IMG/VR virus record: IMGVR_UViG_3300003859_000001
Location: 1 to 48,534 of that record
Length of the DNA stretch: 48,534 nt
Direction: 5' to 3' (one strand)
From: a virus
A program made the position numbers and the translations under genes. The notes below the pieces were generated by a model that saw nothing but the letters and a program-made list of their open reading frames with translations, ran no database searches and was not told the origin of the DNA. Within the stretch, counting starts at the first letter, position 1, and every line of letters begins with the position of its first letter. Below, piece after piece: positions 1 to 48,534 of the stretch.

Positions 1-99
1 AACCACCGGAGCCGGAGAAGAAGCCACGCAAGCCGAAGGAAGAAAAGGTAGAGGAGCAAGCCAGTGAAACCCCTTTCGTTCAGGAGGCGACATCTTCTG
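1..99. repeat. Terminal direct repeat, left copy (assembly overlap)
   Basis: Bases 1-99 are identical to bases 48436-48534. The repeat lies inside the recT coding sequence, and the reading frame continues across the join without a change. A repeat of exactly 99 bases inside a gene is what a k-mer assembler leaves when it closes a circle, so it is more likely an assembly overlap than a biological terminal repeat. It indicates a circular or circularly permuted genome. Confidence 0.95.
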
Positions 100-353
100 G
101 CGTTTCCTCTGATCCACCTGAGCCGGAAGGACCGCCGATGAATGGTCATGTATCGACACCCGCAACACTAAGCACACCTGAAATGCTGGTTCAGGGAGGT
201 TATTTCCGTGAAGTGGGATTAGCGAAGGCAGCACTGATGTGGTACAAGGGAAGCCTGGAGTACGAACCTTTGATTGCCTGGGCTAATCAGGTCCAGGATG
301 CCATGAAAAAGGGTGCTCCGCTCGCACAAGCAGCCAAACAAGCAAAACAATAA
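1..353 (+). CDS. recT: RecT-family recombinase, 3' part (continues from the right edge)
   Basis: This is the C-terminal part of the protein that starts at 47733. The codon phase at the left edge (codons starting at 3, 6, ...) matches the phase at the right edge, and the frame stays open to TAA at 351-353. The tail is acidic and Pro/Glu/Lys-rich, which suggests a flexible linker, and ends in a short predicted helical domain of about 65 residues with several Trp and Ala residues. Such an extra C-terminal segment is not part of the minimal RecT fold and could be a partner-binding tail. An ATG at 138 in the same frame is internal and not the gene start. A strong terminator follows immediately. 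Confidence 0.88.
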   Translation, partial: PPEPEKKPRKPKEEKVEEQASETPFVQEATSSGVSSDPPEPEGPPMNGHVSTPATLSTPEMLVQGGYFREVGLAKAALMWYKGSLEYEPLIAWANQVQDAMKKGAPLAQAAKQAKQ

Positions 354-360
354 AATATTA

Positions 361-398
361 TAGGCACCCTCTTAAACGGGAGGGTGCCTATTTCTCTT
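361..398 (+). terminator. Rho-independent terminator after recT
   Basis: A perfect 11-bp stem (361-371 with 380-390) closes an 8-base loop and is followed by TTTCTCTT. It starts eight bases after the recT stop. There is little room for a new promoter before the next gene at 418, so some read-through is likely. Confidence 0.88.
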
Positions 399-410
399 GA
401 AAGGAGAGAA
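392..410 (+). promoter_or_regulatory. SD-presenting hairpin before the ParB-like gene
   Basis: TTCTCT (392-397) pairs with AGAGAA (405-410) around the loop TGAAAGG, so the Shine-Dalgarno core sits in the loop. It resembles the leader hairpins at 6874 and 7838, which share the core TTGAAAGGA with different stems. It overlaps the U-tract of the preceding terminator. Confidence 0.5.
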
Positions 411-417
411 TAGTAGT

Positions 418-1374
418 ATGAAAATTCCACTGAATGAAATCAAACCATCCCCTAATCCCATCCGTAAAACATGGGATGAAGAAAAGATGGAAGAACTTAA
501 ATGGTCACTCATGGAAGAGGGGCAGGTAGAACCCATCGGAGTTAGAGAGAACGGCGCAGAATATATCATAGTTTGGGGGCATCGTAGGGTTGAAGCTGCA
601 AAGCGTGCAAATTGGGATGAGATAGATTGTGTGATCGTTCCCAACGATGAAGTGAATAATCTTATCCAGGCAGGGATTGAGAATTTAGCTGGAGAAGATA
701 TGAGTGCTGATGAAAAAGCAGATTGGGCTTTTCGTTTGACCGAATTAGGATTGAGTCAGAGAGAAATAGCTCGAAGGTCTTGTATACATATTGGCACAAT
801 CAATCAATGGCTCGACTTTAGGCGAGAAAAGTTATCTGGCGTGTACGCTGGCGTACAGAGTATAAGTAATGATGAAGGCGTTAAAAAGACTGTAACATTA
901 GGAGAAATACTTGGCGATGACTTGAGTGCTAAAAAATCGGTTGCTGCAAAGATCATCAAAGATGAATTGACCCAATCTCAAACCCGTGCCGTAGCCGAAG
1001 CCTACCGTGATGCTCCCACTCCCGCAATCAAAGCGCAGGTATTGAAAACGCCAATCATCAGTCGGGATACTGCAGCTGATATTTTGCGCCGATCAATAAA
1101 CAGGGTGGAAATGGATACAGGGATCAAGCAGCAAGAAGAAATGAATGACTTCCGTAAAGAACGAGAAGAACGAAGAGAAATGGAAGATTGGGATTTTGCT
1201 GTAAAAGAATTTCTCGATGCAACAAAGTTATACGCGCAGTTAGCAAGTAAGGGATCGGTCCTGGTAAAGTATGGCAAGTTCACACCAGAAGCAGCACGTT
1301 TCACGATCCGTAAGATCGATGCCTTGATAGACCTTTTGAAAACATACAAAGAACAACTAGGAGAAGTCCAATGA
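418..1374 (+). CDS. ParB-like N-terminal domain protein
   Basis: The protein has 318 residues. The first ~90 residues look like a ParB/sulfiredoxin-type domain: I-x-P-x-P-N-P-I-R, then a short helix and EYIIVWGHRRVEAAK, which matches the G-H-R-R signature. Residues about 105-140 form a helix-turn-helix (LGLSQREIARRSCIHIGTIN). A charged coiled-coil region follows (about 225-260) and then a helical C-terminus. Family members bind DNA and may hydrolyse CTP or act as nucleases. In phages they serve in partition, regulation or replication. The ATG at 418 is chosen over the upstream TTG at 397 because that TTG lies inside the SD itself. The stop overlaps the next start by four bases. There is no ParA partner in the window, so plasmid-type partition is unlikely. 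Confidence 0.8.
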   Translation: MKIPLNEIKPSPNPIRKTWDEEKMEELKWSLMEEGQVEPIGVRENGAEYIIVWGHRRVEAAKRANWDEIDCVIVPNDEVNNLIQAGIENLAGEDMSADEKADWAFRLTELGLSQREIARRSCIHIGTINQWLDFRREKLSGVYAGVQSISNDEGVKKTVTLGEILGDDLSAKKSVAAKIIKDELTQSQTRAVAEAYRDAPTPAIKAQVLKTPIISRDTAADILRRSINRVEMDTGIKQQEEMNDFRKEREERREMEDWDFAVKEFLDATKLYAQLASKGSVLVKYGKFTPEAARFTIRKIDALIDLLKTYKEQLGEVQ

Positions 1375-1844
1375 GTCCTAGAAAATCTACGCTCACCAGG
1401 ATTGAGTATTCTACTAAGGCATTAATAGAAACCCTGGAGCATTACAATAAACTCAACCCTGGAAAGTGCATAACCAAGAAAGAACTAATCCCGCGTGTCT
1501 CCAGACGCGCGGGATTGATTATCGAAAATCGTGATGATGCACTGCTTTATGAGGACGAGTGCGGATTGCCAAGTGAGAAATTTATATTTTCTCGCTGGTC
1601 GGATATCTGCTTAAGGGCAGCAGAAATAAAGAAATACATCGTATGGGAACCAAGAGTGGGGGTAAGACTTGGAACATTCCAAGAATACCAGGACATTCCC
1701 AACAGCACTCTTGCCAAGATATGCAAAGGACTGAGCGATAACTGTGAGGATCGGGCAAAGATCATAGTTTATCAAGGTGGTAAAACATTGGTTGTAAGTA
1801 TCCAGATAAAACAATTAGGTGCTGGAAAAATGCAAGAGGCTTAG
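1371..1844 (+). CDS. Hypothetical protein, 157 aa
   Basis: I do not recognise this protein. It starts four bases before the stop of the ParB-like gene (ATGA-type overlap), so the two are translationally coupled. It is basic at the N-terminus and mixed alpha/beta afterwards, with no membrane segment or cysteine motif. Its place between a ParB-like protein and a DnaD-like initiator suggests a role in replication or its control, but that is inference from position only. Confidence 0.75.
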   Translation: MSPRKSTLTRIEYSTKALIETLEHYNKLNPGKCITKKELIPRVSRRAGLIIENRDDALLYEDECGLPSEKFIFSRWSDICLRAAEIKKYIVWEPRVGVRLGTFQEYQDIPNSTLAKICKGLSDNCEDRAKIIVYQGGKTLVVSIQIKQLGAGKMQEA

Positions 1845-1859
1845 AGGTAGGGTGCAGCG

Positions 1860-2573
1860 ATGGCAGGATACTGGATCAAGCTATACACCGAAATACTTCA
1901 CGATCCTAAGATGGCACGAATGTCAGATCACTTATGGAGGCGCACCATTGAACTGTTTTTGATAGCTGGTGACAACTTTCAAGACGGAATACTGCCATCA
2001 GAAAGTGACATGGCTTATTTATTACGTGCACCACTGTCGAGGCTCAAGCAGGATTTAGGGCGTTTGCTGATTCTTGACGTGCTTAACTGCAGCGAAAATG
2101 TATGGTCAGTTGCACACTTCCATGATAGACAAGCACCTATGACTGATGCCGAAAGGAAGAGATTATCGAGAGAAAGGAAGGAAAATATGTCACGTTTTGG
2201 TCACGATCCTGTCACACTTCGTGACATTAATGTCACGACAAATGTCCTAGATAAAGATAAAGATAAAGATAAAGATAAAGATGTAGATAAGATAAAGAAC
2301 GATGTCGATGTTTTTAGATTGTTTGAAAATAATATTTGTATCCTTAATGGGATGATGTCAGAACAATTAGGTAGTGCGATTGAGGATTATGGGAAAGGAG
2401 AAGTGATCGAGGCGATCAAGATAGCATCTGATAATAACGGCAGGTCGATAAGGTATCTTCTCAAGGTTTTGGAGAATAGAAAAAACGGGATACAACCAGG
2501 AAAGAATGGGAGAAAAAAAGATGCAAGGACTACAGAGCAAGGAAGATCAAAGTATGAGGAGTGGGAAAAATGA
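1860..2573 (+). CDS. DnaD-like replication initiation protein
   Basis: The protein has 237 residues in three parts. Residues 1-~100 resemble the winged-helix N-terminus of phage replisome organisers (WIKLYTEILHDPKMARM, then an ILPSESDMAYLL segment). Residues ~125-150 are a charged linker made of Lys-Asp repeats. Residues ~150-210 match the DnaD/DnaB_2 helical domain (IEDYGKGEVIEAIKIA then RYLLKVLEN). Such proteins bind the phage origin and recruit the host helicase or its loader, which fits a genome that carries no polymerase or helicase of its own. An SD-like GAGGTAGGG lies 6-14 bases upstream of the ATG. The tandem repeat in the linker could be part of an origin inside the gene, as in several phage initiators. 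Confidence 0.8.
   Translation: MAGYWIKLYTEILHDPKMARMSDHLWRRTIELFLIAGDNFQDGILPSESDMAYLLRAPLSRLKQDLGRLLILDVLNCSENVWSVAHFHDRQAPMTDAERKRLSRERKENMSRFGHDPVTLRDINVTTNVLDKDKDKDKDKDVDKIKNDVDVFRLFENNICILNGMMSEQLGSAIEDYGKGEVIEAIKIASDNNGRSIRYLLKVLENRKNGIQPGKNGRKKDARTTEQGRSKYEEWEK
2250..2282 (+). repeat. GATAAA tandem repeat inside the initiator gene
   Basis: Five perfect GATAAA hexamers followed by GAT encode an Asp-Lys run in the linker of the DnaD-like protein. The repeat is AT-rich and lies in a replication gene, so it may mark an origin or be a slippage-prone linker. Confidence 0.9.
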
Positions 2574-2836
2574 ATGAGAACTCAGCAACTTTGATTATAC
2601 ATACCGTAAAAGATTTACAAGTCACAGTTCATGGAGAAGATTACGAAAACATGAAACGTGTTCTTGTGCCAGAGATGGCAGAGAAAATTGACTTACTTCG
2701 TAGGCAACTGGCACATATATCAGAGGCGTTGGCTTTTATAGGTTATGAAAGTTTAGGATTTAGTAGTGGATACTATAAATCTTTTGCTATTAATGCTCTT
2801 GAGGAAGCTAAGAAAATGGTAGGAAAAGATGAGTGA
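2570..2836 (+). CDS. Hypothetical protein, 88 aa
   Basis: Small, mostly helical, slightly acidic protein of unknown function. The ATG at 2570 overlaps the stop of the initiator gene, with GAGGAG ending 7 bases upstream. A GTG nine bases earlier is less likely because it would put the SD too close. The helical part (about residues 30-60) could form a short coiled coil. Its last bases overlap the start of the Lar-like gene. Confidence 0.7.
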   Translation: MNENSATLIIHTVKDLQVTVHGEDYENMKRVLVPEMAEKIDLLRRQLAHISEALAFIGYESLGFSSGYYKSFAINALEEAKKMVGKDE

Positions 2837-3218
2837 GTTGAAGCCGTGTCCGTTTTGTGGAACAAACCAATTAAGACTATTTCACAACTCATCAGGTGAA
2901 ATTATTGTTCTAGTAAATTGTGTAGACCATAGTGTTCCTGTTTCGCCTGAACGATGGAACACCCGCCCGATTGAGAATGCCCTCCGCAAGCAGTTGGAAG
3001 ATGCTCGCAAAGATAGTGATGATGAGCATGGTTGGGAACAGCATTGGTGTAAAAGGGCAACTAAAGCAGAACGCCAACTGGCGATAGCGGTGGAGATGAT
3101 GAATAAGGCATACAAAGAACTAATATCTACAATAGGAGTATATTCCAGAATAAGAGCAATAGATATTCTTGAGGATGCTCTTGCAGAAATCGAGAGATTG
3201 AGAGGAAAAGATGATTAA
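2829..3218 (+). CDS. Lar-like zinc-ribbon protein with coiled coil
   Basis: The protein has 129 residues. The N-terminus (LKPCPFCG, then C at about residue 31, then ERWNTRP) matches the Lar/restriction-alleviation type zinc ribbon often found in phages: a first C-x2-C knuckle and a terminal W-N-x-R. The second knuckle is reduced, with only one clear cysteine plus a histidine, so metal binding is uncertain. From about residue 50 the protein is charged and helical. Lar of the Rac prophage modulates EcoKI restriction, but most phage relatives have no proven function, so the role here is open. It is translationally coupled to both neighbours. Confidence 0.7.
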   Translation: MSELKPCPFCGTNQLRLFHNSSGEIIVLVNCVDHSVPVSPERWNTRPIENALRKQLEDARKDSDDEHGWEQHWCKRATKAERQLAIAVEMMNKAYKELISTIGVYSRIRAIDILEDALAEIERLRGKDD

Positions 3219-3375
3219 GATAATAGTGACCATAAAACAAACGGACGAGGAATATATAAATATTCACTGTGTAGTACAGCAAGAAAATGCTACTCAGTTT
3301 GAGCGTGAAACAGCAGATGAGATTGAGGAAACAATCAACGATATGCGAGAGGACTCTGATGATTACAAAGAATAA
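3211..3375 (+). CDS. Small acidic protein, 54 aa
   Basis: Short open frame that overlaps the preceding stop by eight bases and is overlapped by the next gene. AGAGGAAAAG directly precedes the ATG, giving a tight SD. The predicted product is a beta strand followed by an acidic helix rich in Glu and Asp, with one cysteine. It fills what would otherwise be a gap in a tightly packed operon, which is the main reason to believe it. The function is unknown. Confidence 0.6.
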   Translation: MIKIIVTIKQTDEEYINIHCVVQQENATQFERETADEIEETINDMREDSDDYKE

Positions 3376-3589
3376 ACTTAATGAGTTATGGGAAATGGAA
3401 ATCATTGAGATACAACATCCGAAGGTGATCAAGGGGTTATGGTATTGTTGGGTATCCGAACCATCCATAGAAAATGCGGTCCAACAATTCAGGGAGAAGT
3501 ATGGTTTTATTCCCCCTACCGTGTACTGGAAGCAATCGCCATCGGGCAAACGTTCAGTCTACATACCCGTAGAGAAAGGAAAACAATGA
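3359..3589 (+). CDS. Hypothetical protein, 76 aa
   Basis: The start is placed at ATG 3359, with GAGAGG six bases upstream. A longer reading from 3287 would bury the preceding gene and has no SD. The sequence has a W-x-C-W-V segment and a basic C-terminus. The function is unknown. The stop overlaps the next ATG (ATGA). Confidence 0.65.
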   Translation: MITKNKLNELWEMEIIEIQHPKVIKGLWYCWVSEPSIENAVQQFREKYGFIPPTVYWKQSPSGKRSVYIPVEKGKQ

Positions 3590-3768
3590 CAGAGATAAAG
3601 TACGATCAACCCTGGTATATAGGGGATGGTATCTACGCATCATTCGATGGTTATCAAGTAAAAGTCTGGTCAAGTGATGGAGTTTCACAATCACCACCCA
3701 TATACTTCGACGATGAGTCTGCTCAAAGTCTGATCCAGTATTTCAAGAAAGTATTCGGAGGAGCCTAA
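3586..3768 (+). CDS. Hypothetical protein, 60 aa
   Basis: The start is placed at ATG 3586, which overlaps the previous stop and has GAAAGGAAAA just upstream. Compact beta-rich sequence with several Tyr and Trp residues (QPWYIGDGIYASFDGYQVKV). Unknown function. It ends with GGAGGAGCC, which supplies the SD of the next gene. Confidence 0.65.
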   Translation: MTEIKYDQPWYIGDGIYASFDGYQVKVWSSDGVSQSPPIYFDDESAQSLIQYFKKVFGGA

Positions 3769-4115
3769 TGAATGACATCGAATTAGCAAAGCTGTTCGTG
3801 GAATACTCAGAAACAAAAGCCAAGCTCGCTGAACTGGCTATGTATATCGAGACTGCAGTCCTGGAAAAAGGAGAGACGGTAAAGCTGGCAGGTATCACAG
3901 CATCTTATTACAAGCCATCCTATGAAACACCTGACTATGAGGTCGTTGTATTTAACTACGAGCAGGACAACCCCGAAATGGTGCCGATGATACACAAAGC
4001 TATTGATGCACTCTCAACTACCAAAACAACCGTCCAGTGGTCGAAGGTTGTTCAGGAATTGGGGATCGTTGTACCTACAGGTCCAGAGAAGCCAGCCAGG
4101 GTGGTGATCAAATGA
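3768..4115 (+). CDS. Hypothetical protein, 115 aa
   Basis: Starts one base before the end of the preceding stop (TAATG), with GGAGGAG upstream. The N-terminal ~40 residues form an amphipathic helix, and the middle contains a tyrosine-rich strand (ASYYKPSYETPDYEV). It resembles small early proteins seen in many tailed phages but I cannot name the family. No membrane segment or zinc motif. Confidence 0.7.
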   Translation: MNDIELAKLFVEYSETKAKLAELAMYIETAVLEKGETVKLAGITASYYKPSYETPDYEVVVFNYEQDNPEMVPMIHKAIDALSTTKTTVQWSKVVQELGIVVPTGPEKPARVVIK

Positions 4116-4198
4116 CCCTGAAACTCGTTATCCTGATCATCGTAATCCTGATAGCCTTTTATGCTGATTACGTTATCAACCTAAAAGACCATGAATAA
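4112..4198 (+). CDS. Tiny single-pass membrane protein, 28 aa
   Basis: The start overlaps the previous stop (ATGA). Residues ~4-16 are almost pure Leu/Ile/Val, then a charged tail (NLKDHE), so it reads as one transmembrane helix with a short cytoplasmic end. It is too short for similarity to be informative. The very hydrophobic composition and perfect coupling to both neighbours support it as real. Role unknown. Confidence 0.5.
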   Translation: MTLKLVILIIVILIAFYADYVINLKDHE

Positions 4199-4313
4199 CC
4201 CGAATAATATCTGGCTTATACCCCTAATTTGCTGCAGCACTGTAATACTAGAAGCATTACTTGTCTTTTTATGGTTGTGCTTCTGCAATACAGCTGACGA
4301 GGACAAGGACTAA
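4191..4313 (+). CDS. Small membrane protein, 40 aa, cysteine-rich
   Basis: Overlaps the preceding tiny gene by eight bases in another frame. It has one hydrophobic segment (about residues 8-32) containing four cysteines, then the acidic tail ADEDKD. The segment is not a good lipobox, so I read it as a membrane anchor rather than a lipoprotein. Paired tiny membrane proteins in an early operon can act in superinfection exclusion or host takeover, but nothing in the sequence proves this. Confidence 0.5.
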   Translation: MNNPNNIWLIPLICCSTVILEALLVFLWLCFCNTADEDKD

Positions 4314-4320
4314 TGACCTA

Positions 4321-4435
4321 TACCACCTGCCAGGATGCACATTACATCTATCGCTAAGTCAGACTTTCACTCAATCTTCCTGTAAGCGGTTAGTTTGGAT
4401 AAATGCTCGCAAATGTCGAGGACTGGCAGGTGGTA
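4321..4435 (+). other. Candidate structured RNA element bounded by a 13-bp inverted repeat
   Basis: TACCACCTGCCAG (4321-4333) is the exact reverse complement of CTGGCAGGTGGTA (4423-4435). The 89 bases between have no credible gene, and the right arm ends a few bases before the SD of the gene at 4452. It could be a small non-coding RNA, an attenuator or a translation switch. A 14-codon frame (4313-4357) enters its left arm and could act as a leader peptide. No known RNA family was recognised. Confidence 0.6.
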
Positions 4436-4451
4436 ACTTGAAAGGAATAAT

Positions 4452-4664
4452 ATGACAAAAATGATCAAGTGTGACAGATGCGGAAAAGTAGACGAGCCAC
4501 TCAATGTAATTGCCGGATGGTCCTGGTACGAAGTAGAAATCACTGCCTGTGGATACTCAGATGGAATGTATAGGCATGGATTGGACCTATGTCGTGCTTG
4601 CAAAACTGAGATCAGCAGCTATATACTTAATTGGTTCAAAGATGGTAAAGAAACAAGTCAATAA
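4452..4664 (+). CDS. Small zinc-binding protein, 70 aa
   Basis: The ATG is preceded by TTGAAAGGA with a five-base gap. The sequence begins with a C-x2-C knuckle (KCDRCGK) and has a second C-x2-C near residue 47 (DLCRAC), with an additional Cys near residue 33. This is the pattern of a treble-clef or zinc-ribbon fold. The C-terminal helix contains Trp and basic residues. Such proteins are common early genes in phages, but the partner is unknown. Its 3' end overlaps the next gene by 23 bases. Confidence 0.75.
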   Translation: MTKMIKCDRCGKVDEPLNVIAGWSWYEVEITACGYSDGMYRHGLDLCRACKTEISSYILNWFKDGKETSQ

Positions 4665-4851
4665 ATCCCTAAAACTTGCGATCCAATGCTTAAGGCACTA
4701 CCGCCAGGAATATTTTGGATGGGAAGCAAAGATGGCTGCTTATGGCTCACCGGAAGGCATCAAAGCGCAAAAAAAATATGCGGAGTATACGGCTGCAATC
4801 ACGGACCTGGAGCGACTACTCTATCCCCCTAATCAAGACAAACCCCTATGA
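4642..4851 (+). CDS. Hypothetical helical protein, 69 aa
   Basis: The start at ATG 4642 lies inside the end of the zinc protein gene. A longer reading from 4549 would overlap it almost completely and is unlikely. The product is basic and helical (LKLAIQCLRHYRQEYFGWEA). No good SD is visible, so translation may depend on coupling. It ends four bases into the RusA gene. Confidence 0.6.
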   Translation: MVKKQVNKSLKLAIQCLRHYRQEYFGWEAKMAAYGSPEGIKAQKKYAEYTAAITDLERLLYPPNQDKPL

Positions 4852-5213
4852 GCAAACTGCTTGAGTTCACCATCGAAGAAAGAATATATCCCTATGTACG
4901 CATGACGCAGCGGGGAAAGTTCTCGGATCCCGCTGCTCTTGCCTATATGCACAACCAGAAGGTTATTAAATACATCCTGAAATCTAATATGCTCTACCGC
5001 AATTGGGAACTATTCGATCATCAACCTTTGGGTTGTGATCTATTATTTGAACTGACCCAGGTACACAAAGCAGACCTGGACAACCTGATTAAAGCTGTCC
5101 TTGATGCAGGTACCGGAATAATTTATACATCTGACGCATGGATTGACACGATCAGCGCAAGGCGTAGAAAATCAGACGCTCCCAAAACTATTATGCAATT
5201 CTGGACCCTATAA
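4848..5213 (+). CDS. rusA: RusA-family Holliday junction resolvase
   Basis: The length of 121 residues is typical for RusA. The diagnostic core is at residues 74-110: K-x-D-L-D-N-L-I-K-A-V-L-D, then an SDAWID segment and a basic RRRK stretch. The Asp pair (about 76 and 78), Lys 82 and Asp 96 correspond to the metal-binding and active-site residues of the family. RusA cuts four-way junctions symmetrically as a dimer and resolves recombination or replication intermediates before packaging. Together with RecT and the DnaD-like initiator it gives a recombination-linked replication module. The start overlaps the preceding stop (ATGA-type). Confidence 0.88.
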   Translation: MSKLLEFTIEERIYPYVRMTQRGKFSDPAALAYMHNQKVIKYILKSNMLYRNWELFDHQPLGCDLLFELTQVHKADLDNLIKAVLDAGTGIIYTSDAWIDTISARRRKSDAPKTIMQFWTL

Positions 5214-5283
5214 AACCTACTCGGTAAAATTCTACCAGGAAGCCCCAGGACGCACGCAAACACTAGGAAAGGATAAATCACAC

Positions 5284-5673
5284 ATGAGGCATAGAAAGGC
5301 ACCTTCTAGCCCTTCCTACAGAATTAGAGAAATACCATGCTTGAAGTGTGGCACCCTCGTGCAGGTAACGAAAGCCACCAGAAAAATATGCGAAGATTGC
5401 AAGGAACAGGACCGCAAAAGGAAAGAAGGAAAGAAGCGCAACAAATACGGGGAGTTCAAGTTTGTTGTAATCTATGATCCAGATAAGGATTATGTATACC
5501 CTAAAGGCGCGAGCATATCACCGATAGAAAAAGACCTGATGGTAAAACCCTGTTACCATGCCTTCACCCCTGGAATGATCTTGAAGCGTGGACGGCACTA
5601 CTACAAAGTAGTAGAGGACCACAAACAAAAACAAAATCTGGTGCCGATTGCAGCACCAGATTATGCTAAGTAA
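5284..5673 (+). CDS. Zinc-ribbon protein, 129 aa
   Basis: The start at ATG 5284 is chosen because AAAGGA lies upstream. A longer frame from 5143 would run through the rusA gene. A C-x2-C knuckle (CLKCGT, about residue 20) and a second one (CEDCKE, about residue 37) form a zinc ribbon, followed by a very basic stretch (KRKEGKKRNK) that could contact nucleic acid. The C-terminal ~70 residues look like a small beta domain. Its 3' end also contains the terminator of the opposing operon. Confidence 0.7.
   Translation: MRHRKAPSSPSYRIREIPCLKCGTLVQVTKATRKICEDCKEQDRKRKEGKKRNKYGEFKFVVIYDPDKDYVYPKGASISPIEKDLMVKPCYHAFTPGMILKRGRHYYKVVEDHKQKQNLVPIAAPDYAK
5621..5662 (-). terminator. Rho-independent terminator of the minus-strand operon
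   Basis: AATCTGGTGC (5635-5644) pairs perfectly with GCACCAGATT (5653-5662) around an eight-base loop. On the minus strand the stem is followed by TTTTGTTTTTGTTTGT. It lies inside the last codons of the plus-strand zinc-ribbon gene, 20 bases past the stop of the minus operon. On the plus strand there is no T-run, so it works in one direction only. Confidence 0.85.
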
Positions 5674-5682
5674 GGACCGTTA

Positions 5683-5895
5683 TTATTTATTCAGCTTTGG
5701 TATAGTGCGCCAGTCTACAGCCTTAAGACCTGCAAACTCGTTTGAACTTGATTGTAAAATCAAATAGCTAGCATCCTTGAGACGGCGTTTAACTTCTTCC
5801 GTTTCACTGTCACTGCAACAAATAACCTTGTGCATAACTGTGCCAGGGTTTAACATCCCGCTTAAAACTAAATCCTTGACGAAAAAATATTTCAA
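5683..5895 (-). CDS. Hypothetical protein, 70 aa
   Basis: Last gene of the three-gene minus-strand operon, overlapping the preceding stop by four bases (ATGA). Begins KYFFVKDLVLSG and has a CC pair near the middle. Unknown function. Confidence 0.65.
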   Translation of the reverse strand: MKYFFVKDLVLSGMLNPGTVMHKVICCSDSETEEVKRRLKDASYLILQSSSNEFAGLKAVDWRTIPKLNK

Positions 5896-6131
5896 TCATT
5901 CCTCCCTTCGATCAATCCCTTAAGCCTTAATGCCTCGGTCCTGATATCGTAAAGATTACCAAACATCGATGTATGACCAGTGGTACTATAAGCCAGCAGA
6001 TGATCAATAAACTTCCTGTGCTGCTGTATGATCTCAACAAGTTCCTTAACTTCTGCAGCTGTAAACGCTTTGTTAATATCCTTCTCTATTCTCGCCCTGC
6101 GCTTGATTTGTCGGTACTTTAGAATGTCCAT
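5892..6131 (-). CDS. Hypothetical helical protein, 79 aa
   Basis: Second gene of the minus-strand operon. AGAAAGGATGG lies upstream of the ATG as SD. Strongly helical and basic in the first third. No known domain recognised. Shares its regulation with the GP88-like gene upstream. Confidence 0.65.
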   Translation of the reverse strand: MDILKYRQIKRRARIEKDINKAFTAAEVKELVEIIQQHRKFIDHLLAYSTTGHTSMFGNLYDIRTEALRLKGLIEGRND

Positions 6132-6146
6132 CTTTTACCATCCTTT

Positions 6147-6791
6147 CTAATGGTAGGGTATTGCAAACGATTTGCCGGAGGTAATATAGTTGTAATCGTC
6201 ACCGGATTTTAGATTGATCACTGGCACATTATCAGGACAATACAAGCCCTTGCCCTTGATGTAGCAAACAGGAGAGCCCCAATTAACTTTATCATCATGT
6301 AACCCACCCCAGGAATAGACAAGCTTAAAATTATCCATCGGGTAATCATCGATATGATTAACCACCAAATAATTTTTCGTATACCCAAAAAACATAACAT
6401 CTGGAAACTTACTTGCCAGCTTTCGCCAGTCCATATATTCACTGAACTTGTAATAATCCCCCGCTGAATGTGGGCGAAATACCTGGAACTTTTCCCGCCT
6501 AAACTCCCTATATGCTATCTCGTAAAATTCATTCGTCTTTGCCAGGATCATATTAATCCTGCGCTTTGCATACACTTCTGGAAATAATATTTCCTGAACA
6601 GCTGCAAAACATCTTATATCCCCTTCCTTTCTTAGATACCTTGCGCCATTCTCCCGCTCATCAACAAAACATTTACACACCCCCGCATATAAGCAGCTAT
6701 AACCAACGCTCGTTTCAAAACACCCGACTTTTGCCCCTAATATATCCCCTAAAGCATTAACCTTGCTGTTGTGGTAGCTGAATATCTTCAT
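6147..6791 (-). CDS. GP88-like phage protein
   Basis: The protein has 214 residues. Residues 22-85 match what I recall of the phage gene-product-88 domain: a cysteine cluster (C24, C33, C39, C41), then the segment DIRCFAAVQE (C61) and a basic helix ending in RRIN. The function of that family is not established. The conserved cysteines suggest a metal or iron-sulfur site. The C-terminal half is aromatic-rich. It is the first gene of the only minus-strand operon and starts 28 bases downstream of a promoter that carries the same operator as the forward early promoters, so both directions are probably controlled together. Domain assignment is from motif memory. Confidence 0.65.
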   Translation of the reverse strand: MKIFSYHNSKVNALGDILGAKVGCFETSVGYSCLYAGVCKCFVDERENGARYLRKEGDIRCFAAVQEILFPEVYAKRRINMILAKTNEFYEIAYREFRREKFQVFRPHSAGDYYKFSEYMDWRKLASKFPDVMFFGYTKNYLVVNHIDDYPMDNFKLVYSWGGLHDDKVNWGSPVCYIKGKGLYCPDNVPVINLKSGDDYNYITSGKSFAIPYH

Positions 6792-6818
6792 GGCTTTTTG
6801 ATCTCCTTTTCACCCCCC

Positions 6819-6847
6819 ATTATAATAGATGTTACATCTATTGACAA
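6819..6847 (-). promoter_or_regulatory. Divergent promoter, minus strand, with operator in the spacer
   Basis: Read on the minus strand, TTGTCA (6847-6842), a 17-base spacer, then TATAAT (6824-6819). The spacer contains GATGTTACATC read on the plus strand at 6828-6838. Its -35 box overlaps that of the forward promoter. Confidence 0.85.
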
Positions 6848-6858
6848 GATGTAACATC
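6828..6858. promoter_or_regulatory. Pair of GATGTWACATC operators, 20 bp apart
   Basis: Two 11-bp palindromes, GATGTTACATC (6828-6838) and GATGTAACATC (6848-6858), have centres exactly 20 bp apart. One sits in the spacer of each divergent promoter. The same sequence and phasing recur at 7788-7820 and 46863-46913. Confidence 0.85.
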
Positions 6859-6869
6859 CGTTTTATAAT
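6841..6869 (+). promoter_or_regulatory. Divergent promoter, plus strand, with operator in the spacer
   Basis: Consensus TTGACA (6841-6846), a 17-base spacer and consensus TATAAT (6864-6869). The spacer holds GATGTAACATC (6848-6858). Transcription should begin near 6876, right at the leader hairpin, and run into the gene at 6899. Confidence 0.9.
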
Positions 6870-6873
6870 CCCC

Positions 6874-6895
6874 TTACCGCTTGAAAGGACGGTAA
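6874..6895 (+). promoter_or_regulatory. 5'-terminal leader hairpin with SD in the loop
   Basis: TTACCG (6874-6879) pairs with CGGTAA (6890-6895) around the loop CTTGAAAGGA, which contains the SD. The predicted transcript start (about 6876) falls at the base of the stem. The hairpin at 7838-7857 has the identical loop with a different stem. Confidence 0.65.
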
Positions 6896-6898
6896 ACA

Positions 6899-7186
6899 AT
6901 GAATACTCCAAAGTATGCACTAGAGCAGGAAGCAGAAGAATTTTCAGATGAGCAACTAGCAGCGATTTACCTTGACTCACACGATCACCCCGCCCCCTAT
7001 TGGACCACTGACGAACTACAACAGACCTTCAAAGTCATATCCTTTTTAATGCCGTTTGTGTTCGTCACCAGGAAGGAAGATAACCAGAACGGAACCTTAA
7101 CATGGATTGACCTTGATTGTGTTCTACCTGGACACTACGCCCGTTTATACTTTGACTTCAAACCCGACCATATAAGCATCTGGTAA
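6899..7186 (+). CDS. Hypothetical protein, 95 aa
   Basis: First gene behind the forward divergent promoter. The SD is GAAAGGA with nine bases to the ATG. Acidic, with an EFSDEQLAAIYLDSHDH helix near the start and an aromatic-rich C-terminus. There is no recognised domain. Being the first gene under an operator-controlled promoter suggests an early or regulated role, but that is only positional. Confidence 0.7.
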   Translation: MNTPKYALEQEAEEFSDEQLAAIYLDSHDHPAPYWTTDELQQTFKVISFLMPFVFVTRKEDNQNGTLTWIDLDCVLPGHYARLYFDFKPDHISIW

Positions 7187-7192
7187 AACCCA

Positions 7193-7423
7193 ATGGACGC
7201 ACAACCCAAACAGAAGAAATGTTATATGGCAATTGATCAACACGGTCACGCGTATCACGGTCTGACATACCCCCGCAAGGAATTAACCCAAATATTGAAC
7301 TGTAAGCACGTTGATAAAATGTACGTAGACACTAAGAATGGCGAAGTTTATCAGACGGGTTATGTAATTGCAGGCAGCTGGTTAAGAATATTTGAAGTTA
7401 TTCCCATGAGTAAACCCCTATGA
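7193..7423 (+). CDS. Hypothetical protein, 76 aa
   Basis: Seven bases after the preceding gene, with only a weak SD (GGTAAAACCC). Small, basic, beta-rich. No domain recognised. Its stop overlaps the next ATG. Confidence 0.6.
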   Translation: MDAQPKQKKCYMAIDQHGHAYHGLTYPRKELTQILNCKHVDKMYVDTKNGEVYQTGYVIAGSWLRIFEVIPMSKPL

Positions 7424-7746
7424 AAACAAACGACTTCCGCACGCAGCTGGATATGTTCAAACCTGTTCAAACCGGGCTGGACCTACGCCCACCAGAAGTA
7501 AAGAACGCAGCACCCACCAGCACGACATATTTAATCGAACTCACCCGCCTTGAGAAGTACTGCTTAATCATTCTGGAAACTGGCGAACATGACAGCATAC
7601 AGATTATGAGACTATACAACCAGGAGCACGATACATCAATAGATTGGCATGAGTTCTCCAATGCGCTTGATCATCTACACACCCGCCACTTTGTAGATGT
7701 AGCAGGATTCACAAGAGACGGTCAGACTATTTATAAGCTTTTATGA
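7420..7746 (+). CDS. Hypothetical protein, 108 aa, winged-helix-like C-terminus
   Basis: Coupled to the preceding gene by an ATGA overlap. From about residue 40 the order of predicted helices and a final beta hairpin (LTRLEKYCLIILETGE, then HEFSNALDHLHTRHFVD, then GFTRDGQTIYKL) resembles a small winged helix. Without a structural search this remains a guess. If correct, it may be a DNA-binding early regulator. Confidence 0.6.
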   Translation: MKTNDFRTQLDMFKPVQTGLDLRPPEVKNAAPTSTTYLIELTRLEKYCLIILETGEHDSIQIMRLYNQEHDTSIDWHEFSNALDHLHTRHFVDVAGFTRDGQTIYKLL

Positions 7747-7787
7747 TCAGGCTATGGGCTGGCTCTTTTTTGCTCATAATTGGAGCC

Positions 7788-7830
7788 GGATGTAACATAC
7801 CTTGACCGGATGTAACATCCATGATATATT
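7788..7830 (+). promoter_or_regulatory. Operator-controlled promoter before the DUF932-like gene
   Basis: TTGACC (7802-7807), a 17-base spacer and TATATT (7825-7830). Two copies of GGATGTAACATMC lie at 7788-7800 and 7808-7820, centres 20 bp apart, the second filling the spacer. A transcript would start near 7837. Confidence 0.85.
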
Positions 7831-7837
7831 ATAGGTC

Positions 7838-7857
7838 ACTCGCTTGAAAGGACGAGT
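7838..7857 (+). promoter_or_regulatory. 5'-terminal leader hairpin with SD in the loop
   Basis: ACTCG (7838-7842) pairs with CGAGT (7853-7857) around the loop CTTGAAAGGA, identical to the loop at 6880-6889. The predicted transcript start is at its base. The linear distance from SD to ATG is 13 bases, longer than usual, so folding may matter for translation. Confidence 0.6.
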
Positions 7858-7865
7858 AAAAACCG

Positions 7866-9020
7866 ATGACTACAACCATCAGCACGAGCAGCAAAAGAAC
7901 GTTATCAGAAGTAATCGAGCGTGTACGGGCTTACGCTCAAGACTGCACAGACGATCACACACAATCAACAGAACTGAGATTTGATACCACCGGAAGGATG
8001 TTATTCCCTTCCAAGTCTAGCAAGTACACAGAGAAAATAGCAACGCTCCCGAATGAGCACGCCTGGAACCAGCTAATAGAGAAGCTAGACGCACCCGCCA
8101 AAGCTTGGATCATGGACGACAAAAGATGTCCGGTTGAACTCAGAGCAAAAATATTTAACAACCTCGCCAAGGAGTACAGGAAGAACGCCGAATTATTCAT
8201 ACGCATGAAGGGCAACAACACCAGAGCGGTACTGTCGAGCAGCTACACCGCTTATGATAACCTCGATATGATCACCACCGTAGAAAAGATTGTCAATCAA
8301 AACGGGCTTAACGTCGAGGTGTACCGCCCTGAGATTGGAGATTTCATGTCAATGTATGTTTTACTCCCTGGGATTACATTCGATCACGACAGCAGCGGGA
8401 ACACCGACAGGAACGGGGGCTTGCATCCAGGGGTATATATCAGCAATGGCGAGACAGGTAACAGCGCAACCCGAACAGCTGGCGGGCTCTTCCGCTCAGT
8501 CTGCACCAATGGTGCCATTATCGGCTGGTCACGCGACCAGGACAACTCACTCAAAATGATACACCGCCACCACGATACCTACACCTTTACCCGCATTATC
8601 GCAAACGGTATTCTAGCAGGGTTACAGATAAGCGAGACTGCAGCAGCTGCCTATCTCGCAAGCACCGAAATGCCCGCAGGTGATAACGATCAAATCAAGA
8701 AACTGGTTAACTCATGGTCCGAAAAGTACGGGCTTTCGATCACGATCAAGGAAGATTGGCTTAAGGCAGTAGCAGGGGAAGCCATAGAGAACGGCAGGAC
8801 AAAGAACACTGCAAACGTGGTTGATGTGTTCAACGCAGCCACAGGAACCGCCCGATCTATTGACCGACCAGAAGAGCGGGAAGAGGTTGAACGTCTGGCA
8901 GGTGATTACCTGATGTCAGCAACTAAGACGGCACGAGCAATCCAGCATCAGGCACCAGCAGTACAGACGATCTCCCGCCCTCGCTATGACTTCTCTCAAT
9001 GGAGAGTCTCTAATGGCTAA
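7866..9020 (+). CDS. DUF932-like phage/plasmid protein
   Basis: The protein has 384 residues. The middle part contains KGNNTRAVLSSSYTAYDN, which resembles the R-A-x-L-S-x-x-Y motif of the DUF932 family, followed by a long alpha/beta region and a helical C-terminus with NVVDVFNAATG. DUF932 proteins are widespread in phages and plasmids and are usually encoded near recombination genes, but their activity is unknown. An in-frame TAA at 7857 excludes any longer start, so the ATG at 7866 is secure. The gene has its own operator-controlled promoter and leader hairpin, which marks it as an important regulated early protein. Family assignment is from motif recollection. Confidence 0.7.
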   Translation: MTTTISTSSKRTLSEVIERVRAYAQDCTDDHTQSTELRFDTTGRMLFPSKSSKYTEKIATLPNEHAWNQLIEKLDAPAKAWIMDDKRCPVELRAKIFNNLAKEYRKNAELFIRMKGNNTRAVLSSSYTAYDNLDMITTVEKIVNQNGLNVEVYRPEIGDFMSMYVLLPGITFDHDSSGNTDRNGGLHPGVYISNGETGNSATRTAGGLFRSVCTNGAIIGWSRDQDNSLKMIHRHHDTYTFTRIIANGILAGLQISETAAAAYLASTEMPAGDNDQIKKLVNSWSEKYGLSITIKEDWLKAVAGEAIENGRTKNTANVVDVFNAATGTARSIDRPEEREEVERLAGDYLMSATKTARAIQHQAPAVQTISRPRYDFSQWRVSNG

Positions 9021-9240
9021 CAGTGCGGTTTATTTTATCAACGAGTTATGCCGTGATACTGACGGCGGGCTCATCCCTTGCATAGCGCAACAAGGCACGC
9101 AAGGTTATTACCGCACTGATTGGAACTGGGGCTCTGATCTTGCCCTGGCTCAAAAGATAGCTGATGAAAAAAACCTGCTACTTGGTTTCACTCCGGTTGA
9201 AGCCTTCAAGATTGTACTTTCTACCATGAGAGGAGCGTAA
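9013..9240 (+). CDS. Hypothetical protein, 75 aa
   Basis: The start at ATG 9013 (GGAGAG upstream) overlaps the end of the DUF932-like gene by eight bases. An earlier ATG at 8986 is in frame but lacks a good SD. Contains an RTDWNWGSDLALAQKIADE segment followed by a helix. Unknown function. Confidence 0.65.
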   Translation: MANSAVYFINELCRDTDGGLIPCIAQQGTQGYYRTDWNWGSDLALAQKIADEKNLLLGFTPVEAFKIVLSTMRGA

Positions 9241-9244
9241 TACA

Positions 9245-9496
9245 ATGACACGCAGAGAACGCAACCGCCAGAATAAAAAGAACGATCACGCCCGAAGGTG
9301 TCCAAACTGTGGAGAACGGCTCCCAGGTAAGCCAGTCACTAACGAACCGTGTAAAGATTGTAAAGCAGTGCTCGATCTCATCAACGCACGTCTAGCACGC
9401 TACACAGCAAGAGCAAGCGAAATCAACTGGAATAAAGTTGATCTAAACTACCGTGACCCAGTAACGGGTTATGGCTTCGATGATCTGGAGGCTTGA
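9245..9496 (+). CDS. Zinc-ribbon protein, 83 aa
   Basis: Very basic N-terminus (RRERNRQNKK), then two C-x2-C knuckles (CPNCGE and CKDCKA) about 14 residues apart, forming a typical zinc ribbon, then a helix. The basic arm suggests nucleic-acid binding. It sits in the early operon downstream of the DUF932-like gene. Confidence 0.7.
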   Translation: MTRRERNRQNKKNDHARRCPNCGERLPGKPVTNEPCKDCKAVLDLINARLARYTARASEINWNKVDLNYRDPVTGYGFDDLEA

Positions 9497-9498
9497 TC

Positions 9499-9726
9499 AT
9501 GGCTGATCAGACAAGGGATAGAATCTCCTCAGTGCATATCGATGGTTATACTAGAACCATAACGTTCTTTTATCACCACAAACCAGCTGTAAGATTTAAT
9601 AAGCCAACCTATGCAACCCTTAACCGCTTGGTTGATCTAACCTGGAGAGGTAATCATAAGGTGGCTTATCTTGCACCATCAACAACCTGCATCCTAAATA
9701 CTAAAGATGGATTGAAGTTTATATAA
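9499..9726 (+). CDS. Hypothetical protein, 75 aa
   Basis: The start is taken at ATG 9499 because GGAGG lies 6 bases upstream. A TTG at 9493 is also in frame. Beta-rich with basic residues. Last gene of the early operon, followed by a strong terminator. Unknown function. Confidence 0.6.
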   Translation: MADQTRDRISSVHIDGYTRTITFFYHHKPAVRFNKPTYATLNRLVDLTWRGNHKVAYLAPSTTCILNTKDGLKFI

Positions 9727-9765
9727 TATCTTCCGGCTGATCAGCTGCACCGACCACCAACACTT

Positions 9766-9798
9766 GAGCCCTGGACCATAACCAGGGCTCTTCTGTTT
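9766..9798 (+). terminator. Rho-independent terminator of the early operon
   Basis: GAGCCCTGG (9766-9774) pairs with CCAGGGCTC (9782-9790) around a seven-base loop, followed by TTCTGTTT. It separates the early genes from the packaging and structural region. Confidence 0.85.
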
Positions 9799-9848
9799 GA
9801 TCAGGATAAACCAAGATAATCTATAAAAACATTGTTACCACGAATTGA

Positions 9849-9872
9849 GCAGCTGTTATTTCACACAGCTGC
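9849..9872. repeat. Inverted repeat in the early/late intergenic region
   Basis: GCAGCTGT and ACAGCTGC form an eight-bp stem with an eight-base loop. It lies between the terminator and the possible late promoter and has no T-tract. It may be an operator for a late regulator or part of a packaging site. The rest of 9727-9979 (253 bases) holds no gene I can support. Confidence 0.5.
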
Positions 9873-9903
9873 GAAACGAGTGGCGGATCATCGATACAGC
9901 CAG

Positions 9904-9933
9904 ATGATAACGATAATCTACCAGGGGTATAAT
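9904..9933 (+). promoter_or_regulatory. Candidate late promoter
   Basis: Perfect TATAAT at 9928-9933 with a weak -35 (ATGATA, four of six matches, 18-base spacer). Lies about 45 bases before the first gene of the packaging module. The GATGTWACATC operator is absent, so control would differ from the early promoters. Confidence 0.4.
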
Positions 9934-9979
9934 CACCACTAAGAAAGGACAACCAACCAACCCCAAAGGTAATGACCTT

Positions 9980-10873
9980 ATGACTAACAGTAAAATAATC
10001 CCAACACTTGGTTACAATCACTTAGAGATTGGCGCACCTGGAAACATCCAGACACACCGGATTTGTGGAGCACGCACCAGGAACGAAGCAACGGTAAACG
10101 AACTATGCCAGCTGCCTGCTGGTTGGGGAACTGATCACCCAGGTGCCGGACGCTGTAAGCTTCATGGAGGGAGCCGTAACCCTGGAAGGTATAGCGAGTT
10201 ATGGCGTGGACGCATGGCACAGATAGCACGAGCAGCACTGGAGCAGGAAGTAGACAATGATCCGCTTGATCTCCTGGCTGAATTAGAGGTCCAACGTGTG
10301 TTACTTGCCACATTGATTGATCAGCTGCAGCCAGGTGCTGCTCTTCCGGCATTGATGGACCATGATCACCAGGACGATCAGCCAGCTGCGTACAAGATGA
10401 GCCGGACCGAGCAGGTAATAAGAGAAGAGATAGCACGCCCGCCTGTTACGTCACGGAACAAGAAGCGTATGTTAGCAAGTCAAGATAGTATGGGGGGTGA
10501 TGGTGGTGTAGTCAATAAGTCAAGTAAAGGTTCCTCGGTGGATATCCCGCCCACAGAATTTTTAACAAAAGTAAATCCAGATAATCTATCTGTAGTAATC
10601 GACAGTTTTGGTACGTTGAGTGGAGACGAGCGGGAGGCTGTATATTTGCAGTTAGTTGAGCAAGTGCGGATACAGGTGAATGATATTGTGACAACGGTGA
10701 GTAAGATTGTGAGCATGAGGAACCAGACGGCGATAACGAGGAGTGAGGTAGCGTATTTGGTGATGTTGTTGCGGGAGGGGATGGAGAGGTTTGTACCGAA
10801 GGAGAACAGGGAGCCGTATGTTAACTGGATATTGGAGAATATACCAGGGATGGGAGGTAAGGCAGATGGATGA
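9980..10873 (+). CDS. Possible terminase small subunit with HGG zinc motif
   Basis: The protein has 297 residues. Residues 28-64 contain CGARTR, a second Cys (43) and GRCKLHGG (C59, H62), a motif found in phage proteins encoded next to large terminases and often ending in an H-G-G box. The rest is acidic and helical, with a Gly-rich linker near residue 170. Position directly before terL makes a DNA-recognition role in packaging likely. The SD is weak (AAAGGTAATGACCTT). Base composition changes in the 3' third (see the C-poor block), so the C-terminus may have a different origin. No classical small-terminase helix-turn-helix is obvious. Confidence 0.55.
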   Translation: MTNSKIIPTLGYNHLEIGAPGNIQTHRICGARTRNEATVNELCQLPAGWGTDHPGAGRCKLHGGSRNPGRYSELWRGRMAQIARAALEQEVDNDPLDLLAELEVQRVLLATLIDQLQPGAALPALMDHDHQDDQPAAYKMSRTEQVIREEIARPPVTSRNKKRMLASQDSMGGDGGVVNKSSKGSSVDIPPTEFLTKVNPDNLSVVIDSFGTLSGDEREAVYLQLVEQVRIQVNDIVTTVSKIVSMRNQTAITRSEVAYLVMLLREGMERFVPKENREPYVNWILENIPGMGGKADG

Positions 10874-11078
10874 AGAAGAGGAAGATGATAATGAGTTTTT
10901 GTCATTTGAGTTATCGGAGGGGGGAGCGTTGACGATAGGGCAGTTGATTGATTTGATAGAGAGTACGGGGGAAATGTTTGAGGTGTTGGAGTATGCGTGT
11001 GACAGTAAGGTATGTAGGATGAGTGATGCGGGGATCAGGGATCATACGGTGGAGATCAGGTTATCGAGGAAGGGGTAA
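10866..11078 (+). CDS. Small acidic protein, 70 aa
   Basis: The ATG at 10866 overlaps the preceding stop and has GGGAGG upstream. The N-terminus is a run of Glu/Asp (DEEEEDDNE). The rest is helical with two cysteines. It belongs to the C-poor block. Function unknown. Its position suggests a packaging or head-completion helper. Confidence 0.65.
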   Translation: MDEEEEDDNEFLSFELSEGGALTIGQLIDLIESTGEMFEVLEYACDSKVCRMSDAGIRDHTVEIRLSRKG

Positions 11079-11087
11079 TAACGAGCA

Positions 11088-11110
11088 CTCCCCTGAGGGG
11101 GGCAGGGGAG
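11088..11110. repeat. G/C-rich hairpin upstream of terL
   Basis: CTCCCCTG (11088-11095) pairs with CAGGGGAG (11103-11110) around a loop of A and six G. There is no T-tract, so it is not a simple terminator. In the gap just before terL it is a candidate packaging (cos/pac) or RNA-processing site. Confidence 0.55.
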
Positions 11111-11188
11111 CGTCGGAAAGGAGATTACAACTACAGCATTAGATACTGGAGCCAGAGGATATTATAAGATGGTGGAGTAAAAAAGTAA

Positions 11189-12703
11189 ATGGGAAACGTA
11201 CAGTTTGTTAAGGGAAGTTTATTGTCATTGGATGGGGTAGTGCAGCTGGCGAACCAGTTGTATGACAAGACGATAGTAGGGAAGCCTATAGATACGATCA
11301 GGTTCAAGCCACAGCCGAAGCAGGAGAAGTTATTGGATGTGTGTGGTTTATTGGATTGGTATTATGGGGTAGGACCGATCCAGGAGCCAGTGTGTAGTTT
11401 GATAGGGTACGGGGGTGCTGCGTATGGGGCAAAGACTTATGGGGTATTGGGGTTATCAGCTGTAGCAGCGTATGCGTTTCCAGGGGTTCAGATAGCATTT
11501 TTTCGTAGGACGTATACGGAGATTGAGGGAGCGGGTGGGGCAATGCAGACAGCGTATGAGGTATTCAATGGGATAGCAGAGTCAAGGGATAGTGGTAGGA
11601 ACTTTGTATTTCCAAAGAACAGCCAGTTTTTCTTTCAGCACTGTGAGAATGAGGCTGATGTATACAAGTACGAGGGTAAGCAGTTTGATATTCTGTTGTT
11701 GGATGAGGCTACGCATTTGAGTTGGTTTATAGCGGATCGGTTATTGATCAGGAACAGGGTAAGTGGGGATAATGGGATATTGAAGCCATTTTGTATAATG
11801 ACAACGAACCCAGGGAATATTGGACATAACTGGTATATGCAGTTATTTGGGTTGGAGAACTTTACGCAATGGGATGAGAGGGATGAACCGATCCTGGTGA
11901 AGAACCCGAATGGTAGACCAGTGCAGACATATTTTATTCCGGCGTTTATGAAGGATAATGAGATTGGGATGAAGCGTGATCCAGAGTACCAGAAGAGGTT
12001 GGAGCAGGCTGATCCTGATTTAGCTGATGCGTTGATAAAGGGAGACTGGAGCGTATTCTCAGGGCAGGCTTTCAGGCAGTTCGATCCTGCGATCCATATC
12101 TGTGAGCCGTTTGATTTGCCGAAACATTTTCCCAGGTGGAGGGCAGTAGATTGGGGAAGTGCGGAGCCGTTCTGTTGTTTGTGGTTTGCTCGTGATCCTG
12201 ATATTGGTAGGGTGTATGTGTATCGGGAAGTGTATATGGCAGGGTTGACGGACAGCCAGCAGGCGCAGTTGATTGTAGCCAACAGCCCGTTTGATGAGAA
12301 TATCAGTATCACGTTTGCTGATCCGAAGTCCTTTTGGGTGGCGAAGAACAGGTACGGGATAACGTATACGAGTGCTGATGAGTATAGGGATCAGGGGGTA
12401 TTGCTATGGGAAGCTGATAATGATAGAATATCAGGGAAGAAAAAGATAGACCAGTCGCTTACCCTTCTCCCCGATGGTAAGCCTGGACTTGTTATATTTC
12501 GTAATTGCGGGAACCTGATTAGAACGCTGCCGAGATTATCACGCAGCCTCGCTAATCCAGAAGATGTCGATAGTAGACAAGAGGACCACCCGTATGACAC
12601 ACTACGTTACGGTTTCACCAATCCGCTGATGTTCTCCAAAAGAGAGAAAAAAGAAAAGAAGGGGCAATCTGATAATCCCTGGATGCACATCGATGGACTA
12701 TAA
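11189..12703 (+). CDS. terL: Terminase large subunit
   Basis: The length of 504 residues is typical. The ATPase has a Walker A-like loop GGAAYGAKT (residues 75-83), Walker B LLLDEA (169-174) and the coupling motif MTTNPG (205-210). The RNase H-like nuclease follows, with Asp in AVDWG (about 321), an ADP motif (about 377-379) and YDTLRYGF near the end. TerL docks on the portal, pumps DNA into the prohead and cuts concatemers. The Walker A loop deviates from the usual G-G-K-S/T ending because Ala precedes the Lys. Up to about 12450 the gene uses mostly G-ending codons (TTG, AGG, GGG, ACG), then switches abruptly to the codon use of the neighbouring genes. The SD is weak (GGTGGAG, about 12 bases away). 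Confidence 0.92.
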   Translation: MGNVQFVKGSLLSLDGVVQLANQLYDKTIVGKPIDTIRFKPQPKQEKLLDVCGLLDWYYGVGPIQEPVCSLIGYGGAAYGAKTYGVLGLSAVAAYAFPGVQIAFFRRTYTEIEGAGGAMQTAYEVFNGIAESRDSGRNFVFPKNSQFFFQHCENEADVYKYEGKQFDILLLDEATHLSWFIADRLLIRNRVSGDNGILKPFCIMTTNPGNIGHNWYMQLFGLENFTQWDERDEPILVKNPNGRPVQTYFIPAFMKDNEIGMKRDPEYQKRLEQADPDLADALIKGDWSVFSGQAFRQFDPAIHICEPFDLPKHFPRWRAVDWGSAEPFCCLWFARDPDIGRVYVYREVYMAGLTDSQQAQLIVANSPFDENISITFADPKSFWVAKNRYGITYTSADEYRDQGVLLWEADNDRISGKKKIDQSLTLLPDGKPGLVIFRNCGNLIRTLPRLSRSLANPEDVDSRQEDHPYDTLRYGFTNPLMFSKREKKEKKGQSDNPWMHIDGL

Positions 12704-12747
12704 CCCCTTTATTATTTTACATATTTATATACCTGGAGTAAACAGCT

Positions 12748-14529
12748 ATGGCAGATTATGATGTCAAGGCTTTCGAGAGCATTAAAGAACACGTAAGGGA
12801 TATGGAGACAGCTGATGTAAAGCGTAATGATCTGTATGCGAAGATGGATGCGCTCTACTGGATGGTCTGGAAAGAAGAGTCGGATGTCACGAAGCAGATG
12901 CGAAATGTTAAGGTGACACGCTCTCCACTGGCAAGGAACTCTATTATTGGGGCAATGAGGTTGTTGACTGCATCGGACCCTGTTATCGAGGTGCCGAAGG
13001 ATATCAATGATCCATTAGCGGTACAGGAGTCCTCGAAGCTAGAGAAGTGGATGAAAGCAACTTGGTTTGAGTCTGGCAGGGTTTCAGGCGATCCGTTGCA
13101 TTATGACATTTGTAGATCAGCTTTGTTATATTCAGAGGTGGTTATTGCGATCAACTCTACGAAGAGCATGGCTAAACTTTCCACCATTCCGGCAGTGAAA
13201 CGCAGGATGGAGGATATCGCAAGGAGAACACCTTATCTGTTTGAGGTTTGGTCGCCAAAGGGGTGTAATACGGAGAGAGATAACTTTGGTGTGATCGCTT
13301 TCCACAGGAAGATAGTTACGACTGCAGGACATATCGAGGATGTTTACGGTAAGGATGGGGAAGCTGCACTTATCTCGAATACGAATAAAAGGACATACAG
13401 CCGATCCGATCCTGTCACCTTGCATATTTATTATGATCTTCGTGATGTTTGTATTTATCTTGATGGGTGTGACAGGGAAGTGAAGTTTGAAGAGCATGGG
13501 TTGCCTTTCATACCGATTGTGTCACAGACGGTTGAAGGAAGTTCTTTATTCAAGGGAAGCGATTATCCTACCCAGGAACCATTTTTATATACGCTCGATC
13601 AGACCGAACTTGTAGAACGGCAGAACCTGATGCTTACCACGCTCTACACGATGTTCTTCTCTATTGGTTCAAACCCGATGTTTGTAGATTACACGATCAA
13701 TCCAGAGGATGCTCCTGTTGCAAACTTTGATGTGCCAGGAGGCGTTATTCACTACAGGGTTGGTGAGAGGCGAGAGCCGATGGCAAGGCAGGTGATCGAT
13801 CCTACGCTCATGCAAGGTTGGGAGATATCACAGGACCTGGAAGCACAGAGCACGATTTATAAGCAGACATTGGGAGAGCCACTTGGTTCCAATGCTCCTT
13901 ATTCGATGGTGGCTTTACTATCCCAAAGCGGTAGACTGCCACTTATAGCAGCACAGAGAAAGACAGGTTGTGCTATTGCAGAAGCACTGGAGATCGCAGC
14001 GAAATGGGCGAAGCATGACGGCGTAAACACAACGGCTAAATACCAGACGTTATCCGCAGAACTGAGCCCTGCTGATATTCCAGAAGATGTGAATGTGAAA
14101 GTATTCCTTGAGATCGAGATGCCAACGGATAAGCTACAGGCAGCCAATGCAGCGAATATGCTTGCACAAGGCGATAATCCACTGGTATCGAAAGAATGGG
14201 CGAGGCAGTCCGTTCTCAATATTGGTCAATCAGAGGATATGGATCGGGCTATCTGGAACGAGAAGGCAACCGAGATCATGTTCCAGCAATGGATGTACGA
14301 GCAGGCAGCGAAGCTTGCTCAAGCGAAACAGATGGCAATGGAGCCTGGAATGGCTTCTGGTATGCCAGGGATGCAGGGAGGTCAAGCTCCAATGGGTCCA
14401 CCGCCAATGATGCCTGGATCGCCACAGATGGGTACGCCTCCGCAACCGCCATCACCAGAGCAGGTTGAACCGGAAGAACCGATGATGCCAATGCCACCCA
14501 TACAACCACCGATGATGCCGAGAGGTTAA
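12748..14529 (+). CDS. Portal protein
   Basis: The protein has 593 residues and directly follows terL. The order of a helical N-terminus, a central alpha/beta region (residues ~150-330), a conserved-looking helical stem (~390-520) and a Pro/Met/Gly-rich flexible tail (~530-593) fits phage portals. Portals form the 12-subunit ring through which DNA enters and leaves, and which binds TerL and the neck. Identification rests on position, length and general architecture. CTGGAG upstream of the ATG serves as SD. The Pro/Met-rich tail is unusual and may be disordered. Confidence 0.75.
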   Translation: MADYDVKAFESIKEHVRDMETADVKRNDLYAKMDALYWMVWKEESDVTKQMRNVKVTRSPLARNSIIGAMRLLTASDPVIEVPKDINDPLAVQESSKLEKWMKATWFESGRVSGDPLHYDICRSALLYSEVVIAINSTKSMAKLSTIPAVKRRMEDIARRTPYLFEVWSPKGCNTERDNFGVIAFHRKIVTTAGHIEDVYGKDGEAALISNTNKRTYSRSDPVTLHIYYDLRDVCIYLDGCDREVKFEEHGLPFIPIVSQTVEGSSLFKGSDYPTQEPFLYTLDQTELVERQNLMLTTLYTMFFSIGSNPMFVDYTINPEDAPVANFDVPGGVIHYRVGERREPMARQVIDPTLMQGWEISQDLEAQSTIYKQTLGEPLGSNAPYSMVALLSQSGRLPLIAAQRKTGCAIAEALEIAAKWAKHDGVNTTAKYQTLSAELSPADIPEDVNVKVFLEIEMPTDKLQAANAANMLAQGDNPLVSKEWARQSVLNIGQSEDMDRAIWNEKATEIMFQQWMYEQAAKLAQAKQMAMEPGMASGMPGMQGGQAPMGPPPMMPGSPQMGTPPQPPSPEQVEPEEPMMPMPPIQPPMMPRG

Positions 14530-14530
14530 T

Positions 14531-14752
14531 ATGGCACTTGATATTGCAGACGCAGAAGATAGTTTCTTATATGGATTTTCAGAGTTCCAGAAATGGCTGA
14601 CCGAGTTTGAGGCTCGCTGGAGAGTTCCTGATGAGTTGTTGTATATGGGTGCAGCCGTCAAGGACGCAGGATTTGAGGGTATGCTCGAAAATCCAGGTGC
14701 TGTTATGAGATTAGACGAACTGGTAAAGAGAATGACCGGAAGGGAGAAATAA
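14531..14752 (+). CDS. Hypothetical protein, 73 aa
   Basis: Starts one base after the portal stop, with GAGAGG upstream. Acidic and helical (FSEFQKWLTEFEARW). Probably a small head-associated protein by position. No family recognised. Confidence 0.65.
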   Translation: MALDIADAEDSFLYGFSEFQKWLTEFEARWRVPDELLYMGAAVKDAGFEGMLENPGAVMRLDELVKRMTGREK

Positions 14753-14753
14753 T

Positions 14754-15716
14754 ATGCCACCATTAAAATACCGAGGCGTAAGGGCTGTAAAAAGATACAA
14801 GCCTAAGACCCCTGCAACAAGAAGGGCAGTTCCCCAAACCGATGAACGGCAGGAAGCTGTAAGCGCATACAGGCAACGCAATGTCCAGCCAGCTGTATAT
14901 CCACCCTACAAGAGCAAACTAGTCAACCAGGACTTGAACAGGCTGATGATGACTAGCGTAAGTAGGCAGCTTGAGAACAAAAGTCCATACGATAATTACA
15001 ATGCACAGAGGGTCGAATACGGCAAGGAACAACAGAGACGGCAATCTCCGGCTTATTGGGCTGAGAAAGAGAACAGGGCTACGCCCTGGTACTACAAGGA
15101 GATACCAAGTCCACAACGATTATGGAACAAGCTGATGTGGTATTCGGCGGGTGGTGACAGACCTCCAGGGATGGGCGAGTTATACAGGTATCCGAGGGAA
15201 CCACAGACATACTACCCATATTTCAATCCATATATGCCACCAGGATCAAATGCGAACCTTGATGTACGCAACACTGCAGTGCAGGAATACTTGCAGAGAT
15301 ACAGTGCGAATAATTTCAGAGGACCAACGAGGGTGAATTACACTCCCGTAGCAGGAGTTGACGAGGCTGGCAAACCCAAGTTCTTGAAGCAACAAGGTAA
15401 GAGCGGTCCGAATATACCCAAGACTACGGGGGTTCTTGAAGAGAAGCCTTACAAGGAACCGCCTGTAACTGAGTATGGTGGTGGAGGTGGAGGTGGTGGA
15501 TATTACCCTGGTGGAGGTGGTGGAGGAACCGATTATGGTTATGCGGGAAGCCCATTTGCAGAATACCAGAAGGGTTACACATCCAGACCATACGAGCCGA
15601 ATTATGTAAGACCAGCTTTCCGATCACCAGGAACTGGAGCATCGAATTATTACAACAATCCACAGACGGTTTATGGAGCACGATGGCAGCAACTGCTGAC
15701 CAGCTGGAGGATTTAG
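14754..15716 (+). CDS. Hypothetical Tyr/Pro/Gly-rich protein, 320 aa
   Basis: Low-complexity protein rich in Tyr, Pro, Arg and Gly, with two glycine runs near residue 240-260. The N-terminus (basic, then DERQEAV-x3-R-x-R-x-V-x-P) resembles the N-terminus of the giant protein that follows (DERQEAIQEYKGRGIKP), so the two share an N-terminal module. It may be a disordered virion component or internal protein. GGGAG upstream of the ATG. Confidence 0.7.
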   Translation: MPPLKYRGVRAVKRYKPKTPATRRAVPQTDERQEAVSAYRQRNVQPAVYPPYKSKLVNQDLNRLMMTSVSRQLENKSPYDNYNAQRVEYGKEQQRRQSPAYWAEKENRATPWYYKEIPSPQRLWNKLMWYSAGGDRPPGMGELYRYPREPQTYYPYFNPYMPPGSNANLDVRNTAVQEYLQRYSANNFRGPTRVNYTPVAGVDEAGKPKFLKQQGKSGPNIPKTTGVLEEKPYKEPPVTEYGGGGGGGGYYPGGGGGGTDYGYAGSPFAEYQKGYTSRPYEPNYVRPAFRSPGTGASNYYNNPQTVYGARWQQLLTSWRI

Positions 15717-15717
15717 T

Positions 15718-15849
15718 ATGCCATTCAAATCAAAAAAACAAATGCGGTACTTAGCCTGGAAGAAGCCCGAAGTATTCAAGAGGTGGAAAAGAAAGTACGG
15801 TATCCCGAAGAAGTTCAGGAAGAAGAGCAATGGCAGTAAAGGTAAGTAA
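15718..15849 (+). CDS. Small basic phage protein, 43 aa
   Basis: Starts one base after the preceding stop. The sequence (MPFKSKKQMRYLAWKKPE then KRWKRKYGIP) resembles a very short basic protein type found in many phages, beginning M-P-F-K-S and ending with W-x-x-x-Y-G. More than a third of the residues are Lys or Arg. It overlaps the start of the giant gene by 20 bases. Likely DNA- or head-associated, function unproven. Confidence 0.65.
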   Translation: MPFKSKKQMRYLAWKKPEVFKRWKRKYGIPKKFRKKSNGSKGK

Positions 15850-18800
15850 ATACAAGCGTCCTGTAGCTGTAAGACAACCTGTTGTCCAGAACGTGGTTGG
15901 ACCAGCACGCAGGCAACCGTTTAGGAATTACAGGAAACCCGCTCCAGCCATACCGGACGAGAGGCAGGAGGCGATACAAGAATATAAGGGCAGGGGGATA
16001 AAGCCAGTAAGGACAGCACCTAAACCGTCAACAATACCGCCTCCAGTATCAACACCCGCTCCGGTTCAGACAACTGCACCAGTCACAAGCCCTATGCCAG
16101 TACCTGCTGGACCAGGGGCTGTAGCTCCGTCTCCAGGTGAGGTTATCGGTCAGACTACGATACCTACCTCGACTATATCTGGTATTCCTATTCCACAGGT
16201 GCAGTCCAGTTATGGCTATGGTCCAGACCTTGTAGACTTTGTTCGTAAGATTACTGGTATCCAGATGATTGACACGCAGTCTGGAACCGAGATCAAGGGA
16301 TGGAAACCCAGGAAATCGGGTGATCCTATCGACTGGTATATGCCTGGATACAATGCGGAGAACAACCCATTTGAGTTCAACCCTGGATACGAGCCATCGT
16401 TTTGGGAGGACCCACGCAACGTTGCAATGATCTATCATGGCGCTATTGGATTGAACAATGTCCAGTGGGCTGATAAAGACTTCCTGCAGGCTGCCTATGA
16501 TTATTTCAAGTTAGCGAATGGTAATGACGACTGGACGAGTTGGAAGTTCCTTGCTTCAGGCGATCCGGCAAGACAGTTCCTGCAGTCTGGAGAACCACCT
16601 CCGCTCGATTATGTTCTGACACCAAAGCAGTATCAGAATTATCTACTCAATGCGCTCTATGCTACACCCATCGAAGAGCGTGACCCTGAACTGATATTGA
16701 GACTTACACCAGAATACAGGTTCGCACTTGACTATGAAAAATATGTGAAGATGCACCAGGAATGGGCGTTAGCGAATACACCCGACTGGATGGCATTAGC
16801 CAAGTCATTGACGACTGATCCGGCAATTACTGGTGCGTTACAGATGGGTGCTCTTGGTGCGTTTACTCTGAACCCGATGATCGCTTTATACATGGGTGGG
16901 TTTGGTTATTTGACAGGTGCAGCATCGAAGATCGAGGATCCCCTATTGCGTAACACTGCCAGTGGTGCAGCCCTGGGAGGTATGTTTGGTGGAGTATTAG
17001 GACCCTGGGGTATCGTAGGTGGAGCAGCTTTAGGCGGGTTGGCTGGTGGCGCTACTAACTTCTTATCCAGGGGTACAGAATGGGGTGGTGTCACAGGATG
17101 GAGCCTTGCTGATCAGGTGATGAAACTGATGGATATGCCAGCAGAGGGTATTGAAGCACTGATCGGCACTGGTATGCTTTTGAACTGGGCTAGTAAAGAA
17201 CCCAACCTGTATGGATCGCCAGAGGAGTTGTTGGGCGATCTTAGGTCCACGCTGCAGGCAGGCAGGTTGGCTTATACCGTAGGAGCAGTGCCAGATACCA
17301 CAGCACCATCAGGACGTAACTGGATAAACTTATTCCCTTATCTTGGTTACTTGTGGGCTTCTGCCACAGGAGACAAGGAAGAATTAGAGAAGATAAGGTT
17401 CGCAAAGCCTGGAGAGACGTTCAATCTTACAGGTGATAATCCGTTCCCTTATGCAGTGGGTGCAACTCAAGCAGCCATGATGAACGCAGCCAGGAAACGT
17501 ATTCTGGCAGGTGAGAACGTTGATCAGATATTACTTGAGTACCAGTACCTTTATGGACTATCGGGATTATCCGCAGAACTTATTGGACATATTGTGCTCG
17601 ATCCGCTGAATATAATGCCAAGAGCGGAATCAGCTGTGATACGTGGTGTCGGTCAAGCCACCGGACAACGTGCGATTGTAATGGGATGGTCTGGTAGACA
17701 GGGAATGGGTTTATTTGGTGGTTTGAAGAACTACAAGGCTCTCGTGGAAAGCGGTATGGTCGGTGTGTTCACTGAGCCATTGACGGCAATCGAGAAGAGT
17801 ATAGCTGGTTTGACAGGAAGCAATATCTCAAAGGCTCTCGATCCAGACTACAAGTACGTGAAGCTCAAGGGCGAAGGGAGTTCCCTGCAATTCGCTAATC
17901 CGATACTTCGTGCAGTAAACGATCTGATAAGTCTCACGCCAGAGTCAAAGGTGGAAGCTATTCATGTTCGTGGTATCGATGCTTACAATGGTTTGGCAGA
18001 TAGATTTAGGGGTGATGTAGACAAACTGTTGGATGCTGTTACTACGATTGGGCGTTCACCAGCAGAAGCTGCACTAAAATTCAGCACAGCTGCCTATGGC
18101 AGTCCGATAACTTATTCCCTGCAAAGGGCTATGAAGGCGTTTGTGCCATTATTGGAAGATGCAATACTAGATTATCACACAGGAGACACGGAGAGAACGC
18201 TGTTATTCAGGATCGCTGATGTGACTGGAGAAAAACCAGCTGATATTCTCAAGCGCATGGGTGATGAGAACGGAGTTCAGGGAGTGTTCGATCAGTTCGC
18301 AGTCAAGCTAACACAAAGCGATCATCCACTCGCTCCAGAGTTGTTGAGGACTATCAACACAGGAGAACTCAAGGTAGACGATTTTGCAAAGATAGGTGAG
18401 AAATTCATTGGGGATGATGCGATACCCTGGCACCCTGATGAACTCATGGTGAAGATGAGCGGTCAGTTCAACAAGAGCACAGCGGATTGGGCGATCAAAA
18501 CCTATGGTGCGAAGGAAACATCATTCGGTTTCAGGTTCGCCAACACGCTCAAGAAGGCTCAGTCGGCTTTGCTATTATCTTGGAACCCTGGATATTTCGT
18601 AAATAACACGGTCAATAACGCTGTCTCCCGTTGGGCTACACACATTTGGGGATACGCTACCAACCCGCACAGAGAGAAGTTCTATATGCGATTTGGGCGT
18701 AGGATGGCTCGTGAACGTGCAGGACTTGGGGCAGCTGCTACTGGTGTTGATATGGACTTCGTTGAAGGTCTAAAGCCAGGAGAAGCTGGAGCTAATATCG

Positions 18801-21800
18801 GCAAGCCAATGGGCGAGTTTATATCTCCAGAGGGCGAGAGAGAACTACGCAAGATTATCAACATGAATAAGGGTGCTCTTGGTCAGATAAACAGGGTACT
18901 AGATTTTGTCAATAAGCTTGGTCCGGCTACGACTGGCTCCCGTAAAGTAGAAGTATGGGAAAGTCAGAACGCTATGTACTTTGCAGCTAGACAGGCATGG
19001 CAAGCCTGGGAGAGTGGAAAACTGATCTCCCAATTACCACCCAACCTACGCAATGATATTATCCGCATGGTAGGTCCTGATGCTCCTGAGTGGTTCAGGA
19101 ACGTGCTACGCAACTCGATGAACCCCGATGAAGTTAATGCTGCACTCCTGGAGACGGCACCGAGATACGATGTGAACTCAGTCGTTGACAAGGTTGTTGC
19201 CGAAATGAATAAGGGTGTCACCGATCCGAAAAAGCTGATCAACTCAGATGCTGTGAGAGATACTCTTACCAGAGGACAGATACTTGATAACCTGAAAGCC
19301 GATCTTGAGGGAGTAACTACAGCTGCAGGTGTCAGGGATGCGTTTGCGAAGGCAAGGCAGACGATCAATGATCAAGCGGATCAGATGAACTTGAACGATC
19401 TGACTACCAGGGCAAATGAAGTTTGGGCTATGGTTGCCTCCAGCAAGTGGCTTGAACTGTTCAATATATCCAACGAAAAGAACCTGAAAGTATCAGAGTT
19501 TGAAGCGAACCATTATGTAGAGTTAGATGCTGTTCGAGCTAGAGACGATCAGATGCGTGTTGATGGTTACAGCGACAAGATGCTTTCACGTAATTGGGAT
19601 GAGGGGATGAACCAAGTCAATCGGGAGCGCCAACGTATTCGTAAATTCGAGTTGGCAGCTGATGATGGAATATACAAGGGGATGGGTCTTGGTGACGAAA
19701 AGGTAAATCTATACAACGATAAGGTCAGGGAGAGTTATACGCTTTGGGATAAGTTTTGGGAATATTCCAATAGGGAGAGACAGGCTTTCTTCAAGAAGCG
19801 CAAGGGTATGACCAGAGAAGAAAGTCAGGCAGCTTTCACTGAATGGCGTGATAAGACAAACAAGAAATACCAGCAGACCAAACGCCTTATTTATGGTTAT
19901 GAGACAAAGAACGCAGATGGAACTATCGTACACCGTCCAGGTGTAGTGGATAAAGCTAACAAGATATTCCTTGACGCAGTAAAGAACACATACGGCAAGG
20001 ACGCACACACAGTGGCAAAAGCATGGATCGAGGATACGGCTCGAATAAACCTTGAACTCGATGCCATGATGAAAGAGCAACGTGACTTGATAGATACCCT
20101 GCCACAGAACCAGAAGAGAAGGGAATGGCAGCTATTTCTGGACAACGAGTATCTTCCCAAGATGCGTGATCTTTATAACAACAACTCACAGAAGATGGTT
20201 GAGTTGTATACCAAAATAACCGGACAGAAACCGCCACCTCCACGAGAGGTTCCTGTCGTTGAGATTGGTAGAACACCGCCTCCAGGTGAACCTCCACCAC
20301 CTGGGGGTGGTCCTACACCGCCACCTGGGGGTGGACCAGTACCTACAGCACCTCCGGCACCAACGGGAGGTGGACAACCCGCTCCGACTGCACCTCCGGC
20401 ACCTACAGCACCACCAGCACCTACAACTGCACCAACACCAAAGCCAGCACCAGAAGCACCGAAGGTAGAGATAGACTACGAGCCTGCTCCACCACCGGAT
20501 ATTGAGTACGAGCCACAAGGACAGGCAGAGGGAGCACCGAGAAAATCTTCTGACGTTATCAGGGAAGATATCATCAAGACGACCAACGATATCGATCCTG
20601 AGTTCTTGCGTGGCAAGAAGATGGCAGAAGGCGTTCAGCTAACAAGGGAGGCAGCTGGTGTACAAAGCAATATCATCAAGCGCATAAACAACGCTGGTGG
20701 CATAACAGGTGTGAGTACCTTCAAAGACCTTATTGCGAATTGGGATACGGTCAAACCTGAGTACGAGCGTATCATGCGTACTCGTGCGGAGAACAAAAAG
20801 AAGGCTGCAGTTGCCAGGGAGAAGGCTCCTGCCTTCGCTCTAAAAGACCTGCCAATAGCCAGACGACTGGATTATGTCGAGGATGTTTCCTTGATGGTGA
20901 AGGCTGTTGGGAATATTTCTGCACCAGGGAAGCGTGGGATACTGATCGAAACACCAGAAGGAATTACAGCAGTATCTTCCGGCTATCCGCAGTGGTGGGG
21001 AAAGTATGGTTGGGGAAGTGCTGAATACTTCAAGATGGAGGGTGGCAAGAGGGTCAAGGTTACTGGTATAGAAGCATTTGAGCGAGCAACAACTGACCTG
21101 ATAAGGAATGGCACAGAGACACTCAAGCCCAATGGGGAGCCTTATGCCATATTCAACAGGCTACGCCATACGATTGAAGATTACGGATCGGTAAAACTAT
21201 ATACCGATGCAGAAGTTAGACCATCTGATAAGAACGCAGATTACCATCCGATTTACAGGAAATCATCTGAGGCAGCCATTGCACAGAGGGATGAGTACAA
21301 CCAGCCATTGGTTGACTTCTACAAGGCAGGTGAATTGTGGAAGGCAGGCAATCAGGATGATGCAGCGAGGCTGATCGAAGAAGTCCTAGACGCACAGCCA
21401 GAAATACTTGGCAGGCTGAACGATGCTGATATGGCTGAAATATTTGGAAGTGTCGATGAGGCAGGTAAGGCTTTCAACCATGAGACACAACAGGTTGCTA
21501 AAGATGCTGGAATTGTTGTTGATGTTGGTAATCTCGAAGGAAAACCATTAACTCTTGATGAATACTTGGCAAGCGATATCAGAAGGACAAGAGAGAGTTC
21601 TGTATTATCTGATGTCGAAAGCGCAGTAAATAGACTTGGCAGAGACAAACTGGAACAGATCGGTTTTATTAAAGCTGGAGAAACTATTCAACAATGGTTG
21701 AAGAGGGAAGCACAACAGACGGCGACCTGGGAAAGAGGTGTTGGTAAGGCTCGTAACCGCAGAGTAGGACAGACTGCAATAGAGAAATGGAGCAAACCAC

Positions 21801-24800
21801 TCGATATATTCAAGGATGCCGTTGGAGAAAAAGCACTGAGGAAATCAGTGTTGGAATATATACGGGGGGATAAAAACGGCTGGCTTCTGAAAGGCGAGGG
21901 ATTTGACAATCCAGAAATACATACTCCAGCAAAGTATGAGCAGATGAAAGTTACAACTCCAGAAGTCGCAGATGCACTCAAGGCAGCCAACGAAGAGATA
22001 GCCACTCTAAAGGCAGAAGTAGAACGCAGGGTACAGATGGCAGGCTACGATAAACTCACTGGATTGCCTATATACAGCGAACATCCAAGAGCAGCAATAG
22101 CAGGCGGTTTTGCCTTTATAGATATGGCAGGATTGAAGTATCTAAATGATCAACACGGTCATGCAGCTGGTGATGCACTTCTGTTTGCGGTAGCAGACAT
22201 TGCCCGTAAAAATAATATTCCGATATACAGGGTCGGCACATCTGGTGATGAGTTTGTGATTGCAGTCGAATCGCCCGATATCGCTGCCACTTATGCGTCA
22301 TTCTTGAATAGAGAATTGAAACAATCGCCCGTTCTGGTACAGAAACCAGACGGAAGCTACACCATGATCTATGGTTATGGAATTAGATATGGAATTGGAG
22401 ATACTTATGCTAAAGCAGATCACTCCCAAAACATTGTCAGAACAGAGTTCTACGCCAACCACCCCGAAACCCAAAGATACCTCGCAGACCATCCAGGCGA
22501 CATCTCCGGTGCCATCACGGTTGCGCGATCCTCGCTATTCCCTGGGTCTAAGGTCGTGGACATCCCTGCCGGAAGGATCGAAGGTGATTGGGTATCTCCC
22601 GCGAGACAGCAAAGCGTATCAGAACTTGATGCAGCTAATCAAGGACCAGAACGAGAATACAGGATCGCAGTTGCCAGAGCAGAATACCGAGACAGGTTCC
22701 AAGAGTACGTCAGAACCCAAACCGATCCAGACCAACCAACCCCCTACTCAGGAGAACTCGAACCAGCCCCCGAACAACCAAGAGAAATAAATCCAGGTCC
22801 ACTGTACGATTACCTGAAAGATAAGCCAGGGTTCGTGCAGGAGGATATGGAACGCACCCTGAATAACGCCTTAGAAAGCAGGCTACTCGTATTGAAGGGT
22901 GATGATCCACTACGTTGGGAAGCCTACCAGGAGTTAGCCAGACAATCCGGTTGGGAACTGGATGATTACGAGTTGGGTGCGGATACGGGTGTTTCGAGCG
23001 GGAGGATAAGACGACTTCCAGAAGCAGCCATTGGTGCTGGTAATCTCACAAAAGTAGGTGATATTGCTGGTGATAAATTCCGTGTTTTCTTTTTTGATAG
23101 GCAGGTAGGTAGCGAGTCATACGTCAACCGCCAGGTGTTGGAAAAACTAGACCCAAATAAGAAAAACTGGAGGACTGTTGGCAATCGGATAGAAAAGACT
23201 GCCAACGTAGAACGCATAGAGGATGCTAATGGAAATGTGATATTTAGCAGAGAAGGCAAACCTGGAAAAACGTTAGTTGAAGTATTTACAGATGTTGGCT
23301 TAGAGAACGAGTTGAACCCAATTCAGATGCCATTGGCAGAAGATATTGTGCCTGTGAATAAGATATACACTGGACAAGCGAGTATGTTTTCTGAAAATGC
23401 TTATATCCAGATCGCAGGCTTTAGGCACCCACTAGACACGATTGTTACTATCGATGGTAGGCGAGGGAAGATTACTGGCACAGATGTAGTCGATAAACAA
23501 AGACTTTACAACATCGAGTACGAGGATACTCCAGGCTTTACATCACAGGTTGGCGAGAAGATTGTCGATGCAGCAATGGAATCTGATGCAGTGACAAAGA
23601 TACTCAGGCTCGGCTATGCGATCAGACCAAACGAAATGGATATGATCATCAACGATGAAAAGATCGTTGAGATCGTCTACAAGGTTGGAACAGATGAGGA
23701 GATAGCATACCGTCCTGATTGGAGTAAGGACCCAACTTCTAATGGCAATTACCTGCTAGGGTTTGATCCGCATACTCACGATATTGTTTATATAACTAGC
23801 AGCGGAAAGGTAAAGACAACCAAGACGATTGGTGGTGCTTCACAGGATATCTTCTACCTGAACGGCAGGAAGTATATATTTGTTGAGAGCACATCTGATG
23901 GTGGTGCATTAGCCAAGACTACATCCGGCGTGAATATATCGCTTTCTAAAGAACAGATGGATAAGGCTACAAGAGAAGTACCTGTTCCTCCCGCTCCGGT
24001 TATACCCCCGAAAGGTCCATCAGGCGAAGAACTAGCACCAATGCCTAAGATGCGTAGACTTGAGAATATTCGCCAAGATACGATATGGATACTCGAAGGT
24101 AAAACAAAGTTTGAGGAGTATAAGCCAAAGTCAAGGGAAGCACTTAAAAAATATGTTGATGCAGCTATAAAAGCAGTCGATGAAGGAACGGGAACACCTG
24201 AATATTTGGATTTCTGGCGACCACTCGTAGAGAATTATAAAAGGCAACAGGCAGAACCAGCTGCAGCGGAAGTAGTACCTCCAGCTGCAGGTGGTGCAGG
24301 AGCGGAAGAACCACCTCCACCCCCACCAACCAATATCATTGGAGAGGAACCAGAACCACCTCCACCATTGGGTGGCTCGAATGAAATAGTCGGAGACATT
24401 CCACCAGGGGTAGTGAGTAATATCAACCCTGTGGAGTTCCGTTCTGAGTTGGAAGGCGATCTGTGGAAGAAGTCAACTGAGCCGATGGTAAACGCAATGG
24501 AAGAAAGGCTCACTACAGATGGTCCAACAGAAGGATACAAGATACCAGGAGAATTAATGCCGGAAGTGAATAAGTATCTCAGGCAGGTTTACGGAGATAT
24601 GGAAACGGCAAAAGCATACACAACAGCCTACGCAAACTCGATGCGAGATTATGCGCTCCTGAATTACTCAATGCGTAGGGGCATCGATAATTGGGCGAAT
24701 ATCGTTTATCCATACCAGTTCTGGTACACGCGTACCGCCATGAATTGGGCTATGCGTGCGTTTGACCGTCCAGCTTGGTATGCCAATTATTATCGGTTCC

Positions 24801-26470
24801 GCAAGTTCATGCAGGCAAATAGAGAGGAATATGGTTTCCCATCCAGGCTAAGAAATAAAGTCGGTATCCAGGCACCCTATCTTCCAGACTGGACAAGCGA
24901 CAGGTTCTATACCGATCCACTGAATAACATCTTCCCATTCGAGAACTTTATTACACCGATGGCAGAGTACCAGAGGATGGTAAACGAGAACGAGAGAGAA
25001 GCCGAATATCTCTTGAAGTCCTGGGCTGATGATGGAACGATAACAGATGCAGAGGCAGCTACTGCAGCAAGCTCACATGAGGGCGATCTGTGGAGACAAG
25101 CGACTGAGAGTGTAAAAGCAGAACAGGACTGGTCGCCTCTTGGCTTCATGGATTGGGTGATGTCGCCTGCACTGTATCTCACAATACCCTGGTATCTGGT
25201 TACTGGTAAGACCATGCCAGGTGTATCAGGTGGTGGATCAAGACCTGATATGCCTTTACTTCCACTCACAAGGACTGGCAATGCGATCAAGGCAATCACA
25301 GAGGATAGCCCGCTAGGATCGATTGGTAACTTTGTCGGTACCCTAATGGCAGCACCGGAGAAAACATTCCGAAAGGCTGTAGGGATGAGTGAGTTTGGCG
25401 ATTGGGGTAATTATTATATTGACCGTATGATCTCCAATATGGTTGGCGAAGGATACTGCAGCTTGAGAGACGCAGAACTAGCCATGATAGAGCGTACTGG
25501 TCCAGTCTATGCAGAAGCCGTCAAGCGCACGATGCTTGAGGGCTCGTTCAAAGTACCAGGGGCAATACCTGCTTATGCAGCACTTCACGGCGCAAAGGCA
25601 GAAGAAATGGCATCGGCAGTATTGTTTGGATTTGCACCTGCCAGTTTACTGCCGGCTGCAGAACTCGATGCAAGGCAACTGAAAGACGAATACAATTCAG
25701 CCAGGGATGCTTACAACAAGGGCGATACTGGGGCAATGGATCGGTTCTTTGACGATTATCCTGAATACGAAGCAAGATCCGCGCTATTCTTGGAGCCGGA
25801 ACAACGTCTCAGGCAGTTTATGATCTCAGATATTTGGGAAGCCTGGGGAGATATGGGTAACGTAGAGAAGGAACAGACTGCCATGAGTTTAGGCAGTGAG
25901 TTTGAAGAGTTCTTCCTCGAGGATCAGACCAGGAACTATGATATGGTCAAAGACGAAACGCTTGCGTTCTGGCTACATGAAATGCAGCAGTATGTACCGA
26001 GTACGGTCACTCCAGAGGAAGGTCAGACTTATGAAGATTTCCCGAATGTGCCACCACAGATGCAAGCGGAGGTAGACGCATATAACAAGACACGCAATGC
26101 GAACTTCCCGAACTGGTACGCACTGCAGCAGAACTATTATTCGCTTCCGGCTGGAGAAGAGCGCAAGAACTTTGTCAAGCAATTCCCCGTTTTAGAGGAG
26201 TATTGGGATTGGAACAAAGCATACAAGGAATCACATCCGAATATTGCTAAGTATCAGACCGAGTACGATGCACCGAGGTACGACTATACTTTCATGCAGG
26301 AGTTTACCGATCCACTATATAAATCATTGTTTAGGTATTATGTGAACGAAACACCCTTATCAGCCGGAGCACTAAACGAACTGAATAGGTTATGGATCAA
26401 AAGCGGTAAGCAAGGCGAAACACTAGAAGGCTTTATAAACGAAGTTATAAGACCTTTACTAGCACCATAA
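15830..26470 (+). CDS. Giant multidomain virion-associated protein with a GGDEF-like domain
   Basis: This single 3,546-residue frame takes 22% of the genome and sits between portal and scaffold, where minor head (MuF-type) proteins are usually encoded. Visible modules: basic N-terminus shared with the 320-aa neighbour; Pro-rich linker (~63-105); Gly-rich hydrophobic stretch (~327-414) that could insert in a membrane; a helical region with SWNPGYFVNNTVNNAVSRW (~918-936); charged helices (~1200-1460); long Pro/Ala/Gly linker (~1467-1564); an unassigned region; a coiled coil leading into a GGDEF-like domain (2073-~2200); small beta domains (~2530-2570); a second Pro-rich linker (~2720-2860); and an aromatic helical C-terminus (~2940-3546). 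The cyclase-like domain has DKLTGL (2074-2079), FIDMAGLKYLND (2096-2107), a GHAAGD motif and SGDEF (2138-2142). The architecture fits an internal, DNA-co-ejected polyvalent protein. Function is inference. Confidence 0.8.
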   Translation: MAVKVSKYKRPVAVRQPVVQNVVGPARRQPFRNYRKPAPAIPDERQEAIQEYKGRGIKPVRTAPKPSTIPPPVSTPAPVQTTAPVTSPMPVPAGPGAVAPSPGEVIGQTTIPTSTISGIPIPQVQSSYGYGPDLVDFVRKITGIQMIDTQSGTEIKGWKPRKSGDPIDWYMPGYNAENNPFEFNPGYEPSFWEDPRNVAMIYHGAIGLNNVQWADKDFLQAAYDYFKLANGNDDWTSWKFLASGDPARQFLQSGEPPPLDYVLTPKQYQNYLLNALYATPIEERDPELILRLTPEYRFALDYEKYVKMHQEWALANTPDWMALAKSLTTDPAITGALQMGALGAFTLNPMIALYMGGFGYLTGAASKIEDPLLRNTASGAALGGMFGGVLGPWGIVGGAALGGLAGGATNFLSRGTEWGGVTGWSLADQVMKLMDMPAEGIEALIGTGMLLNWASKEPNLYGSPEELLGDLRSTLQAGRLAYTVGAVPDTTAPSGRNWINLFPYLGYLWASATGDKEELEKIRFAKPGETFNLTGDNPFPYAVGATQAAMMNAARKRILAGENVDQILLEYQYLYGLSGLSAELIGHIVLDPLNIMPRAESAVIRGVGQATGQRAIVMGWSGRQGMGLFGGLKNYKALVESGMVGVFTEPLTAIEKSIAGLTGSNISKALDPDYKYVKLKGEGSSLQFANPILRAVNDLISLTPESKVEAIHVRGIDAYNGLADRFRGDVDKLLDAVTTIGRSPAEAALKFSTAAYGSPITYSLQRAMKAFVPLLEDAILDYHTGDTERTLLFRIADVTGEKPADILKRMGDENGVQGVFDQFAVKLTQSDHPLAPELLRTINTGELKVDDFAKIGEKFIGDDAIPWHPDELMVKMSGQFNKSTADWAIKTYGAKETSFGFRFANTLKKAQSALLLSWNPGYFVNNTVNNAVSRWATHIWGYATNPHREKFYMRFGRRMARERAGLGAAATGVDMDFVEGLKPGEAGANIGKPMGEFISPEGERELRKIINMNKGALGQINRVLDFVNKLGPATTGSRKVEVWESQNAMYFAARQAWQAWESGKLISQLPPNLRNDIIRMVGPDAPEWFRNVLRNSMNPDEVNAALLETAPRYDVNSVVDKVVAEMNKGVTDPKKLINSDAVRDTLTRGQILDNLKADLEGVTTAAGVRDAFAKARQTINDQADQMNLNDLTTRANEVWAMVASSKWLELFNISNEKNLKVSEFEANHYVELDAVRARDDQMRVDGYSDKMLSRNWDEGMNQVNRERQRIRKFELAADDGIYKGMGLGDEKVNLYNDKVRESYTLWDKFWEYSNRERQAFFKKRKGMTREESQAAFTEWRDKTNKKYQQTKRLIYGYETKNADGTIVHRPGVVDKANKIFLDAVKNTYGKDAHTVAKAWIEDTARINLELDAMMKEQRDLIDTLPQNQKRREWQLFLDNEYLPKMRDLYNNNSQKMVELYTKITGQKPPPPREVPVVEIGRTPPPGEPPPPGGGPTPPPGGGPVPTAPPAPTGGGQPAPTAPPAPTAPPAPTTAPTPKPAPEAPKVEIDYEPAPPPDIEYEPQGQAEGAPRKSSDVIREDIIKTTNDIDPEFLRGKKMAEGVQLTREAAGVQSNIIKRINNAGGITGVSTFKDLIANWDTVKPEYERIMRTRAENKKKAAVAREKAPAFALKDLPIARRLDYVEDVSLMVKAVGNISAPGKRGILIETPEGITAVSSGYPQWWGKYGWGSAEYFKMEGGKRVKVTGIEAFERATTDLIRNGTETLKPNGEPYAIFNRLRHTIEDYGSVKLYTDAEVRPSDKNADYHPIYRKSSEAAIAQRDEYNQPLVDFYKAGELWKAGNQDDAARLIEEVLDAQPEILGRLNDADMAEIFGSVDEAGKAFNHETQQVAKDAGIVVDVGNLEGKPLTLDEYLASDIRRTRESSVLSDVESAVNRLGRDKLEQIGFIKAGETIQQWLKREAQQTATWERGVGKARNRRVGQTAIEKWSKPLDIFKDAVGEKALRKSVLEYIRGDKNGWLLKGEGFDNPEIHTPAKYEQMKVTTPEVADALKAANEEIATLKAEVERRVQMAGYDKLTGLPIYSEHPRAAIAGGFAFIDMAGLKYLNDQHGHAAGDALLFAVADIARKNNIPIYRVGTSGDEFVIAVESPDIAATYASFLNRELKQSPVLVQKPDGSYTMIYGYGIRYGIGDTYAKADHSQNIVRTEFYANHPETQRYLADHPGDISGAITVARSSLFPGSKVVDIPAGRIEGDWVSPARQQSVSELDAANQGPEREYRIAVARAEYRDRFQEYVRTQTDPDQPTPYSGELEPAPEQPREINPGPLYDYLKDKPGFVQEDMERTLNNALESRLLVLKGDDPLRWEAYQELARQSGWELDDYELGADTGVSSGRIRRLPEAAIGAGNLTKVGDIAGDKFRVFFFDRQVGSESYVNRQVLEKLDPNKKNWRTVGNRIEKTANVERIEDANGNVIFSREGKPGKTLVEVFTDVGLENELNPIQMPLAEDIVPVNKIYTGQASMFSENAYIQIAGFRHPLDTIVTIDGRRGKITGTDVVDKQRLYNIEYEDTPGFTSQVGEKIVDAAMESDAVTKILRLGYAIRPNEMDMIINDEKIVEIVYKVGTDEEIAYRPDWSKDPTSNGNYLLGFDPHTHDIVYITSSGKVKTTKTIGGASQDIFYLNGRKYIFVESTSDGGALAKTTSGVNISLSKEQMDKATREVPVPPAPVIPPKGPSGEELAPMPKMRRLENIRQDTIWILEGKTKFEEYKPKSREALKKYVDAAIKAVDEGTGTPEYLDFWRPLVENYKRQQAEPAAAEVVPPAAGGAGAEEPPPPPPTNIIGEEPEPPPPLGGSNEIVGDIPPGVVSNINPVEFRSELEGDLWKKSTEPMVNAMEERLTTDGPTEGYKIPGELMPEVNKYLRQVYGDMETAKAYTTAYANSMRDYALLNYSMRRGIDNWANIVYPYQFWYTRTAMNWAMRAFDRPAWYANYYRFRKFMQANREEYGFPSRLRNKVGIQAPYLPDWTSDRFYTDPLNNIFPFENFITPMAEYQRMVNENEREAEYLLKSWADDGTITDAEAATAASSHEGDLWRQATESVKAEQDWSPLGFMDWVMSPALYLTIPWYLVTGKTMPGVSGGGSRPDMPLLPLTRTGNAIKAITEDSPLGSIGNFVGTLMAAPEKTFRKAVGMSEFGDWGNYYIDRMISNMVGEGYCSLRDAELAMIERTGPVYAEAVKRTMLEGSFKVPGAIPAYAALHGAKAEEMASAVLFGFAPASLLPAAELDARQLKDEYNSARDAYNKGDTGAMDRFFDDYPEYEARSALFLEPEQRLRQFMISDIWEAWGDMGNVEKEQTAMSLGSEFEEFFLEDQTRNYDMVKDETLAFWLHEMQQYVPSTVTPEEGQTYEDFPNVPPQMQAEVDAYNKTRNANFPNWYALQQNYYSLPAGEERKNFVKQFPVLEEYWDWNKAYKESHPNIAKYQTEYDAPRYDYTFMQEFTDPLYKSLFRYYVNETPLSAGALNELNRLWIKSGKQGETLEGFINEVIRPLLAP

Positions 26471-26497
26471 TTGATGTAAAATATAAAGGAGGAACAA

Positions 26498-27187
26498 ATG
26501 TTCGACAAGATAGACAAGACGCAAGAGGGCGCAGGCACTGAGGAAGCACCGAAACCACCTCAACCAGATTATGTAACGTCCGAGAAACTTGCATCAGAAT
26601 TAAAACAGCTAGGCGTACTATTTGAAAAACAATTCAATGCTTTTGTAAAAGCGCAAGACAATTCCAACGAACTACTGCAAGACAGAATAAACAAACGGGT
26701 TTCTGCTCTCGAATCTGCTGCTGAAAAACAAGGTATTACGCTTACCCCAAGTCAAAAGCAACAGATCACGGATCAGGCAACAATTGAAGAAGTGAGTTCT
26801 GTAGCAAAGTCTGGAGGCAAGGCTGATTTCACTGATCGTGGACCAGCTGGTAATACTCCAGAAGTTGATCCAGAACGTGTCAATATTGCTGCGGATACCA
26901 TGCTAAAGCTTTCAGGTGTAGAGTTTGAAGAAGGCGATCCAGAAGTAAAGCTCATCAACGATGCAGCTGAAACTGGAACACCGGAACAGTACCTGGACGC
27001 TTTTCGTGAGGCTATCCGACTAAAGAAAGAACGTCTTGCCAGTGGTGGAAACTCAGAACAACTGAGATCGCCAGTGGGTGGCGCTCCAGGTGCAGCAACC
27101 GGAGTACCAAACACAAACATGATTGCGAATACGATGGATAAAGATGAGTTGTGGTCGCAAGCTAAAAAAGAAGGCAAGATTAAATAA
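26498..27187 (+). CDS. Probable scaffolding protein
   Basis: The protein has 229 residues, is hydrophilic, acidic and mainly helical, with a coiled-coil-like part (about 30-85) and no cysteines. It directly precedes the major capsid gene, the usual place of the scaffold. AAAGGAGG is a strong SD, suggesting high expression, as needed for a scaffold. Scaffolds guide prohead assembly and leave or are degraded before packaging. No protease gene was recognised. Confidence 0.7.
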   Translation: MFDKIDKTQEGAGTEEAPKPPQPDYVTSEKLASELKQLGVLFEKQFNAFVKAQDNSNELLQDRINKRVSALESAAEKQGITLTPSQKQQITDQATIEEVSSVAKSGGKADFTDRGPAGNTPEVDPERVNIAADTMLKLSGVEFEEGDPEVKLINDAAETGTPEQYLDAFREAIRLKKERLASGGNSEQLRSPVGGAPGAATGVPNTNMIANTMDKDELWSQAKKEGKIK

Positions 27188-27232
27188 TATCAAAAATAAT
27201 AATGGTCCGTATAACCGGACAGGAGTTTAATC

Positions 27233-28225
27233 ATGGCTTACACTTTAGCGCAACACGCAAAGTTAGAAGCCAATCCACTAACGAAGTTCGTCCTGGTCAA
27301 TATGTTGCGATACATAAAGGTCATGGAGATACTTCCTTTTCAGAACGTAAACTCTCTCCGCACATCTGCACTTCGATGGCGTGTACTACCTGGAGTAGCC
27401 TTCCGTGATCTGAACAGCGATTACACGGAAGATACATCGGGTGATCTTGAGGAAGTTTGGGAGTCTCTGTATATTCTTGGTGGGTTGGTTAAGTTTGATC
27501 GTGTACTTGAAGATGGTGGTGCCACCATCAAAGACCCCAAGCAATTGCAAATGGAAATGAAGTTGAAGTCGTTGGCATTAACCTGGAACGACTACTATAT
27601 CAACGGCGATCTTGCCACAGACCCTCTTGGTTTCCAGGGTTTGAAGAAACGCATTTCACTAAGTCCAACACGTCAGAAGATATCTGCAGGAAACTCAGAT
27701 TCTGTAGGTCTGAACGTAACGAACTCAGCTGCAAATGTCAACCTCTTCTGGACCAAGATGGAGCAGGCATATCGCTACACAAACACCGGACAGGTCGATG
27801 GTATCTTCTGCAATGAAGATATGCTCCTGGGTTTTGGTCGTTCACTCCGCTATATCAACTCGGCGGGTGGTAACTTCTTGGATGTTACTAAAGATAGCTT
27901 TGATCGTGCAGTCCTGAACTACCAGGGAACTCCCATTATTGATATGGGTTTGAAGAAAGATCAGACTACTGAAATCATGGCGAATGAAGCCGATGGTGCA
28001 GGTTCAGCTGCTGTCGCAGTATCCATTTACTTCGCTGCTTTCAACATGGAGCAAGGTATCGTGGGTGTCCAGAAAGGACCCCTGCAGGTGATACCAGATG
28101 CCAAGAAGGATGTTGCCACTGCAAGCCAGACGCTGATCGAATGGGTGAATGGATTGGCAGGTTTCGGTTCTTATGGTTTAGCACGCTTGTGGAATATTCT
28201 TCCACCTGCCTCGTGGACTTCATAG
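27233..28225 (+). CDS. Major capsid protein
   Basis: The length of 330 residues is typical for a HK97-fold capsid protein without a large delta domain. The N-terminal helix, the long E-loop-like strand segment (about 60-100: DLNSDYTEDTSGDLEEVWES) and the mixed alpha/beta remainder fit the fold. Position after a scaffold-like gene and the strong SD (AGGAG) support the call. No sequence motif is decisive, so the assignment is mainly contextual. Confidence 0.8.
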   Translation: MAYTLAQHAKLEANPLTKFVLVNMLRYIKVMEILPFQNVNSLRTSALRWRVLPGVAFRDLNSDYTEDTSGDLEEVWESLYILGGLVKFDRVLEDGGATIKDPKQLQMEMKLKSLALTWNDYYINGDLATDPLGFQGLKKRISLSPTRQKISAGNSDSVGLNVTNSAANVNLFWTKMEQAYRYTNTGQVDGIFCNEDMLLGFGRSLRYINSAGGNFLDVTKDSFDRAVLNYQGTPIIDMGLKKDQTTEIMANEADGAGSAAVAVSIYFAAFNMEQGIVGVQKGPLQVIPDAKKDVATASQTLIEWVNGLAGFGSYGLARLWNILPPASWTS

Positions 28226-28235
28226 GAGGTATGAA

Positions 28236-28664
28236 ATGTCCCCAATTCGTGATTCCCTATTAATGGTTCGTGCATCATCCGATGGTGTACTAAAGGGTGT
28301 AGGAGATTCGGCAGACCTATTCCCTCTCATCACTACCGATTCATTTGGTCTTGACATAGAGGGTACTCCCCTCAAAGGAATGGCTCTGCACGTCTTAGTT
28401 CCACAGGCAGCAGGTGCCACCCCTACCCTTACCGTCAATGTTCATGCCGCGTCAACCTCATACGTATCCAGCACTGCAAACATAATTGCCAGCAGGTCAG
28501 GCATTAATGCGGTTGGAGAGTACATAATTCCATTTTCTACACGTCTACGAAGTGTAGCCTTCGCATTTGATATGACCAGTGCTTCTGGTAATATGTCACT
28601 TGTGACCGCATGGGTTACTCTCGCCTTTGGTCAGGACTGGACACGTACTGTTGAGTGGCACTAA
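28236..28664 (+). CDS. Probable capsid decoration or head protein
   Basis: The protein has 142 residues, is beta-rich, with Ser/Thr/Ala-rich strands (PTLTVNVHAASTSYVSSTAN) and no cysteine. A strong SD (TAGGAGG) and the place right after the capsid gene suggest an abundant capsid-binding (decoration) protein. A hairpin follows at 28683. Confidence 0.6.
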   Translation: MSPIRDSLLMVRASSDGVLKGVGDSADLFPLITTDSFGLDIEGTPLKGMALHVLVPQAAGATPTLTVNVHAASTSYVSSTANIIASRSGINAVGEYIIPFSTRLRSVAFAFDMTSASGNMSLVTAWVTLAFGQDWTRTVEWH

Positions 28665-28682
28665 CAATCATCTGAATTAATA

Positions 28683-28706
28683 TAAGGGAGAGGCAACTCT
28701 CCCTTA
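28683..28706 (+). terminator. Hairpin with GCAA tetraloop after the capsid genes
   Basis: TAAGGGAGAG (28683-28692) and CTCTCCCTTA (28697-28706) form a perfect ten-bp stem closed by GCAA, a very stable tetraloop. No clear T-tract follows (CTACTTATTG), so it may be a partial terminator or a 3' stabiliser that lets capsid mRNA accumulate. Confidence 0.6.
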
Positions 28707-28726
28707 CTACTTATTGAAGGAGATAA

Positions 28727-29803
28727 ATGCGATCAGTTGCTATTGTTGGTTTTAGTAAACAATCCCTGGCTTTCGTAGAAAATTCTAAAGCAGACGAATA
28801 CTGGACAATGAACCACATAATTTTTGTTGATTATGTGAAAATACCACGCGTAGATAGACTGTTTGAAATCCACAAACGTGATTGGTATCTCAGGGGTGAG
28901 ATCGGAAAAGCAAAGATTTACGATGATTGGCTGAGAAAAGAACAACAATTCCCTATATATATGCAGAAAGAAGAACTGGATACAGAACTTATTCCTTCGG
29001 CACAGCCTTACCCACTAGAAGAGATATGTGAAAAGTTATTGCCTAATCTAGTAAGGCGAATAGGTCTGGAAGAAGTAAAAATCAGGTATTTTACAAGCAC
29101 TGCTTCTTTTATGTTTGCCTGTGCCATTTACGAAGAATTTGACGAGATACAACTCTATGGTATCGATATGGACTCTGATACAGAATACGGGTATCAGAAA
29201 CCGTGTGGTGAGTTCTGGTTGGGTGTAGCCGTTGGTAGGGGAATAAAGGTGAGTTTGCCTGAGACATCCACGCTTTGTTCCGCACCCATATACGGTTACG
29301 ATGTAGTTCCATTTGTTGATAAGTTGTACGTAAAAACATATCTTGAGCATTATCAAAATAAACGTGTCGAGTATAAGAAGATCATGGATAAGGCAGCCAT
29401 AAAGCTGCAGAAAAATCCTACCAACTATAAGGCTGTAGACAGTTATTTATCTACCAGTTCATGGGTTTACCTGCATGATGGAGCAATCACTGCCGGAGCT
29501 AGGCTGATACAGATAGAAGATTCTTACATATCACGTCAAGCAGTGGAAATGAAAAAGGCAGAATATCATGGGGGAATGGAATATTGGAAAGCTATAGTAA
29601 ACTCAATCAAGGGTAAGATCGATGCCATTGGTAGAGATAGCGTTCCAGATGAGGATTGGCGAACATACCTCAATGCAAGAGCAAGTATGTACGCAAATCT
29701 AGGAGCACTTCAACTGCACACAAAGCTGATGAGGATCATTGACTTTAGAACTGTCAGTCCAGAACTATCTATGGACATAATTGAAGAGAGTGATGTCAAA
29801 TAA
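28727..29803 (+). CDS. Rossmann-like DUF115/sialyltransferase-like protein
   Basis: The protein has 358 residues. It opens with a beta-strand/glycine segment (RSVAIVGFSKQSL) and carries the segment YGIDMDSDTEYGYQ with a following EFWLGVA and GRGIKV, which resembles a group of phage proteins related to DUF115 or sialyltransferase-like Rossmann folds. The last third is helical. Encoded with a methyltransferase and two glycosyltransferase-like genes, it probably helps make or transfer a sugar on phage or host molecules. GAAGGAG lies upstream of the ATG. Assignment is tentative. Confidence 0.55.
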   Translation: MRSVAIVGFSKQSLAFVENSKADEYWTMNHIIFVDYVKIPRVDRLFEIHKRDWYLRGEIGKAKIYDDWLRKEQQFPIYMQKEELDTELIPSAQPYPLEEICEKLLPNLVRRIGLEEVKIRYFTSTASFMFACAIYEEFDEIQLYGIDMDSDTEYGYQKPCGEFWLGVAVGRGIKVSLPETSTLCSAPIYGYDVVPFVDKLYVKTYLEHYQNKRVEYKKIMDKAAIKLQKNPTNYKAVDSYLSTSSWVYLHDGAITAGARLIQIEDSYISRQAVEMKKAEYHGGMEYWKAIVNSIKGKIDAIGRDSVPDEDWRTYLNARASMYANLGALQLHTKLMRIIDFRTVSPELSMDIIEESDVK

Positions 29804-30078
29804 TGCCTACTTACATATATGGTTGCGATATAAAAGAACACCCACGTTGCGAAGTTATTCACAGGGTGAATGAGACTGCTATTCTGGAGTGCCAAGTATG
29901 CGGTAGAAAACTACACCGCATACCGCAGCCCTTTCGCTTCGGATTTTCACCCATCGAAATCCTCAGAGACTGGTCCGAGAGGAATTGGTCGAAAAAGTTA
30001 CGCGGAGAACCACGAGATTACATGAACGTATCGTCTGTAAAAGGAATACCACAAAAGAACTACGGAGATAGAAAATGA
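29803..30078 (+). CDS. FmdB-type zinc-ribbon protein, 91 aa
   Basis: Begins MPTYIYGC and has C-x2-C (CQVCGRKLHRIPQPF) at residue ~31-34, followed by a basic helical tail. This matches small phage relatives of the FmdB zinc-ribbon family. It overlaps the preceding stop by one base. The role is unknown. It sits in the middle of the glycan-related cassette. Confidence 0.7.
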   Translation: MPTYIYGCDIKEHPRCEVIHRVNETAILECQVCGRKLHRIPQPFRFGFSPIEILRDWSERNWSKKLRGEPRDYMNVSSVKGIPQKNYGDRK

Positions 30079-30506
30079 CAAACGAAACAAAAGAAACAAA
30101 AGAGGAAACTCTTGTAGAAATGAAAAAAAGAGTTAAAGAACTTGAACAAGAACTGGAAGAGGAGAAAAAAAAGACAGACTTAATTATTAAAAGGGATGAG
30201 GGTTATCTGGTCTGGACCAAAAATCCCGCCTACGATGGAATGACCGCCGGATTGACCTTTACAGATGGTATGGCATTTGTACGCAGTGACAGGAAGTTCC
30301 CTGGCTATGGAAATGGCTCATCCGAATACTTTGTAAATTATCTCAAGAACGACTTTGGCTACGATTTTCAATTCTTCACCAAAGATGATATGGATGAATT
30401 ACAAAAAAGGCTCACTTATAGGGCGAGGGAAAGAAAAGAAATCGAAGCCAAGATCGGAACACAGTCGGAAATGCTTGAGAAACTGTTACAAACGCACCAG
30501 TTATAA
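30075..30506 (+). CDS. Coiled-coil protein, 143 aa
   Basis: Residues 1-45 are Glu/Lys-rich with heptad spacing (coiled coil), then a small alpha/beta domain with aromatic residues (GYLVWTKNPAYDGM, then FVRSDRKFPGYG), then a second helix. The ATG at 30075 overlaps the previous stop. Unknown function, possibly structural. Confidence 0.65.
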   Translation: MTNETKETKEETLVEMKKRVKELEQELEEEKKKTDLIIKRDEGYLVWTKNPAYDGMTAGLTFTDGMAFVRSDRKFPGYGNGSSEYFVNYLKNDFGYDFQFFTKDDMDELQKRLTYRARERKEIEAKIGTQSEMLEKLLQTHQL

Positions 30507-30522
30507 GATATAAGAGGTGAAC

Positions 30523-30897
30523 ATGAGAATATTAAACACTACAACTGTAAGTGTCACAACAACGGGTACTGCTGGTACAGCTACTGGAAGTGGATCATCG
30601 GCTCCAATAACTGGAGAACTCTTAGATGTTTATATTGACTATCATGCCAGCTGTCCAGCTACTGCAGACGTTACTATCTCAGAATCTACCTTCGGCAATA
30701 TATTGGTACGCAGCAATAGTGCCACTGATGGCAGGTTTGCACCCCGTATGCCGATCCATGATGCTGCAGCTGCTGTAATAACGAATGGTTGGGATCAGTA
30801 TCCACTAAACAACAGCGTTATCACTGTCTCTGTGGCTCAAGCTAATGCCTTGACGGATTGTGTTGTTGTAACAATCCGCTGGTGGACGACATTCTAG
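30523..30897 (+). CDS. Hypothetical beta-rich protein, 124 aa
   Basis: The start at ATG 30523 is supported by AAGAGGTG upstream. A GTG at 30517 overlaps the SD. Thr/Ser/Gly-rich N-terminus followed by beta strands with paired acidic residues (LLDVYIDYHASCPATADVTI). Looks like a small virion surface or decoration protein. No family recognised. Confidence 0.65.
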   Translation: MRILNTTTVSVTTTGTAGTATGSGSSAPITGELLDVYIDYHASCPATADVTISESTFGNILVRSNSATDGRFAPRMPIHDAAAAVITNGWDQYPLNNSVITVSVAQANALTDCVVVTIRWWTTF

Positions 30898-30920
30898 TAA
30901 TATATACAAGGAGAATAAAA

Positions 30921-31394
30921 ATGAAAAGTACCGAAAGCGCAGTTAAAGTACGTGGTTTTTTCAGGCTTCACATTGTTGATCCAGACGGTAAGATCGTGGG
31001 CGATTCCGGTCTACGAGAGAATACCGTCACCAACCTGGGTAAACAGCATTATCTAGCTGAACTCCTGGGTGCGATATCCGGCTCTTCACAGATCGGGTAT
31101 GCTGCACTTGGAACGGGTTCTGCTCCCAATGCGACCCATACCACGCAGGATGGTGAGTTAGGCGAGAACGTGCGTGATGCAGTGTCCAAGTCACAGAATG
31201 GAAGCACTTCGGTTGTGTTCTATGGCACCTTTGCATCAGCTGATGCCTTTGTTACTGCAACTCGTAACCTGAGCAATATTGGGTTGTGGGCGACTAACAC
31301 TGGTGGAAGTTTGTTCGCAGGTGCAAGCTACACCAGTTCTTCCTGTGGAACGAACCAAGCAGTTAACTACACCTATACGATCACATTCACGTAA
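30921..31394 (+). CDS. Probable phage structural protein, 157 aa
   Basis: The start at ATG 30921 has AAGGAG eight to nine bases upstream. A longer frame from 30858 overlaps the previous gene and is rejected. The pattern GFFRLHIVDPDGKIVGDSG, then ENTVTNLGKQHYL, then GYAALGTG is one I recall from small structural proteins encoded near tail or fibre genes. Beta-rich C-terminus. Confidence 0.65.
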   Translation: MKSTESAVKVRGFFRLHIVDPDGKIVGDSGLRENTVTNLGKQHYLAELLGAISGSSQIGYAALGTGSAPNATHTTQDGELGENVRDAVSKSQNGSTSVVFYGTFASADAFVTATRNLSNIGLWATNTGGSLFAGASYTSSSCGTNQAVNYTYTITFT

Positions 31395-31403
31395 CAGTGC
31401 CGT

Positions 31404-31916
31404 ATGGCGACAATTGAAGATTTGCTCAACGACAAGTCGGGCATTAGACTTGACATTGGTTGTGGTGCCAATGTCCAACCTGGGTTCATCGGTATGGATA
31501 TTCAACCATTTCCAGATTGTGTGCAATGGGATTGGCTCGTTATGCCCTGGCAGCCATTCAAAGACAACTCCGTTATACAGGCGATTGCCTCCCATGTTGT
31601 AGAGCACGTACCTCGTGTGATGTATATGGACGGTAAAACACGCTGGACCTTCATTGAGTTTATGAATGAGGTCTGGCGTGTTCTTAAACCTGGGTGCCAG
31701 TTTGCAGTGGTTATGCCATACTGTCACTCTGACGGATATTTTCAAGACCCAACTCACGTAAACCCTTGTAACGAGAAAACTTGGCTGTACTTCGATCCAG
31801 AAGCACAGTCTGGAATACTTTACAACTTTTATAAGCCAAAGCCCTGGAAACTTGAGTTTATAAACTACGATCCAGCTGCAAACATGGAGATACTAATGAC
31901 AAAGAGGGATGAATGA
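31404..31916 (+). CDS. Class I SAM-dependent methyltransferase
   Basis: The protein has 170 residues. Motif I is LDIGCGANVQPGFIGMDIQP (residues ~16-35), with a second acidic site in GMDI, and the ASHVVEHVP segment (~60-70) is typical of small-molecule or sugar methyltransferases (UbiE/Methyltransf_11 type). No DNA methyltransferase motif (N-P-P-Y) is present, so a sugar or lipid substrate is more likely. Its stop overlaps the glycosyltransferase-like gene. No good SD is seen. Probably part of the glycan-modifying cassette. Confidence 0.85.
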   Translation: MATIEDLLNDKSGIRLDIGCGANVQPGFIGMDIQPFPDCVQWDWLVMPWQPFKDNSVIQAIASHVVEHVPRVMYMDGKTRWTFIEFMNEVWRVLKPGCQFAVVMPYCHSDGYFQDPTHVNPCNEKTWLYFDPEAQSGILYNFYKPKPWKLEFINYDPAANMEILMTKRDE

Positions 31917-32677
31917 GCGAGTTTCCAGATACTGTAGAAGATAGTGGTAAGAACTATTACAACCGTATTCTAATCGGCACAGCCACAACTGGTCTTGTGC
32001 GTGTTGAATGGGTTGTAAGTAGATATGGTCAACTTATTCCGGTCAACTGGACGAATGTAAGTTTCATAGAACCGATAGCTGGTTATTATCCGCTCAGATA
32101 CTTGGTCGCTGATGCACAAAATATAATCTGTCACGTAGCACTGCAGCATGACTTCGAGTGGATACTGCTTTGGGAGCAGGACACTTACCCTGACAACCCT
32201 GATGCACTGATGAAAATGAACGAATACATGATCAGCGAGGATGTTCCCGTTGTATCCGGTCTGTACTACACCAAGAGCATACAAAGCCAGCCTTTGCTAT
32301 TCAGGGGCAGGGGCAATGGTGTTTATCTCAATTGGAAGAAAGGGGATAAGGTCTGGTGTGATGGAGTTCCGACTGGTTTTCTCCTTATTCACTCAAGTAT
32401 CATCCGTGAAATGGCAAAGGACGCAGAGAAATACTTCATGCGTGGCAGGGAGATAAAACGTATATTTATCACGCCTAGAGAATACTTCCATGAAGATAGG
32501 GGAGAGTTGAACACCATATCTGGTACAAGCGATCTTGATTGGTGTACTCGTGTGATGGAGGGCGGTTACTTCAAGAAAGCAGGATGGGATAAGTTCCATA
32601 ACAAAAAATACCCGTTCCTGGTGGATACTAATATCAGCTGCAAGCATATAAATCCAGATGGAGAGATATTCCCATGA
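31913..32677 (+). CDS. Glycosyltransferase-like protein (GT-A type)
   Basis: The protein has 254 residues. An N-terminal Rossmann-like half (ILIGTATTGLVRVEWV) leads to WILLWEQDTYPDNPDAL, where the acidic pair resembles the D-x-D metal site of GT-A enzymes with one position changed to Gln-Asp. SGLYYTKS and the later PTGFLLIHSSIIREM follow the usual order of family-2-like enzymes. Likely transfers a sugar to a virion or host glycan. Overlaps both neighbours by four bases. Confidence 0.65.
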   Translation: MSEFPDTVEDSGKNYYNRILIGTATTGLVRVEWVVSRYGQLIPVNWTNVSFIEPIAGYYPLRYLVADAQNIICHVALQHDFEWILLWEQDTYPDNPDALMKMNEYMISEDVPVVSGLYYTKSIQSQPLLFRGRGNGVYLNWKKGDKVWCDGVPTGFLLIHSSIIREMAKDAEKYFMRGREIKRIFITPREYFHEDRGELNTISGTSDLDWCTRVMEGGYFKKAGWDKFHNKKYPFLVDTNISCKHINPDGEIFP

Positions 32678-32865
32678 CAGAAAAACTGATGCACGAACCA
32701 AAAGTTGTTGTGGATGATGATGCAGAAGTTTACTTTGTTGAGTGCGCTCTTTGTGGCAAGGTGCTATGGCATCCAGACGAGAATGATGTATGCAACCCGC
32801 CTCCACCTACACTTGGTATCAACATAACAGAAGGACTTGGTACGAAGGATATATTTGGTGGGTAA
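32674..32865 (+). CDS. Small zinc-knuckle protein, 63 aa
   Basis: Acidic N-terminus, then C-x2-C (ECALCGKVLWHP) with a later Cys (DVCNPP) and His, and a Pro-rich end. Possibly binds zinc. Coupled to both neighbours (ATGA overlap before, ATG right after). Unknown function. Confidence 0.65.
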   Translation: MTEKLMHEPKVVVDDDAEVYFVECALCGKVLWHPDENDVCNPPPPTLGINITEGLGTKDIFGG

Positions 32866-34074
32866 ATGACACTTGAGATCAATATCTCACGAGGTAGTTC
32901 TACGCTACGCTCCCCAAAGATAACACCTGGACCAACTGGTACCAGACAGTTTGTGCTGTTCCAGGGTTATCAGATGTGGCAATCATCAGCTACCTGCAAG
33001 GCTTACATCGATACCATGCTTTCGACTTTAGCAGGGTATATCACAGATATTGTTCCTCTCGTCATTCAGTATTACGTAGCGCAATACCAACTGTGGGGTG
33101 CTTCTACTTTGGCTCACTACACTTCCGTAACGATAGAAGGTCATACTCCGCTTGGTTATTGCATAGAACAGGCACACGCAAGAGGTATCAAGGTACACGC
33201 TTGGTTTGTGTTTATGTACTCAGATGCCTGGTGCGGATCGTATAGTTTCTTACTAAGTCCACAACCGGATACGACAAGTTATAGGACTGCAGACGACATA
33301 ATCCTTTACAGTGTAGCATCTACCAGGACAAAGATGGCAAACTGTCTGGCAGACTTCTATGATCAGAACCCAGGTCTTGATGGTATCTATCTGGACTACA
33401 TCAGGACAAATGCGAATGTTGAACAGAACGCTGCAGATATCACCACGCTCGTGCAGCTTATCAGGAATACAGTCGATCCTGCTTGTACGATAGGTTTCTT
33501 TTCGCTGGCAAACCCGCAAGCACTTATATCAAACAAACAGGATGGTGCTACCTGGACACAGAACGGTTATGTGGATATGACTTTCTCGATGGCTTATGAA
33601 TACAATTGGGGCAGACGCATGGAGTATCTGGTCGATCTTCTTTCAAAGCCTTACTATGTTGGTCTATCACCTGACGAGGCAGAAACTTCTCAATCTGGAT
33701 TTAGGGCTCGTATGTGGGCTGCTAAAAACAGGGGTTATCCCGATCTCGGACATTTTCAATATTCGTCCACAGGAATATATCCTGGCTCAAATGCTTTGAC
33801 TGCACTAAAGGATTATGTAGATAATAAAGATGGTCCAACGATGGGGAACATAACAAGACTATCCATGAACTGGACTACTGGAGGTTCCCTATCTTTTACG
33901 ATAGATGGTGTTACGAGAACGATCAGCTATGCTACTGGTTCTGGTTTTACTAATAACAGGGAATGGAAAGATTATGTGGAAGGATTGTACGGACAATTGC
34001 CATATCTATTTTTCAATCCTATCGACACTACCATCTGTAGAATGATGTATGGAGATGAATGGAATAGTTTCTAA
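32866..34074 (+). CDS. TIM-barrel glycoside-hydrolase-like protein
   Basis: The protein has 402 residues. Two segments are typical of the GHL10/DUF4015-like hydrolase barrels: HARGIKVHAWFVF (about residue 104-116) and LDGIYLDYIRT (about 171-181), where the Asp residues lie at the end of barrel strands. The last ~80 residues form a small beta domain. No signal peptide is seen, so it is not secreted by the usual path and may be a virion-bound enzyme, such as a depolymerase that clears host surface glycans. It lies just before two LamG-like domains, which bind carbohydrates. Catalysis is inferred. Confidence 0.7.
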   Translation: MTLEINISRGSSTLRSPKITPGPTGTRQFVLFQGYQMWQSSATCKAYIDTMLSTLAGYITDIVPLVIQYYVAQYQLWGASTLAHYTSVTIEGHTPLGYCIEQAHARGIKVHAWFVFMYSDAWCGSYSFLLSPQPDTTSYRTADDIILYSVASTRTKMANCLADFYDQNPGLDGIYLDYIRTNANVEQNAADITTLVQLIRNTVDPACTIGFFSLANPQALISNKQDGATWTQNGYVDMTFSMAYEYNWGRRMEYLVDLLSKPYYVGLSPDEAETSQSGFRARMWAAKNRGYPDLGHFQYSSTGIYPGSNALTALKDYVDNKDGPTMGNITRLSMNWTTGGSLSFTIDGVTRTISYATGSGFTNNREWKDYVEGLYGQLPYLFFNPIDTTICRMMYGDEWNSF

Positions 34075-34742
34075 TGACTACTTTATTTGATATAGGTTTT
34101 GAAGATCAAAGGTTTATTCCTGATATCCAGAACATGGGTAACTTTGTCGGCATGACTGGTGGAACGATAGAGATATCTGCTGCTGCAGCTTTAGTTGGTT
34201 CCTACGGTATGGCTGTAACTCCACGTACTGGAGGATCCGTAAGCAATTATAGCAACTGGGCTTTTCTTTGTCGTTATGTTGGAAGGCAATCCAGGTTCAG
34301 GCAAAGGTTCTACTTCGATCCTAACTCAATATCTGTATCCAATGGTAAGTATGTCCACATTGCGAAAGGTGGCAATTACTCTGATCCCAGGTATGTAGTA
34401 TTTATGTATTATTCTTCCGGTTACTACATCCAAATGGATTGCTATACTGATTCGGGTGGTACTGCGAGTTCGGCTAACTATAGTATGGGGGATCAGCCAC
34501 GCTATATTGAGGTAGACTGGAAAGCATCAGACGGTCCAGGGCTCAATAATGGTTATATGAACTTATGGATAAATGGAGTGCATCAGGGTTCGAGCCCGAC
34601 AGTATCTGGAGTAGACAATGACACTAAGCGTGTCTATCATCCACAATTGGGTTGTTGTTACGGTCACTCAGCTACAGTATCTGGAACGATGTACTTTGAC
34701 GGCTGGAAAGCTAATGACGATGGTTCGGCAATAGGAGCATAA
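34074..34742 (+). CDS. LamG-like (concanavalin A-fold) protein, copy 1
   Basis: The protein has 222 residues, is beta-rich throughout and begins TLFDIGFED. A segment FRQRFYFDPN and the ending YFDGWKANDDGSAIGA suggest a jelly-roll, LamG-type fold. It is a paralogue of the next gene, sharing LFD-x2-FE, AAAAL-x-G, YGM and the W/V-A-N-D-D/N-G-S-x-I-G end. Likely a carbohydrate-binding or virion-surface domain. Starts at the end of the hydrolase gene (TAATG). Confidence 0.6.
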   Translation: MTTLFDIGFEDQRFIPDIQNMGNFVGMTGGTIEISAAAALVGSYGMAVTPRTGGSVSNYSNWAFLCRYVGRQSRFRQRFYFDPNSISVSNGKYVHIAKGGNYSDPRYVVFMYYSSGYYIQMDCYTDSGGTASSANYSMGDQPRYIEVDWKASDGPGLNNGYMNLWINGVHQGSSPTVSGVDNDTKRVYHPQLGCCYGHSATVSGTMYFDGWKANDDGSAIGA

Positions 34743-35455
34743 TGGCGACTTTATTTGACAACGACTTTGAAGAAAACGACTGGCTAGAATGGACTAACTA
34801 CTACACCGATGGTGGGTATCTCACTATAGCTGCTGCTGCAGCTTTGGCGGGAACGAATTATGGGATGAAGGCTGAAACTCATGGCACGTATAACGCATTA
34901 TATTGTTATGATTCGTTCACAGCCACCAAAAGATGCAGAACGAGATTTTATTTAAACGTTGCAAATCTAGGTCTTGGTAACTATCAATCACTTTCCATCT
35001 GTGTTATGTCAAGTGCTGCTCAAGCTACTGCAAGACTAAGGCTTTATAACAATGATGGCACATTACAGATGTATGGCTCTTACCATAATGACGTACCTAC
35101 TGAGATTGCTCAAACTTATTATACGGTAACTGGACTTGCTACAGGAGAGCACTACGTGGAGTGGGATATGGGATTTTCTTCTGGCGTAGGTGCAAACGAC
35201 GGTTTCAGCCACTGGTGGGTAGACGGTACGGAATATGGCAATCACACTGGACTGGACAACGACACTCACAACGCGGCATATCTCTCCTATGGTGTTCGTT
35301 ATGGTTTCAATGCTGGAGATACTGGTTATTTATATATGGACCAGATGGTTGCAAATAACGATGGTTCAACTATTGGACCTATGGCAGCTGGAGAAACACT
35401 GAGTATTACGATTGACCCGAATACATCTTTCAAGGATGGGTTGAGGGTTATCTAG
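34742..35455 (+). CDS. LamG-like (concanavalin A-fold) protein, copy 2
   Basis: The protein has 237 residues and is the paralogue of the preceding protein (ATLFDNDFEENDW, AAAAALAGTNYGMK, VANNDGSTIG). It carries an extra ~20-residue C-terminal tail. The tandem copies probably arose by duplication and have diverged strongly at the DNA level. Likely part of the virion surface or fibre complex. Confidence 0.6.
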   Translation: MATLFDNDFEENDWLEWTNYYTDGGYLTIAAAAALAGTNYGMKAETHGTYNALYCYDSFTATKRCRTRFYLNVANLGLGNYQSLSICVMSSAAQATARLRLYNNDGTLQMYGSYHNDVPTEIAQTYYTVTGLATGEHYVEWDMGFSSGVGANDGFSHWWVDGTEYGNHTGLDNDTHNAAYLSYGVRYGFNAGDTGYLYMDQMVANNDGSTIGPMAAGETLSITIDPNTSFKDGLRVI

Positions 35456-36135
35456 TGAAAAAAACCATCTACACCCTGAATATAAATGGTTACTCGCCTG
35501 AGATTACGGCATTGACTTATCCATTGATTGAGAAATATGCCAACAAGATACAGGCAGATTTATATATTATCAGGGAACGCAAATATCCAGACTATGCACC
35601 TGTTTACGAGAAACTACAGATATACGACCTGCAACTAGAGAGGGGTGACGACTGGAGTATCTATATAGATGGTGATGCACTGGTGCATCCTGATATGTTC
35701 GACCCAACCGAGTTTATGCACAAGGATACTGTAGCACACAACGGGAGCGATATGGCTAACAATCGCTGGAGGTACGACAGGTTCTTTCGCAGGGATGGCA
35801 GGCACATTGGCTCTTGCAACTGGCTAACAATCGCATCTGATTGGTGTCGAGAACTCTGGCATCCATTGGATGATATTACATACGAAGAAGCACTGGAGAA
35901 TATCTTCCCGATACAAGAAGAATTGAACACTGTAATTACACGAGAACATCTAATTGATGATTATGTTCTATCAAGAAATATCGCCAAGTATGGTTTACAC
36001 TTTATGACTGTACTTGAAATGATGGTCACACATAAGATACCAGGAGCCTACCTTTGGCATCAGTACACAATACCAGTAGATGAAAAAGTAAAACAGATAA
36101 AAGAAGTCCTCGCCAAGTGGGGTGTCCATGCCTAA
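35455..36135 (+). CDS. Glycosyltransferase-like protein with DxD motif
   Basis: The protein has 226 residues and starts with GTG at 35455, the first codon after the previous stop. YIDGDALVHPD (about residue 68-78) is a good D-x-D metal/nucleotide-sugar site. The order of strands before it (TIYTLNINGYSPEI, then KIQADLYIIRER) matches GT-A enzymes. Together with the methyltransferase, the GT-like gene at 31913 and the Rossmann protein at 28727, it could decorate fibres or capsid with a modified sugar. The next gene overlaps its 3' end. Confidence 0.7.
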   Translation: MKKTIYTLNINGYSPEITALTYPLIEKYANKIQADLYIIRERKYPDYAPVYEKLQIYDLQLERGDDWSIYIDGDALVHPDMFDPTEFMHKDTVAHNGSDMANNRWRYDRFFRRDGRHIGSCNWLTIASDWCRELWHPLDDITYEEALENIFPIQEELNTVITREHLIDDYVLSRNIAKYGLHFMTVLEMMVTHKIPGAYLWHQYTIPVDEKVKQIKEVLAKWGVHA

Positions 36136-39070
36136 TAACACCTTTACCGTAGGAGGTTCAAATACCTGGACAGTACCTGCTGGCATAACAGAAGTAACCA
36201 TTGAAGTTTGGGGTGCTGGTGGTGGTGGTGGTGGTTCTAACTACAACAATGTTGCTGGTGGTGCTGGTGGTGGTGGTGGTGCTGCTTATGTGAGGTATAT
36301 AATCACTGGTCTTGTTCCAGGCAATGTTCATGGACTGAATATTGCATACGGTGGTTTAGGGGGAGCAGCAGGTAACAACAATGGTGCTACTGGTGATCCT
36401 TCTAACTTCTATAACAACTCTGGTGGAAATACATCCATTATCGTTGCAGCTAATGGTGGTGGTGGTGGAATAAGGGGAAACAATACTGGCAATAAGGCTG
36501 GTATCGGTGGCGCAGCGAATGGTACTGTAGGTACATCTTACGCAGGTGGTAATAGTGCTAATAATGGTGGCTCTCGACTTGGGGCAGGTGGTGGTGCTGG
36601 AGCGGGTAATGCCAATGCAGGTGCAAGTGCAACAACACAAACTGGTGCAACAGGTGTAAACGGGGGTGGTACAGGTGGTAATGGTGGTGCGAGAAACGGA
36701 GTAGGTAATGCAGCGCAATCTGCTCCAGGCGCAGGTGGTGGTGGTGCAGGGCAATCGAATGGCACAGCCAGAGCAGGTGGTTCAGGTTCTAATGGTCAAA
36801 TAATCATCACTTGGGCTGATGCCACTCTTGAAGTCGGTGAAGCTGGTGATGAAAAGACCGATAATGTGACTGTTGGGGAAACAAAGACAGTCGAACTTGT
36901 AATCAACATAGTCGTCACAGATGGGATAACTCTTGCTGACCAGTTGCATTACTACTCAGAAGATGTTCTGGTCGGTGAAAGTGTCAATGTCTATATCTTC
37001 CAATCGGTCCTAGAAATAACTAATAGGACTGACGGTATTACTGTAGGCGAGAGCAAGACGGTTGAGAACACAACTTTGTATCGCAGTGTTACCGATGGCT
37101 TGACAGTCGGTGAGACAAAAACCGTTGAAAATCCAGCACCAGACGCACTAACTAAATCAGTCTCCGATGGCTTGACTGTTGGTGAAAGTAAAACAGTCGA
37201 GAATACGACATTATATAGGTCTGTGTCCGATGGAATTACATTAGGCGAAAGCAGGACGGTAGAGAACCCAACACCAGACCCACTCGCAAAGTCAGTATCA
37301 GATGGATTGACCGTAGGGGAAACAAAAACGGTTGAGGTCAGCACACTTACCCGAAGTGTATCCGATGGTTTGACCATTGGTGAGAGTAGTGCGAGAGAAA
37401 TATCTGCTCCACAAATATCCACAACCGATGGTCTTACAGTCACTGCCAATATACAGGCAGGTAATGTCGTTGTTTTGGATGCAGAAGTAGAACCAGACAG
37501 AAATATAACTGGTATCTCGGACAACGTTACCGTTGGCGAGAGCAAGACAGTAGAGAACACAACATTATACAGGTCTGTGTCTGATGGCTTGACGGTAGGG
37601 GAAGATAAGACCGTCCAGCGAGTAGACGCAGATGTACTATCCATAAGCAAGACAGATGGAATAACTTTAGGGGATACAAAGACAGTCGAGGTTGGCGCAC
37701 TTGTCAAAAGTGTGACGGATGGAATAACCGTTGGGGATAGTAAAACTGTAGTAAACACCACGCTCTACAGAAGTGTATCTGATGGGTTGACCGTTGGCGA
37801 AAGCAAAACTGTTGAGGTGGGTTCTCTGTCTCGCAGTGTTACAGATGGCTTGACAGTTGGTGACACAAAGACCGTTGAGAACACAACCCTATACAGAAGC
37901 TCATCCGATGGAATTACAGTAGGTGAAAGCAAGACAGTACAAAGAGTAGATGCCGATACACTATCTATAAGCAAGACGGATGATATTACCGTAGGTGATA
38001 GCAAGACGGTAGAAGTCCAATACGAAGTACCTCCACCCCCGAATGAAATAAATGTCACAGACAATGTGGCAATAGCTGAAATTCTTAGGTACTATCCTGA
38101 AAACATTGTTGTTGGGGAAATCGTTTCTGTCTCAGTAGCTGAGGTAGTGTTCGGGCAGATCGACGTAACAGACAATGTGATCGTAACCGAATATCTTGAG
38201 CAGTTCCCTGACGATATCTTTGTCGGTGAAGTTGTCAATGTCCAGCCGATTGTTATCAATGCGAATGTCAACGATGGATTGAACGTTGGAGAAAGCCTTT
38301 ATATTGGTACAGATATTCGCAACATTAATATTACAGACGGAATATCTGTAGTCGAGTGGACCAATATATCAACATCATCAGACACACCAGTAAAAACTGA
38401 TAATCTTACGGTTGGCGATAGTGCGTCTGTATCCATAATAGCAGCTGGTACGTCAACTGTAAATGTGAGTGATGGTCTGACAGTTGGTGATACAGCTAGT
38501 ATCCAGCCATTAGAAATTAGAGTAGTATATGACATAACCGATTTAAAAGAAGAGGATATGCTGATCGGTGAAGAGATAGATGTAAACGTCTACGAGGAAG
38601 ATAAAGAGTTTAACTGGAAGGACCAGGATAATCTATTAGTAGGCGAAAGTCTCTCGATCACTATGGATGTTGTTGAGGACATAGTTATAACAACATCTGA
38701 TGGCATAACCCTGGGAGACACAGCTTCAATAACGGCTGATCTATATATACACATCGGTCACGAGGATGAAAAGGTCCAGATCGATGAGTACACCAGTGTA
38801 TCAAGTGCAAATCTTTATATCAACAAAACGGAAAACTTGGCTGTCACAGAAAGTTTCAGAATATTCATTCCAGGTTTTGCTGTTGCGATAGAAAACATTT
38901 CGATTGGTGATACTGCAAGAGTTTGGTTAATGACCTCAACAGGTTACGTTCCAGAGGCTTGCAGAACACTCGAAATAATGGAAGAGAACCGAACATACGA
39001 TATTGAGGAAGAGGATAGAATCAGAAATATATTGGCTGAGATACGCAGCCAGAAGGTGGAATGTCCATGA
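36128..39070 (+). CDS. Large repetitive tail-fibre/adhesin protein
   Basis: The protein has 980 residues from ATG 36128 (a GTG at 36122 is also possible). The N-terminal ~235 residues are a Gly-rich domain (opening TFTVGGSNTWTVPAGITEV, then long G/A/N runs) of the type found at the tips or bases of phage adhesins. Then come about 20 imperfect repeats of a ~20-residue unit with the core S/T-D-G-L/I-T-V/L-G-E/D-S/T-K-T-V-E, and further degenerate copies up to residue ~940. The short C-terminus is charged. The repeats predict a long beta-rich shaft. It is the best candidate for host binding, and copy number may vary by recombination. Confidence 0.8.
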   Translation: MPNNTFTVGGSNTWTVPAGITEVTIEVWGAGGGGGGSNYNNVAGGAGGGGGAAYVRYIITGLVPGNVHGLNIAYGGLGGAAGNNNGATGDPSNFYNNSGGNTSIIVAANGGGGGIRGNNTGNKAGIGGAANGTVGTSYAGGNSANNGGSRLGAGGGAGAGNANAGASATTQTGATGVNGGGTGGNGGARNGVGNAAQSAPGAGGGGAGQSNGTARAGGSGSNGQIIITWADATLEVGEAGDEKTDNVTVGETKTVELVINIVVTDGITLADQLHYYSEDVLVGESVNVYIFQSVLEITNRTDGITVGESKTVENTTLYRSVTDGLTVGETKTVENPAPDALTKSVSDGLTVGESKTVENTTLYRSVSDGITLGESRTVENPTPDPLAKSVSDGLTVGETKTVEVSTLTRSVSDGLTIGESSAREISAPQISTTDGLTVTANIQAGNVVVLDAEVEPDRNITGISDNVTVGESKTVENTTLYRSVSDGLTVGEDKTVQRVDADVLSISKTDGITLGDTKTVEVGALVKSVTDGITVGDSKTVVNTTLYRSVSDGLTVGESKTVEVGSLSRSVTDGLTVGDTKTVENTTLYRSSSDGITVGESKTVQRVDADTLSISKTDDITVGDSKTVEVQYEVPPPPNEINVTDNVAIAEILRYYPENIVVGEIVSVSVAEVVFGQIDVTDNVIVTEYLEQFPDDIFVGEVVNVQPIVINANVNDGLNVGESLYIGTDIRNINITDGISVVEWTNISTSSDTPVKTDNLTVGDSASVSIIAAGTSTVNVSDGLTVGDTASIQPLEIRVVYDITDLKEEDMLIGEEIDVNVYEEDKEFNWKDQDNLLVGESLSITMDVVEDIVITTSDGITLGDTASITADLYIHIGHEDEKVQIDEYTSVSSANLYINKTENLAVTESFRIFIPGFAVAIENISIGDTARVWLMTSTGYVPEACRTLEIMEENRTYDIEEEDRIRNILAEIRSQKVECP
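36850..38930 (+). repeat. Tandem ~20-codon repeats in the fibre gene
   Basis: About 20 clear copies (densest at 37020-38020) of a unit encoding S-D-G-L-T-V-G-E-S-K-T-V-E, joined by variable linkers such as NTTLYRSV, plus more distant copies to about 38930. The DNA of individual copies differs at many third positions, so the amino-acid core is conserved more than the bases. Confidence 0.85.
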
Positions 39071-39342
39071 CAATTGATGATGAGTTTGTAAAAGACCCTG
39101 ATGCGATACTGGATTACACAGTTGACTGGTCCGAATGGCTTGACACTGATACTATTGCTTCATCGGATTGGGAGGTTCCAAGTGGAATGTCGGAACAGTC
39201 AAGCTCTAATACCACACTAACGGCTACTGTCTGGCTTTCAGGTGGTACAACCGATAACACATACGCTGTTGTGAACCGCATTGTTACTGCAGCTGGTCGT
39301 ACAGATGATCGGACTATCTACATTCGTGTAGAGGAAAAGTAA
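39067..39342 (+). CDS. Phage structural protein, 91 aa
   Basis: The start is placed at ATG 39067 because GGTGGA lies 6-11 bases upstream. An ATG at 39061 overlaps that SD. The sequence FVKDPDAILDYTVDWSEWL then W-x-V-P is a pattern I recall from small virion proteins next to tail and fibre genes in diverse phages. Beta-rich. Overlaps the end of the fibre gene by a few bases. Confidence 0.7.
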   Translation: MTIDDEFVKDPDAILDYTVDWSEWLDTDTIASSDWEVPSGMSEQSSSNTTLTATVWLSGGTTDNTYAVVNRIVTAAGRTDDRTIYIRVEEK

Positions 39343-39350
39343 AGGCAGAT

Positions 39351-40205
39351 ATGACTCAAACACTATTCGATATTACATATAACGTTGCCAAAGAACTTGG
39401 GATCGTGGTCGAAGGCACAGTGACCAATGGAACAACTACCACCACTATTGACACTCTTTTACTTAAAGATAGGTACGAGGACAATTACTTCAATTCCGGT
39501 ACATACTGGCATTTATACGACCTATATAGTTCAGGTGGTCCAACAAATCAGGGGGAATGGGCTAGGATAACTGACTTCGTAAAAAACACAGGAACGATTG
39601 TCCGTAGTGCGCTATCAAGTGCTGCAGATATTGGGGATCGATATGCAATTGCCAATCCAGAATACACGCTCGATACCATGATTATGAATATAAACTCCGC
39701 ACTGAGAGAGATACAGATACCGATAATTGATATTTCTACGGTTGTTACGGACGAGGATAAGACGGAATATACGTTGCCAGACGGAGTTCTCGATCAGAGT
39801 ATTACGGTCTGGATGCAGCGTAGTACAACAACTGATAATAATCTTTGGATCGAATACTTTGATTGGTATGTAGCAGAAACCGAAACGGGGGTGTATAAAA
39901 AGCTTATATTCAGAACTCTTCCTCCCGAACCTTATGCAGTCAAAATAGAATACTGGCAGCCACATCCTGCTCTCTACCTGAGTTACGATAAGTTGGCAGA
40001 GACTATAAGCATTGATAGGATCGCTGTCGATGGAGCATTGAAGTGCCTGCTTTGGAAGAACGCTCAGAAGTCTCAGGTTGATCCGCAGCTGGCTTTGCGT
40101 ATTCAGGAACTCATGGCAAGGTCAAGTCGGCTCCACTCACGGTTTCCAGTGCCAAGACCAGGACCTAAACTCGCTACATACGGTCACACCAACAACTTCG
40201 ATTAG
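39351..40205 (+). CDS. Probable neck/adaptor protein
   Basis: The protein has 284 residues. N-terminal helix with LFDITYNVAKELG, a loop-rich part with DRYEDNYFNSGTYWHL, a central domain ending in EYTLPD, and a conserved-looking C-terminal helix with WKNAQKSQ. This order resembles connector or adaptor proteins joining the portal to a short tail. With no tape measure in the genome this supports a short-tailed particle. The call is tentative. Confidence 0.5.
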   Translation: MTQTLFDITYNVAKELGIVVEGTVTNGTTTTTIDTLLLKDRYEDNYFNSGTYWHLYDLYSSGGPTNQGEWARITDFVKNTGTIVRSALSSAADIGDRYAIANPEYTLDTMIMNINSALREIQIPIIDISTVVTDEDKTEYTLPDGVLDQSITVWMQRSTTTDNNLWIEYFDWYVAETETGVYKKLIFRTLPPEPYAVKIEYWQPHPALYLSYDKLAETISIDRIAVDGALKCLLWKNAQKSQVDPQLALRIQELMARSSRLHSRFPVPRPGPKLATYGHTNNFD

Positions 40206-40216
40206 GGATAAATAGT

Positions 40217-43200
40217 ATGAAGGCAACAGACAAAAAGCCAAAATACGATGTAGAACTTAGTGACGGAAATAAGACCGTTGGTTTGATGCTTGTAAATGGC
40301 AAGGGCGAGAATGATCCACTTGCCATACAGCGGAGCCCTTATCCTAGAACGAGTACAAAGATATCATCCGGTGGTGGTAAGTATGATGATTACGAGTTGC
40401 CTTATAAATCTATTGTCCAGGACGATTGGATCGGTGGTCGGGCTAGTCTGAACCTTGAGGATGATACAACCCGCTTCATGGACAGCTTTCGAGCATGGTC
40501 CGAATTTGAAAAACAAGTCTGCCTGGGAGGGCAGGAAAGATATTGCAACAACTTTGGGGAAGTCGCACTAAGGCAGACATTTCAGCACCTGCCTGGAGAT
40601 ATTGAGTGGTTCCCGCTCATAGATACACAGACATCGATAGCACACTGTTTTACTACGGACCCATCCCAAACAACAACGGCATATAAACTTGCGTTCTACT
40701 TGAAGAGAGTAGGTACGCCTAAGTGGAATCTTTATTATTCGATCTGGAATAATGTTGACGATAAGCCAGATAACAACACTGGTCCGATAGATTCCGGCTA
40801 CATAACTCCAGCTGATATGCCGGATAAAGTTTCTATACTAAAAGAACTCACGCTCGATCTTGGACTGGCTGGCAATACGAAGTATTGGATCGTTGTCTAT
40901 GCCACATCGGACACTTCAATCGAGACTCATTACGAGGTCGGTGTTGATCCCAATAGTTCAGGAACAAACAATACAAGATACGATCACAATGGAACATGGG
41001 AGTGGAACGAGCATGAAGTCTATTATCGTGTAACCGACAATAATGTATACAAGTTCAAGTTCTTTGAGTACAAGCGTGGATTTTATGCTATCGATACATC
41101 GTACACGACAAGTTCTAAGCTGTTTATAAATGGTGATAGGGGTGTTGCACAGTCTAACTCGTCCGACTTGTCATATCTTGTGGATGCAAACAAGACCTGG
41201 GAGGTAAACGAGTGGGCTGGCTGCAAGGTGCTGATCACAAAAGGAACAGGTTCAATTGAGAGTGAACAGTCACGCACCATCATATCAAATACGCCTACAA
41301 GTTTATGCGTGTATAACGGAACCACAGGTAGGGATTGGGAGATAACCCATGACACAACAACAGAGTACGTGATACTTGGTTCCGACAAATGGACGTTTCA
41401 GTATGCAGTCAACACTAACTCGACAAGGATATCTGATATTGCGGTAGCAGGTGAGTATGTTTATTTTGCTGCAGGATCCCAAGTATATAGGTACAATGAG
41501 AGAAATGATGGGGGTGATTGGGAGATAGTAAAAAGGACTGAGCCAAACGCATACGCCAATACCCTTTGTGCGATCAACACTCCTGCAGGTTGGGAGTTGT
41601 GGGGAGGATTGAACAATCATTCGAGGCATGGCAACTGTGTATGGAGGGCTAAAGTACCATCCATCTATGGCTTTGAAGCGAACCTATTTAATCTCATAAG
41701 TACACTGGACGATGGCAAGGATGTATGGAAAGAGGTCGAGGTCAGTGGCGTGAATGTGACAGTGGAAGATGAGGGTATGCAGATATATACGTCTGCAGGT
41801 TATGCCGGACTTTCAGATGCTTGCGTAAAGACGATGCCAGTTACTGATCTTACAAGAGGAACCAAGATAAGTATGATCCTGAGGTCAAGTACCCATCAGG
41901 GTTCTGGTAATCTTCGCCTGCGTATGGATGATACACAGATGCTTGGCAGGAATTATCTTCCAGAGAAAGTCTGGCACCACAACATAAAGACACGCCCGAA
42001 TAATGTTGTCTTACGTAGATCATGGAACAAACCCACCCAGGTATATTACTTTGATGATAGTCTTAACTTAGGTTATGACTGGTTCCCGCTGAGTAACCTG
42101 CACGACTATGAATCGACCTATAGTTACAAGATGTCTTACTTCTACACGAGTGATGTTGCCAGAGATTTTATATTTCTCAGTTATCCAGATCGTATGACTG
42201 GATTTTATATTTTGATGGGATCGCAAAAGAACGGGCAAGCTGGAGCAACGATGAAAGTTGATTATTGGGATGGGGATAACTGGACCAATATAGCTTCGAT
42301 ATCTGACGGAACTTCGCCTGTTACCACCAGTCTTGTACAAAGTGGTCTGGTTACATTCGCCGTACCTGCCGACTGGAATAAGGGAGCAATTAGCCTAGAA
42401 GCAGACAAGCCTTACACATCTTATTTGGCAACAGATCGATATCATCTACGGATCAGTTGGGATCGGACATTGACAGCCAACGTTGATATTATAGATATTA
42501 GAGTTCAGGGCAATGGAGAATCAGAAGAACCAGCAAGCTATCAATTCCAAAGCTTGAGCAACGTGAAGGACGTAGAACAATTCGGAACTGTATCTCCGTT
42601 TATCTTCCACAATAACGATCAGATGTACATAACGAGTAGTAAGAGGTTCAACCGTATAAAAGTATATGTATCCTCCGCATATAACACTGTACCCTGCACA
42701 TTGGTAGGATACTACTGGACCGGAGAGGCTTATACGGGATGGTCTAATCTTGGTATCACAGACGGCACTGCCAGTGGTGTTGCTACGCTTGGGATTAATG
42801 CTCAAGTTGGAGATATAACATTCAATATGCCTTCGGGGTGGGAGACTGGTTGTCCAGAAGAACTACAGCCCTATCTATCTGATACGGACTATGTAGTCAG
42901 ATTAGCCTTCACATCGATGTCTGCTGCTTGGTCCAGTGAGACAATGCTAATATCCATAGAACTTATGGACGACAACTACGAAGATTTATATACACTGGAC
43001 GAAATGGAAAACGTAAAGGACGGCAATTCATCAACATACGACTTGTTGAGCCTTTCAGTATACGAGTACATTATCGTTTTGGGTAATACAAAGTTCAACA
43101 AGGTACACATTACACTTCCTGGTACAAAGAACTCTACAGAATCAACGATGTATGGTGAATATTTTAATGGTAACACTTGGGCGAGCCTGTCCTATTTGTA

Positions 43201-44746
43201 CGATGGAACGAAAGCCACATCACCCACACGTACCCTTGCGACCAGTGGAGACATTGAGTTTACAATGCCATACGACTGGCAGCAAATCACTATAGGCGAA
43301 GAGACTGGCTATGCAGTGAGGTTCTACACGAATTGGGAATTAACAAGGAGCGTAAAAATAACCGAGATATACATCGTAAGTGACGACAGTATGTCTTTGG
43401 CTCTTCCAGAGTTGTGGGCTGATGAGTGGACCTATGTAGAGTTGGACATATATCCAGGGCTCAACCCAACGCCCGATCCTGGCAAGATCGTGAGCATGGG
43501 TTTATATATACAGACACCTGGGGTACAGACCATTGATATAGCAAACGTTAGTCTCATCACTGATGCTATGGATTACTATAAACTAGGAGACGCAAGGGTC
43601 AACTCCATTGAAGCCTATGGTGACGAAAGGATGAACCCCTGGGTTTTCACTGAGGATATGATTTACGAAATACAGACGCAGAATGACAACTCAGTAGTAC
43701 CAATGCCACTAAGAGAGATCAAGGGTTTGAGTTCTGAGAAAAATGGTATGGCTACTACAGTCAGTAATGTTTATCTGGTTTTCAACCTGGGTACGTTTAT
43801 CCAGAAATATTACCAACACAACCTGGACGATATCGGTCCGAACAGGGATGAAGGACTGCCTACTAACAGACAGGGCGATCCGGTTTCTTTGTTCAGCTAT
43901 CCTGGCAGGTTGTTCCTTGCGATCAACGCAGAAGAAGCAGGCTATTCAACGATCATGCTGCAGCGTAGTGGAGGGTGGCACGAGATATACAGATCGCCTT
44001 TGAACTGTGCCATAAGTGATATGGGCGTTCAGGTTATTCCTGGTATGAGCACCCGACTATGGATATCACAGGATAGCGAACTCCTTTGGCTGCCATTGCC
44101 AACTGGAACATGGAACCCAAAGAACGATAGTAAGTTTAGGTTCACTCAAGAGAGCACGATAGTTACAGGTTGGATCAATGCAGGCTTTCTCGATGTATCG
44201 AAAGTATGGAAGTCTGTGAAGCTTTACACTGAGAACCTATCTGGATCGGACCAGTACATCGTTTGCGAATACCAGATAGAAGATGGCGAGCTTGAGTCTG
44301 GCTGGATACCTGTAGAAGAAGTATTCAACGAGAGTCCATTCCAAGAAAATCTTATCTCATCGAATTACGATGTTTCAGCAAGACGGATAAGGTTCCGATT
44401 GAGACTGCTAACTACTTCGAGTACGGAGAGCCCGATATTGAAAGCGATCATAATTGAGTCTTTGTTGCGCTTTCCAGTTAAGTATTCTTACAACATGACT
44501 TACAGGCTCGAAGATGATCCAGAGGGCTATGAAGGCGTGAAGATCAAGACAGGAAGGTCAGAGACATTGGCAGAGATACTTGACTCTTGGGCTGATCAGC
44601 CGATAGTATTAACTTTCAGGTGCAACTACTCACCCTATGACAACAAGAAGGTAGTCATAGAGCCATACAGCTTGAAGCCTTTGCAGCTGGATACTGATGC
44701 TCAGTTCGAGAAGCACATAGGGCAGATAACCTTACTTGGTGCATAA
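40217..44746 (+). CDS. Very large beta-rich tail/hub protein, 1,509 aa
   Basis: Long, almost entirely beta-predicted protein without signal peptide or membrane segments. Trp/Tyr/Gly/Asp-rich repeating stretches (about residues 640-1080) contain three related segments of the type Y-x-G-x-x-W-x-x-L/I followed by a G-T motif and VTFAVP/ITFNMP/IEFTMP, suggesting three similar beta-sandwich modules. The last ~400 residues could be a beta-propeller or hub domain. Size, position after the adaptor-like gene and composition suggest the main tail or hub of a short-tailed phage. No known family could be named. Confidence 0.6.
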   Translation: MKATDKKPKYDVELSDGNKTVGLMLVNGKGENDPLAIQRSPYPRTSTKISSGGGKYDDYELPYKSIVQDDWIGGRASLNLEDDTTRFMDSFRAWSEFEKQVCLGGQERYCNNFGEVALRQTFQHLPGDIEWFPLIDTQTSIAHCFTTDPSQTTTAYKLAFYLKRVGTPKWNLYYSIWNNVDDKPDNNTGPIDSGYITPADMPDKVSILKELTLDLGLAGNTKYWIVVYATSDTSIETHYEVGVDPNSSGTNNTRYDHNGTWEWNEHEVYYRVTDNNVYKFKFFEYKRGFYAIDTSYTTSSKLFINGDRGVAQSNSSDLSYLVDANKTWEVNEWAGCKVLITKGTGSIESEQSRTIISNTPTSLCVYNGTTGRDWEITHDTTTEYVILGSDKWTFQYAVNTNSTRISDIAVAGEYVYFAAGSQVYRYNERNDGGDWEIVKRTEPNAYANTLCAINTPAGWELWGGLNNHSRHGNCVWRAKVPSIYGFEANLFNLISTLDDGKDVWKEVEVSGVNVTVEDEGMQIYTSAGYAGLSDACVKTMPVTDLTRGTKISMILRSSTHQGSGNLRLRMDDTQMLGRNYLPEKVWHHNIKTRPNNVVLRRSWNKPTQVYYFDDSLNLGYDWFPLSNLHDYESTYSYKMSYFYTSDVARDFIFLSYPDRMTGFYILMGSQKNGQAGATMKVDYWDGDNWTNIASISDGTSPVTTSLVQSGLVTFAVPADWNKGAISLEADKPYTSYLATDRYHLRISWDRTLTANVDIIDIRVQGNGESEEPASYQFQSLSNVKDVEQFGTVSPFIFHNNDQMYITSSKRFNRIKVYVSSAYNTVPCTLVGYYWTGEAYTGWSNLGITDGTASGVATLGINAQVGDITFNMPSGWETGCPEELQPYLSDTDYVVRLAFTSMSAAWSSETMLISIELMDDNYEDLYTLDEMENVKDGNSSTYDLLSLSVYEYIIVLGNTKFNKVHITLPGTKNSTESTMYGEYFNGNTWASLSYLYDGTKATSPTRTLATSGDIEFTMPYDWQQITIGEETGYAVRFYTNWELTRSVKITEIYIVSDDSMSLALPELWADEWTYVELDIYPGLNPTPDPGKIVSMGLYIQTPGVQTIDIANVSLITDAMDYYKLGDARVNSIEAYGDERMNPWVFTEDMIYEIQTQNDNSVVPMPLREIKGLSSEKNGMATTVSNVYLVFNLGTFIQKYYQHNLDDIGPNRDEGLPTNRQGDPVSLFSYPGRLFLAINAEEAGYSTIMLQRSGGWHEIYRSPLNCAISDMGVQVIPGMSTRLWISQDSELLWLPLPTGTWNPKNDSKFRFTQESTIVTGWINAGFLDVSKVWKSVKLYTENLSGSDQYIVCEYQIEDGELESGWIPVEEVFNESPFQENLISSNYDVSARRIRFRLRLLTTSSTESPILKAIIIESLLRFPVKYSYNMTYRLEDDPEGYEGVKIKTGRSETLAEILDSWADQPIVLTFRCNYSPYDNKKVVIEPYSLKPLQLDTDAQFEKHIGQITLLGA

Positions 44747-45108
44747 TGGCTGCAGCTGGAGAAGTACAAGGGAAGTCGGCAAGTGATATCGAAATGCGTG
44801 TTGCGATATCTCTTACAAAGTTCAGATGGGAATTTACTTTTCAGTACGGAGTATTGGGAGGCAGGCAAAGGAGAGGTGGTACCGTGATTGACTTCCTTGT
44901 CCAGACCGTTCCACTGCCAACACCACTCTACGTGATGGGAGAATACTGGCATGGTAGTGTTCAAGCACAAAGGGATGAGTTTATGATGGCACTTTTATCA
45001 AGTGCGTTTCACGGTACAATGAATGAACCGGAGGTGCTGATGGAAATTGATTTACAGACACAAGAGGCAAGTGATCAGGCTGTACTTAGACTATTTGGAA
45101 GAGCATAA
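44746..45108 (+). CDS. Hypothetical virion protein, 120 aa
   Basis: Starts one base into the stop of the large tail gene (TAATG). Mixed alpha/beta (VAISLTKFRWEFTFQYGV, then PTPLYVMGEYWHG) with no motif. Position suggests a small tail or virion component. Confidence 0.6.
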   Translation: MAAAGEVQGKSASDIEMRVAISLTKFRWEFTFQYGVLGGRQRRGGTVIDFLVQTVPLPTPLYVMGEYWHGSVQAQRDEFMMALLSSAFHGTMNEPEVLMEIDLQTQEASDQAVLRLFGRA

Positions 45109-45120
45109 GGAGAAAATAAA

Positions 45121-45282
45121 ATGGCTAATAAAAAACCAACACCAAGCACCGATGAGATTTCCAGGGTAGAAGTGAACAAACTCGGAGAAGAAGAGCTTGT
45201 TACCTACCGACTTGGACCCATAATCAAACGTGTCAAGATTGTAAGGAAAGAAAAACCGGAGAAAAAGGAGAAAACTAAATGA
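45121..45282 (+). CDS. Small basic protein, 53 aa
   Basis: AGGAGAAAATAAA precedes the ATG, a good SD. The N- and C-termini are Lys-rich (KPEKKEKTK). It overlaps the holin-like start by four bases. Unknown function, possibly part of the lysis region. Confidence 0.65.
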   Translation: MANKKPTPSTDEISRVEVNKLGEEELVTYRLGPIIKRVKIVRKEKPEKKEKTK

Positions 45283-45515
45283 ACCTCAACCCATTTTCGG
45301 CACTGCTCCACTCACGTAAGTTCTGGCTGTTGATACTGGATACCATCATCAGCATCACGTTGTATTTCGTTGGACGTTATACAAGTGCTGCCGTATACGA
45401 GGATATGAAGTTCCTCATTATTGCACTACAACCAGTGTTCGTGACCGTTATCATCGGTATCTTCACAGAAGATAATGCTCAAATAAAGAGAAGTTACCTG
45501 CCACCCATCCAGTAG
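45279..45515 (+). CDS. Holin-like membrane protein, 78 aa
   Basis: Two hydrophobic helices (about residues 15-33 and 44-62) with a short loop and a charged C-terminus give the topology of a small class II holin. It is encoded just upstream of the lysozyme gene. Holins form the pores that time lysis and release the endolysin. The ATG overlaps the preceding stop, with AAGGAG upstream. Confidence 0.7.
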   Translation: MNLNPFSALLHSRKFWLLILDTIISITLYFVGRYTSAAVYEDMKFLIIALQPVFVTVIIGIFTEDNAQIKRSYLPPIQ

Positions 45516-45524
45516 GAGATCGCC

Positions 45525-45719
45525 ATGCCTGCCACGCCACCATACCAACGCTACCAGAAGAAACGGCTAACAAACTACAATAGCTGGAAACCCAAAGAAG
45601 GTGATACGTACTTGAACCAGACTATACATTATGTTGGGCGTGGAACACTGTCACCAAAGAAATTCACAGTGCGTCATATTCTTCCTAGAAAAAGAAAGAT
45701 AGTCAAGAGAGAAAAATGA
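45525..45719 (+). CDS. Small basic protein, 64 aa
   Basis: AGGAG lies 6 bases before the ATG. Strongly basic (RKRKIVKREK at the C-terminus), with aromatic residues and no membrane segment. Lies between the holin-like and lysozyme genes. Function unknown. Confidence 0.6.
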   Translation: MPATPPYQRYQKKRLTNYNSWKPKEGDTYLNQTIHYVGRGTLSPKKFTVRHILPRKRKIVKREK

Positions 45720-45778
45720 GTATGCGCCCAACCCGAACCCCAAGAAACCGCCCAAGAAAAAGAGCAAATAGTCGATGA
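45716..45778 (+). CDS. Tiny Arg/Pro-rich frame, 20 aa
   Basis: Short frame coupled to both neighbours (ATGA at each end) and composed mostly of Arg, Pro, Ser and Asn. It bridges the gap between the basic protein and the lysozyme gene, so it may serve only for translational coupling. Low confidence as a functional protein. Confidence 0.3.
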   Translation: MSMRPTRTPRNRPRKRANSR

Positions 45779-46488
45779 TCAGAGGCACAGACATTAGCCA
45801 CTGGCAGGATGATCATAATACAGTCGATGAGATAGACTTCAACCAGATGAAAGAAGCTGGTGCAGAGTTTACTATCCCAAAAGCAAGCCAGGGGTTGTGG
45901 ACTGATCATGTGTTCAAAAACTCTTATGGTGATGCAAAAGGGATATTGCCTCGTGGTGCCTATCACTGGCTCTCATGGAATAAACCAGGACTTGAGCAGG
46001 CTAAGTATTACTGTGAACTGATATACAAGGACCTTCCAGAGATTACTCCGGCAGTAGACTTTGAAGATCGGGTAGGTGTACCAAGAGACGCTAAAGGGCA
46101 TCTATGGAACTGGCTTGATTACGTTGAAGATCAGCTGAAAAGGGTGCCTATGATATACACTGGTCCTTATTACTGGATGGAGTTTGGATCAACCGATCCA
46201 GCCTGGGTGAAGTATCCATTATGGATCGCAAACTATTACGTGCAGAAGCCTATGATTCCTCCACCCTGGACAACCTGGACATTGTGGCAGTATACGCCGA
46301 AGGGTGATGGCAAGAAGTATGGTGTAGAAAGCGCACAAATAGACCTGGATTACTTCAACGGCACAGACGAGCAGTTCAAAGCTTTCTGTGGTGGGGTAAC
46401 AACACCACCTGCAGAAGATATTTGTAAGACGATGCTGCCGATACTATGGAGGGAAGCCGGAAGAAACGGCTGGAATTTGGAGCCCTAA
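45775..46488 (+). CDS. GH25 lysozyme (endolysin)
   Basis: The protein has 237 residues. The GH25 barrel starts with GTDISHWQ (Asp 6), has PAVDFED (D95 and E97, the catalytic D-x-E) and ends near IDLDYFNGT (about 188-196). It cleaves the N-acetylmuramyl beta-1,4 bond of peptidoglycan. The last ~40 residues form a separate small tail and no classical cell-wall binding repeats are seen. There is no signal peptide, so export depends on the holin-like protein. Confidence 0.9.
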   Translation: MIRGTDISHWQDDHNTVDEIDFNQMKEAGAEFTIPKASQGLWTDHVFKNSYGDAKGILPRGAYHWLSWNKPGLEQAKYYCELIYKDLPEITPAVDFEDRVGVPRDAKGHLWNWLDYVEDQLKRVPMIYTGPYYWMEFGSTDPAWVKYPLWIANYYVQKPMIPPPWTTWTLWQYTPKGDGKKYGVESAQIDLDYFNGTDEQFKAFCGGVTTPPAEDICKTMLPILWREAGRNGWNLEP

Positions 46489-46489
46489 T

Positions 46490-46858
46490 ATGACAGAACG
46501 AGCAACCGCCCCACGCTCGGTCATGGATAGTGCCACCCTCGCTCGATTAGAAAGCAAGGTTGACAACTTGAGCGAGCAAGTAAAAGATATCAAGGATAAA
46601 CTGTACGGTAACGGTAATGATGGTATTGTTGTAGACCAAGTAAATCAAGACAACAATCTCAGGCAACTACTGGAGATAGCAAACAGGAACGCAGCTGCCA
46701 TTGCAGACCTCAAAGAAGAAGTTCCCACCAAGTTCTTTGCTAAGAACTGGAGGACACTGCTCATGCTTGCAGTGGTGTTTTTTCTGTTTCTCCATAGCCT
46801 CATACCTGCTGACCTGTCATTGTGGACTTTTTTTGCTAAGATATTTGGTGGTGGTTAA
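46490..46858 (+). CDS. Coiled-coil membrane protein (XhlA-like), 122 aa
   Basis: Residues ~15-85 are a charged heptad-rich coiled coil (VDNLSEQVKDIKDKL) and ~92-112 a transmembrane helix, with a short C-terminal tail. This layout resembles XhlA/hemolysin-type lysis accessory proteins of monoderm phages. Directly follows the endolysin and ends the late region. It is followed by the operator-controlled promoter of the RHH gene without an obvious terminator. Confidence 0.65.
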   Translation: MTERATAPRSVMDSATLARLESKVDNLSEQVKDIKDKLYGNGNDGIVVDQVNQDNNLRQLLEIANRNAAAIADLKEEVPTKFFAKNWRTLLMLAVVFFLFLHSLIPADLSLWTFFAKIFGGG

Positions 46859-46862
46859 GTAG

Positions 46863-46913
46863 TCTGTTACATACTATTGCCATCTGTAACATCTTGTGGT
46901 AAGATGTAACAGG
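46863..46913 (+). promoter_or_regulatory. Triple-operator promoter of the RHH regulator gene
   Basis: TTGCCA (46877-46882), a 17-base spacer and TAAGAT (46900-46905). Three copies of the operator (centres 46868, 46888 and 46908) are spaced exactly 20 bp apart. The second fills the spacer and the third covers the -10 box and start site. A transcript would start near 46912, inside the SD (AGGAGG at 46911-46916), leaving a very short leader. Confidence 0.85.
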
Positions 46914-46922
46914 AGGTTGCAG

Positions 46923-47159
46923 ATGGCAAAGAACAAAAAGAAAAAACCCGAAAGTATTAATTACACAGTAACACGAATAAGACGTCAATCCCTTGACAAG
47001 CTGAGGGTTATGGCGGTGGTACGCAATACAACCGTACCGTTCTTAATTGACGATATGCTACGTGCATATCAATTGGTCAATGGACTTTGGGAAGGAAAGG
47101 AGGTAAAGGATGCTGAGAAAGAAACACCTGCTACATCGAGCACTGACGATCTGGATTAA
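46923..47159 (+). CDS. Ribbon-helix-helix transcription regulator
   Basis: The start at ATG 46923 has AGGAGG six bases upstream. An ATG at 46896 lies inside the operators and is rejected. Of 78 residues, a Lys-rich arm is followed by a beta strand (INYTVTRIR), helix A (RQSLDKLRVMAVVRN) and helix B (VPFLIDDMLRAYQLV), the ribbon-helix-helix fold. Such proteins are dimers that bind short palindromes in tandem, which fits the 20-bp-spaced operators in its own promoter and at 6828 and 7788. Likely an autoregulated repressor of the early operons. The acidic C-terminal tail is variable. Confidence 0.75.
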   Translation: MAKNKKKKPESINYTVTRIRRQSLDKLRVMAVVRNTTVPFLIDDMLRAYQLVNGLWEGKEVKDAEKETPATSSTDDLD

Positions 47160-47421
47160 TGATGATGGTATCCAGGTAAGGATAGAGCGTGACGACAAGG
47201 ACCGCTCATACCGTCCATCAATATATGTTATAGAAATGCTGAATACTCTTATCAATCAACCTGGGATGTCTGCAGAAGTTGATCTGTCGAATGGCACAAT
47301 CGAATACTACTATCTAAAGATGATAGAGTACGATGATCCGGATGAATGTGAGTGCAAGCTGCCAGAAGAGCACTGCGAAAGGTGTACTGTAAATGGCGAA
47401 ACCTATCAAATCCCTTACTAA
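47110..47421 (+). CDS. Hypothetical protein, 103 aa
   Basis: Starts inside the end of the RHH gene, with GAAAGGAGG upstream. A basic first part is followed by an acidic C-terminus with a cysteine cluster (CECKLPEEHCERC), which might bind a metal. Co-transcribed with the RHH gene and recT. Confidence 0.65.
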   Translation: MLRKKHLLHRALTIWINDDGIQVRIERDDKDRSYRPSIYVIEMLNTLINQPGMSAEVDLSNGTIEYYYLKMIEYDDPDECECKLPEEHCERCTVNGETYQIPY

Positions 47422-47716
47422 TAACCTTGTTGATCCGATCATACTTTCCTGGGGTGAAGCACTGGCTTTCTGCCGTGATAACGTGTGCCTGAAATGCAGG
47501 GTACATCCAGGTGCCTGGGGATGGGAAGGATCATTCGCTCAGGACAGGTATTACATCGAGTGTCCTGTATGCAGGGAAAAAATGCGTGAGGGAGAATACA
47601 TATCTGTAGAAGAGTCTGAGGCTGCAGCACGCAACCAGAGGATCGGTGAGCGTGAAATGCAGGAAGAAGAGCCAAGAATATCAACCGAGCAAGCATTGAA
47701 AGACCTGGGTTTTTGA
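47393..47716 (+). CDS. Zinc-ribbon protein, 107 aa
   Basis: The ATG at 47393 overlaps the preceding gene by 29 bases. Two C-x2-C knuckles (VCLKCR and CPVCRE) lie about 20 residues apart with tryptophans between (GAWGWEG). The C-terminus is acidic and helical. Immediately upstream of recT, so it may act with it. Unknown function. Confidence 0.65.
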   Translation: MAKPIKSLTNNLVDPIILSWGEALAFCRDNVCLKCRVHPGAWGWEGSFAQDRYYIECPVCREKMREGEYISVEESEAAARNQRIGEREMQEEEPRISTEQALKDLGF

Positions 47717-47732
47717 AAGGAGCCCGAAAACA

Positions 47733-48534
47733 ATGAACGCAATTACAAAGTATTCACAGACCAGGGAGCTACTACGGGGCGCAGAAGCAAAGATGCGCTT
47801 CGAGGAAATACTTGGGGATAAGGATAAAGCACAAGCATTTTTAGCATCGGTGCTTTCAGTCGTGTATCAATCAAATGGATTATCTAGGTGTGATCCGCAA
47901 TCGATCATGTTTGCAGCCATGAAAGCTGCAACCCTGGACCTGCCTGTCGAGCCGAACCTGGGGCAGTCGTACATAATTCCCTACAAGGAGCACGCAACCT
48001 TCCAGATCGGCTACAAAGGTATCATCCAGCTGGCTCTACGCACTCAGCAATACCTGATCATCAACGCCACTGAGGTATACGAGGGTGAGCAGATCAAGCA
48101 GAACAGGTTGACCGGAGTAATCGTCCTGAATGGTCAGAAGAAGTCGGATAAGATCATCGGCTACGCTTCTTACTTCAAGATGAAATCCGGTTACGAGCAC
48201 TACCTGTATATGTCAGTCGAGGAGTTGACTGCCTTCGCCAAGAAATACAGCAAGGCATATCGGGTTGATGATAGCCTATGGCACACGGACTTTGATGTCA
48301 TGGCTAAGAAAACTGTGCTCAAACAAAACCTTACCAAGTATGGTGAACTCCGCATAAGCACGATCCTTGAAGCAGCAATGGAGGCAGATGAGGATGTTGC
48401 AGAAACTGTCGATGCAGTTGCTATTCCAGTGCCAGAACCACCGGAGCCGGAGAAGAAGCCACGCAAGCCGAAGGAAGAAAAGGTAGAGGAGCAAGCCAGT
48501 GAAACCCCTTTCGTTCAGGAGGCGACATCTTCTG
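47733..48534 (+). CDS. recT: RecT-family single-strand annealing recombinase, 5' part
   Basis: This is the first 267 codons of a 351-residue protein that runs off the right edge and continues at base 100. Residues about 40-120 show the RecT core: a Cys-Asp-Pro-x-Ser segment, then Ala-rich helices, then a Tyr-Ile-Ile-Pro-Tyr segment and GYKGIIQLA. RecT proteins anneal complementary single strands during phage recombination and replication. The ATG at 47733 has GAAAGGAG 7-12 bases upstream. The gene is last in a short run that starts with the RHH regulator at 46923, so it is probably expressed early. The usual partner exonuclease (RecE or lambda-exo type) was not recognised next to it. Identification is from remembered family motifs, not a search. 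Confidence 0.88.
   Translation, partial: MNAITKYSQTRELLRGAEAKMRFEEILGDKDKAQAFLASVLSVVYQSNGLSRCDPQSIMFAAMKAATLDLPVEPNLGQSYIIPYKEHATFQIGYKGIIQLALRTQQYLIINATEVYEGEQIKQNRLTGVIVLNGQKKSDKIIGYASYFKMKSGYEHYLYMSVEELTAFAKKYSKAYRVDDSLWHTDFDVMAKKTVLKQNLTKYGELRISTILEAAMEADEDVAETVDAVAIPVPEPPEPEKKPRKPKEEKVEEQASETPFVQEATSS
48436..48534. repeat. Terminal direct repeat, right copy (assembly overlap)
   Basis: This is the second copy of the 99-base sequence at 1-99. Only one copy should be counted in the genome. With it removed, the circle is about 48,435 bp. Confidence 0.95.

Follow-up and report, generated by a model that had tools for sequence, protein, structure and literature searches.

Delivery into the host was proposed for phage-type polyvalent proteins by Iyer et al. 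in 2017 (PMC5512222). In the same study, domains of these proteins were suggested to interfere with host nucleotide responses, and GGDEF is already among these domains, for example in a giant prophage protein of Acetonema longum (PMC5512222). In another system, phage N4 ejects its ~3,500-residue virion RNA polymerase (vRNAP) in the form of domains that are loosely linked (PMC12633501). Here we compare with these systems a giant gene from a viral genome in IMG/VR (record IMGVR_UViG_3300003859_000001); the window, i.e. the whole stretch of DNA analyzed, is 48,534 nucleotides long.

Since the contig ends form an exact direct terminal repeat of 99 bp and the RecT reading frame runs on through their join, the genome looks complete and closed, with 48,435 unique bp. 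A single ORF with an ATG start and no internal stops takes 10,641 of these bases (22.0%). A sequence-only reading of this DNA had already noted one gene filling 22% of the genome between portal and scaffold, at the position of a minor head protein. The ORF is confirmed, with the portal recognized by position, size and synteny only, and the assignment of the slot was right: in Paenibacillus phage Unity, which has a related capsid protein, the place between portal and capsid genes is held by a small 'minor capsid protein'. The gene and its neighbors are as follows.

11189..12703, plus strand: terminase large subunit (phrog_979, 2.4e-31)
12748..14529, plus strand: portal-like protein (position, size and synteny only)
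14754..15716, plus strand: Pro/Gly/Tyr-rich protein of 320 aa, between the portal-like gene and the giant gene
15830..26470, plus strand: giant ORF, 3,546 aa (full-length relatives)
26498..27187, plus strand: scaffold-like protein (position; profile match downstream in 42/45 testable loci)
27233..28225, plus strand: major capsid protein (phrog_212, 1.9e-38)
39351..40205, plus strand: putative adaptor-like protein (syntenic pair with the nozzle/tail-like gene in 24/26 testable loci)
40217..44746, plus strand: putative nozzle/tail-like protein of 1,509 aa (synteny)

Three small ORFs separate the portal-like gene from the giant gene; a tiny, very basic ORF of 43 residues (MPFKSKKQMRYLAWKKPEVFKRWKR...; 15719-15850) overlaps the start of the latter. 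Neither Pfam nor PHROGs gave a match for the portal-like protein, and PHROGs gave none for 14 of its homologues; the nozzle/tail-like protein matched nothing in PHROGs or the PDB, and profiles of the portal, adaptor and nozzle proteins found no convincing solved relative. Elsewhere in the window, in a 982-aa protein (36122-39070) that is probably a tail or fiber protein, the head is Gly-rich (PF21722) and repeats of ~20 residues, of the type SDGITVGESKTVE, are numerous, and a methyltransferase-like gene (phrog_6636; 31404-31916) lies within the tail region of the genome.

Queried with the whole giant protein as a single sequence, the viral contigs gave no close relative. A profile of its C-terminal part, however, recovered 56 loci from viral contigs, which became a set of 49 with a full C-terminal module after removal of duplicates and of five remote loci and addition of three earlier ones. 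The layout that the sequence-only reading had proposed to look for in metagenomic phages thus recurs at the same locus in 49 further non-redundant viral contigs, as well as in one GenBank phage (MW202608, 'Podoviridae sp. ctptF532', Manatee Spring), where tblastn against phage records placed a protein of 2,156 aa at this slot; four more records had the same length and the same match. Scanning bacterial and archaeal genomes with the C-terminal profile yielded no relative, and no description of the family was found in the open-access literature. Giant ORFs with both ends intact measure between 1,890 and 3,757 aa; some of the truncated ones are longer than 4,000 aa. Because full-length relatives number in tens, chance or artefact is excluded as the origin of the ORF. 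In one relative (L009:925-4632 and 4568-12010), the N-terminal module lies on its own ORF, overlapping a next ORF with the remainder, which is either a natural split of the gene or an assembly frameshift.

Gene order around the relatives was conserved. A portal-like gene lies upstream in 24 of the 25 loci where the flank permits the test; downstream, of 45 testable loci, 42 have a scaffold-like gene and 37 a capsid gene that fits the profile of the window's, and further on the adaptor-like/nozzle-like pair is present in 24 of 26. In Unity, the tape measure gene lies downstream of the capsid gene, after the tail-assembly proteins; no Unity-type tail-assembly or tape-measure genes were recognized in the window which, together with the synteny, suggests a short-tailed phage. 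The sequence-only reading had also remarked that no tape measure is present elsewhere. Indeed, PHROGs recognized none among the 20 other larger window proteins scanned, the tail genes being mostly unannotatable, but its absence is expected of a short-tailed phage and is therefore not independent evidence.

Within the giant protein, the following segments were delimited (all on the plus strand).

16016..16144, plus strand: Pro-rich linker 1, residues 63-105 (composition)
16382..20257, plus strand: N-terminal conserved module, residues ~185-1476 (profile matches in 34 relatives)
16808..17071, plus strand: glycine-zipper stretch, mostly uncharged, residues 327-414; possible membrane-inserting hairpin
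20228..20521, plus strand: Pro-rich linker 2, residues 1467-1564 (composition)
20522..23986, plus strand: variable middle or payload region, residues 1565-2719 (length and Pfam content differ among relatives)
20879..21223, plus strand: small uncharacterized domain, residues 1684-1798 (common to the window, L007 and L008)
22037..22399, plus strand: GGDEF domain, residues ~2070-2190 (PF00990; PDB diguanylate cyclases; family alignment)
23987..24409, plus strand: Pro-rich linker 3, residues 2720-2860 (composition)
24479..26461, plus strand: C-terminal conserved module, residues 2884-3544 (50-sequence alignment; AlphaFold2 model)

The three Pro-rich linkers, earlier thought to divide the protein into modules, are real and do delimit modules, linkers 2 and 3 coinciding with the limits of the middle. 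Linker 1 contains an uncharged Pro-rich run at residues 66-103, linker 2 an uncharged run of 50 residues (1488-1537), and residues 2701-2900 have 12 and 19 Pro per 100 aa. On either side of the middle, profiles of the N-module (~185-1476) and C-module (~2884-3544) match across the family, the C-module in all relatives and the N-module in those long enough to contain it, which strongly argues that the two ends form a constant core. They are probably ejection or virion parts, a structural role to which conservation and synteny point.

AlphaFold2 models showed a nearly all-helical C-module (pLDDT 83, pTM 0.67; confident) and a mostly helical N-module (residues 185-1300; pLDDT 69, medium confidence). 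Domain-by-domain structure prediction, suggested with the first reading, thus delivered helical models but no fold match: among solved and viral predicted folds both modules gave helical hits at noise level only, the T7 core protein 9jyy_G (Z 3.1) and tape measures being among them. The lack of a match does not argue for a new fold. For the window's N- and C-modules, neither Pfam nor PHROGs contains a matching model. Across the family, Pfam reported DUF6861 in 3 of 35 N-modules, as well as CsbD, Senescence and others, hits that may be driven by composition. LPD38 as the identity of the N-module was not supported, since it came up only below threshold, in one relative, and is absent from the families listed for N-modules.

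The Gly-rich stretch at residues 327-414 had been read as able to cross a membrane. It is Gly-rich, nearly charge-free and carries a conserved zipper, with a G-x3-G-x3-G-x3-G pattern at positions 394/398/402/406 where Gly occupies 79-93% of aligned relatives, but it is only moderately hydrophobic (best 19-residue hydropathy mean 1.32). The zipper lends support to the idea of a membrane crossing; given the moderate hydropathy, we put forward membrane insertion of this segment as a suggestion.

Compared to the ends, the middle varies widely: 29-2,068 aa separate the two modules in relatives (median ~630) and ~1,400 aa in the window. Four relatives (L020, L024, L033 and L040) have nearly no middle, so that the ends have a role even without cargo. 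Among 31 middles, Pfam detected ddrB-ParB (PF18763) in 13, ART-PolyVal (PF18760) in 10, GGDEF in four (window included), parts of a strawberry-notch type superfamily-2 helicase in three and LPD1 in one; HExxH metallopeptidase-like motifs occur in at least 10 relatives. The family as a whole thus holds several unrelated enzyme domains, while the window copy lacks both ddrB-ParB and ART-PolyVal and has one recognized enzymatic domain, GGDEF. The earlier description of the protein as a polyvalent effector is supported as to architecture by the ddrB-ParB and ART-PolyVal domains of relatives, but does not apply to the protein as a whole: the ends behave as a conserved core, and only the middle as swappable payload.

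Cargo turns over faster than head or structural genes, since L007, whose capsid protein is 84% identical to that of the window, has a middle of ~245 aa without GGDEF. The two middles share an unnamed domain of ~115 residues (1684-1798; 41% identity), also present in L008, and are otherwise unrelated. Residues 1881-2067 and 2271-2757 of the window middle gave no PDB sequence match at E <0.1. In L039 (L039:3-11711), a giant of >3,900 aa combines a GGDEF-like domain with three copies of an E-I-QSD motif, which suggests repeated related cargo domains.

The GGDEF domain of the window was identified with PF00990 (E=1.2e-7; 32 bits vs a cut-off of 23.8). It contains the motifs DKLTGLP, FID with the metal Asp, LKYLND, AAGD and RVGTSGDEF, and its catalytic motifs align with those of PDB diguanylate cyclases (e.g. 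4yme, 3ign). The signature reads SGDEF, which departs from the strict GG[DE]EF pattern, and two residues more follow the preceding Arg than in canonical cyclases. A single-sequence search of viral contigs with this region returned nothing; phmmer found GGDEF-like domains in the relatives L055, L017, L039 and L027 (weak, E 0.013). The family alignment keeps the metal-binding Asp, the LKYLND Asn, the AAGD Asp (Asn in L039) and DEF.

Alternatively, the domain could have lost its catalytic function and act as an insert with a nucleotide-binding or structural role. The replacement of GGDEF by SGDEF, the two-residue insertion and the RADEF of L017 would fit such a loss. On the other hand, the metal Asp, ND, GD and DEF residues, the DKLTGLP motif and the preceding helix are all retained, the GGDEF motif is intact in L039, L027 and L055, and activity is known for a cyclase that has an AGDEF motif (PMC3974145). 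We regard a dead domain as rather unlikely; it would concern the payload only and is compatible with an ejection protein. The domain resembles a cyclic-dinucleotide synthase and may be catalytically active.

Since about fifty other environmental phages keep the two ends at this locus and exchange the middle for different enzyme domains, the protein is probably packed in the virion and carries enzymes into the bacterium with the DNA. We think it likely that the giant is an ejection protein, polyvalent in type and packaged in the virion, with constant ends and a swappable middle. The constant helical C-module would probably dock inside the capsid near the portal, and the glycine-zipper segment of the constant N-module might enter the membrane of the host. 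Together with the first DNA, the protein would thread its way through portal and tail, its loosely linked domains unfolding and then refolding as beads on a string, such that the payload would reach the cytoplasm ahead of phage gene expression. In the window phage, the GGDEF payload would synthesize a cyclic dinucleotide, in the simplest case c-di-GMP, which may disturb or pre-empt host nucleotide signaling. The ORF, its constant ends and variable middle, the synteny, the GGDEF residues and the glycine zipper were observed; packaging, docking, membrane insertion, translocation, and catalysis and its purpose are what we infer.

Such a cargo could shift c-di-GMP-dependent behavior or interfere with nucleotide-based defense. 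In Panoptes, a cyclase of related fold makes a decoy nucleotide, disturbed by phage countermeasures (PMC12657218), which shows that nucleotide pools matter during infection; a tie to the giant protein is speculation. More tentatively, and with somewhat less than even confidence, we propose that in a widespread environmental phage lineage the giant is a standard cargo chassis, its membrane and capsid ends constant and its enzyme middle exchangeable, and that the window phage injects a preformed cyclic-dinucleotide synthase, which would produce a nucleotide signal in the host ahead of phage transcription.

Alternatively, the protein could be an intracellular polyprotein that is not packaged, expressed late along with the head genes and having its role, in head assembly or counter-defense, in the producing cell. 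Support for packaging is circumstantial, gene position being the sole argument for it, and the metallopeptidase-like motif of many relatives could process a polyprotein. However, ejected proteins are usually encoded in the late head operon, the ends are kept even without cargo and the glycine zipper is conserved; we consider this alternative improbable. A tail tape measure or other tail component, long and helical with membrane-active segments, setting tail length and exiting first, is very unlikely. This is the largest gene, its product is mostly helical, and tape measures, which also bear hydrophobic and enzymatic segments, are among the best, non-significant structural hits of the core models. 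Yet the gene sits before the capsid gene, with portal and scaffold on its two sides, and not after tail tube and chaperone genes; in Unity, the tape measure is downstream, past tail-assembly proteins. No tape measure family matched in Pfam or PHROGs, and a middle that ranges over 29-2,068 aa and holds effector domains is unfit for a ruler. Least probable is a giant virion RNA polymerase or replication enzyme of the N4 type, whose delivery would mainly serve early phage transcription: like N4 gp50 the protein has ~3,500 aa, a beads-on-a-string build and likely delivery, but no polymerase family matched at E<=1 in Pfam or PHROGs and the relatives' middles contain unrelated enzymes, although a highly diverged polymerase might lie concealed in a core module.

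With an ejection protein as the preferred reading, the family would offer about fifty comparable natural constructs that keep the delivery parts and change the cargo. One could then ask what segments a giant phage protein requires for its packaging and translocation, and which enzymes phages deliver first. A delivered GGDEF enzyme, if true, would be a direct test of the proposal of Iyer et al. on injected nucleotide-signal enzymes.

Among known systems, gp50 of N4 (Schitoviridae) is likewise a modular single chain of ~3,500 residues, and head packing and threading would be expected of both; unlike in gp50, a polymerase domain was not detected, cargo is exchanged among relatives and no sequence relation was found. 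With the ejection (internal virion) proteins of T7 and P22 the giant shares helical structure, putative membrane segments and a presumed head-packed function, but it has no sequence or convincing fold match to them and is encoded by one giant gene that precedes the capsid gene. The slot between portal and capsid genes and the effector fusions recall MuF minor head proteins with C-terminal effectors, although Pfam found no MuF domain in the giant. Compared to GGDEF diguanylate cyclases (PDB 4yme, 3ign), the catalytic motifs align, whereas the SGDEF signature, the two-residue insertion and the location inside a phage giant protein differ. The likeness to polyvalent proteins lies in a very large, multidomain protein of a portal-terminase phage, encoded among head genes (the portal by position only), and in the ART-PolyVal, ddrB-ParB, LPD1, helicase and HExxH metallopeptidase-like segments of relatives. 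Unlike polyvalent proteins, the window copy has one recognized effector, with LPD38 below threshold, and the family is defined by two long conserved end modules.

Follow-up and report, generated by a model that had tools for sequence, protein, structure and literature searches.

The locus described here raises the question of why a phage should carry a domain of the diguanylate cyclase type inside a giant protein encoded among its head genes. The window, by which we mean the whole stretch of DNA analysed (48,534 nucleotides; IMG/VR virus record IMGVR_UViG_3300003859_000001), contains an open reading frame for a polyvalent protein of 3,546 amino acids (15830..26470, + strand, as are all the parts of this protein named below), which was called from the ORF scan and from homologous ends in relatives, and which runs uninterrupted over 3,546 codons. 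The initial annotation had placed this gene in the head locus, and its + strand neighbours bear this out: the terminase large subunit (TerL; 11189..12703; phrog_979, E=2.4e-31) is encoded upstream and the major head protein (27233..28225; phrog_212, E=1.9e-38) downstream. A portal candidate (12748..14529, + strand), named from size and position only and without a family match, corresponds in position to UOF79209.1 of the circular phage MW202608. Indeed, position comparison showed the same gene order in that phage, from terminase and portal candidate through the giant gene to the major head protein.

Elsewhere in the window, positions 397-1374 and 7866-9020, 5' of the packaging genes, encode a ParB-like partition/nuclease protein and a DUF932 protein. 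Among the tail-region genes, 32866-34074 gave a weak glycosyl hydrolase-like match to GHL10 (E=7.4e-5, below the cut-off). A GH25 lysozyme-type endolysin is encoded at 45775-46488 (E=2.2e-28) and a RecT recombinase at 47733-48533 (E=2.3e-43).

Family membership and predicted fold of the domain

The GGDEF domain spans residues 2073-2207 of the giant protein (22046..22450). A cyclase-type palm had been proposed here from the motif order DKLTGL, FIDMAGLKYLND, GHAAGD, Arg, SGDEF and AKAD, beginning at residue 2073 (base 22046), and all of these motifs were found in that frame and place. The profile search that had been suggested as a check gave a clear match: with a curated cut-off of 23.8 bits, PF00990 scored 38.5 bits (E=1.3e-9) when residues 2030-2260 were searched and 32 bits when the entire protein was. 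The score for the NCBIfam diguanylate cyclase domain TIGR00254 stays below its curated cut-off (28.8 versus 37.4 bits), and we therefore regard the domain as a divergent member of the family. All the same, phmmer matches of the domain in the PDB were GGDEF cyclases, and a profile built from 42 relatives found GGDEF structures there with a best E-value of 1.9e-44.

Structure prediction was in agreement. AlphaFold2, given the window domain and 41 relatives, returned a palm fold (mean pLDDT 88.6, pTM 0.76) in which a long helix and a short helix are followed by a beta-alpha-alpha-beta-hairpin-beta-alpha arrangement. The top Foldseek matches in the PDB were all GGDEF domains, the best being 4yme, 7a7e, 6ttr and PleD (2v0n), with E-values of about 1e-8 to 1e-7 and TM scores of 0.5-0.6, and the viral models matched were phage GGDEF proteins. 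With a profile score well over the cut-off and a confidently modelled palm, a chance match was rejected. The coiled coil that had been described in front of the domain stands in part: the model has a long helix at residues ~2044-2070 (21959..22039; positions 10-36 of 191), which is probably a coiled coil. Membership of the GGDEF family is thus well supported and, on sequence and model together, residues ~2073-2207 are a GGDEF palm domain that is divergent but largely intact.

The putative active site and the sister domains

The motifs of the putative active site lie at residues 2074-2079 (DKLTGL; 22049-22066), 2096-2107 (FIDMAGLKYLND; 22115-22150), 2110-2115 (GHAAGD; 22157-22174), 2133-2142 (YRVGTSGDEF, the active hairpin; 22226-22255) and 2187-2197 (YGIGDTYAKAD; 22388-22420). 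In the stretch from FIDMAGLKYLND to GHAAGD (22115..22174), alignment A2 identified D2098 as the metal Asp and N2106 and D2115 as putative guanine contacts; in the hairpin it identified D2140 (metal) and E2141, the putative general base. We take D327, N335 and D344 of PleD, plus two acidic loop residues, to be the equivalents. The residues by which active cyclases are recognised, namely the metal Asp, an Asp/Glu-Glu pair in the loop and the guanine-site Asn and Asp, are all present and, since D2098, N2106, D2115, D2140 and E2141 are kept, catalysis would be possible. Loss of the metal-binding residues in relatives, which had been named as evidence against a cyclase, was not seen: relatives carrying the domain keep the metal Asp and the loop Asp-Glu. 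The loop D and E are conserved in 15/15 giant-protein homologues, and only they provide independent evidence of conservation, since the pattern used to collect the relatives fixed the metal Asp and the guanine-site Asn and Asp and left the loop residues outside.

The domain therefore resembles the canonical cyclases PleD (2v0n/1w25), WspR (3bre), DgcB (6ttr) and YfiN/TpbB (7a7e) in its palm, metal Asp, guanine-site Asn/Asp, loop Asp-Glu and front helix. In other respects it differs from them, and it has no cellular sensor domain. A Ser does precede GDEF, as had been pointed out (and as in L068, L090, L091, L060 and L066), but it is not a simple replacement of the first Gly of an exact GG[DE]EF loop of normal length: the loop, canonically R-x-[GS]-GDEF, here reads R-VGTS-GDEF and has two extra residues, a length found also in L153. 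An RxxD inhibitory site (I-site) was sought before the loop and none was found. The distal AKAD segment is present, with R2204 where the family has a conserved Lys (a conservative change, found also in L075 and L056) and, at the next position, Tyr where PleD-type enzymes have Arg, such that the phosphate-binding Lys and Arg of the last helix are replaced by Arg and Tyr. Finally, the helix before strand 1 is shortened. The spacing from DxLT to strand 1 is 22, compared with typically about 33 in cellular-type GGDEFs and 22-27 in other giant-protein domains where measurable, and the 'NR' that follows LTGLP reads 'IY'.

Taken at face value, the loop that is longer than in characterised cyclases, the changes from Lys to Arg and from Arg to Tyr, the short spacing and the 'IY' would count against catalysis. 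They are what might be expected of a catalytically dead domain that binds GTP or a cyclic dinucleotide as a sensor or sponge, or that only guides protein contacts; the degenerate GGDEF domains of FimX and of many GGDEF-EAL proteins have such non-catalytic roles. Sister domains also lend themselves to this explanation, since parts of the ND/GH/GD motifs have decayed in L165, L139, L185, L186 and L195, so that some sisters may lack activity or recognise different bases. However, the metal Asp and the loop Asp-Glu persist in every aligned giant-protein homologue, including those with decayed base-binding motifs; a dead sponge would have no need of the general base, and there is no I-site by which it might bind product. 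We consider a dead domain possible but not the likely answer. For the sisters, decay of the base-binding motifs with retention of the acidic residues suggests that some lineages use altered bases or have lost part of the function.

A further possibility concerns the product: instead of c-di-GMP, the bacterial messenger made by enzymes of this fold, it might be cGAMP, for example, or a dinucleotide of mixed or linear type. The Arg that stacks on the base across the cyclase dimer is 94% conserved (PMC6456294); if LTGLPNR is aligned with LTGLPIY, this position would be Tyr in the window domain, as it is in the Hypr GGDEF cGAMP synthase GacA (PMC6456294). In L185 (~980-1150 aa of the giant frame) and L195 (584-752 aa), Asn replaces the Asp of the GD motif that recognises guanine. 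The GH motif is also altered there, the metal Asp and the DEF loop are kept, and a shifted base specificity is possible in these two sister domains. In contrast to GacA, the window domain keeps Asp (D2115), not Ser, at the base-selective position; the change from Ser to Asp there makes GacA purely diguanylate-producing (PMC6456294), and c-di-GMP would be predicted. Moreover, the register of the Tyr is uncertain because of the shortened helix. A different product is therefore quite unlikely in our estimation.

Scaffolds, cargo and relatives of the giant protein

What surrounds the domain bears on how it might be used. The N-terminal part of the protein is a conserved scaffold (residues ~175-1496; 16352..20317), which BLASTP aligned from end to end with L003, the closest full-length relative, and piecewise with many others. 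Composition scans delimited two proline-rich linkers, at residues 1469-1570 (20234..20539) and 2828-2850 (24311..24379). Between them lies a variable region (residues ~1571-2827; 20540..24310) with little homology, apart from a piece of ~115 residues around 1684-1798 still common to the window protein and L003. The mostly helical C-terminal scaffold (residues 2851-3546; 24380..26467) is 45% identical to L003 over 714 columns. Identity to L003 is 25% in the N-part (~175-1496), 45% in the C-part (~2851-3546) and 84% in the capsid protein. The L003 giant protein, of 2,301 aa, has no GGDEF domain. The C-terminal scaffold was modelled as helical (AlphaFold2 pLDDT 76.9), and a fold search against the PDB gave no match and hence no link to known ejection proteins; likewise, sequence searches matched the scaffold to no Pfam family and to no ejected giant virion protein.

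Neither the domain nor the C-terminal scaffold gave matches when scanned as a single sequence against viral contigs, and relatives were found with a C-terminal scaffold alignment of three and then 13 rows. The scaffold ends are common to at least 80 viral contigs (the best 80 of 100 relatives). In L008, an otherwise close relative, the giant gene appears as two overlapping frames (826-4530 and 4418-11908), which reflects either a real split or a sequencing frameshift. The scaffold was also matched in five genome contigs, all of them from Chloroflexota/Anaerolineae MAGs, and these could be phage contigs binned with their host. Chloroflexota are thus the likely hosts of this family, and the window virus is probably a Chloroflexota phage. 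Four candidate-host MAGs were searched and gave 4-43 GGDEF matches each, with PilZ matches in three, so that a host c-di-GMP network would exist to be disturbed. An Rfam scan of the whole window found no c-di-GMP riboswitch and no other curated RNA. The GGDEF domains of L165, a viral contig, and L139, an Anaerolineales MAG contig, are 63% identical, a possible direct phage-host link.

In every relative with both ends present, a middle of ~140 to more than 2,000 aa separates the scaffolds. The GGDEF stretch is the part of the window's middle region most widely common to relatives, and the only cargo domain recognised there by Pfam. PF00990 was found in 6/82 other viral family records (L153, L165, L185, L186, L195 and L198), a lower bound since many records are fragments; L004, which has no part of the giant gene, was left out, and the L198 match falls beyond the locus analysed, within a 7,021-codon frame taken as the same giant gene. 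This frame, with its GGDEF at about 41901-42122 of an 86.7-kb virus record (G068), probably encodes the largest family protein seen. A profile built in this analysis added MAG contig L139; the domain is absent from L003 and L008. Since the closest full-length orthologue lacks it, GGDEF appears to be optional cargo rather than a core head function. Indeed, the same region of same-scaffold proteins carries ddrB-ParB, ART-PolyVal, Strawberry-notch/ResIII helicase, LPD1, LPD5 and RadC domains, in combinations such as ddrB-ParB, ART-PolyVal and GGDEF (L153) or GGDEF and helicase (L185/L186). GGDEF also occurs in giant proteins with other scaffolds, alongside LPD38 and PBECR5 (L068), LPD22 (L079) or ART-PolyVal (L090, L023), and some of these adjoin virion genes.

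A tree of 48 domains set the giant-protein GGDEFs mostly apart from cellular ones, with weak support (70/92), and grouped the window domain with L185 (93/88, both on long branches). The scaffold-family domains were scattered among those of other giant proteins, from which we conclude that the domain has probably been swapped between giant proteins more than once. No support was found for a single origin in the scaffold family: the tree needs three changes, at least two being required by strongly supported branches alone, with placements unsure owing to the long branches.

The tree also bears on whether the domain could be an artefact, such as a bacterial GGDEF joined to phage DNA during assembly or a motif matched by chance. 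Misfiled bacterial GGDEF genes do occur in phage collections. However, the frame is unbroken with homologous scaffold on both sides, the same domain type recurs in the six family records and the MAG contig, and the window domain clusters with giant-protein GGDEFs rather than cellular ones; we regard the chance of an artefact as negligible. Five tblastn matches from phage collections (OR845286.1, MT836939.1, MT838099.1, MT839200.1 and AGRM01000002.1) were discarded because they look like bacterial GGDEF/EAL genes, as judged from the ORFs in three and the record types in the others.

A proposed role at entry

GGDEF has been named as one effector domain of the polyvalent proteins of phages and conjugative elements, for example in the Acetonema longum prophage protein WP_004096050.1, with a proposed role in interference with host nucleotide responses or in activation against rivals (Iyer et al, 2017; PMC5512222). 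Domains of the ddrB-ParB, ART-PolyVal, helicase, LPD and RadC types are typical of this class (PMC5512222). That the window ORF is a polyvalent protein in this sense is well supported: it is giant and multidomain, it lies in the virion and packaging block between TerL and the major head protein, and its family carries exchangeable, unrelated effectors, GGDEF included, in one polypeptide. It differs from the published examples in its Chloroflexota phage lineage, its non-Pfam scaffold, GGDEF as sole recognised cargo and the longer loop, WP_004096050.1 being compared by description only. The stand-alone GGDEFs of Bacillus phage SP-15, Bacillus phage G (Gp350) and Bordetella phage CN1 have the fold in common with it, but are small separate proteins rather than cargo in a giant virion-locus protein. 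The presence of GGDEF in polyvalent phage proteins is thus already published; new here are the phage lineage and scaffold, the finding that the domain recurs among the cargo, and the short-helix subtype kept in giant proteins. No experimental study of GGDEF in polyvalent phage proteins was found in the open-access literature.

These results are best explained, with a probability of about 60%, by a tailed phage with a packaged polyvalent protein that delivers its GGDEF cargo and makes c-di-GMP or a close dinucleotide early. An injected effector is favoured because same-scaffold proteins carry known polyvalent effector domains. The steps that we infer, from packaging and ejection through dimerisation and catalysis to product and benefit, would run as follows. 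The conserved N- and C-terminal scaffolds probably direct the giant protein into the head and out through the tail, while the proline-rich linkers would tether the variable middle with its exchangeable effectors. Several copies would most likely enter the cell with the DNA. There, the helix before the palm could pair two GGDEF domains, and, early in infection, the pair could join two GTP molecules to form c-di-GMP or a similar dinucleotide, with synthesis unrestrained since there is no product-inhibition site. The outcome may be a shift in host c-di-GMP signalling or a disturbance of nucleotide-based defence.

Alternatively, the protein might be a late structural or assembly component that is never ejected, with a GGDEF that is passive bulk in the capsid or whose activity, if any, is confined to the producing cell. 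Its place in the late head and packaging block would suit such a role, and ejection is itself deduced for a scaffold that has no solved homologue. Exchange of the middle for domains of injected polyvalent proteins (ART-PolyVal, ddrB-ParB and helicase) fits poorly with structural filler, however, and there is precedent for a giant ejected virion protein in the N4 vRNAP, of ~3,500 residues (PMC12633501). By analogy, the window protein is similar in size and may likewise be an internal virion protein with a nucleotidyl-transferring domain; it differs in carrying another enzyme, and its scaffold has no sequence or fold match to N4 vRNAP. We think a non-ejected protein unlikely, and prefer a small unregulated cyclase delivered at entry.

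A bolder form of this delivery model is that a working, unregulated second-messenger synthase, injected with the DNA, defeats nucleotide-based immunity at entry. It might, speculatively, refill or fake the cyclic-dinucleotide pool watched by guard systems, of which Panoptes (PMC12657218) is an example, with base selectivity tuned by lineage through the Asn for Asp in sisters and the Tyr at the cross-dimer position. So specific a role seems improbable.

A cyclase delivered at entry would matter for how phages meet host nucleotide signalling. That phages break down or sequester the signal nucleotides of their hosts is known. For phage enzymes that would make such nucleotides upon entry there are only predictions from sequence (Iyer et al, 2017; PMC5512222). 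A single scaffold family with and without GGDEF supplies paired variants with which the question of an injected cyclic-dinucleotide synthase could be tested, in a set comprising seven GGDEF-bearing viral records, including the window, and about 15 other giant proteins.
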